From Gemmatimonadota bacterium (lineage in GTDB: Bacteria; Gemmatimonadota; Gemmatimonadetes; Gemmatimonadales; GWC2-71-9), in NCBI GenBank assembly GCA_003222155.1, contig QHUU01000113.1, positions 1 through 34,838 on the forward strand: a stretch of DNA of 34,838 bases, in the 5' to 3' direction. This document shows, one piece after another, positions 1-34,838 of the stretch (positions are counted from its first letter, which is position 1; every line of letters starts with the position of its first letter). Under the pieces are notes generated by a model. It was given only the letters and a program-made list of their open reading frames with translations. It ran no database searches and was not told the origin of the DNA. The translations under genes were made by a program, and so were the position numbers.

Positions 1-740
1 AGGCGATCGTGATTCTGCAGCCCGACGGCCGTGATCGGTACCCCCTGGTCCTCGAGCCGCCGGACCAGCTCCACGGCGCCGCGCCGCTTGGGCGCGTTCT
101 CGAGCGCGTAGTCGTTGTAGTAGAGCTCGGCGTCGGGGTCGGCTTCGTGCGCGAACCGGAATGCCGTGGCGAGGTAGTCCTCTCCCAGAATCGTGAGCCA
201 CGGGGTGCGGCGCAGCGTGCCGTCGTCGTCGAGCGCTTCGTTCACGACGTCCCAGCCCTTGATCCGGCCCCGATAGCGTCCCACCACGGTGCGGATGTGG
301 TCGCGCAGCCGCGCGAGCAGGGTGTCCCGGTTCACGGGCGTGCCGGTGGAATCCTCGAACACCCAGCGCGGCGTCTGATTGTGCCAGACCAGGTTATGCC
401 CGACGATGAACATGCCGTTCCGCTCGCCGAACGCGACATAGCGGTCGCCGGCCGCGAAGTCGTAGGTCCCGGGCCGGGGGTGGATCGCCGCCCACTTGAG
501 CACGTTCTCGGGCGTGATGGAGTTGAACTGCGCCTTCACGATCGCGGCCCCGAGGGTGTCCTGATCGGAAAACTGCGCCGCATTGAGCGCCGCGCCGACC
601 AGAAAGGCGCCTTCGAAGGCGCCTCGCAGCGTGGGCGCTGTGAACGCCGCGTCGGGCGGCTGTGGCTGGGCGCAGCCGATCACCAGCGCGCCGAGCAAGA
701 CGCGCCGCGCTCGGCAAGGCTTACGGCTCCGCGACGACAT
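1..740 (-). CDS. GH10 endo-beta-1,4-xylanase, lipoprotein (partial, C-terminus beyond left edge)
   Basis: Endo-xylanase cutting the beta-1,4-xylan backbone. About 246 codons are visible. The ATG at 740-738 lies inside the end of the GH3 gene, overlapping it by 20 bases. It gives a short basic N-terminus and a lipobox V20-I-G-C23, so the protein is probably anchored in a membrane, facing the periplasm or the cell surface. Canonical GH10 signatures follow: a TPEN-x-x-KW block at residues 76-83 (minus-subsite sugar contacts), GHNLVWH at 114-120, and WDVVNEA with the acid/base Glu168. The second catalytic Glu, expected in an ITE-L/A-D motif, lies outside the window. It is the last visible gene of the susC-susD-GH10-GH3-GH10 run. 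In contrast to the neighbouring GH10 at 3102-4193, its substrate-binding block is textbook, so it is probably the workhorse xylanase. Family assignment is firm; exact substrate is inferred. Confidence 0.93.
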   Translation of the reverse strand, partial: MSSRSRKPCRARRVLLGALVIGCAQPQPPDAAFTAPTLRGAFEGAFLVGAALNAAQFSDQDTLGAAIVKAQFNSITPENVLKWAAIHPRPGTYDFAAGDRYVAFGERNGMFIVGHNLVWHNQTPRWVFEDSTGTPVNRDTLLARLRDHIRTVVGRYRGRIKGWDVVNEALDDDGTLRRTPWLTILGEDYLATAFRFAHEADPDAELYYNDYALENAPKRRGAVELVRRLEDQGVPITAVGLQNHDR

Positions 741-3105
741 CCAGGGCGGTGCTGCGCACGTCCACGGAGTTGCCGCCCACCATCACGTCGAACCGCCCCG
801 GCTCGACCACGCGCTTCATGTCGAGGCCATGGTAGGCCAGCTGCTCCGGCCCGATCTCGAACGTAACGGTGCGGGTTTCCCCCGGCTGCAACGTGACGCG
901 CCGGAACCCGCGCAGCTGCTTGACCGGCTGTGTCACCATGCTGACCAGGTCCCTGATGTAGAGCTGCGCCACCTCGTCTCCCGCCCGGGTCCCCGTGTTC
1001 GTCACGTCGACCGAGACGGTGGTCCGGTCCTGGGGGCCGATGCGAGCCGGCGCCACGCGCAAGTTCGCATACGCGAAGGTCGTGTACGACAGGCCGAACC
1101 CGAAGGGGAACAGCGGCTGCGTCGTGTCGAACAGGTACCCCCGCCGGGCGGAGGGCTTGTGATTGTAGAATACCGGCAGCTGCCCCACGTGGCGGGCGAC
1201 GGTGACGGGCAGCTTGCCGCCGGGATTGATGTCGCCGAACAGGGCCTCCGCCACCACGGTGCCGGTTTCCTGCCCGAGGTACCAGCCATCGAGAATGGCG
1301 GGGACACGATCGACGAGAGCGGGGATCGAGAGCGGGCGGCCGTGGATGAGCACCAGGACGGTCCGTGTGCCTGTGGCCACCACCGCGCGCACGAGCTCTT
1401 CCTGCTGGCCCGGCAACCCGAGGTCCGCGCGGTCGCCGAGGTGATTAGCGGCGTAGGCCTCGCGGCTGGTCATCTCGTTGTCCCCGACCACGACGATCGC
1501 CACCTGACTGCGCCGGGCGAGCGCGACTGCGGCCGCGCGGCGCCGGGCGTTGGACGCCGAGTCGGCGAGCACGACCCGGTCGGCGCCCCAGCGGGCGTGC
1601 GAGCGGGTGCCGCCGACGTGTGGCTGGGGCTCGCGCGTGAACGTGGAGTCTTCGGTGATGCGCGTCCCTTCCGCGTACTCGACCGTGGCCCGCGGTCCCA
1701 GGCGCGTCCGGACTCCCTCGAGGATGCTGACGCTGTGGCGCGGGCCGCCGGAATAGCCGCCCAGCAACACTTCGGCCGCATGCGGTCCTATCACGGCGAC
1801 GCGCGAGAGCCGGTCTGCCTGCAACGGCAGGAGTGCCCGATCGTTCTTGAGCAGTGTGATGGCTTGCCGGGCGGCGGCGAGCGCCAGGCTCCGGCTCGTG
1901 TCCGCCCCCGAGAGCCGGTCGGCGCGGTCCGGGTCGACGAACGGCTCTTCGAACAGGCCGAGCTCGAACTTCGGCCGTAACAGCCGCCGCACGGCGGAGT
2001 CGACGGCCGCCTCCCGAACGCGGCCCTGCCGCACCTGGTCGACCAGCGTGCCATACGCTTGGACGTCGGGCAGCTCGATGTCCACCGTGGCGGCGAGGGC
2101 GCGCCGAGCCGCCTCCCCTACGTCGGCGGCGACGTGATGGACCTCGCCGAGCTGCGCGATGGCGAACCAGTCGGAGACGATCACCCCGTCGAACCCCCAC
2201 TCCCCACGCAGCACGTCGTGCAGCAGCCACCGGTTGGCGTGGGAGGGAACGCCGTCCACCTCGTTGTACGAGGGCATCACGCTCCGCGCGCCTGCCTGCT
2301 TGATCGCGACTTCAAAGGGATAGAGAAACACGTCCCGCAGCGTGCGCTCCCCGTAGGGCGCGGGGCCGACGTTCGTCCCCGACTCGGGTTGGCCATGTCC
2401 GGTCATATGCTTGAGCGTGGCGAGCACGTGGGACGGCCCGACCACCGCCTCGGTCCCCTGGAAGCCGCGCACCGCCGCCACGCCCATGCGGGCCGCGAGA
2501 TAGGGGTCTTCTCCGTACGTCTCCTCGATGCGCCCCCACCGCGGGTCGCGCGCGACGTCGACCACCGGCGCGAGCACCTGATGCACGCCGCGCGCGCGGG
2601 CCTCGGCCGCCGCGACGGCGAACACACGTTCCACCAGCTCCGGGTTCCAGGTGGTGGCGAGTGCGATGGCCTGAGGGAAGCTCGTGGCCTGCTCCGCCTC
2701 GAGGCCGTGGAGCGCCTCCTCGTGGAACAGCACGGGAATGCCGAGGCGGGTGCTGTCCTTCACCCAGCGTTGGATGGCGTTGGTGTACTCCGCTTCCGCC
2801 CGGGCCCCGTGGCGTTCGCCCGGTCGCTCGATGCGTCCGACGCCAATCCGAAACCATTCGGGTGCCCGCGAAGGATCGAACCGGCCGTCGCGATCGGTGA
2901 TGGCCCGCTTGCCCTGCCACAGGCACAGCATCTGGCCGACCTTCTCCTCGAGGGTCATGCGGGAGAGCAGGTCGTCGATGCGGCGCTCGACCGGGAGGGT
3001 CGGATCGAGGTAGGGCGGGCCCTGGGCGGCCGCCGGCTCGACCGCGAGCACGAGGGCCACACAGCCGGCGGCTAGCGCGCGCACCCCGGGGCCCGCGCCG
3101 GTCAT
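721..3105 (-). CDS. GH3 beta-xylosidase / beta-glucosidase, exported
   Basis: Exo-acting GH3 glycosidase, 794 aa, expected to release xylose (or glucose) from the non-reducing ends of oligosaccharides. The ATG at 3105 overlaps the previous gene's TGA (ATGA, 4 bases). It is followed by a Sec-type signal peptide ending near AAA-Q at residues 25-28. An in-frame upstream start at 3186 would sit inside the GH10 gene and bury this signal, so I rejected it. The N-terminal barrel (about 35-370) has the LKHMTGHG motif near 231-238 and the nucleophile Asp312 in IVSDW. The second alpha/beta domain contains an S-R-E-A motif whose Glu is the likely acid/base, followed by DLGLPGQQ. The C-terminus is a fibronectin-III-like domain (VDVTNTGTRAGDEVAQLY). 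The xylan context favours beta-xylosidase. GH3 sequence alone cannot separate this from beta-glucosidase. Confidence 0.93.
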   Translation of the reverse strand: MTGAGPGVRALAAGCVALVLAVEPAAAQGPPYLDPTLPVERRIDDLLSRMTLEEKVGQMLCLWQGKRAITDRDGRFDPSRAPEWFRIGVGRIERPGERHGARAEAEYTNAIQRWVKDSTRLGIPVLFHEEALHGLEAEQATSFPQAIALATTWNPELVERVFAVAAAEARARGVHQVLAPVVDVARDPRWGRIEETYGEDPYLAARMGVAAVRGFQGTEAVVGPSHVLATLKHMTGHGQPESGTNVGPAPYGERTLRDVFLYPFEVAIKQAGARSVMPSYNEVDGVPSHANRWLLHDVLRGEWGFDGVIVSDWFAIAQLGEVHHVAADVGEAARRALAATVDIELPDVQAYGTLVDQVRQGRVREAAVDSAVRRLLRPKFELGLFEEPFVDPDRADRLSGADTSRSLALAAARQAITLLKNDRALLPLQADRLSRVAVIGPHAAEVLLGGYSGGPRHSVSILEGVRTRLGPRATVEYAEGTRITEDSTFTREPQPHVGGTRSHARWGADRVVLADSASNARRRAAAVALARRSQVAIVVVGDNEMTSREAYAANHLGDRADLGLPGQQEELVRAVVATGTRTVLVLIHGRPLSIPALVDRVPAILDGWYLGQETGTVVAEALFGDINPGGKLPVTVARHVGQLPVFYNHKPSARRGYLFDTTQPLFPFGFGLSYTTFAYANLRVAPARIGPQDRTTVSVDVTNTGTRAGDEVAQLYIRDLVSMVTQPVKQLRGFRRVTLQPGETRTVTFEIGPEQLAYHGLDMKRVVEPGRFDVMVGGNSVDVRSTALDVVAEP

Positions 3106-4193
3106 CGTGCGGCCAACGCCGCTTGCACCGCGTAGTACGCCGGTTTGGGTCGCATGCGCGTGTCGTAGAGCACGGGGGCACCCCACTGCGTCGGATCGGA
3201 GACCCAGGCCTGGCCGTCGTAGATCCCCTCGATCTCGATGGCATTGCAGTTCGGTGTGCGCAGGCAGCCGTTGACCATGTCGCGGTAGGCACGAGCCTGC
3301 ACCTGGAGGTCTGCGGCGCTGGCGAAGCCGTTCTGCACCGCAACGTGCATATCGGCTTCGGTGATCTGGATCTTCAGGCCCAGCGCCGCGAACCGCGCGA
3401 AGTTGGCTGCGATCGCATCCGCCGACGGGGCCGCCTGCGCGGTGTAGTGGAATTGGAACCCAATGCCGTCGATGGGCACGCCTCTGGTCTTCAGGTCGCT
3501 CAGCAGCCCGTAGACGGCGTCGGACTTGGCGTTCACAGTCTCGATGTCGTAGTCGTTGTAATAGAGCGGCACCGCCGGGTCGACGGCCCGCGCCCAGCGG
3601 AAGGCCTGTTCGATGTAGTCGGGGCCGATGGCGCTCCAGACGGTCGACCGGAGGTTGCCGTCATCCCCCATCGCCTCGTTCACCACATCCCACGCGGCCA
3701 GCTTGCCCTTGAAGTGGCCGACCACGTTCTCGATGTGCTCCTCGAGGATGGCCCGGAGCGTGTCCGGAGGATAGTTGCCGTTCAAGACCCAGGCCGGAAC
3801 CTGCTGGTGCCAGACGAGCGTGTGCCCGCGCACCACCATGCGGTTGCGTTGGGCGAAGGCCACCACCGAGTCGGCCTGCGTGTAGTTGTAGACGGAGCGG
3901 GACGGGCGCAGATAATCGAACTTCATGAACGTGCCCGTCCACAGCATGCTGAACTGCCGGACGAGGATCGCGCGGAGCTGCGCACCCGAGTCGCCCGGCA
4001 TGGTCAGCGCGGTTCCGGTGGCGGCGCCGACGAAGCGCCCCCCGGCGTCGCCGTAGACCCGCAGCGGCACCGTGTCGGCCGGCGCGGCGTTCGTGGTATC
4101 GGGCACGAACGGCGCCATGTGCGAATCGGCGCCGCAGCCGGCCAGCGCGGCGGCCACGAGCAGCAGTGAGGCGCACAGCCGGCGAGCCGTCAC
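3102..4193 (-). CDS. Divergent GH10 xylanase-like lipoprotein
   Basis: GH10 family protein of 363 aa. The GTG at 4193 overlaps the susD stop (GTGA, 4 bases); a second GTG at 4196 is possible. A lipobox L17-A-G-C20 follows a basic, hydrophobic leader, so it is a lipoprotein. Core GH10 parts are present: GHTLVWH at 123-129, WDVVNEA with acid/base Glu173, GFQFH at 245-249, and nucleophile Glu279 in ITEAD. The C-terminal Cys pair (CLRTPNC) is also typical. Two conserved sugar-binding places differ. The usual TPEN-x-M-K-W block reads WTGTFMKFD (85-93), keeping only the Lys. The usual V-W-G after the Cys pair reads I-E-G. The catalytic pair is intact, so it should be active but with an altered glycone pocket. 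The position between susD and GH3 supports a xylan-related role. Confidence 0.9.
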   Translation of the reverse strand: MTARRLCASLLLVAAALAGCGADSHMAPFVPDTTNAAPADTVPLRVYGDAGGRFVGAATGTALTMPGDSGAQLRAILVRQFSMLWTGTFMKFDYLRPSRSVYNYTQADSVVAFAQRNRMVVRGHTLVWHQQVPAWVLNGNYPPDTLRAILEEHIENVVGHFKGKLAAWDVVNEAMGDDGNLRSTVWSAIGPDYIEQAFRWARAVDPAVPLYYNDYDIETVNAKSDAVYGLLSDLKTRGVPIDGIGFQFHYTAQAAPSADAIAANFARFAALGLKIQITEADMHVAVQNGFASAADLQVQARAYRDMVNGCLRTPNCNAIEIEGIYDGQAWVSDPTQWGAPVLYDTRMRPKPAYYAVQAALAAR

Positions 4194-6106
4194 CACCCCG
4201 GGTTCTGCGGGTACGGTGTTCCCGTCACGCCGTTGATCTGGCGCTGCGGGATCGGCCGGTAATAGTGCTTGTCCTGGATGTTCGGCTGGGCGTACGGATT
4301 GTACTTCTTGATCCGGTCCAGGAAGAACTGCTTGCCGGGGCGACGGAGGTCCTTCCACCGGTTGTACTCCCCCGCGAGCTCGCGGGCACGCTCGTCCATG
4401 ATGAAGTCGAGGGTCATCTGGGCGGCGGTCACCAGGATGGCGGGGTCGCTCTTGTGGCTGACCTGGCATTGCGGCGGTCCAGAGCAGGCGGCGCGCACGC
4501 GCAGCACGTTGATCATGTCCGCGGCCATCTGCGGCTGGTTCAGGCCGACCGCGGCTTCGGCCGCGATCAGGTAGGTCTCGCCCAGGCGCATGACCGGGAA
4601 GTCCTTGCCTCCGTCCTGCGAGGAGAGACCACCGACCCGGAGGTTGTCCTGCCATTTCTTGAGCGAGGGGAAGTGCCGGAACCCGATCATCCCTTTCGCG
4701 TCGTTGTCCTTGCCGCAGTCCACGGTCGGCGCCGTGGTGCAGGGAGTGCCGATGCGGTAGGCCTTCGACATCCGGAAGGAGTCGCTCACCTGATATCCCA
4801 GGTACACCAGGGCGGTGTCGGAGCCCGCGGCTGCCCCGATGGCCGAGCCACCGGCGTCCCGCAGCAGGGTTCCATTGATCGGCGCGCCGCTGGTGCACGT
4901 CGGGCAGGTACCGGCAGGATTGGCCGCGGCGCCGTTGGCGAACCACACCGTCTGGAAGCTGCCGTCGAAGCGGGTGTCGAGCACGTCCGTGCCCGGCCCG
5001 GGCGTGCCGGCCCAGCGGGTCTGGGCGAAGAAGTCGAGCAGCGCCGGCGTCGGCCGTAGCCGGCGGAAGGGACGGCCGTTGTCCAGGTCGCGCACCATCC
5101 CGGCCGCCCAGGCGGGGTTGCCGTCGTATTGGCCGAGGAACTCGAGGTGGTCGTAGTTCGTCTGCCCACTCTGGTACTGCGTGGGGTCGTACGAGTACTG
5201 CGTCACGAAGACGAACTCGGTGTTCCTCTTTGAGTAATTCGCCAGGTCGCAGAAGCCCTGGCCGCCGGGGTCCGCCGGCGCCGCCGCGCGGTGCGTTCCG
5301 CACCACAGCCGCGCGAAATCGGGCACCAGCGAGTACCGGCCGGAATTAATCACCGTATTGGCCAGGTCGAGCGCCTGCTGGAAGTCCGGCTGCAGGTTGG
5401 CCGTGTTCCATTCGCGGTAGGCGCGCGTGAGGTAGGCCTTGGCCAGCAGGTTCTGCGCAGCTCCCTTCGTGGCCCGGCCGTAGTCCGGCTGCGTCACCGG
5501 CAAGAGGTTGATCGCCTGGTTCAGGTCGTCGATGATGACCTTGTAGACGCTGTCCTCCGACTGGCGCGTGGCCTCGGTGGAGACGCCCTGGGCGGCGTGC
5601 AGGTTGATGGTCAAGCCGCCGAACTGCTGCACCAGCTCGAAGTACGCGAGGGCGCGCAGGAAGTGCGCCTCGCCCAGCCGCGAGTCCTTCACGGCCTGCG
5701 TGAGGGTGCCGCCGACGGGGACTTGTGGACCCTGATCCAGCACCGTGTTCGCGCGGTTGATCACGGTGTACCCCCACCCCCAGAACGCATCGAGGAAGCT
5801 CCCCTGGCTGGTGTACGTCGGCTCGTACGTGTCGTAGTAGATCCAGTTCTGTGCGCCGCCGGCCGACACCTGGTCCGCGGCGGTCCAGGTATCGGTGCCC
5901 AGCTCGGTCAGCGCATAATCCGTCTCGCCCCGGCCGTAGAAGCCGCGCAGGCCCGCGTAAGTCGCGTTCGTCGCATCCGTGAGGCCCTGAGGCGTCGCGA
6001 TGTAGGACGACCCCAGACTCGACACCAGCTTCTCACCCAGGTCCACACACCCACCGAGCCCTAGCGTGAGCGTCAGTGCCGGGACGCCATAGAACAGTCG
6101 CTTCAT
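4190..6106 (-). CDS. susD: SusD/RagB-family outer-membrane glycan-binding lipoprotein
   Basis: Surface lipoprotein that captures oligosaccharides and acts as the lid on its SusC partner; 638 aa. The ATG at 6106 begins MKRLFYG and is preceded by an AAAGGA Shine-Dalgarno-like stretch. The lipobox is L17-G-G-C20. The body has the helical repeat layout of RagB/SusD proteins, including the typical DERARELAGEYNRWKDL block near the C-terminus and the PIPQRQI close. At 638 aa it is longer than many SusDs (often about 500-550). Loop insertions are rich in Cys (GTCPTC, RLWCGTH, and a CTTAPTVDC stretch), which could form disulfides at the surface. It starts 31 bases after susC. The neighbouring GH10, GH3, GH67 and GH115 genes suggest (glucurono)xylan fragments as ligand; that part is inference. 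Confidence 0.95.
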   Translation of the reverse strand: MKRLFYGVPALTLTLGLGGCVDLGEKLVSSLGSSYIATPQGLTDATNATYAGLRGFYGRGETDYALTELGTDTWTAADQVSAGGAQNWIYYDTYEPTYTSQGSFLDAFWGWGYTVINRANTVLDQGPQVPVGGTLTQAVKDSRLGEAHFLRALAYFELVQQFGGLTINLHAAQGVSTEATRQSEDSVYKVIIDDLNQAINLLPVTQPDYGRATKGAAQNLLAKAYLTRAYREWNTANLQPDFQQALDLANTVINSGRYSLVPDFARLWCGTHRAAAPADPGGQGFCDLANYSKRNTEFVFVTQYSYDPTQYQSGQTNYDHLEFLGQYDGNPAWAAGMVRDLDNGRPFRRLRPTPALLDFFAQTRWAGTPGPGTDVLDTRFDGSFQTVWFANGAAANPAGTCPTCTSGAPINGTLLRDAGGSAIGAAAGSDTALVYLGYQVSDSFRMSKAYRIGTPCTTAPTVDCGKDNDAKGMIGFRHFPSLKKWQDNLRVGGLSSQDGGKDFPVMRLGETYLIAAEAAVGLNQPQMAADMINVLRVRAACSGPPQCQVSHKSDPAILVTAAQMTLDFIMDERARELAGEYNRWKDLRRPGKQFFLDRIKKYNPYAQPNIQDKHYYRPIPQRQINGVTGTPYPQNPGW

Positions 6107-6137
6107 CTCGATCCCATTCCTTTCACGGTGTCCGGCC

Positions 6138-9100
6138 TCAGAAGGTGACGTTGGCACCGATGAGCAGCGACCGGTACACGGGGGAACCACCGGCCCAGCC
6201 GCTCTCCGGATCGAAGTAGTCGTACTTGTAGGAGACGAACGGCTCCGTCGCCGTCGCGTAGATGCGCGCCGCGGTCGCGCGGAGCCGGCCGGCCAGCGAC
6301 GGCGGCAGCGTGTAGCCGAGCTGGATGTTGCGGATGCGCCAGTGGGATCCGTCCACGTAGCCGCGCGTGGTCCCGTAGTTGAGCGGGGTGCCGTTCAGGT
6401 TCGGAGAAGGGTTGGCGTTGGACGGGGCGGAGGGGGTCCAGTAATCGGTCACGATGTTGCCGAACCGACCGGACAGCGCCGGGATGTACGTGTTGAAGAT
6501 CGTGTACCCCCAGCGGAAGCTCGCCAGCGCCGACAGGTCGAAGCTCTTCCAGGTGACGCGATTGTAGATGCTGGCCGTCCACTTCGGGTAGGTATTGCCC
6601 TGGAGCACCATGTCCTTCGCGTTGATCACGCCGTCGCCGTTCAAGTCGGCGACCCTGATCTGTCCAGGCTTGGCGCCGTACCTGGCCGCCTCCGCCGAAT
6701 CGCTTTGCTGCCAGATGCCCACGAACTCGTAGTCGTACCACACGCGTTGCAGCGGGTTGCCGGCAAAGCCTCCGGTTGAGTTCAGCGGGGCGGTCTGGGC
6801 GCCGGTGTTGATCGGCTGTCCGACGAACCAGCCGTTGTTCAGGTCGCACGGGCTCGCGCCCACCGGGCACCCGACAGTGTCCGACACGGCCAGGGCGACG
6901 ATCTCGTTGTGGTTGTGGGCCCAGCTGATGTCGGTCTGCCACCGGATGCCGTGCTCGTGATTCACATTGATCGAGGAGAGCGCGATTTCGACACCGCTGT
7001 TCCGCGTCTTGCCGATGTTCTGCAGCGCCTGGCTGTACCCGGAGGTCTGCGGCAGGGTGCGCTGCAGCAGCAGGTCGCTGGTATTCTGCCTGTACCAGTC
7101 GACGGTGCCCGTGATGCGGCTGCCCAGGATGCCGAATTCGACGCCTAGGTCGGCCTGGGCGGTCTTCTCCCACTTGAGGTTCGGGTTGGCCGGATTGGTC
7201 GCGTTCGGCGCGTACCCGCCCGCGGTGGTCGAGCCGAAGTTGTACAGGGTGCGCGCGAGCGCGCCCTCGGTCTGGTACGCATCGATGGACGAGTTGCCGG
7301 TAACGCCGTAGCTACCGCGCAGCTTGAGGGCGCTGAGGAAATCGAATCGCCGCATGAACGGCTCGTCCCCGAGCTGCCACGCCACGCCGACCGTCGGGAA
7401 GGTCACCCACTTGTGCCCGGGCGCCAGTTGGCTGGCGCCGTCGCGTCGGAGCGTGGCTGAGACAGTGTAACGGTCTCGCAGCGTGTAGACCACGCGACCC
7501 ATGTACGACGCGAGTGCCGTCTCGGTGAGGGCCGTGGTGAGCAGGAAGTTCTGCCCCTGGCCCAGCGAGTAGTAGAGCGCCTCGTCGTACGGAATGAACT
7601 GCGCGCTCTCGTTGGCGGCCGAGCTGCGGAACTTCTGGATGCCGTACAGCAGCGTGGCATCCACGTGGTGCACCTTGCCGATGTCCCGGCTCACCTGGAG
7701 CATGGCGTCCAGGGTGTACTGCAGGTTGGCGAACTGGTTGTACGATCCCTCCCGATCGGTGTGCCCGGGAAAGATCGCGTCGGGGCCCTCGTAATGACCG
7801 GTGCTCTGATGTGTGTAGTCCGGCCCGAAGTTCACGCGCAGGTTTACGCCTTCGAGCAGCTGGAACGTGCCGAACGCGGACACGAACAGGCGGTCGCGCG
7901 TCACGTCGTTCCGCACACCCTGCACGGCCTTGAGCGGGTTCCAGGCCAGCGCATCGCCATCGGGATGCGCGAGGATGAGGCCGTTGGCGTCGTACGGCGA
8001 CCCGAAACCGGTCTGCTGACGCGCGGCGCCCCAGAGGCCGTCGCCTAGGGCGGTCGCCTGCAGGGAATGGGTGTACTGCGCGGAGACGCCGAGGCGCAGC
8101 CGGCCCTGGACGTGATCGACGGAGGCGTTGCCCGTGAACCGGTTGAAGTCGAAGCCCACGGCCGTCCCGGTCTGGTCGAAGTAGTTCCCGGACAGGTTGA
8201 AACGGGTGTTCTCCGAGATCCCGTTCATCCCGATGTGAACGCTTCGCTGCTGGCCGGTGCGCTCAATCAGCTTCTGCCAGTCGGTCGCTTGGCCCGCCGC
8301 ATAGGCCGCCTGCTGCTGCGCGCTCAGGACCGAGGCGGGGTCGTCGCTCACACCGGCATAGCGCGCGGCCGCTTGCAGCATCGCCAGGTACTGCTGAGGG
8401 TTCATCATGGTGGGGAGGCCGTACGGGCGCTGGCCCGTCACGTACGCGTCGGCCGTGAACTGCGTCTTCACCCCGCCGGTGCCCGCGCCCTTCGTGGTAA
8501 TCAGCACCACGCCGTTGGCGCCGCGGCTGCCGTAAATCGCCGTGGCGGCCGCGTCCTTCAGGATATCGATGGAAACGATGTCGTCCGCGTTGAAGTCCCC
8601 GATCCCGCCGGCGATGGGAACGCCGTCCACTACGATGAGCGGATTGTTGTTCGCGGTGATCGAGCGGATGCCGCGGATGAAGATCCTCACGTCGTCGCCG
8701 GGCTTGTTGCCTCCGTTCACGATGTCCACGCCCGGAACGCGGCCCTGGATCGCCTTGATCGCGTTCGACGTCGGGAGCTCGGCGATCTGCGCCGCCTTCA
8801 CCGTCGACACCGCGCCGGTCACGGTGCGCCTCTCTTGCGTGCCATAGCCGACGACCACCGGCCCTTGCAGCTCGATCGCCTTGGCGGTCAGCCGGAAGTC
8901 GGCGACCACGCTCTGTCCGGCCGTCACGGTCACCACTTGCGTGGCGACGCCAAAGCCGATCAACCTCGCCACCACCGTCCGTGTTCCGGCAGGGACCTCC
9001 GGAATCACGTACTTCCCGTCCGGACCGGTGACGACGCCGAGTCGCGTGCCTTGCACCACCACACTCGCGGTTGCGACCGGCTGGCCCTGTTCATTGGTGA

Positions 9101-9203
9101 CGGTGCCGGCAACTTGGCCCGTCTCCTGCGCCTGGAGGCGGCCCGCGCCCGGAACCGCAAGCATCAGCCCTAGCAGGAGCCTCCACAGTCTCATGTCTCT
9201 CAT
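6138..9203 (-). CDS. susC: SusC/RagA-family TonB-dependent outer-membrane transporter
   Basis: TonB-dependent porin of 1021 aa that imports oligosaccharides across the outer membrane with its SusD lid. I chose the ATG at 9203 because GAGGGG lies 7 bases upstream; an in-frame GTG at 9218 overlaps that site. The signal peptide ends near LQA-Q (about residue 25). A carboxypeptidase-regulatory-like domain (about 28-112, GTVTNEQGQPV) is followed by the plug with VVVGYGTQ and TVTGAVS near 115-130 and the GVPIAGG and LKDAAATAIYGSRGANGV motifs. The rest is beta-barrel, ending in an aromatic (NVTF), as outer-membrane barrels usually do. It is first in the run susC-susD-GH10-GH3-GH10, and a 21-base palindrome lies about 50 bases before its start. 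Substrate is inferred from the neighbours. Confidence 0.96.
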   Translation of the reverse strand: MRDMRLWRLLLGLMLAVPGAGRLQAQETGQVAGTVTNEQGQPVATASVVVQGTRLGVVTGPDGKYVIPEVPAGTRTVVARLIGFGVATQVVTVTAGQSVVADFRLTAKAIELQGPVVVGYGTQERRTVTGAVSTVKAAQIAELPTSNAIKAIQGRVPGVDIVNGGNKPGDDVRIFIRGIRSITANNNPLIVVDGVPIAGGIGDFNADDIVSIDILKDAAATAIYGSRGANGVVLITTKGAGTGGVKTQFTADAYVTGQRPYGLPTMMNPQQYLAMLQAAARYAGVSDDPASVLSAQQQAAYAAGQATDWQKLIERTGQQRSVHIGMNGISENTRFNLSGNYFDQTGTAVGFDFNRFTGNASVDHVQGRLRLGVSAQYTHSLQATALGDGLWGAARQQTGFGSPYDANGLILAHPDGDALAWNPLKAVQGVRNDVTRDRLFVSAFGTFQLLEGVNLRVNFGPDYTHQSTGHYEGPDAIFPGHTDREGSYNQFANLQYTLDAMLQVSRDIGKVHHVDATLLYGIQKFRSSAANESAQFIPYDEALYYSLGQGQNFLLTTALTETALASYMGRVVYTLRDRYTVSATLRRDGASQLAPGHKWVTFPTVGVAWQLGDEPFMRRFDFLSALKLRGSYGVTGNSSIDAYQTEGALARTLYNFGSTTAGGYAPNATNPANPNLKWEKTAQADLGVEFGILGSRITGTVDWYRQNTSDLLLQRTLPQTSGYSQALQNIGKTRNSGVEIALSSINVNHEHGIRWQTDISWAHNHNEIVALAVSDTVGCPVGASPCDLNNGWFVGQPINTGAQTAPLNSTGGFAGNPLQRVWYDYEFVGIWQQSDSAEAARYGAKPGQIRVADLNGDGVINAKDMVLQGNTYPKWTASIYNRVTWKSFDLSALASFRWGYTIFNTYIPALSGRFGNIVTDYWTPSAPSNANPSPNLNGTPLNYGTTRGYVDGSHWRIRNIQLGYTLPPSLAGRLRATAARIYATATEPFVSYKYDYFDPESGWAGGSPVYRSLLIGANVTF

Positions 9204-9251
9204 GTCGAGTCCCCTCACTGAGAGTGTGGCGTTGTTGCTTGGACGGCGGCC

Positions 9252-9272
9252 GTGATACGGTCATCTTATCAC
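9252..9272 (-). promoter_or_regulatory. 21-base palindromic operator upstream of susC
   Basis: On the plus strand the site has arms GTGATAC and TTATCAC around the 7-base spacer GGTCATC. The same architecture occurs at 12758-12778; with that copy read on the minus strand, 18 of 21 bases agree, including the spacer core GGTCA. It lies 49 bases before the susC ATG. On the minus strand it overlaps TAAGAT (9268-9263), a possible -10 element, although no good -35 is visible. This placement suits a repressor site responding to a xylan or uronate inducer. The regulator is not in the window and its family cannot be told from the site. Confidence 0.6.
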
Positions 9273-9289
9273 TTTTCATCCCGCAACGC

Positions 9290-9309
9290 GAGCCCCCCCG
9301 GAAAGGCTC
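9290..9309 (-). terminator. Weak hairpin after GH67 (possible terminator or processing site)
   Basis: GAGCC (9290-9294) and GGCTC (9305-9309) can pair across a 10-base loop that overlaps the GH67 stop codon. The stem is only 5 bp and no T-run follows on the minus strand, so it is a poor intrinsic terminator. It is the only candidate boundary between the GH67 run and the susC run. Readthrough into susC is quite possible. Confidence 0.2.
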
Positions 9310-11500
9310 AGGGGGTCCCGTTGTTCGTCAGGGCGTCACAGCGGGGTTTGCGTGGATCGGGGGGGCAGCGCAGCTGCCGATACCAGTCGAGGGAATGCGC
9401 CGGCGCTTCGTAGCCCGGCGGCAGCGGCAGGTGCGAGAACGACTGCCAGTACGATACCGACGCATCGCGCCACCAGCGCGCCTCGACTTCCTGAATCCGG
9501 AGGAACGCCTGGACGCGGCGGAATCGCTCGCTGTCCACGAGGCCCTGGAGCCCGTCCCACGTCTGCTCCATCCAGCGCACGGTGTCGACGCCCGCCTGGT
9601 AATGCGATAGCAGCTCCTGCCACAGGGTTCGGCCCGACCGCAGGCGTTGGCTCCACCCCACGTGGTGGAACCACAGCAGCAAAGTCTCGGGCACGGAGTC
9701 GCGATCCGCGAAGCGGCGTCGCACCGGCGGGAAGTACTGGCGCACGGCATTGCTGCCGGTGGCGGTGCGGTCGAAGCCCAGGCCCGCGGTGTCCGCCCGG
9801 TTGAAGTAGACGGACGTCTGGTCGGCCCGGCCGCCCGCTACCCACGGCCCCGGTCCATAGTGATGGCCCCGTGCCATCTGGTGGGCGAGCCCGAGCGGGG
9901 TCATGTAGTTCACCACGGCTTCCCGCGAGGCCAGCGTCATCGCTTTCACCGGACCCACGACTCGCGGATCGTTCGAGAACGTCATCCGGATCCATTCGTC
10001 CGCGATGGCGGCCGAGGAGAGGGTGTAGTCCCACGCGAGCCGGCCGAACGCGTACCAGTTGGCCTGGTTCAAGTCCGAGCCGCACCAGTCGCGGTCGGAT
10101 CCCACGTTGGCGACGCCGGCGAGACCGCGGATCTCGTGCCCGACCGTCGACCCTGGGCCGCGCGCATAGGTGTCGGCGCGGAGCGCCTCCTCCCACAGCG
10201 GCGCGAGAAACGCCAAATGGGTGTCCTGGCCGAGGTACTCCTTGGTGATCTGGAGCTCCATCATCAGCGGGGTCCGGGGCATGGCCCCGAACAGGGGATG
10301 GAACGGCTCGCGCGGCTGGAAGTCGAGCGGCCCGTTCTTCACCTGGAGCAGCACGTTCTCGCGGAACTTGCCGTCCTGCGGTGTGAACTCGTCGTACGCC
10401 TGGCGGACGCGGTCGGTGGGGACGTCGTTCGAGTAAACGAACGCGCGCCACATCACGACGCCACCGTGCGGGGCCAGGGCATCGGCCAGCATGTTGGCGC
10501 CGTCGGCATGGGTGCGGCCGTAGTCTTGCGGGCCGGGCTGTCCCTCCGAGTTCGCCTTCACGACAAATCCGCCGAAGTCCGGAACGACGCGGTAGATCTC
10601 GTCGACCTTGCGGCGCCACCACGCCCGGACGGCGGAGTCGAGCGGATCGGCCGTGCCGAGGCCGGCCAGCTCGATGGGCGCACTGAAGCGCGCCGTGAGA
10701 TAGACGCGGACGCCATACGGCCGCAGTACGCTCGCCAGCGCCGCCACCTTGGCGAGGAAGTCGGGCGCGAGGACGCCCGCGTTCGCGTTGACGTTCGTGA
10801 GCACCGTTCCGTTGATCCCGAGCGAAGCGTTGGCCCGGGCGTAGTCCCGATAACGTGGGTCGATGGAGTCCGGCAAGTGGGTCCAGTCCCACAACGAGCG
10901 GCCCGCGTAGCCCCGCTCTTCGGTCCGGTCGAGGTTATCCCAGTGGTCGAGCAGGCGCAGCCGGAGTTTCGGCGCGCCGACGACTGCCAGCGCTCCGAGC
11001 GGTGTGCCGGTCTGGATGAGGCGCAGCAGGTGGAACGCGCCGTACAGCACGCCGGCACCTGAGTTCCCGGCGATGACGATCGCCTGCCGGCCGCGCACGC
11101 GCAGGGCCCGGAGCACGAACCCTTCGTCGCCCGCGCGCCGCAGGTCGTCGGCGAGCGGGAGCGCCGCAACGAGGGGTGACGTCGCCGGCGTGCCAGCGAT
11201 GAGGGCGCCGTCGCGGCGGACGCTGTCCGCGCCCGGGATGGCGCTGCCCAGGAGCCCCGCGAGACCGAAGCTCAGCTCGTCACGGGCGGCGCGCAGCGTG
11301 GGGGAATCGCCTTCCACGACAAGATGGGTCAGCGCCGCGCGGTACTGCGCCAGTCGCCCGGCGTCGTCGACCAGCCGGTAACGCAACCACAGGTCGTAGC
11401 CGTCTTCGGCGGCGGGCGGCCTGGGGACGGAGCGGGGGGAGGCCGCCGCGAGCAGCACGCACCACAAGACGACGGACCGGCCCGACGCAAACGGTCTCAT
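9308..11500 (-). CDS. aguA: GH67 alpha-glucuronidase, exported
   Basis: Removes (4-O-methyl-)D-glucuronic acid alpha-1,2-linked to the terminal xylose of xylo-oligosaccharides; 730 aa. The hydrophobic leader (about residues 9-20) looks like a Sec signal, which places the enzyme in the periplasm. The GH67 N-terminal domain (about 35-170) precedes the barrel. The catalytic set matches the family: general acid Glu319 in KANSEGQPGP, and Asp393 in KNGPLDFQPREP with Glu421 in QITKEYLG as the inverting base pair. The spacings match those of the characterised Cellvibrio japonicus enzyme (E292, D365, E393). The C-terminal domain includes VGWSQRLRSGRTLWQEL. The gene follows the enolase gene by 11 bases. 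It pairs naturally with the GH115 enzyme at 16048-18183, which acts on internal substituents. Confidence 0.95.
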   Translation of the reverse strand: MRPFASGRSVVLWCVLLAAASPRSVPRPPAAEDGYDLWLRYRLVDDAGRLAQYRAALTHLVVEGDSPTLRAARDELSFGLAGLLGSAIPGADSVRRDGALIAGTPATSPLVAALPLADDLRRAGDEGFVLRALRVRGRQAIVIAGNSGAGVLYGAFHLLRLIQTGTPLGALAVVGAPKLRLRLLDHWDNLDRTEERGYAGRSLWDWTHLPDSIDPRYRDYARANASLGINGTVLTNVNANAGVLAPDFLAKVAALASVLRPYGVRVYLTARFSAPIELAGLGTADPLDSAVRAWWRRKVDEIYRVVPDFGGFVVKANSEGQPGPQDYGRTHADGANMLADALAPHGGVVMWRAFVYSNDVPTDRVRQAYDEFTPQDGKFRENVLLQVKNGPLDFQPREPFHPLFGAMPRTPLMMELQITKEYLGQDTHLAFLAPLWEEALRADTYARGPGSTVGHEIRGLAGVANVGSDRDWCGSDLNQANWYAFGRLAWDYTLSSAAIADEWIRMTFSNDPRVVGPVKAMTLASREAVVNYMTPLGLAHQMARGHHYGPGPWVAGGRADQTSVYFNRADTAGLGFDRTATGSNAVRQYFPPVRRRFADRDSVPETLLLWFHHVGWSQRLRSGRTLWQELLSHYQAGVDTVRWMEQTWDGLQGLVDSERFRRVQAFLRIQEVEARWWRDASVSYWQSFSHLPLPPGYEAPAHSLDWYRQLRCPPDPRKPRCDALTNNGTP

Positions 11501-11511
11501 GCCGACCCTGG

Positions 11512-12756
11512 TCAGGCCGGCACGTGAGGGATGCGCCCGTCAGCGGGATCCGCCCAGCGGGTATTGGGGATCAGCGGCGCCCAGCCCGGCCGCAGCGGGT
11601 CCTGGTCGTACGGATACGGCCCGAGCCGCAGAAACGACTCGTGGTACCGGGCCAGGCGGTCGCGGTCGAGCTTCACGCCGAGCCCCGGGGCGGTCGGCAC
11701 GGGGATCGCGCCGTGGCAGTACTGCAGTTTGCCGCCCTCGATGATGTCGTCGAGGAGGTGGTGGTAGTGCGCGTCCGCGGCGAAGGTGAGGTTCGGGATC
11801 ACGGCGCCGAGGTGCAGCATGGTCGCGAGCTGGATGCCCAGCTCGCCCGACGAGTGCACCGCGACGCCGAACTGGAACGCTTCGCAGATCCCCGCCGCTT
11901 TTACGCACGACCGGATCCCACCCCAAAACGTCGTATCGAGCAGGATGACGTCGACGGCTGTCTGCAGCACGTTGGCGGCCAGCTGCTCGAAGCCCACCAC
12001 GACCGTGTTGGTCGCGAGCGGGATCCGGATGCGCTCGCGGGCGCGGCGCATGCCGTGCAGCCCGAACACGGGATCTTCGAGGTAGTCGTTGTTCAGGCTC
12101 TCGATCTCGCGCCCGAACCAGACCGCCACTTCGGTGGACCACACGCCGTTGGGATCGAAGCGGAAGCTGTCGTCCGGCAGCGCGGCGGCGAGCGCGCGGT
12201 AGCACTCCAGCTCATAGCGCGGCGGGAACACGCCGCCCTTGAGCTTGTGCGTCGTGAACCCGCATTCCTGCTTGAGCGCGCGGGCCTCGGCGACCAGGTG
12301 GTCCACCGTGCGGACTTCACCGGAGCCGTCGGCGGCATTGGCGTAGCGATAGAACAAATACGACGCGAACGGCACCTGATCGCGCAGCCGGCCTCCCAGG
12401 ATGTCGCTCACGGGCACGCCCCACGCCTGCCCCAGCAGGTCGAGACAGGCGAACTCGAGCGCCGCGAGCAGCTGCGTGCGCTGGTTGTAGAGTGACGCGG
12501 TGGGGTTGGCGATCACGAAGCGCATCTCCTCGAGACGCGCCGGGTCGCGGCCGACGAGGTACGGCTTCAACCCGAGCACGGCGGCCGTGGCCGACTCGCC
12601 CCCGCCGCCCAGCTCGCCCAGGCCGACCCGGCCGTCGTCCGTCTCGACCTCGACGATGGTCCGCACGAAGCGGCCCCAGTGGCACCCGTTGGCGTGGCGC
12701 AGCGGGGCGGCGAGGGGGACGGAAACGGGGGTGGCGCGGATATCGGCGATCTTCAT
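11512..12756 (-). CDS. Glucarate-dehydratase-like enolase superfamily protein (aldarate dehydratase candidate)
   Basis: Enolase-superfamily acid-sugar dehydratase, 414 aa, with no signal peptide and therefore cytoplasmic. Residues match the glucarate dehydratase subgroup. KLKGGV supplies Lys171 and Lys173. The metal ligands are Asp201 (DPNGVW), Glu227 (LEDP) and Asn250 (ATN). Asp274 and His301 (AVHSSGELG) form the expected Asp-His dyad, and [13 protein letters not shown] follows, as in GudD relatives. All catalytic positions are therefore kept, so dehydration of an aldarate or aldonate to a 2-keto-3-deoxy acid is plausible. E. coli GudD is longer (446 aa), and many relatives have unknown substrates. 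The gene sits between the MFS transporter (18 bases) and GH67 (11 bases), so the likely substrate derives from xylan uronic acids, perhaps the 4-O-methyl form. It is not a RspA/ManD-type mannonate dehydratase. Confidence 0.85.
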
Positions 12757-12757
12757 G

Positions 12758-12778
12758 GTGATAAACTGACCTTATCAC
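12758..12778 (-). promoter_or_regulatory. 21-base perfect palindrome at the enolase start (second copy of the susC operator)
   Basis: Read on the minus strand: arms GTGATAA and TTATCAC, a perfect inverted repeat, around the spacer GGTCAGT. The outer flanking bases also pair, making 8-bp arms. It is nearly the same as the susC-proximal site at 9252-9272. It covers the stop codon of the MFS gene (12777-12775) and ends one base before the enolase ATG (12756-12754). A bound protein here could block an internal promoter, act as a transcription roadblock inside the run, or affect translation start if the palindrome folds in RNA. No Shine-Dalgarno separate from the palindrome is visible. Confidence 0.6.
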
Positions 12779-14007
12779 CGCCCGGCGGCAAGCGACGCCT
12801 CCGCCGGCTCGAGCCGCGGCACCAGCAAATGGATGAGGCCGAGCGCCCCGACGTAGGCGAGTCCCAACACCGCGAAGATCGGCCCGTAGTTGCCGCCCGT
12901 CGCCTGCAGGATCGCACCCGTGAGCCGCTGCAGGCCGAACGCGCTGAACAGGCCGGCGCACCCGCCGATCCCGACGACGGACGCGACCGCGCCCCGGGGG
13001 AACATGTCGCTCACGGTGGTGAACAGGTTGGCCGACCACCACTGGTGCGCGCCGGCCGCCACGCTCACGATGCCCACCGCCACCCACATGCTCCCGGCCG
13101 CGGGCGCGTACATGGTCGGCAGGACGCAGAGCGCCGCCGCGAGCAACGCGGTCTTCCGGCCCCGGTTCACGCTCCACCCGCGCTTGATCAGCGCACCCGA
13201 CAGCCATCCGCCCGTGATCGAGCCGACGTCGGCCGCGACGTAGATGACCACGAGCGGAGCCGCGAGGCCCACGAGCCGCACGCCGAAGCTCGCGTCGAGG
13301 AACTTGGGGAGCCAGAACAGATAGAAGAGCCACACCGGATCGGTCATCGCCTTGCCCACGATGAACGCCCAGGTCTGGCGGCGGCCCAGCAAGGCGCGCC
13401 AGGGGGCGCGCTCCGCGTCCGCGACGGGCGCCTCCCGATTCGGGGCTCGATAGAGCGCCAACCAGAGGGCGAGCCACAGCAGGTCGAGCGCGCCGGTGGC
13501 GAGGAACGCCCAGCGCCACCCCAGCCCGAGGGCGATCGACGGCACCAGCAGCGCGGCGACGATCACGCCGACGTTGCTGCCGGCGTTGAAGATGCCGGTG
13601 GCGAGCGCGCGCTCCTTCTGCGGAAACCATTCGGCGACGGCCTTGACCGCGGCCGGGAAGTTCCCCGACTCGCCGGCGCCGAGCAGGGCGCGCGCGATGC
13701 CGAAGCCGGCGACCGTGCGCGCCAAGGCGTGCCCCATGGCCGCGAGGCTCCAGACCAGCACGGCGAGTGCGAGCCCCGCGCGCACCCCGATCCAGTCCAT
13801 CACCCGGCCCATGACCAGGAGCCCCACGCCGTAGGCGATGCTGAACCACGAGACGATGGCGGCGTAGTCGGTCTCGGTCCACCGGAGCTCGCGCGTGAGC
13901 GTGGGTGCGAGGATGCCGAGCACCTGGCGGTCCACATAATTGACGGTGGTGGCGCCGAACAGCAGAGCCACGACGGTCCAGCGGCGTTCGAATCGCGGCT
14001 CAGACAC
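12775..14007 (-). CDS. MFS hexuronate transporter, ExuT-like (ACS family)
   Basis: Inner-membrane proton-coupled sugar-acid importer, 410 aa, about 12 hydrophobic helices. The GTG at 14007 overlaps the SDR gene end by 8 bases. It yields an N-terminus (SEPRFERRWTVVALLF) leading straight into helix 1 with NYVDRQVLG, a hallmark of the anion:cation symporter (ExuT/GudP) group. The A-like loop GRVMDWIGVRAG and the GAGESGNFPAA and WFPQKERALATG motifs match hexuronate permeases. The longer in-frame opening up to 14175 overlaps the SDR gene in another frame and is not used. Glucuronate or 4-O-methylglucuronate released by GH67 and GH115 is the likely cargo. A glucarate permease role (GudP type) is an alternative, given the enolase next door. 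Confidence 0.9.
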   Translation of the reverse strand: MSEPRFERRWTVVALLFGATTVNYVDRQVLGILAPTLTRELRWTETDYAAIVSWFSIAYGVGLLVMGRVMDWIGVRAGLALAVLVWSLAAMGHALARTVAGFGIARALLGAGESGNFPAAVKAVAEWFPQKERALATGIFNAGSNVGVIVAALLVPSIALGLGWRWAFLATGALDLLWLALWLALYRAPNREAPVADAERAPWRALLGRRQTWAFIVGKAMTDPVWLFYLFWLPKFLDASFGVRLVGLAAPLVVIYVAADVGSITGGWLSGALIKRGWSVNRGRKTALLAAALCVLPTMYAPAAGSMWVAVGIVSVAAGAHQWWSANLFTTVSDMFPRGAVASVVGIGGCAGLFSAFGLQRLTGAILQATGGNYGPIFAVLGLAYVGALGLIHLLVPRLEPAEASLAAGR

Positions 14008-14824
14008 CGCTGGACACGCTGAAGCCGCCGTCCACCGGGATGACGGCGCCGGTGACGAACGACGCCGCGTCGCTGCACAGCCATTGCACGGCGCCGACGA
14101 CCTCCTCGGGCCTGCCGAAGCGGCCCATCGGCGTGTGGGAGATGACGGCGCGGGCCCGCTCCGTGTGGCTGCCATCCGGCTTGAGGAGCACGGCGCGGTT
14201 CTGCTCCGTCACGAAGAACCCCGGTGCGACGGCGTTCACCCGCAGCCGGTCGCCGTAGCGCCGCGCCAGCTCGACGGCCAGCCAGCTCGTGATGCTCTCG
14301 ATCCCCGCTTTCGCGACGGAGTATCCCAGGACGCCGCTCAGGACGCGGCGCGCGGCCATCGAAGAGACGTTCACGATGCTGCCCGAGCCCTGGCGGCCCA
14401 TGGCCTCGCCGAACGCGAGCGCCGGGACGAGCGATCCGTGCAGGTTGAGCCGCAGCACCTCGTCGAACGCGTCGAGCGGCACATCGAAGACGGGCCTGTC
14501 GTCGCTGCGCGCGCGCGCGACATTGCCGCCGGCCGCGTTGACGAGAATGTCCACCCGGCCGCGGGCCTCGAGCACAGCGTCCCGGGCGGAGCGCACCTGT
14601 GCCTCGTCGAGGACGTCCGCGATGAGGGCGAGGGCGTCGCCCCCGCCGTCGCGGATCTCCTTGGCCTTCGCCTCGGCGGCAGCGCGTCGCCGGCCCAGGA
14701 TGGCGACGACCGCTCCCGCGTCTGCCAGGCCCGAGGCGATGGCGCCGCCGATCACCCCGTAGCCGCCCGTGACGACCGCGACGCGACCGGCGAGCCCGAA
14801 CGGCGACAGGGTGCCGCGCGCCAC
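14000..14824 (-). CDS. SDR oxidoreductase, D-mannonate oxidoreductase (fructuronate reductase) type
   Basis: Short-chain dehydrogenase, 274 aa, cytoplasmic. The GTG at 14824 follows the SGNH stop by 2 bases. The NAD(P)-binding motif is T19-G-G-Y-G-V-I-G26, with NAAGG at 96-100. The catalytic residues are Asn127, Ser154 or Ser155, Tyr168 and Lys172 (YSVAK). The loop around DGSHTERAR and HTPMGRFGRPEE is the signature of the SDR enzymes (YjmF/UxuB-analogue group) that interconvert D-fructuronate and D-mannonate. This fits glucuronate catabolism. The isomerase (UxaC) and mannonate dehydratase (UxuA) that would complete that route are not in the window and must be elsewhere if the route is used. 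A KduD-like role is the main alternative. Confidence 0.82.
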   Translation of the reverse strand: MARGTLSPFGLAGRVAVVTGGYGVIGGAIASGLADAGAVVAILGRRRAAAEAKAKEIRDGGGDALALIADVLDEAQVRSARDAVLEARGRVDILVNAAGGNVARARSDDRPVFDVPLDAFDEVLRLNLHGSLVPALAFGEAMGRQGSGSIVNVSSMAARRVLSGVLGYSVAKAGIESITSWLAVELARRYGDRLRVNAVAPGFFVTEQNRAVLLKPDGSHTERARAVISHTPMGRFGRPEEVVGAVQWLCSDAASFVTGAVIPVDGGFSVSSGV

Positions 14825-14826
14825 GG

Positions 14827-16032
14827 TCAGGGAATGAACAGGGCCAGGTCGATCGCGTCCGCCATCATGCGGTAGCCCGCCTCGTTGGGATGCAGGTGAT
14901 CGCCCGTGTCCGCCAGCGGCAAGAGACGAGAGGGCTCCGCGGGATCGCGCAGCACCGCGTCGAAGTCGATGACGGCATCGAACGCGCCGGCCTCGCGGAT
15001 CCAGCGGTTCACCCGCTGGCGCGCCGCTTCACGGTCGGGTCCATCATACTGCGATCCGCCGAACGGCGGGATCGTGGCACCGTAGACGCGCAGGCCGCGA
15101 TCGTGCCCGCGGGCGACGATCTCCCGATAGGCGGCCAGCAGGTTCTGCGCCACCGTGGCCGCTCTCCCCGGCTCCCGGGCGCCGCCGATGTCATTGACGC
15201 CTTCGAGCAGGATCACCCAGCGCGCTCCGTTTTGCCCCAGCACGTCGCGCTCGAGTCGCGACAGGGCGGTGGGACCGAGGCCGCCCTCGAGAACCGTGTT
15301 GCCACCGATGCCGGCGTTGAGCACGGCGACGTGCCGGGTGCGCGGATCGGCCAGCAGGCGGCGCGCGAGGTTGTCGGGCCAGCGGTCGTTCCGGTTGGTG
15401 CCGGAGCCACGGCCGTCGGTGATAGAGTTGCCCAGGGTGACGACGGCTCCTCCCGCCCCCTCCGCCGCCACGTCGAGACCGGCGAGCACGTACCAGTGAT
15501 CGGTCGTGACCGCCTCCGCCAGCTCGGGCGCGCTCGCCCAGCGGCCGGCCTGAAGATACGACGTGGTCCGTGACCCGGGATGGCCCGTGAGCGAGGCGGG
15601 CGCGGCGCCGCACTGGATGGTGATGGCGAGGTCGCCGAGCGCGGGGACGGCGTAGTCCAGCGGATCGGAGGTGACCACGGCGCCGGGAGCGATGCGCACC
15701 GAATCCGCTCCACCGAACGTCAGCCCCCGGTCGCTCGCGATCTCGATGGCGCTCGCTCCGCGCGAGCGGGCGACGTGGGCCGCGGTGATCGCGAGGGGGC
15801 CGTCGCCGAACGTATTCGAGAACCGCACGCGCAGGGTCTGCCCTCCGATGGACGTATGGATGACCTGGCGCACGGTGCTGCCCGCCAGCCCCGGGGCCGG
15901 CGGCATGTTGCGCGGCTCGACGCGCTGCTGAGCGGCCGCCCAGGTGCCGAGCCAGCGCACACGCGGCGTGGCGGACGGCGGCGCGCACGCGTTCGCGACG
16001 GCCGCGAACGCGGCTAAAGCCGCGACCCTCAT
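14827..16032 (-). CDS. SGNH/GDSL-family esterase, probable xylan-associated carbohydrate esterase
   Basis: Exported SGNH hydrolase of 401 aa. The N-terminus (MRVAALAAFAAVANAC) is a hydrophobic leader with a possible, non-ideal lipobox A13-N-A-C16. An N-terminal beta-rich region (about 25-190) precedes the hydrolase domain. Block I is LGNSITDG with Ser203, block II is AGIGGNTVL, block III is GVNDIGG, and block V is DHLHPN with Asp378 and His381. All four catalytic and oxyanion positions are therefore present. The gene lies between GH115 (15 bases) and the SDR, so removal of acetyl groups from xylan or xylo-oligosaccharides is the most likely job. This is inferred from context; the family also holds rhamnogalacturonan acetylesterases and lipases. 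Confidence 0.82.
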   Translation of the reverse strand: MRVAALAAFAAVANACAPPSATPRVRWLGTWAAAQQRVEPRNMPPAPGLAGSTVRQVIHTSIGGQTLRVRFSNTFGDGPLAITAAHVARSRGASAIEIASDRGLTFGGADSVRIAPGAVVTSDPLDYAVPALGDLAITIQCGAAPASLTGHPGSRTTSYLQAGRWASAPELAEAVTTDHWYVLAGLDVAAEGAGGAVVTLGNSITDGRGSGTNRNDRWPDNLARRLLADPRTRHVAVLNAGIGGNTVLEGGLGPTALSRLERDVLGQNGARWVILLEGVNDIGGAREPGRAATVAQNLLAAYREIVARGHDRGLRVYGATIPPFGGSQYDGPDREAARQRVNRWIREAGAFDAVIDFDAVLRDPAEPSRLLPLADTGDHLHPNEAGYRMMADAIDLALFIP

Positions 16033-16047
16033 GTCGTCAGCACGCCG

Positions 16048-18183
16048 TCATGGCGTCCGGACCGGCGCGCTGGATCCCCCCGCCGCGGTCGGCGGCCGGC
16101 CCAATCCGGGCATCGGCTGCAGCCGGGATCGGCCATCGCTCCCAATGAACGCCCGCAGCTCGACATACGCCCGGTGCGGGTTGTTGCGCTGCAGACCGGC
16201 CCGGATCCACGTCTCGCCGTACCAGCGATCGAACGGCGGGTATTCCGCGCGGGCAAAGTCGCTCTCGAGCTGTTCCAGCGGCGTGAGCGCTTCGCGGACG
16301 AGGCGCCACATGGCGCTCGAGTCCGGTGCCTGGAGGGCATCAGCCAGCTTCAGCGCGGCCCGCGTCTGCCGCTCGTCCACGCGCAGGCCCAGGTCGACGT
16401 CGACTGAGAAGAAGCGCTGCTGGGTCCGCGACATGGCGGCCCCGGCCTCCGCCTCCGCCGCCAGCGCCGTGTCGAGACGGCCGACGCGGGTCTGGAGCAC
16501 CGCCAGGGTGTCGGCGTTGAAGGGTGTGAACGGGCGGCCGGTCGCCCGCTGCCACAGGCGCTCGACGAGGTTCTGCACCGCTTCCGACGCATACCACAGC
16601 TTGTCGGGCGTGTCGAGCAGCGCATGGTACTCGTCGTAGGCCGCACGGGCTTGGACGGCGGCGGGGGTGAAATATTCCCGCGTCCACCATGCGACGAAAC
16701 GGCCCGCGGGATCGGGTGACGCGTACACCGCGGGCGCGTTCCATGTGATGTCCGCGATCATGCGGGCCCCCATGACGTAGTCGCGCAGCTCGGACACGTT
16801 GACGAGCATATATTCGGTCGCACCGGCCTTCACGATGCGCTGGAATTCTCCGGCGATCGTCGTGGGAGCCACGGTGTGGGTGGTCTGCTTGCTCAGATTC
16901 CCGCCGAGGTAGGCGAGGTGGTAGTACACGCCGTGCTTCCAGCGGCCCGGGTCGTCCGGGAGGCCACGCATGTGGCCGTCGTTGTCGTCCGGCCAGACGA
17001 TGATCACGTCGTCCGGCAGGCCGAAGGCCGCAGGAGCGCGGCGAAACAGGTCCAGCATCTCCGAGTACATCGTGAAGTGGAAGATCGGCGTGCGCCCCGG
17101 CGGCAGCGCGTTCCGCACCATGGCGGTCTGCAACCCGATCACCTCGCGGAATACGCGCCCCTTGTCGTCGTCGGTGGTCCCCTCGGGCCAGGTGTAGGCG
17201 CGGTCCGACGTGTTCCGCAGTCCCACCGGCCAAATCACGTCCAGGTCGTGGTTCTCCTCGACGCCGCCGCGCCAGAAGGTCAACAGGCCGTCCCGGTTGG
17301 TGAGCCAGTCGTAATCGGGTCGCACGCCGCGCTCGGCGGCAAGGTTGAACGTGGTGAGGCCGAATGGATTGGAGACGAGAATGTCGTAGTGATGCGAGGT
17401 GTAGTAGAGGCCCCAGTCGCTCGCGAGCTGCTGCACCTCGAAGCGGCGATGCACCCGCACGTACGGCGCCACCATGTTCATCCGCAGCCGCAGCGCGGTT
17501 TCGAAGTAGCGCCGGTACCAGACCAGGGGCACGTCGCCGGTCTGGAGCGGGTACCCTCTCGCGTCGAACGGACGCGGCAGGATGTCTTCGTCGTCGTGAA
17601 ACAAGCCGCGATAACGGAACGTGGGCGGTCCCTGCGCGAAGCGGGTCGCCTTGAGCACCAGCGGATCGCGGTGCTCCGGCACGTAGCCGGTCCAGAGATA
17701 GAGGGGGTCGACCCCCAGCCGCTCGGACAGGGTGTAAGCGGCGAACGCGGTGCCCCGCGGGTTCGACCCCACGAGCCAGATGGTCCCCGGCGTGGTGACG
17801 ATGCGATAGGACTCCCACTGACCGCGCAGCGCCGCGGCATCGATCGCGGCCGGCAGAGGCTCGTTGCCCAACGTGGCAAGCCGAATGCTCGTCTTGCCGG
17901 CCGTGGGCCGGGCCACAATGGGGGGTCGGTAGCCGCTGATCGCCTCGATGTCGCCCGCCAGAAACGTGGCTGCCTGGCGCACGCTCAGGTGCTCCGCGGC
18001 GCCGAGCACGATCTCCGCGCCGCTCTCGCCCGCCGCGAGCACCACGTCTCCGGCCGCGACAGGGCCGGTCCGGACCCATGACCCGCGCACGGGCGCGGCC
18101 CACGGGTTGCCCTGCGCGGCGCCGCCCGCCGCAACGAGCGAGCACGCGACCAGCACGGCAACGATTGCTCGGCATCGGTTCAT
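16048..18183 (-). CDS. GH115 xylan alpha-1,2-glucuronidase, exported
   Basis: Removes (4-O-methyl-)glucuronic acid from internal as well as terminal xylose units, so it acts on polymeric glucuronoxylan; 711 aa. I chose the ATG at 18183 because AGGA lies about 8 bases upstream; the ATG at 18198 has no such site. The leader could be cleaved near GAA-Q (about residue 23), or lipidated at Cys14 (L-V-A-C). GH115 hallmarks include LGVDPLYLWTGYVP, YRGLFHDDEDI, MNMVAPYVR, the WPDDNDGHMR motif from Trp397, and GVYYHLAYLGG. The protein is shorter than many GH115 members (about 800-1000 aa) and appears to lack an extra C-terminal accessory domain. It is first in the run GH115-SGNH-SDR-MFS-enolase-GH67. 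Confidence 0.92.
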   Translation of the reverse strand: MNRCRAIVAVLVACSLVAAGGAAQGNPWAAPVRGSWVRTGPVAAGDVVLAAGESGAEIVLGAAEHLSVRQAATFLAGDIEAISGYRPPIVARPTAGKTSIRLATLGNEPLPAAIDAAALRGQWESYRIVTTPGTIWLVGSNPRGTAFAAYTLSERLGVDPLYLWTGYVPEHRDPLVLKATRFAQGPPTFRYRGLFHDDEDILPRPFDARGYPLQTGDVPLVWYRRYFETALRLRMNMVAPYVRVHRRFEVQQLASDWGLYYTSHHYDILVSNPFGLTTFNLAAERGVRPDYDWLTNRDGLLTFWRGGVEENHDLDVIWPVGLRNTSDRAYTWPEGTTDDDKGRVFREVIGLQTAMVRNALPPGRTPIFHFTMYSEMLDLFRRAPAAFGLPDDVIIVWPDDNDGHMRGLPDDPGRWKHGVYYHLAYLGGNLSKQTTHTVAPTTIAGEFQRIVKAGATEYMLVNVSELRDYVMGARMIADITWNAPAVYASPDPAGRFVAWWTREYFTPAAVQARAAYDEYHALLDTPDKLWYASEAVQNLVERLWQRATGRPFTPFNADTLAVLQTRVGRLDTALAAEAEAGAAMSRTQQRFFSVDVDLGLRVDERQTRAALKLADALQAPDSSAMWRLVREALTPLEQLESDFARAEYPPFDRWYGETWIRAGLQRNNPHRAYVELRAFIGSDGRSRLQPMPGLGRPPTAAGGSSAPVRTP

Positions 18184-18342
18184 GGCATCGATCCTCATGA
18201 TTGGCGACGTGCCCGGGGAAGCGGCGCAACTCGATATTACGCGCGCCCGTGCGGGCTCGCTCTCCCACAGCCCGGGGTGCTCCCTGACACAACCCTTTTC
18301 CGAGTCTCGTCATCTAACGAGCAAACCTCCGACCAGGCTCTC
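18184..18342. promoter_or_regulatory. Divergent intergenic region between GH115 and the DUF5916 gene
   Basis: This 159-base gap must hold promoters for both directions. On the minus strand TAATAT (18239-18234) could be a -10 for GH115, but no convincing -35 is seen. A short inverted repeat, CTCGT (18306-18310) and ACGAG (18317-18321), lies just before the DUF5916 gene. The 21-base operator found near susC and the enolase is absent here, so this region may answer to another signal. Confidence 0.35.
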
Positions 18343-20913
18343 ATGCTCTTGGGCTTGCCGCTCCTAGCCGCCGTCGCGCTCGCCAGTCAGGCCCCCAGCT
18401 CACGGCCGCAAGGCCATCCGGCGGACCCGCCCCCTCCGGCGCCCCCGCCGACCAGCGCTACCGCCACGCGCGCCGCTCAGGCACCCGTCATCGACGGGCG
18501 CGACGACGATGCCGTGTGGCGCGACGCCCGGCCGATCACCGAATTCCAGGAATGGCGGCCCAGCGAGGGCGCACCGCCCAAGCTCCCGACAGAGGCGAAA
18601 ATCGCCTACGACGCCAGTGCCCTGTATGTGTTCGTCCGCGCCTTCGATCCGCACCCCGACAGCATCATTACGGTGCTCGCCCGGCGCGACTACTTCACGC
18701 CCTCGGACATGATCTGGCTGTTCCTGGATTCGTATCACGACCGGCGCACCGGCTATGAATTCGGCGTCAACCCCTCGGGCGTGAAGCTCGACGCCCAGAT
18801 CTACAACGACGGCAATGAAGACTTCGCGTGGGACGCGGTGTGGGACGTGGCGACGCGCCGCGATTCGCTGGGCTGGACCGCCGAGTTCCGCATCCCGCTG
18901 TCGCAGCTGCGGTACGGGCGGCAAAGGCATCACACGTTCGGCCTGACGATCGATCGGGATCTGTACCGTTACGCCCAGCGCGTGAGCTGGCCCCTGTTCC
19001 GCCAGTCGAAGGCGGGGTTCGTGTCGCAATTCGGCGACGTGGACGGGTTCGACGACCTGGAGGCGCCGCGCCGGCTCGAGGCCGCGCCCTATCTGGTCAC
19101 CAAGAACGTGTCGCAGTACACTGCGGCCGGGTTCGGCCGCTCGCAGGACGTCACCATCGGTGGCGGCTTGAAGTACCGCGTCGCCTCGAACCTCACGCTC
19201 GACGCCACGATCAATCCGGACTTCGGCCAGGTCGAGGCCGATCCGGCGGTGCTCAACCTCACGGCGTTCGAGACGTTTTTCCGGGAGCAGCGGCCGTTCT
19301 TCGTCCAAGGCGCGGGGATCTTCCGCTTCGACGTGAACTGTACCGCGGTCAACGACTGCAGCACCGGAGAAGGTCTGGTTTACAGCCGGCGCATCGGACG
19401 CCCGCCCGAGGTGGGCACCTTCGCGGACCGCACCTCCCCCGTTTTCACCCGGATCCTCGGCGCCGGTAAGCTCACCGGACGCTCGCCGGGCGGCATGACT
19501 ATCGGCGTGCTCGACGCCGTCACACAGCACGTCAGCGGCGTCGGGGGCGCGACGATCGAGCCGACCACCAACTACGGCGTCGTGCGGCTGCGCCAGGACC
19601 TACGGGGCGGCGAGTCCAGCATCGGTGGAATCGTCACGGCCGTGAACCGCGACAACGATGCGTTTACGTCACCGTCCCTGCGCCACAAAGCCTACGTCGG
19701 CGCCATGGATTTTCGTCACCGCTTCCGCGGCGGCCGCTATGAGATGTCGGGATCGGTCGACTTGAGTCGGGTCGAGGGAACCGACTCGGCGATCGCCCTC
19801 ACGCAGCGCGACGCGGCGCACTACTACCAACGGCCCGATGCCCTGCGGTACGACCCGACGCGCACGTCGCTCTCGGGCGACGACGAGTCGCTGCAGTTCG
19901 GCAAGGTGGGCGGCGCGCACGTCCTGTTCCAAACCGGCTACGAGCGCCGCTCCCCGGGGTTCGAGATCAACGACCTGGGCTACCTGCAGCGCGCCGACCA
20001 GCAGACGTGGAGTACGTGGGTGGGCTTTTTCGACCGGAAGCGGCGCGCCCTGACCCAGCGCTTCCAGTGGAACTTCAACTGGTGGCAATACTGGACCAGC
20101 GCCGGACTGCCGGAGGAGCGTGCGTTCAACACCAACACCCATACGACGTTCAACAACACGTGGTCGCTCCACGTCGGGGGTACCCTGGGCCAGCTGGGCG
20201 AGACCTATTGCTACTCCTGCTCCCGCGGCGGCCCCGCCGTGCGTCAGGATCCCTACTTCGCGCCGTGGGCCGGCGTGATCGGCGACGACCGCAAGGCGAT
20301 CGTGCCCTACTTCTGGGTCAATTATTGGCGCGGGGACGGCGGGCGGTCTCGCAGCATCAATCTGAGTCCCGAGCTCGACTTCAAAGTCGCGTCGCGCGTC
20401 ACGGCGTCGATCGCGCCCAGCTATACGCGGGCGACGAACGACGTGCAACCGCGGGGGCTCGACACGACCCAGGCACACCATTACCTCTTCGCGCACCTCG
20501 AGCAGAAGCAGCTCGGCGTGACCATGCGCTTCACGTACCCGTTCACCGCGAATGCGTCGCTCCAGGTGTACGCGCAGCCCTTCATCTCCAAGGGCACCTA
20601 CAGCAACATGCAGGAGCTGGACACCGCGCGCGCGCGCGCGGCCGACTTCGCAAGCCGCTATCAGCGCTACACCGCTGACACGGCGGTCTCGAACCACCCG
20701 GGCGGATTCAACTCCAAGCAGTTCCACTCCAACGTCGTGTTGCGCTGGGAGTACCGGCCCGGCTCGACGCTGTTCGTGGTGTGGAGCCAGGGGCGTCAGC
20801 AGTCGGCCGGCGCCGAGGGCACGCGCGGCTTCCGCGGCGACTTGGGCGATCTGTTCAGCCTGTGGCCCGACAACACCTTCCTCGTGAAGCTGTCGTACTG
20901 GATCAACCGGTAG
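18343..20913 (+). CDS. DUF5916 outer-membrane protein with N-terminal CBM9-like domain
   Basis: Protein of 856 aa. The ATG at 18343 gives a signal peptide (LLGLPLLAAVALA-SQA); the longer in-frame start at 18277 would bury it. A Pro-rich linker (about 15-40) leads to a CBM9-like carbohydrate-binding fold (about 45-230: IDGRDDDAVW, YDASALYVFVRAFD, DSYHDRRTGYEFGVNPSG). The rest is a DUF5916 region with the hallmark NPDFGQVEADPAVLNLTAFETFF and EQRPFFVQGAGIF, and many alternating hydrophobic strands typical of an outer-membrane barrel. The biochemical function of the family is unknown to me. Its position between the xylan locus and the amino-acid hydrolases, and the CBM9-like domain, hint at binding of surface sugars, but no substrate can be assigned. 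Confidence 0.88.
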   Translation: MLLGLPLLAAVALASQAPSSRPQGHPADPPPPAPPPTSATATRAAQAPVIDGRDDDAVWRDARPITEFQEWRPSEGAPPKLPTEAKIAYDASALYVFVRAFDPHPDSIITVLARRDYFTPSDMIWLFLDSYHDRRTGYEFGVNPSGVKLDAQIYNDGNEDFAWDAVWDVATRRDSLGWTAEFRIPLSQLRYGRQRHHTFGLTIDRDLYRYAQRVSWPLFRQSKAGFVSQFGDVDGFDDLEAPRRLEAAPYLVTKNVSQYTAAGFGRSQDVTIGGGLKYRVASNLTLDATINPDFGQVEADPAVLNLTAFETFFREQRPFFVQGAGIFRFDVNCTAVNDCSTGEGLVYSRRIGRPPEVGTFADRTSPVFTRILGAGKLTGRSPGGMTIGVLDAVTQHVSGVGGATIEPTTNYGVVRLRQDLRGGESSIGGIVTAVNRDNDAFTSPSLRHKAYVGAMDFRHRFRGGRYEMSGSVDLSRVEGTDSAIALTQRDAAHYYQRPDALRYDPTRTSLSGDDESLQFGKVGGAHVLFQTGYERRSPGFEINDLGYLQRADQQTWSTWVGFFDRKRRALTQRFQWNFNWWQYWTSAGLPEERAFNTNTHTTFNNTWSLHVGGTLGQLGETYCYSCSRGGPAVRQDPYFAPWAGVIGDDRKAIVPYFWVNYWRGDGGRSRSINLSPELDFKVASRVTASIAPSYTRATNDVQPRGLDTTQAHHYLFAHLEQKQLGVTMRFTYPFTANASLQVYAQPFISKGTYSNMQELDTARARAADFASRYQRYTADTAVSNHPGGFNSKQFHSNVVLRWEYRPGSTLFVVWSQGRQQSAGAEGTRGFRGDLGDLFSLWPDNTFLVKLSYWINR

Positions 20914-20946
20914 CGCCGCCCGTCGCGCATTTGCCGAACGCTGTCT

Positions 20947-20968
20947 GGGGCGGTACGCTTCCCGCCCC
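20947..20968 (+). promoter_or_regulatory. GC-rich hairpin touching the CocE-type hydrolase start codon
   Basis: GGGGCGG (20947-20953) and CCGCCCC (20962-20968) form a perfect 7-bp inverted repeat with an 8-base loop, ending exactly at the ATG of 20969. The only G-rich ribosome-binding candidate lies in the 5' arm. In RNA this could restrict translation start, or act as a partial terminator after the DUF5916 gene. No T-run follows. The fold could arise by chance in such GC-rich DNA. Confidence 0.35.
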
Positions 20969-22804
20969 ATGCAGGTTTCCTCGCTGCTCGCGCTCGCCCT
21001 GTTGCTGCCCGCGCCCCCGCTGGCGGGGCAGCACGCCGACTCGGCGGCCGGCTTCGACCTCTCGGAGGTCATGATCCCCATGCGCGACGGGATCAAGCTG
21101 CACACTACGGTCTTCGTGCCGCAGGGGACACACCCGCCGCTGCCCATCATCTTCACGCGCACGCCGTACGGCATCGCCCACGCCGCCAACACGCTGCGCG
21201 GCTATTACCGGGCATTGGCGACCGACGGCTACATCTTCGTGTTCCAGGACATCCGCGGGCGTTACACGTCGGAGGGCCGCTTCGTCATGATGCGCCCGCC
21301 GCGCGATCGCCGCGACCCGAGCGCGATCGACGAGAGCACTGACGCGTACGACGCGATCGCGTGGCTGCTCGCGCACGTGCCCGGCAACCACGGCCGCGTG
21401 GGGATGCTCGGCATCTCGTATCCCGGCTGGCTCACCTTGATGGCGATGCTCGACCCGCATCCGGCGCTCAAGGCGGCCTCGCCGCAGGCGTCGCCGGCGG
21501 ACATGTACCTGGGCGACGACTTTCATCACAATGGCGCGTTCCGGCTGAGCTACGGCTTCGAGTACGCCGCGCGGATGGAGACGTCGAAGGGGCAGGATAC
21601 CTTCGCGTTCGACCGCCACGACACGTACCAGTGGTATCTGGCGCTCGGGCCCCTGGCGAACGTCAATGCCAGGCACCTGCACGGGGCGATTCCCAGCTGG
21701 AACGACTTCGTCGCCCATCCCAACTACGACGGCTTCTGGCAGCGACAGGCCGCCGCTCCGTATTTGACCCGCGTCACGGTGCCGACGCTCAACGTGGCCG
21801 GATGGTGGGACCAGGAGGACTTCTACGGACCGCTCGAGATCTACGAGCTGCTCGAGCGGCACGACACGGCGCGCGTGAACTCGCTCGTGGTCGGGCCGTG
21901 GAACCACGGTGGCTGGGCGAGCGCCGAGGGAGAGAAACTCGGCGAGATCGACTTCGGCAGCCCCACGTCGCGCTACTTCCAGGAGAAGATTCTCGCGCCC
22001 TGGTTCGCGCACTTCCTCAAGGACCAGGGCGAGCTGAGGCAGCCGGAGGCGATCACGTTCGAGGCGGGCGACAATCGCTGGCGCTCATGGGACGCGTGGC
22101 CGCCGCGGGGGACGACCGCGAAGCGGTTGTACTTCCAGGCCGGCGGCCGGCTCTCGTTCGAGCCCCCGGCCGCCCCCGGCGCGAGCGCGTTCGACAGCTA
22201 CGTGTCCGACCCCGCCCACCCCGTGCCGTACCGCCACCGGCCCATTCCGGCGACGTACTCCCCGCAGCCCTCCGGCTGGACCACGTGGCTCGTCGAGGAC
22301 CAGCGCTTCGTCGAGGACCGCCCCGACGTCCTTGCTTGGCAGACGGAGCCGCTCGAGCGGGACGTGACGATTGCGGGGGACATCACCGCTCGCGTGTTCG
22401 TGTCCACCACGGGCACGGACGGCGACTGGGTCGTGAAGCTGATCGACGTCTACCCGGACGAGCCCCCGACCGACTGGAAGCTCGCGGGGTGGCAGCTGAT
22501 GGTGGCGAACGACGTGTTCCGCGGCCGCTTCCGCTCGAGCTTCGAGAAACCGCAGCCGTTCACACCGAACCAGGTTACGCCGCTCACCATCGACCTGCAC
22601 AGCCAGGACTACCGGTTTCTCAAGGGACACCGGATCATGGTGCAGCTGCAGAGCACGTGGTTCCCGCTCATCGACCGCAACCCGCAGACCTTCGTCCCCA
22701 ACATCTTCGAGGCACGAGCGGCGGACTACCGCCCGGCGACCGTGCGGGTGTACCGCTCGCCGCGGTGGCCGTCGTCGGTGGAGGTGCATGTGGTGAAGGA
22801 GTGA
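20969..22804 (+). CDS. CocE/NonD-family hydrolase, alpha-amino-acid ester hydrolase type, exported
   Basis: Exported serine hydrolase of 611 aa with an N-terminal signal (ending near LAG-Q, residues 19-21). The alpha/beta-hydrolase triad is Ser150 (LGISYPGW), Asp281 (AGWWDQED) and His313 (GPWNHGG). A C-terminal jelly-roll domain (about 420-605) is typical of CocE and X-Pro dipeptidyl peptidase relatives. The carboxylates known in alpha-amino acid ester hydrolases (Xanthomonas citri D208, E309, D310) have counterparts at Asp184 (LGDDFHHNGAF), Glu283 and Asp284. That cluster holds a free alpha-ammonium group, which points to N-terminal amino-acid amide, ester or short-peptide substrates rather than cocaine-like esters or glutaryl groups. 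The gene lies 55 bases after DUF5916 and ends one base from the convergent M20 gene. Confidence 0.85.
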   Translation: MQVSSLLALALLLPAPPLAGQHADSAAGFDLSEVMIPMRDGIKLHTTVFVPQGTHPPLPIIFTRTPYGIAHAANTLRGYYRALATDGYIFVFQDIRGRYTSEGRFVMMRPPRDRRDPSAIDESTDAYDAIAWLLAHVPGNHGRVGMLGISYPGWLTLMAMLDPHPALKAASPQASPADMYLGDDFHHNGAFRLSYGFEYAARMETSKGQDTFAFDRHDTYQWYLALGPLANVNARHLHGAIPSWNDFVAHPNYDGFWQRQAAAPYLTRVTVPTLNVAGWWDQEDFYGPLEIYELLERHDTARVNSLVVGPWNHGGWASAEGEKLGEIDFGSPTSRYFQEKILAPWFAHFLKDQGELRQPEAITFEAGDNRWRSWDAWPPRGTTAKRLYFQAGGRLSFEPPAAPGASAFDSYVSDPAHPVPYRHRPIPATYSPQPSGWTTWLVEDQRFVEDRPDVLAWQTEPLERDVTIAGDITARVFVSTTGTDGDWVVKLIDVYPDEPPTDWKLAGWQLMVANDVFRGRFRSSFEKPQPFTPNQVTPLTIDLHSQDYRFLKGHRIMVQLQSTWFPLIDRNPQTFVPNIFEARAADYRPATVRVYRSPRWPSSVEVHVVKE

Positions 22805-22805
22805 C

Positions 22806-23978
22806 TCAGAGTTCCTCCGACGCCACCCGAGCCGCTTCCGCCAACACAGCGGCTCCGACGAAGATGCTCTCCTCGGCCGGATAAAACCGCGACGAGTGCG
22901 CGGGAATCGGGTCGCCCCCGGGCTCCCGTGCGCCGACCCTGAGAAAGCATCCGGGTATCCGCTCGAGGTACGACGCGAAGTCCTCGCCAGCCATGTTGAG
23001 GAACCCCAGCGGTACGATCGCGGCATCGCCGAGCACCGCGGCCGCCGCCCGGCGCGCCCAGCCGGCCGGCTCGGGCGGATTCACGAGCGGCGGAGGACCG
23101 AGCTCGATCGAGACCTCCGCCCGCAGCCGATAGACCGCTGCGCTCGATTCGGCGATGCGACGCACCTCGTCGCCCAGGAGCCGGCGGGTGTCGGCATCCG
23201 TGGCGCGCAGCGTCCCCGTGAGCGTGGCGCGGTCGGGGAGGACGTTCGGCGCCGAGCCCGCGTGCACGCTGCCGATGCTCACCACGGCGGGAGCCGCGGG
23301 ATTCACGCGGCGGGAGACGATGGTCTGAAGCGCCCCGACGAGCGCCGCCGCGCCGACGATCGGGTCCGCGGCCTCGTGGGGCCGGGCACCGTGCCCGCCA
23401 CTGCCGAGCAGCCGGATCTCGAAGCTGTCGGCCGACGCCGCGAGCGGCCCCTCCTGCGCCACCACCTGGCCTACGGCGAACCGCCGGTCTACGTGCGCGC
23501 CGAAGATCGCGGCCACGCCATCGAGCGCCCGCGAGTCGAGCACCGCCTGCGCCCCCCGTCCGGTCTCCTCGGCCGGCTGCAGCACGATCAGCACATCGCC
23601 GGCGGCGGGACACGCCGTCAGAAGGTGTGCCGCGCCCACTGCCCAGGTCGCGTGGACGTCGTGGCCGCAGGCGTGCATCACGCCCGGGTGCTCGGACGCG
23701 AACGGCAGGCCCGTCTCCTCCGAGATGGGCAACGCGTCGATGTCCCCCCGTACGGCGACCGGCGCCCGGGAAGAGTCGCGCCCGCGGATGCGGGCCACGA
23801 CGCCCGTGCCCGCCACCCGCTCGAGCCGGGCGGGCTCGACGCGCGCCAGCGCCACCTCGAGCGCTGCGGCGGTGCGCTCTTCCTTTCCCGACAGCTCCGG
23901 GTGGCGGTGCAAGTCGCGCCGCAGCTCGACCAGCGCGCCTCGCAACGCCGCAGGAAACAGCTCGGCGAGGCGGCTCAC
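22806..23978 (-). CDS. M20-family amidohydrolase (N-acyl-L-amino acid hydrolase type)
   Basis: Cytoplasmic metallo-amidohydrolase of 390 aa. The GTG at 23978 overlaps the racemase stop by 4 bases (GTGA). The longer in-frame opening up to 24224 only reads the racemase gene in another frame. The family motifs are LHRHPELSGKE (23-33), GDIDALPISEETG (78-90), HACGHDVH with Cys104, His106 and His109, PAEETGRGA with Glu137/Glu138, the dimerisation-domain GSGGHGARPH, and AGEDFASY near the end. This is the aminoacylase/hippurate-hydrolase/IAA-amino-acid-hydrolase branch. Downstream of a GNAT acyltransferase and an N-succinylamino acid racemase-type enzyme, its likely role is removing the N-acyl (succinyl) group from the L-isomer. 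No signal peptide is seen. Confidence 0.9.
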   Translation of the reverse strand: MSRLAELFPAALRGALVELRRDLHRHPELSGKEERTAAALEVALARVEPARLERVAGTGVVARIRGRDSSRAPVAVRGDIDALPISEETGLPFASEHPGVMHACGHDVHATWAVGAAHLLTACPAAGDVLIVLQPAEETGRGAQAVLDSRALDGVAAIFGAHVDRRFAVGQVVAQEGPLAASADSFEIRLLGSGGHGARPHEAADPIVGAAALVGALQTIVSRRVNPAAPAVVSIGSVHAGSAPNVLPDRATLTGTLRATDADTRRLLGDEVRRIAESSAAVYRLRAEVSIELGPPPLVNPPEPAGWARRAAAAVLGDAAIVPLGFLNMAGEDFASYLERIPGCFLRVGAREPGGDPIPAHSSRFYPAEESIFVGAAVLAEAARVASEEL

Positions 23979-25093
23979 GCGAGCACTTCGCTGCGCACCG
24001 TCAGGTTCTCCACGCGATCCATGTCGACCGCCACACCCATGCCCGGTGTTCGCGGCACGTGGACCATGCCGTCTCCGTCCATGGTCCACTCCGGCGTCAC
24101 GATGTCCCGCTCCCAATAGCGCGCGCTGGGCGACAGGTCGCCGGGGAGCGTGAAGTTGGGCAGCGAGGCGAGCGCCACGTTGTGTGCGCGCCCAATCCCG
24201 CTCTCCAGCATGCCGCCGCACCACACCGGGACGCCGTGCCGCCGGCAGAGATCGTGGATGGCGATGGACTCGGCGAACCCTCCGACGCGGCCGGGTTTGA
24301 TGTTCACGATGCGGCCGCTCTGGAGCGTGATCATGTCCTGCGCCCGCTCCACGTCGGTGATGGATTCATCCAGGCAGAGCGGTGTCTTGAGGAGCCGCTG
24401 CAGCGCGGCGTGGCGCACCAGGTCGTCGCGTCCCAGCGGCTGCTCGATCATCAGAAGGTCGAAGGCGTCGAGCCCTCGCAACCACTCGGCGTCGTCGAGC
24501 GTGTACGCGGAATTGGCGTCCACCATGAGGTGGACGTCCGCTCCGAGGGCCTCGCGCACGGCGCGCACGTAGGGCACGTCCGCACCCGGGGCGATTTTGA
24601 GCTTGATCTTCTTGTAGCCCTGCTGCACGGCCGCGCGGGCCCGCTGCACCAGCGCCTCGGGACTCGCCTGGAGCCCCAGCGAGATTCCGGTCACGATGCG
24701 CTCGCGAGTGCCGCCCAGCAGCGCCGCCAGCGGGCGGTCGCACAACCGGGCGGCCAGCTCCCAGCAGCCCATTTCCACGGCGGCCTTCGCCATGCGGTGC
24801 CCGCGAAAATCGCGCTCCAGGATGGCGTGCACGATCCCGGGCCCCTCGAGCTCCTGCTTGAGGATACGGGGCGCGACCCACGAGCGGATCGCCAACCACG
24901 CCGTGTCGATCGTTTCGTCGGAGTAGTTGGGCTGCTCGCCGGCGACGCATTCGGACCAGCCGGTAACGCCGTCGGAGGACGTCAACTCGAGCAGGCAGAT
25001 GCGGCGCTCCGTGCAGATCCCCGACGAGATCCGGAACGGCTCCTTGAGCGGGAGGCGGATCTCCCGCAGGGTGATGCGCTCGACGCGCAGCAT
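23975..25093 (-). CDS. N-succinylamino acid racemase / o-succinylbenzoate synthase-type enolase
   Basis: Enolase-superfamily protein of 372 aa, muconate-lactonising subgroup. The ATG at 25093 overlaps the GNAT stop by one base (TGATG). The catalytic residues are Lys164 and Lys166 (KIKLK) and Lys266 (NIKPGRVGG). The metal ligands are Asp192 (VDANSAY), Glu217 (IEQPL) and Asp242 (LDES). The spacing matches the Amycolatopsis NSAR/OSBS (K163, D189, E214, D239, K263) with a constant offset of three. The C-terminal CGGMLESGIGRAHN motif is also typical. OSBS and NSAR activities share this fold. No menaquinone genes flank it, while a GNAT and an M20 hydrolase do, so racemisation of N-acyl (N-succinyl) amino acids is the more likely role. 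A dipeptide epimerase would usually carry a different C-terminal substrate motif. Confidence 0.9.
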   Translation of the reverse strand: MLRVERITLREIRLPLKEPFRISSGICTERRICLLELTSSDGVTGWSECVAGEQPNYSDETIDTAWLAIRSWVAPRILKQELEGPGIVHAILERDFRGHRMAKAAVEMGCWELAARLCDRPLAALLGGTRERIVTGISLGLQASPEALVQRARAAVQQGYKKIKLKIAPGADVPYVRAVREALGADVHLMVDANSAYTLDDAEWLRGLDAFDLLMIEQPLGRDDLVRHAALQRLLKTPLCLDESITDVERAQDMITLQSGRIVNIKPGRVGGFAESIAIHDLCRRHGVPVWCGGMLESGIGRAHNVALASLPNFTLPGDLSPSARYWERDIVTPEWTMDGDGMVHVPRTPGMGVAVDMDRVENLTVRSEVLA

Positions 25094-25950
25094 CAGGTTT
25101 TTCGGGACAGGATGTAATAGCCGCGCGCGGCCTGGGCATCCCGATAGAAGCCGGCCACGTGGTACCCCTGCTCGAGCGCCCAGGTGAACGCCGCGCGGGT
25201 GGTGGTGCGCCACCGGCCGGCCAGGTCGAGCGACGCGTCCTGCACTGTGTGGATCTCGAGCGGGATCTCGACCCGCAGGGGCGCCCGGGCCGGTGCGGCC
25301 CGGAAGCGCGGTGTGGTGGGGATGCCGTCGCCGTCGGAGGCGTTCAGGACTCTGGCCGTGCTCGTCGCCTCGCGTCGGTCGGGCGTGTCCTGCGCACCGA
25401 TATCCCAGGCGACGATGAAACGATCGGTGCCGAGCCCCCGGTGCAGGGCGCTGTCGGTGTCGCTGCCGTACATGTCGATCACGTATTCCGTCACGCGCAC
25501 GCCCAGCCGGTTGAGGTTGAAGTGCGCGTTGCGGGCGACGAGCGGGTCGAAGGTCCAGTAGACCGTGCCCACGCCGAGTTGCAGCAGCGCCTCGCGCTGA
25601 AACTGCTTGAGCCGGCGGCCGATGCCGTGATCGCGCAGCTCGGGGCGGACGGCGAGCATGTCGGACCAGTGGACCAACCGCCCGTGCTCGACGCCCGTGA
25701 TGCCGAACACGAAGCCGACCAGCCGCTCCCGGGCGTCGAAGGCGCCCGCGCTCACGCCGCCCAGGCGCTGGCTGACCTTGAGGATAGCGGCGGGAACGCG
25801 CTCGCTGAAGTCGGCGCCCCACGTCTCGTGCTGCAGGGCGACGCAGGCGACGAAGTCGTCGCGGGTGTGGAGGTGCCGGATGTGCAGCCCGTCGGGTGGA
25901 GCGTGGCTGGGAGCGGCGGCCGGCGGCGCGACGGGCTCGTAGCGGTTCAT
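25093..25950 (-). CDS. GNAT-superfamily N-acyltransferase (COG3375-like), candidate D-amino acid N-succinyltransferase
   Basis: GNAT protein of 285 aa. The acyltransferase domain (about residues 22-170) has the acyl-CoA pyrophosphate loop in VRPELRDHGIGRRLKQF (Arg107 to Gly111). The following WTFDPLVARNAHFNLNRLGV is typical of the conserved GNAT group found beside NSAR genes. A C-terminal region (about 175-285) contains IPLEIHTVQ and a closing RGYYIL. I prefer the ATG at 25950; an ATG at 26031 would add 27 residues but lies within the TATAAT hexamer that may be its promoter. It is first in an overlapping three-gene operon with the racemase and the M20 hydrolase. In Geobacillus the same trio was described as converting D- to L-amino acids via N-succinyl intermediates, which suggests this function. 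The acyl donor and the D-specificity are inferred. Confidence 0.85.
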   Translation of the reverse strand: MNRYEPVAPPAAAPSHAPPDGLHIRHLHTRDDFVACVALQHETWGADFSERVPAAILKVSQRLGGVSAGAFDARERLVGFVFGITGVEHGRLVHWSDMLAVRPELRDHGIGRRLKQFQREALLQLGVGTVYWTFDPLVARNAHFNLNRLGVRVTEYVIDMYGSDTDSALHRGLGTDRFIVAWDIGAQDTPDRREATSTARVLNASDGDGIPTTPRFRAAPARAPLRVEIPLEIHTVQDASLDLAGRWRTTTRAAFTWALEQGYHVAGFYRDAQAARGYYILSRKT

Positions 25951-26061
25951 TCGGGTATACGACAAGGTATACAAGGAGCCCACCCGCGGCAACATTCCCG
26001 CCGCTTGCGCTGCACACGACTTTGTACACATTATAGCCCGCCCCTCGCGCGAAGCGATCTC
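25951..26061. promoter_or_regulatory. Divergent control region between the GNAT operon and dacB
   Basis: This 111-base region separates two divergent gene sets. On the minus strand a perfect TATAAT (26035-26030) is a candidate -10 for the GNAT operon, though no good -35 is seen at the usual distance. Immediately before the GNAT start, the palindromic hexamer GTATAC occurs twice inside a direct repeat, GGTATAC at 25954-25960 and 25966-25972, spaced 12 bases start to start. The repeat could bind a regulator or form part of the leader. A plus-strand promoter for dacB is not clear. Confidence 0.4.
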
Positions 26062-27639
26062 ATGCAACGGCCGACCGTGCCCGTGCTGTGGCTGCTCACC
26101 CTCTGTTCGAGCAGTCTGCCCGCCCAAGCCGGGACCGCTCCCCAGACGCTCGCGGACCGGATCCAGCAGATCGTCACTCGCCCCGAATACCGCCGCTCGA
26201 GCTTTGGCGTCGCGTTCTACGATCTGGACGCCAAGACGGCGGTGTTCACCCTCAATGCCGACAAGCTGTTCGTCCCCGGCTCCACGACCAAGCTGCTCAC
26301 CGAAGGGACCGGCCTCGAGCTGCTGGGCCCCGACTACCGGTTCCACACCCGCGTCTATCGTACCGGCCCGATCCGCAAGGACGGCACGCTGGCCGGCGAC
26401 CTGGTGCTGGTGGCGAGCGGCGACCCCAACCTCTCCGGCCGTATCCGTCCCGACGGCACCCTCGCTTTCGAGAACCAGGATCACGCCTACGACGGCAGTC
26501 CCGACACGCGCGCGGTGCCGGGCGACCCGCTGCTCGTGATCCACGAGCTGGCCGATCAGATCGCGGCGCGACACATCACGCGCGTGTCGGGGCGCGTCAT
26601 CATCGACATCAGCCTGTTCGCCGAGGGCGACCGCGAGCTCGGCACCGGCGTCGTCATCTCGCCCGTGGCCGTGAACGACAACCTCGTGGACGTGACCGTC
26701 GCTCCCGGCGCCGCCCCGGGCGACGCGGTCGTGCTGACGCCGTCTCCGGTCACTGCGTACGTGCGCTTCGTGAACCAGGCGACCACGGCGGCGTCCGACT
26801 CGCAGCCGGAGATCCACTGGGCCTCGGACAGCGCCGGTCCCGACGGCTCGCACACGGTCACCGTGGCCGGTCGCATGCCCGCGGGCAAGCCGGCATGGCT
26901 CTTCAGCTACGCCGTGCCGCAACCCAGCCGGTTCGCCGAGGTCGTGCTGGTGGAGGCGCTGCATGCACGTGGCGTCCGCGTGGCGGTGAGCCCGCTCGGC
27001 GTGCGGCACGACTTCACAGCGCTGGCGTCGGCCTACACGCCCGACAACCTGGTGGCCGAGCACGTGTCGCCGCCGCTCACCGAGGAGGCGAAGGTCACGT
27101 TGAAAGTGAGCCAGAACCTGCACGCCTCGATGATGCCCTTCATTCTGGGAGGACTGCTCGCGCACGACGGCTCGGCCAAGGCGGGGTTCAAGCTCGAGCA
27201 CGACATGCTCGAGCGGGCCGGGCTCGACTTGAGCGGGGCGTCGCAGGGCGATGGGGCCGGCGGTGCGGCGCACTTCGCGCCCGAGTTCATGGTGCGCTTT
27301 CTCGCTTACATGGCCACGCGCCCGTATTTCCCGGCCTACCTCGCGGCGCTTCCGGTGCTGGGCCGCGACGGCACGCTCTGGAAGGTGCAGCCCAATTCGC
27401 CGGCCGCCGGTCATGTGCAGGCCAAGACGGGCACGTACGTAGAGGTGGACCATCTGAACCGCGCGCTGATGGTGAACGGGAAGGGGCTCGCCGGCTACGT
27501 GACGACCGCGGGGGGCCGGCGTCTAGCGTTCGCCGTGTACGCGAACAACGTCCCGGTCCCGTCGGACCCCGGCGCGATCGAGCGGACCATCGCGCAGGCG
27601 GTGGGTGAGATCGCGGCGGCGGCGTACGACGCGCCTTGA
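26062..27639 (+). CDS. dacB: D-Ala-D-Ala carboxypeptidase/endopeptidase, PBP4 (S13) type
   Basis: Periplasmic penicillin-binding peptidase of 525 aa that cleaves the terminal D-Ala or D,D-cross-links of peptidoglycan stem peptides. The leader MQRPTVPVLWLLTLCSSSLPAQA is a Sec signal ending near residue 22. All three active-site motifs are in place: Ser74-T-T-Lys77 (PGSTTKLLT), S350-Q-N352 and K455-T-G. A long insertion between the first and second motif is characteristic of family S13, and the length matches the family. The gene is divergent from the GNAT-racemase-M20 operon and sits 46 bases before the second susC. Its product, free D-alanine, would be a natural substrate for the D-to-L conversion operon; this link is my inference. 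Confidence 0.93.
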   Translation: MQRPTVPVLWLLTLCSSSLPAQAGTAPQTLADRIQQIVTRPEYRRSSFGVAFYDLDAKTAVFTLNADKLFVPGSTTKLLTEGTGLELLGPDYRFHTRVYRTGPIRKDGTLAGDLVLVASGDPNLSGRIRPDGTLAFENQDHAYDGSPDTRAVPGDPLLVIHELADQIAARHITRVSGRVIIDISLFAEGDRELGTGVVISPVAVNDNLVDVTVAPGAAPGDAVVLTPSPVTAYVRFVNQATTAASDSQPEIHWASDSAGPDGSHTVTVAGRMPAGKPAWLFSYAVPQPSRFAEVVLVEALHARGVRVAVSPLGVRHDFTALASAYTPDNLVAEHVSPPLTEEAKVTLKVSQNLHASMMPFILGGLLAHDGSAKAGFKLEHDMLERAGLDLSGASQGDGAGGAAHFAPEFMVRFLAYMATRPYFPAYLAALPVLGRDGTLWKVQPNSPAAGHVQAKTGTYVEVDHLNRALMVNGKGLAGYVTTAGGRRLAFAVYANNVPVPSDPGAIERTIAQAVGEIAAAAYDAP

Positions 27640-27685
27640 TCCAGTGAGCAGGTAGTCGAGCACACCCCGTATGTGGAGACAGGCC

Positions 27686-30600
27686 ATGCGATCCCTGACG
27701 AGCTCTCTCCTCCAGCTGATCCTTCTGGTCGGCGTGGCCCCCGCCGCCCGGGCGCTCCAACAACAACCGGAGCAGGGATTCGTGGCAGGTACGGTAATCG
27801 CCGAGGGTACGCTGCGCCCGCTCCCGGGCGTTCAGGTGAGTGCCGGGGCGGGTCATGTGGCGATCACCGACGCGGCCGGCCGGTTTCGCATCACCGGGCT
27901 CGCGGGGGGCCAGGTGACGCTCACGGCACGCAGCATCGGCTATGTACCCCTGACGCGCACCGTGGCTGTGGGCGACACGCGCGTCAGCTTCACTTTGAAC
28001 GAAGCCCCGATCGAGCTCAACGCGGTGGTGGTCACCGGTACCGCCGGAGTTCAGACGAAGCGGGCCATCGGGAATGTGGTGCCCACGATCAACGCGGGCG
28101 ACGTGAGCGCCGTCGCTCCGGTCTCGGACATCCAGTCGTTGATCAACGGCCGGGCACCCGGCGTCGAGATCCTGCCGGGCAGCGGCCAGGCCGGCACGGG
28201 CTCCAAGGTCCGAGTGCGCGGCATCTCGAGCCTGTCGCTGTCGAACAACCCGTTGCTCTACGTGGATGGCGTTCGCGTGGATAACAACCAGAGCACCGGT
28301 CCGACCGTGCAGGCGTTCGGCTCGCAGGTCGTTTCCCGGCTCAACGACTACGATCTGTCGGACGTCCAGAAGATCGAGATCATCGAGGGCCCCGCCGCCG
28401 CCACGCTGTACGGCACGGAGGCCGCGAGCGGCGTGATCTCGATCATCACGAAGCGAGGCTCCGTGGGCGCTCCCAGCTGGGAGCTGACCGCCAAGCAGGG
28501 ATCCGAGTGGTTCATGAACCCGCAAGGCCGCTTCCCGCTGAACTACTGGATGGACACCCTCGGCACGGTCCACTCGATCGACTACAACGCGCTGGTGCAG
28601 CAGAACGGCGGTCCGATTTTCTCGAACGGCTACACCCAGGGCTACTCGCTCAACGTGAGCGGCGGCACGCCGGTGGTGCGCTACTACGTGTCGGGGAATT
28701 TCGATCGCCACAACGGCGTCGAGCCCAACAACATCTTCCGCCGCTACGGGGGCCGGGCCAACGTGAGCGTGGCGCCGAACGACAAGATCGACTTCTCGCT
28801 CAACGTGGGCTACAACAAGGCGCGCACCGACCTGAGTCTCGAGGCGGGCGGCGGCGGCGCGATGTGGGAGACGCTCTTCTCCACGCCGCAGAACCTGGGG
28901 ACGACGGCCAAGGGCTTCCGCGACTACCCGCCCGGCATCAACTACGTCGCCATCTCCGACTGGCAGGACGTGAACCGCTTCACCGGCAGCCTGGAGATTC
29001 ACCACCGGCCCACGTCATGGTTCACACAGCGGCTGGTCGTGGGCACGGACGTGACCCACGAGGTGAACGTGGAGTTCGTGCCGCACCTGGTGGACAGCCT
29101 CAAGCAGTACTTCGATCCCACCACGGCGTCGGGCTACCGTGATCAGGGTGGGCGTGATCCCACCACGAGCACGGTGGACTACAACGCGTCCGTGAACCTG
29201 CCGGTGACCGGAGGGCTGCGCTCGATCACGTCGGCCGGCGGCCAGTACTACCACTGGCTGCGCGATTCCACCGAGACCTATGGCGAGAACTTCCCGGCGT
29301 CGGGGCTCTCCGCCGTGTCGTCCGCGGCGCGCACCGTGGCCGGCGAGGACCTGATCGAGAACAACACGCTGGGCGGGTACGTGCAGGAGCAGCTCGCCTG
29401 GAACGACCGCCTGTTCGTCACCGGAGCAGTGCGCGTCGACCGCAACAGCGCCTTCGGCACCAAGGTGCGCCACCAGGTCTATCCCAAGGTGAGCGGCAGC
29501 TGGGTGATCAGCGAAGAGCCGTGGTGGCATTTCCATTGGCTCGACCAGGTGCGGCTGCGTGGGGCGTTCGGCGAATCGGGCAAGCAGCCCGACAACTTCG
29601 CAGCGCTGCAGACCTACGCCGCGGCCACCGGCCCGGGCGATCGCGGCGTGCTGACGCCGCAATTCGTCGGCAACGCAAACCTCGGCCCTGAGGTAAGCCG
29701 CGGCACCGAGCTGGGCTTCGAGGCCAGCGCCCTGGACGATCGCGTCGGCGTCGACTTCACGTACTATCGCCAGGCGACGCACGACGCGATCCTGGCGAAG
29801 GACGTCCCGCCCTCCGGTGGCTTCCCCAACACGGTGTTCGTTAACGCCGGCACGGTCCGGAACCTCGGGATCGAGCTCCACGTGCGGGGCCAGCCGGTGC
29901 GGACGCCCGACCTCACCTGGGACCTGAACTGGAACATCGCCACCAACGCCAACAAGGTGCTCGACCTGGGTCAGCCGGCGGGCGATTGCGCGAGCGACAG
30001 CCTGGCGCAGGTCCACAAGGACTGCAGCATCGTGATCGGGAGTCAGCAGCACCGCGTGGGCTATCCCGCCGCATCGTTCTTCCGCGAGAAGGTGGTGAGC
30101 GCTCAGCTCGACCCGAACGGCAAAGCCATCCTCTCGACGGTGATGTGCGACGGCGGTCCGGCGTTCCACAACCAGCCCGTGCCCTGCTACGACGCGTCCG
30201 GCAACGTGATCGCGCCGCGCGTGTTTCTGGGCCAGTCGACGCCCAAGACCGAGGGCGGGATCAGCACGACCCTCACATTCCGCGGCCGGCTGCGGCTGTA
30301 CGCGCTGGTCGACTACAAGTACGGCTTCAAGAAGACCGACAACAACCTGCGCGCCCGCTGCCAGGTGTTCGAGACCTGCCTCGAGAACATCTACCCGCAG
30401 CGCTACGACCCCGCGCTCATCGGCGGGATGCAGTCGCCCGGCTCGCTCGTCAACTGGGTGTACAACGACGCCGGCTATGCCAAGCTGCGCGAGCTGTCGC
30501 TGAGCTACCAGCTCCCGGACGAGCTGGCCGCGCACTTCGGCGCGCGCCGCGCCTCCGTCTCGCTCGCGGGGCGGAACCTACACACCTGGACCAGCTGGAC

Positions 30601-30718
30601 GGGGCTCGACCCCGAGGCGCTGTTCCTCGGGACCGGCTTCGGGCAGCACACGGTGTTCGAGCAGGATCAATTGCCTCAGCTCGCGCAGTTCGTCGCGACG
30701 ATCAACGTGGGCTTCTGA
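27686..30718 (+). CDS. SusC/RagA-family TonB-dependent transporter, second copy
   Basis: Outer-membrane TonB-linked transporter of 1010 aa. The ATG at 27686 has GGAG 7 bases upstream; the in-frame ATG at 27671 has none. The signal peptide ends near ARA-L (about residue 23). A carboxypeptidase-regulatory-like domain (about 30-110, GTVIAEGTLRPLPGVQV) is followed by the plug (VVVTGTAGVQTKRAIG, INGRAPGVEI, VRVRGISSLSLSNNPLLYVDGVRV, EIIEGPAAATLYGTEAASGV). The barrel ends in TINVGF, an aromatic terminus. The plug motifs differ clearly from those of the xylan-locus SusC, so this is not a recent duplicate. Flanking genes encode dacB, a serine hydrolase and a deacylase-like protein, with no glycosidases. 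Peptides or amidated compounds are therefore likelier cargo than sugars, as for RagAB-type systems. Confidence 0.94.
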   Translation: MRSLTSSLLQLILLVGVAPAARALQQQPEQGFVAGTVIAEGTLRPLPGVQVSAGAGHVAITDAAGRFRITGLAGGQVTLTARSIGYVPLTRTVAVGDTRVSFTLNEAPIELNAVVVTGTAGVQTKRAIGNVVPTINAGDVSAVAPVSDIQSLINGRAPGVEILPGSGQAGTGSKVRVRGISSLSLSNNPLLYVDGVRVDNNQSTGPTVQAFGSQVVSRLNDYDLSDVQKIEIIEGPAAATLYGTEAASGVISIITKRGSVGAPSWELTAKQGSEWFMNPQGRFPLNYWMDTLGTVHSIDYNALVQQNGGPIFSNGYTQGYSLNVSGGTPVVRYYVSGNFDRHNGVEPNNIFRRYGGRANVSVAPNDKIDFSLNVGYNKARTDLSLEAGGGGAMWETLFSTPQNLGTTAKGFRDYPPGINYVAISDWQDVNRFTGSLEIHHRPTSWFTQRLVVGTDVTHEVNVEFVPHLVDSLKQYFDPTTASGYRDQGGRDPTTSTVDYNASVNLPVTGGLRSITSAGGQYYHWLRDSTETYGENFPASGLSAVSSAARTVAGEDLIENNTLGGYVQEQLAWNDRLFVTGAVRVDRNSAFGTKVRHQVYPKVSGSWVISEEPWWHFHWLDQVRLRGAFGESGKQPDNFAALQTYAAATGPGDRGVLTPQFVGNANLGPEVSRGTELGFEASALDDRVGVDFTYYRQATHDAILAKDVPPSGGFPNTVFVNAGTVRNLGIELHVRGQPVRTPDLTWDLNWNIATNANKVLDLGQPAGDCASDSLAQVHKDCSIVIGSQQHRVGYPAASFFREKVVSAQLDPNGKAILSTVMCDGGPAFHNQPVPCYDASGNVIAPRVFLGQSTPKTEGGISTTLTFRGRLRLYALVDYKYGFKKTDNNLRARCQVFETCLENIYPQRYDPALIGGMQSPGSLVNWVYNDAGYAKLRELSLSYQLPDELAAHFGARRASVSLAGRNLHTWTSWTGLDPEALFLGTGFGQHTVFEQDQLPQLAQFVATINVGF

Positions 30719-30762
30719 TGCGCGTCCATCGAACTCCTGAACCGACAAAGCGGGATACCCGT

Positions 30763-32070
30763 ATGAGACTCAAGATCATCGCGACCCTGCTGCTGGGAGC
30801 GGTGCTCGCCTGTGATTCGCTCCTCAACGTCCAGAGCCCGAGCCGCGTGCCGGCGTCGGTGTTGGACGACCCAGCGAACGCGGAGCTCGCCGTGAACGGG
30901 GCGCAGGCGGACTTCGAATGCGCGCTCGCGAGCTACGCCGCCCTCGGCGGCATGCTGGCGGGCGAGCTGGAAGATGCCACGCTCTCGGCGGGGCGCTGGG
31001 ACTACGATCGGCGAACCGTTACCTCCGGCGACGCCTACGGGCCCAATCAGTGCAACGATGGCAGCTTCCTGGGCCTCTATACGCCCCTCTCGGTCGCGCG
31101 CTTCCAGGCTGACAACGCGACACACCACCTCCAGGGTTGGACCGACGCGCAGGTGAGCAACCGGCACGACCTCATCGCCAAGGCGAGCGCGTACGGTGGC
31201 TACAGCCTGACGCTCCTGGGCGAAGGGTTCTGCTCGGCGGCCATCGACGTGGGCCCGCAGCTCATGCCGCCGCAGCTGCTCGATTCCGCCGAGAACCGGT
31301 TCTCGACGGCCATCACCGAGGCCGCCACAGCCAGCGACTCGCGCACCCTGAACCTGGCGAGGGTGGGACGCGCCCGCGTGCGCCTGGCGCTGGGCGACAC
31401 GGTTGGCGCGCTGGCCGATGCGCAGCTCGTTCCCGCGGCCTTCGAGTACGACGCGACCTATTCCTCCGCCAACGCGCGGCGCGAGAACTTCGTGTACCAG
31501 CAGATCAACAAGAGCCCGTTCAACACGATCGCGGTGCCGTACCGGAAGTTCATGTACGTGTTCGCGGACACCGTCGTTCCCGGTAAGGTCGACAGCGTGC
31601 CCGATCCGAGAGTCGCGGTGCGGTTCGATTCGGCCACCACGATGTTCGACAACCGCCACGGGCAGTGGGTGCAGCTCAAGTACGCGAACATCGGCGCGCC
31701 GATTCGCCTCGCCACCGGGACGGAGGCGCAGCTCCTCATCGCGGAGATCCAAGGCGGCCCGACGGCGGTGGGTATCATCAATACCCTGCACGCCGCGGCG
31801 GGCCTGCCGCCGTTCCGGGGCACGGACCCCGACAGCATCCGGCGGCAGGTGATCTACGAGCGTCGGGCCGAGTTCTTTTTGGACGGACACCACCTGGCCG
31901 ACGTGAACCGGTTCCAGCTCACGCTGTTTCCGCCGGCGGGCACACCCTATCCGGTGGACGCCGCGAATCCCAAGGGCGGCTTCTATGGGACCGGGACGCG
32001 CTTCCCGCTCCCCGACAAAGAGCGTTTCAACAATCCCAACATTCCCTCGACTGTCAACCCGGGGTGCTGA
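30763..32070 (+). CDS. SusD/RagB-like lipoprotein, second copy
   Basis: Lipoprotein of 435 aa, partner of the SusC just upstream (44-base gap). The ATG at 30763 is preferred because it leads directly into MRLKIIATLLLGAVLAC with the lipobox V14-L-A-C17. An ATG at 30718, overlapping the susC stop as TGATG, would add 15 hydrophilic residues before it. The N-terminus of the mature form (LLNVQSPSRVPASVLDDP) and the C-terminal QVIYERRAEFFLDGHHLADVNRF motif are typical of the shorter SusD/RagB class common in high-GC SusCD phyla. At 435 aa it is much smaller than the 638-aa SusD of the xylan locus, in line with a different ligand. The ligand is not known. Confidence 0.88.
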   Translation: MRLKIIATLLLGAVLACDSLLNVQSPSRVPASVLDDPANAELAVNGAQADFECALASYAALGGMLAGELEDATLSAGRWDYDRRTVTSGDAYGPNQCNDGSFLGLYTPLSVARFQADNATHHLQGWTDAQVSNRHDLIAKASAYGGYSLTLLGEGFCSAAIDVGPQLMPPQLLDSAENRFSTAITEAATASDSRTLNLARVGRARVRLALGDTVGALADAQLVPAAFEYDATYSSANARRENFVYQQINKSPFNTIAVPYRKFMYVFADTVVPGKVDSVPDPRVAVRFDSATTMFDNRHGQWVQLKYANIGAPIRLATGTEAQLLIAEIQGGPTAVGIINTLHAAAGLPPFRGTDPDSIRRQVIYERRAEFFLDGHHLADVNRFQLTLFPPAGTPYPVDAANPKGGFYGTGTRFPLPDKERFNNPNIPSTVNPGC

Positions 32071-32087
32071 TCGTGAGCCACGCGCGC

Positions 32088-33614
32088 ATGAAGTCCTTAC
32101 TGATCGTAGTGGGCGTGATGGCCGCGGCTGCGCCCGTTCCCGCCGCCCGTGCGCAGGACGCCCCGCTCCGCGGCTTCGACGCCTACGTCGAGCAGGCGCT
32201 GCGCGACTGGCGCGTGCCGGGCGTGGCGATCGCCGTCGTGCGCAACGACTCCGTGGTGTTCGTGAAGGGCTACGGCGTGCGCGAGTTGGGCAAACCGGCC
32301 CGCGTGGACGCGCACACGCTCTTCGCCATCGGCTCCACCACGAAGGCGTTCACGGCGGCCGCGCTCGCGATGCTGGTCGATTCCGGAAAGCTCGCGTGGG
32401 ACGATCCCGTCACGAAGCACCTCGCGTGGCTCGAGCTCGCCGATCCGTACGTCACCCGGGAGCTGACGGTGCGCGACCTCCTGACGCATCGCAGCGGCCT
32501 GCCGCGCGGCGACCTCGTGTGGTACGGCTCGTCGTTCGACCGGTCCGAGGTGCTGCACCGCGTGCGCTACTTGAAGCCGCGCTGGAGTTTCCGCTCGAAC
32601 TACGGCTATCAGAACATCATGTTCCTCGCGGCGGGCGAGGTGGTCGCAGCGGCGAGCGGCGTCTCGTGGGGCGACTTCCTGAAGGCCCGCATCTTCACCC
32701 CGCTCGGCATGACCGGAACCAACACGAGCGTCACGGCGCTGGCGGGCGAGGGCGACGTCGCGATGCCGCACAAGAAGATCGACGACACCGTTCGCGTCAT
32801 CCCGTGGCGCAACATCGACAACGTGGGGCCCGCCGGCTCCATCAACTCGAGCGTGGCGGACCTGTCCCAGTGGCTCCGACTGCAGCTGGGCGGCGGGACC
32901 TTTCGCGGCCGGCGGCTCGTGAGCGACTCGACCGTGGAAGAGATGCACACGCCCCAGATGGTGATCCGCATGAACAAGGACGCCCGCGAGATCTTCCCCG
33001 ACACCCATTTCCTCGCCTACGGGCTCGGCTGGTTGCTGCGGGACTACCATGGCAAAATGTTCGTAGGTCATGGCGGTGCGATCGACGGGATGCGGGCCGA
33101 GATCGGGTTGGTTCCCGAGGCGCGCGTCGGCGCGGTGGTGCTCTGCAACCTGGACGGCACGAGCTTCCCCGCCGCCATCTTGTACCGCGCGCTCGACGCG
33201 TATCTCGGCGCGCCGCCGCGCGACTGGAGCGCGGTGCTGCTCGCCGCGGAGCGTAAGGCCGAAGCGCACGGGGACTCGGTCGACAAGGCGTTCGAGGCAA
33301 AACGGGTACGGGACACGCATCCGTCCTTGCCGCTCGAGCGCTACGCCGGCAACTACGTGGACAGCCTGTACGGAACGGTGGAAATCGCGGAGCAGGGAGA
33401 CCGGCTCGTGGCCCGGATGGGTCCGGCGTTCACCGGCGACCTGACCCACTGGCACTTCGACACTTTCAAGGTTACGTGGCGCGACCGCGGGCTCGGCACC
33501 AGCTACCTCACGTTCAATGTCGACGCCGATGGCAAAGTCGGCTCCGTCGAGGTGCGGGAGGTGGGCGAGTTCAAGCGGTCGGCGCCACCGCCCACCCGCC
33601 AGGCGGGACGGTAA
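32088..33614 (+). CDS. S12 serine hydrolase (beta-lactamase / D-aminopeptidase fold) with C-terminal DUF3471-like domain
   Basis: Exported penicillin-recognising serine hydrolase of 508 aa. The ATG at 32088 starts a Sec signal (MKSLLIVVGVMAAAAPVPAARA-Q); a GTG at 32073 is an alternative. The motifs are Ser83-T-T-Lys86 (GSTTKAFT), Tyr175-Q-Asn177 (NYGYQNIMFLAAGE) and the HGG of GHGGAIDG in place of KTG. The catalytic domain spans about 27-390. A beta-rich DUF3471-like tail (about 415-500) begins LPLERYAGNYVDSLYG. Family S12 includes class C beta-lactamases, D-Ala-D-Ala carboxypeptidases, D-aminopeptidases and esterases. The full set of motifs plus neighbours (dacB, D-aminoacylase-like gene, SusCD) favours a D-amino-acid peptidase or amidase. 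Esterase activity remains possible. It lies 17 bases after susD and 2 before the next gene. Confidence 0.87.
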   Translation: MKSLLIVVGVMAAAAPVPAARAQDAPLRGFDAYVEQALRDWRVPGVAIAVVRNDSVVFVKGYGVRELGKPARVDAHTLFAIGSTTKAFTAAALAMLVDSGKLAWDDPVTKHLAWLELADPYVTRELTVRDLLTHRSGLPRGDLVWYGSSFDRSEVLHRVRYLKPRWSFRSNYGYQNIMFLAAGEVVAAASGVSWGDFLKARIFTPLGMTGTNTSVTALAGEGDVAMPHKKIDDTVRVIPWRNIDNVGPAGSINSSVADLSQWLRLQLGGGTFRGRRLVSDSTVEEMHTPQMVIRMNKDAREIFPDTHFLAYGLGWLLRDYHGKMFVGHGGAIDGMRAEIGLVPEARVGAVVLCNLDGTSFPAAILYRALDAYLGAPPRDWSAVLLAAERKAEAHGDSVDKAFEAKRVRDTHPSLPLERYAGNYVDSLYGTVEIAEQGDRLVARMGPAFTGDLTHWHFDTFKVTWRDRGLGTSYLTFNVDADGKVGSVEVREVGEFKRSAPPPTRQAGR

Positions 33615-33616
33615 CC

Positions 33617-34838
33617 ATGCGGCTGCATCGTTTGCTGCCGCTGGTCCTGCTCGTCGGCGGGTGCGCGCACGCGCCCGGGGTCGCCACGCCCACGCCTGCC
33701 GCCGGCCCGTTCGACGTGGTGATCGAGGGCGGCCGCGTGGTGGACGGGACGGGCAACCCGTGGTTCTACGGCGACGTGGCCATCCAGGGCGACCGCATCG
33801 CGCGCATCGCGCCGCCCGGCCTGCTGGCGCAGGCGGCGGCGCGGCGCCGCATCGACGCGCACGGCTTGGTGGTGGCGCCCGGGATCATCGACATCCAGGC
33901 GCAGTCGGACGCGGAGCTGTTGCGGGGCGACAGCCGTGTGATCAGCATGGTGACGCAGGGTGTGACCACGATGATCATGGGTGAGGGCGAGACACCCGCG
34001 CCGGCGAACGACAAGATCATGGCGATGTACCGCGTGACCGATACCGCCGAGGCGCGGCTGTTCCGCTCGTTCGCCGGCGCGCAGGGGTTCGCGCGCTGGC
34101 TCGACGCGATGGCGCGGCACGGCGCGTCGGTCAACTTCGGCTCGTTCCTCGGCGCGGGCACGGTGCGCGCCTACGCGAAGGCGCAGGCCGAGGGACCGGC
34201 GAGCCCCGCGGAGCTCGACACGATGCGCGCGGTGGTGCGCCGGGCGATGGCAGACGGCGCGTTCGGCGTGGCGAGTGCGCTGATCTATCCGCCGGGGAGC
34301 TACGCCGCCACCTCCGAGCTGGTGGAGGAAGCGAAGGCGATGGCGCCCTACGGCGGGGTCTACATCACGCACATGCGCTCGGAGGGCGACCGGCTGCTCG
34401 AGGCGGTGGACGAGGCCCTCACGATCGGGCGCGAGGGCGGGGTGCCGGTCGAGATCTATCATCTCAAGGCCGCGGGGGTGAAGAACTGGCCCAAGGCGCG
34501 GCTGGTCGTGGCCAAGATCGATTCGGCGCGCGCCGCGGGGCAGGACGTGACGGCCGACCAGTACGCCTACACGGCGGGGGCGAACGGCTTCTCGTCCTGC
34601 ATTCCCCCCGCGGCGCACGCCGACGGCAAGCTGCTCGAGCGGCTGCGCGACCCGGCCACACGCGTCGCGCTCGCGGCCGAGATGGTGCGGCCCGACGCGG
34701 CGTGGGAGAACCTGTGCTTGAGCGCCAGTCCCGAGGGCGTGGAGGTGGTGGGGTTCAAGGTCGACTCGCTCAAGCGGTACGAAGGACAGCGGTTGAGCCA
34801 GATCGCCCGTACTCTGGGGAAGACCTGGCCCGAGACCA
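33617..34838 (+). CDS. N-acyl-D-amino-acid deacylase-like amidohydrolase, lipoprotein (partial at right edge)
   Basis: Amidohydrolase-superfamily lipoprotein; 407 codons are visible and the gene runs past the window. The ATG at 33617 follows the S12 stop by 2 bases. The lipobox is V13-G-G-C16. The D-aminoacylase layout is clear: a small N-terminal beta domain (FDVVIEGGRVVDGTG), APGIIDI at the start of the barrel, GVTTMIMGEGE, GAFGVASALIYPPGSY, YITHMRSEGD and VEIYHLKAAG. The metal-binding HxH that normally follows PG-[FI]-[IV]-D reads Q94-A-Q96. Later His residues (THMR, YHLK) are kept. It may therefore use a different metal arrangement or be inactive. The usual role is hydrolysis of N-acyl-D-amino acids or N-terminal D-residues; whether that holds here is uncertain. 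Confidence 0.85.
   Translation, partial: MRLHRLLPLVLLVGGCAHAPGVATPTPAAGPFDVVIEGGRVVDGTGNPWFYGDVAIQGDRIARIAPPGLLAQAAARRRIDAHGLVVAPGIIDIQAQSDAELLRGDSRVISMVTQGVTTMIMGEGETPAPANDKIMAMYRVTDTAEARLFRSFAGAQGFARWLDAMARHGASVNFGSFLGAGTVRAYAKAQAEGPASPAELDTMRAVVRRAMADGAFGVASALIYPPGSYAATSELVEEAKAMAPYGGVYITHMRSEGDRLLEAVDEALTIGREGGVPVEIYHLKAAGVKNWPKARLVVAKIDSARAAGQDVTADQYAYTAGANGFSSCIPPAAHADGKLLERLRDPATRVALAAEMVRPDAAWENLCLSASPEGVEVVGFKVDSLKRYEGQRLSQIARTLGKTWPET

Follow-up and report, generated by a model that had tools for sequence, protein, structure and literature searches.

Is an operon for the conversion of D-amino acids to their L-forms coupled, through a common control region, to enzymes that supply its substrates? 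This question is raised by a locus of a soil Gemmatimonadota bacterium, in which overlapping genes for a GNAT acyltransferase, a racemase of the enolase superfamily and an M20 amidohydrolase are divergent from dacB for a D-Ala-D-Ala carboxypeptidase. Cell-wall D-amino acids of bacteria are abundant in soil, and their catabolism is common among soil bacteria (PMC4912152). The source genome (3.45 Mb) is assembled in 130 contigs, and the window, by which we mean the whole stretch of 34,838 nucleotides analysed here, is one whole contig; it gave no Rfam matches and no tRNAs. Among named genomes, full matches were best in Gemmatimonadota metagenome assemblies. Positions 721-18156 of the window hold a glucuronoxylan-type utilisation locus with GH3, GH10, SusD, a SusC-sized gene beside SusD (6138-9164), GH67, MR_MLE, MFS, SDR, GDSL and GH115.

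The core operon

The three core genes are as follows.

22806-23978, minus strand: M20D amidohydrolase, candidate N-acyl-L-amino acid deacylase (TIGR01891, 321.6 bits vs cut-off 153.75)
23975-25093, minus strand: NSAR/OSBS-family racemase of the enolase superfamily (TIGR01928, 330.4 bits vs cut-off 200.65)
25093-25950, minus strand: GNAT acyltransferase with C-terminal extension, candidate D-amino acid N-acyltransferase (PF00583, 21.3 bits vs cut-off 20.7)

The overlaps are 4 bases between M20 and NSAR and 1 base between NSAR and GNAT, just as the earlier note on this DNA had given them in proposing an operon. The NSAR operon of Geobacillus kaustophilus reportedly encodes a GNAT N-succinyltransferase, NSAR and an L-desuccinylase, for which an irreversible D-to-L route is said to have been proposed. 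Here GNAT, NSAR and M20 are likewise encoded together.

The racemase consists of the N- and C-terminal MR_MLE domains, and its top matches among solved structures are the N-acylamino acid racemases of Deinococcus and Amycolatopsis. All the catalytic and metal-binding residues that the earlier note had listed were found: K164, K166, D192 and E217 are invariant in the alignment, and D242 and K266 nearly so. The protein has the sequence family, the catalytic lysine pair and the Mg ligands of the NSAR/OSBS family. The arginine three residues past the second catalytic lysine, which we take to correspond to R266 of Amycolatopsis NSAR, is present as the nearly invariant R269, though it does not discriminate because a 40% paralogue carries it too. 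A second enolase-superfamily gene in the window (11512-12756) has a remote MR_MLE match and 26% identity to the racemase.

In the M20 protein, the family search detected Peptidase_M20 and its dimerisation domain; the Cys/His (MHACGHD), Glu (QPAEE) and His motifs are all found, and the nearest solved chain is YxeP (1ysj). The Pfam match of the GNAT protein is weak, and its gene has an alternative start at 25995. No close solved relative of it was found by sequence. Its AF2 model (pLDDT 89) consists of a GNAT fold and the C-terminal extension; the fold search with this model yielded the GNAT domain only, with the acetyltransferase PA4866 among the top matches. PA4866 acylates amino-acid-like substrates.

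Because its score exceeds the cut-off of the curated menC model TIGR01928, automatic annotation would call the racemase MenC, the o-succinylbenzoate synthase of menaquinone synthesis; its neighbours would then be incidental. We rejected this role as extremely improbable. In the same genome, MenB and MenD, the two other men products that were searched, are below their cut-offs, which leaves the MenD-C-E-B pathway incomplete, whereas the futalosine-route protein MqnC exceeds its own, and the racemase gene sits with GNAT and M20 instead of men genes. The 40% paralogue is encoded on another contig (L006:10819-11946), outside any men cluster seen. The 17 paralogue loci that we fetched share a recurrent neighbourhood of their own, where the gene adjoins one for a 387-aa protein without Pfam match.

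The divergent operon

On the opposite strand, dacB is the first of at least five genes that run to the contig end.

26062-27639, plus strand: dacB, S13/PBP4-type D-Ala-D-Ala carboxypeptidase (PF02113, 198.3 bits; TIGR00666, 152.9 vs 107.8)
27686-30718, plus strand: SusC/RagA TonB-linked outer-membrane transporter (TIGR04056, 428.8 vs 368.25 bits)
30763-32070, plus strand: SusD-like lipoprotein (PF07980, 22.5 bits, slightly below the cut-off of 23.1)
32064-33614, plus strand: class C beta-lactamase/D-aminopeptidase-like serine hydrolase, Bla-like (PF00144, 234.6 bits)
33617-34838, plus strand: D-aminoacylase-like amidohydrolase with lipoprotein-type signal, cut by the contig end (homologue match)

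DacB carries STTK (74), SQN (350) and KTG (455), the SxxK, SxN and KTG motifs of the S13 family. The genes are closely packed: susC starts 46 bases past dacB and susD 44 bases past susC, the Bla-like gene overlaps susD by 7 bases, and 2 bases separate it from the amidohydrolase gene. A homologue of the SusD-like protein in locus L148 scores 35.7 with PF07980. Judging from the N-termini, DacB and the Bla-like hydrolase are probably exported and the amidohydrolase is of export type, while the core proteins have no such N-termini.

The operon probably continues beyond the window. The final 464 bases of the window overlap with another contig of this genome, C49 (98.3% identity), on which the C-terminal part of the amidohydrolase precedes a gene for a GntR/FCD protein (1834-2523 of C49). 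Moreover, a single contig of G003 spans SusC to GntR, and one contig of G001 ends with Bla–amidohydrolase–GntR. On the basis of these contigs, the order dacB–susC–susD–bla–amidohydrolase–gntR is probable, although in this genome we infer the step from the amidohydrolase to gntR across contigs with some strain difference. The earlier note was right about dacB as the divergent gene but had missed the genes that come after it, and it was too narrow in naming dacB the partner, as it is one of several partner genes.

Among solved structures, the full-length homologue of the amidohydrolase is nearest to D-aminoacylase 1rjp (3.7e-73) and both His motifs are retained, but the position of the Cys ligand (NCG in D-aminoacylase) aligns with a G-E-x-x-T motif. 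Cys/His/His is the metal ligand set of subtype V D-aminoacylases, and a sister group of them acts on an amino sugar acid (PMC12017989). D-specificity of the amidohydrolase remains putative, because the Cys metal ligand is missing. This altered metal site, together with beta-lactamase-like and CocE-type hydrolases in some related loci, would fit a system that acts mainly on different N-acylated or D-residue compounds (nonribosomal peptides or N-acyl amino acids, for example), with D-Ala being minor. Since DacB and the M15 dipeptidase found in relatives are D-Ala-D-Ala families, we regard this as unlikely, though it is the strongest of the alternatives.

Linkage of dacB in related genomes

We searched 101 related genomes including that of the window (G000). 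This type of DacB is accessory, being present in 14/101 genomes, and dacB adjoins the trio in five of these 14 (5/101 searched), so that the adjacency is a minority arrangement. The divergent arrangement with GNAT occurs in four genomes that belong to two genera (G000, G001, G003 and, in the other genus, G048); the G003 gene is on a short contig holding part of GNAT, and the G048 gene, missed by the gene finder, was placed by protein search. In G081 of another family, dacB, GNAT, NSAR and M20 all run in one direction, and 4 bases are shared both by dacB and GNAT and by GNAT and NSAR. A single strand of this genome encodes, in some 17 kb, homologues of the amidohydrolase, SusC, SusD, Bla, DacB, GNAT, NSAR and M20, together with a Tricorn-like protein. 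Thus, the genome search proposed in the earlier note found that dacB adjacency is not unique to this genome.

An NSAR ortholog is present in 12/14 genomes with this DacB type vs 33/87 others (p = 0.001, to which kinship contributes; all p-values in this study are optimistic because the loci and genomes are phylogenetically related). In a quick tree, the linked DacBs group with that of G022, which is itself unlinked. In loci L148 and L149, the neighbour of this DacB is a protein that matches the M15 representative, and SusC/SusD and a permease are encoded there too; in L150, this DacB is near an M55 protein.

DacB as a PBP4-type enzyme could also serve recycling or remodelling of the cell's own peptidoglycan instead of scavenging. 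We consider this improbable, as this DacB type is accessory and SusC/SusD point to uptake from outside.

The control region and a candidate GntR operator

The gap between the two operons holds the following elements.

25951-26061, no strand: shared divergent control region with blocks conserved in G000, G001, G003 and G048
25967-25974, minus strand: TTGTATAC operator-like site, with a second GTATAC at 25955-25960
26022-26035, minus strand: TATAAT (26030-26035) and GTGTACAA (26022-26029), promoter- and operator-like, conserved in four genomes

The conserved parts of the GNAT–dacB gap in these four genomes include TTGTATACCTT, with GTATAC after it, and ATAATGTGTACAA. TATAAT and GTGTACAA are kept in all of them except for the first base of TATAAT in G048. 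The conservation of this intergenic region across two genera bears out the earlier proposal that the trio and dacB share a control region.

The motif recurs in front of GNAT genes elsewhere. TTGTATAC or its complement is present in 19/101 upstream regions of GNAT vs about 0.1 expected; for the full palindrome TTGTATACAA, the count is 12 vs 0.0 expected. The generic FCD pattern TNGTNNNACNA was not enriched (0/101 GNAT upstream regions). The motif goes together with the regulator: a GntR gene is found in 16/19 loci with the motif vs 6/80 without it (p = 5e-11). In addition, 28/101 genomes have a GntR ortholog, and 21 of these 28 have an NSAR ortholog (p = 2.5e-4). In this genome there are five TTGTATAC sites, near the count of 4 in the backwards control; four of them are in coding sequence and the only intergenic one is in the GNAT–dacB gap. 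Co-occurrence and the conserved footprint suggest that the GntR/FCD protein probably recognises TTGTATAC-type sites in the GNAT–dacB gap and regulates the two operons.

Conservation of the core and its partners

Racemase matches at 58-100% identity occur in about 45 genomes and are distinct from a separate class at 34-43% (101 genomes). Partner families, named by Pfam and NCBIfam, were chosen on a first set of 43 fetched ortholog loci and then tested on a second set from a separate GNAT-alignment scan (80 loci, 70 of them new, other phyla included), with 57 windows (40 control and 17 paralogue) for comparison. Counts for low-GC loci are minimum values, since the gene finder was trained on the GC-rich window. 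NSAR is the same-strand neighbour of GNAT in 37/43 ortholog loci and 41/70 further loci, and M20 homologues were detected in 30/43 ortholog loci; GNAT–NSAR–M20 is a conserved unit.

D-residue-handling families (D-aminoacylase-like, M15, M55, DacB and D-Cys-desulfhydrase-like, pooled) accompany the core in 19/43 (p = 9e-8) and 14/70 loci (p = 0.001) vs 1/57 comparison windows, and D-aminoacylase-like genes in 12/43 (p = 1.3e-4) and 11/70 (p = 0.006) vs 1/57. GntR genes (11/43 and 11/70) and permeases (6/43 and 7/70) were each absent from the 57 windows. A chance neighbourhood was rejected with these windows. In G022, an amino acid permease gene is inserted between NSAR and GNAT with 4-base overlaps. 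On the other hand, M15, M55 and DacB jointly were found in 7/43 loci (p = 0.002), whereas in the second set the number falls to 2/70 (p = 0.30). Such strictly D-Ala-type partners are few, which counts against the model, as does the detection of M20 in only 30/43 ortholog loci.

The frequency of amidohydrolase genes with the core (12/43 loci), some without M20 alongside, might suggest the opposite sense, namely that L-amino acids are N-acylated and racemised, after which the D-aminoacylase-like enzyme frees the D-form, so that D-amino acids are made. This sense is very improbable: the N-terminus of the amidohydrolase is export-type and those of the core proteins are not, the M15, M55 and DacB partners release D-amino acids, and M20 in 30/43 loci points to an L-product.

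In eight loci (L213, L217, L219 and L231 among them), a gene upstream of GNAT–NSAR belongs to another M20 subfamily, which is glutamate carboxypeptidase-like, and perhaps replaces the usual M20. GNAT homologues in L211, L225 and L226 are near a DadA-like D-amino acid dehydrogenase, with no NSAR detected there. M19 membrane dipeptidase genes are near the core in L189, L210 and L239 (Pfam was run on the L189 protein). In L078 (11502-13913), a class C beta-lactamase-like domain is fused to an M15 D-Ala-D-Ala dipeptidase domain. L156 (2-897) has two NSAR fragments on opposite strands at a short contig end, probably an assembly fault.

A proposed scavenging island

In this soil bacterium, the D-to-L trio seems to form the inner half of a regulated island for the scavenging of D-amino acids. 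We consider it likely that the island is GntR-controlled and built around a Geobacillus-type D-to-L route, its activities and substrates being those suggested by the protein families. SusC/SusD would import oligomers or peptides with D-residues. In the periplasm, exported DacB, the Bla-like hydrolase and the amidohydrolase may free D-amino acids such as D-Ala, as their families and N-termini suggest, and an amino acid permease, encoded in or beside the core operon in some relatives, would carry them into the cell. In the cytoplasm, GNAT would N-acylate the D-amino acid, probably with succinyl-CoA, NSAR would racemise the N-acyl amino acid, and M20 would hydrolyse the N-acyl-L form, which would make the conversion irreversible. 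GntR/FCD, encoded at the end of the dacB-side operon, would act on TTGTATAC-type sites and govern both operons. D-Ala alone would not need such a route, because the genome encodes an alanine racemase.

A wider proposal, which we put forward tentatively, is that of a recurrent uptake system for D-amino-acid peptides resembling polysaccharide utilisation loci, where interchangeable exported D-residue-releasing enzymes and SusC/SusD may feed GNAT–NSAR–M20 under one GntR operator and the amidohydrolase has an altered metal site.

The island would show how a largely uncultured phylum obtains and converts D-amino acids. It would also assign a testable role to a racemase labelled as a menaquinone enzyme by a curated model, provide a candidate regulator with its candidate operator, and draw attention to an amidohydrolase family with a substrate to find.

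Comparison with known systems

A D-to-L route of this kind is known from Geobacillus, while its linkage with supply enzymes and a regulator appears to be new: in the literature searched, mostly without subscription papers, we found no description of a D-to-L core coupled to D-residue supply or of this operator paired with GntR. The Geobacillus operon and the window share the three enzyme families in one operon and the proposed irreversible D-to-L logic. Unlike Geobacillus, the window couples them to predicted exported D-residue-releasing enzymes, SusC/SusD and a GntR regulator, and the acyl group here is putative. PMC7431475 cites the use of this NSAR and of the L-succinylase. The nearest solved relatives of the window racemase are the Deinococcus and Amycolatopsis enzymes.

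The DgcN-DgcA pathway acylates, racemises with an enolase-superfamily enzyme and deacylates, a logic common to it and the window. However, the acyltransferase of the window is a GNAT, and its racemase scored 119 bits against the DgcA N-acetyl-D-Glu racemase model NF042940, far from the cut-off of 400. In PMC12363236, dgcN is described as the key gene for a pathway that racemises acidic D-amino acids irreversibly. Finally, the island has a SusC/SusD pair, exported hydrolases and a linked regulator in common with polysaccharide utilisation loci, but its hydrolases belong to peptidase and amidase families and not to glycosidases.
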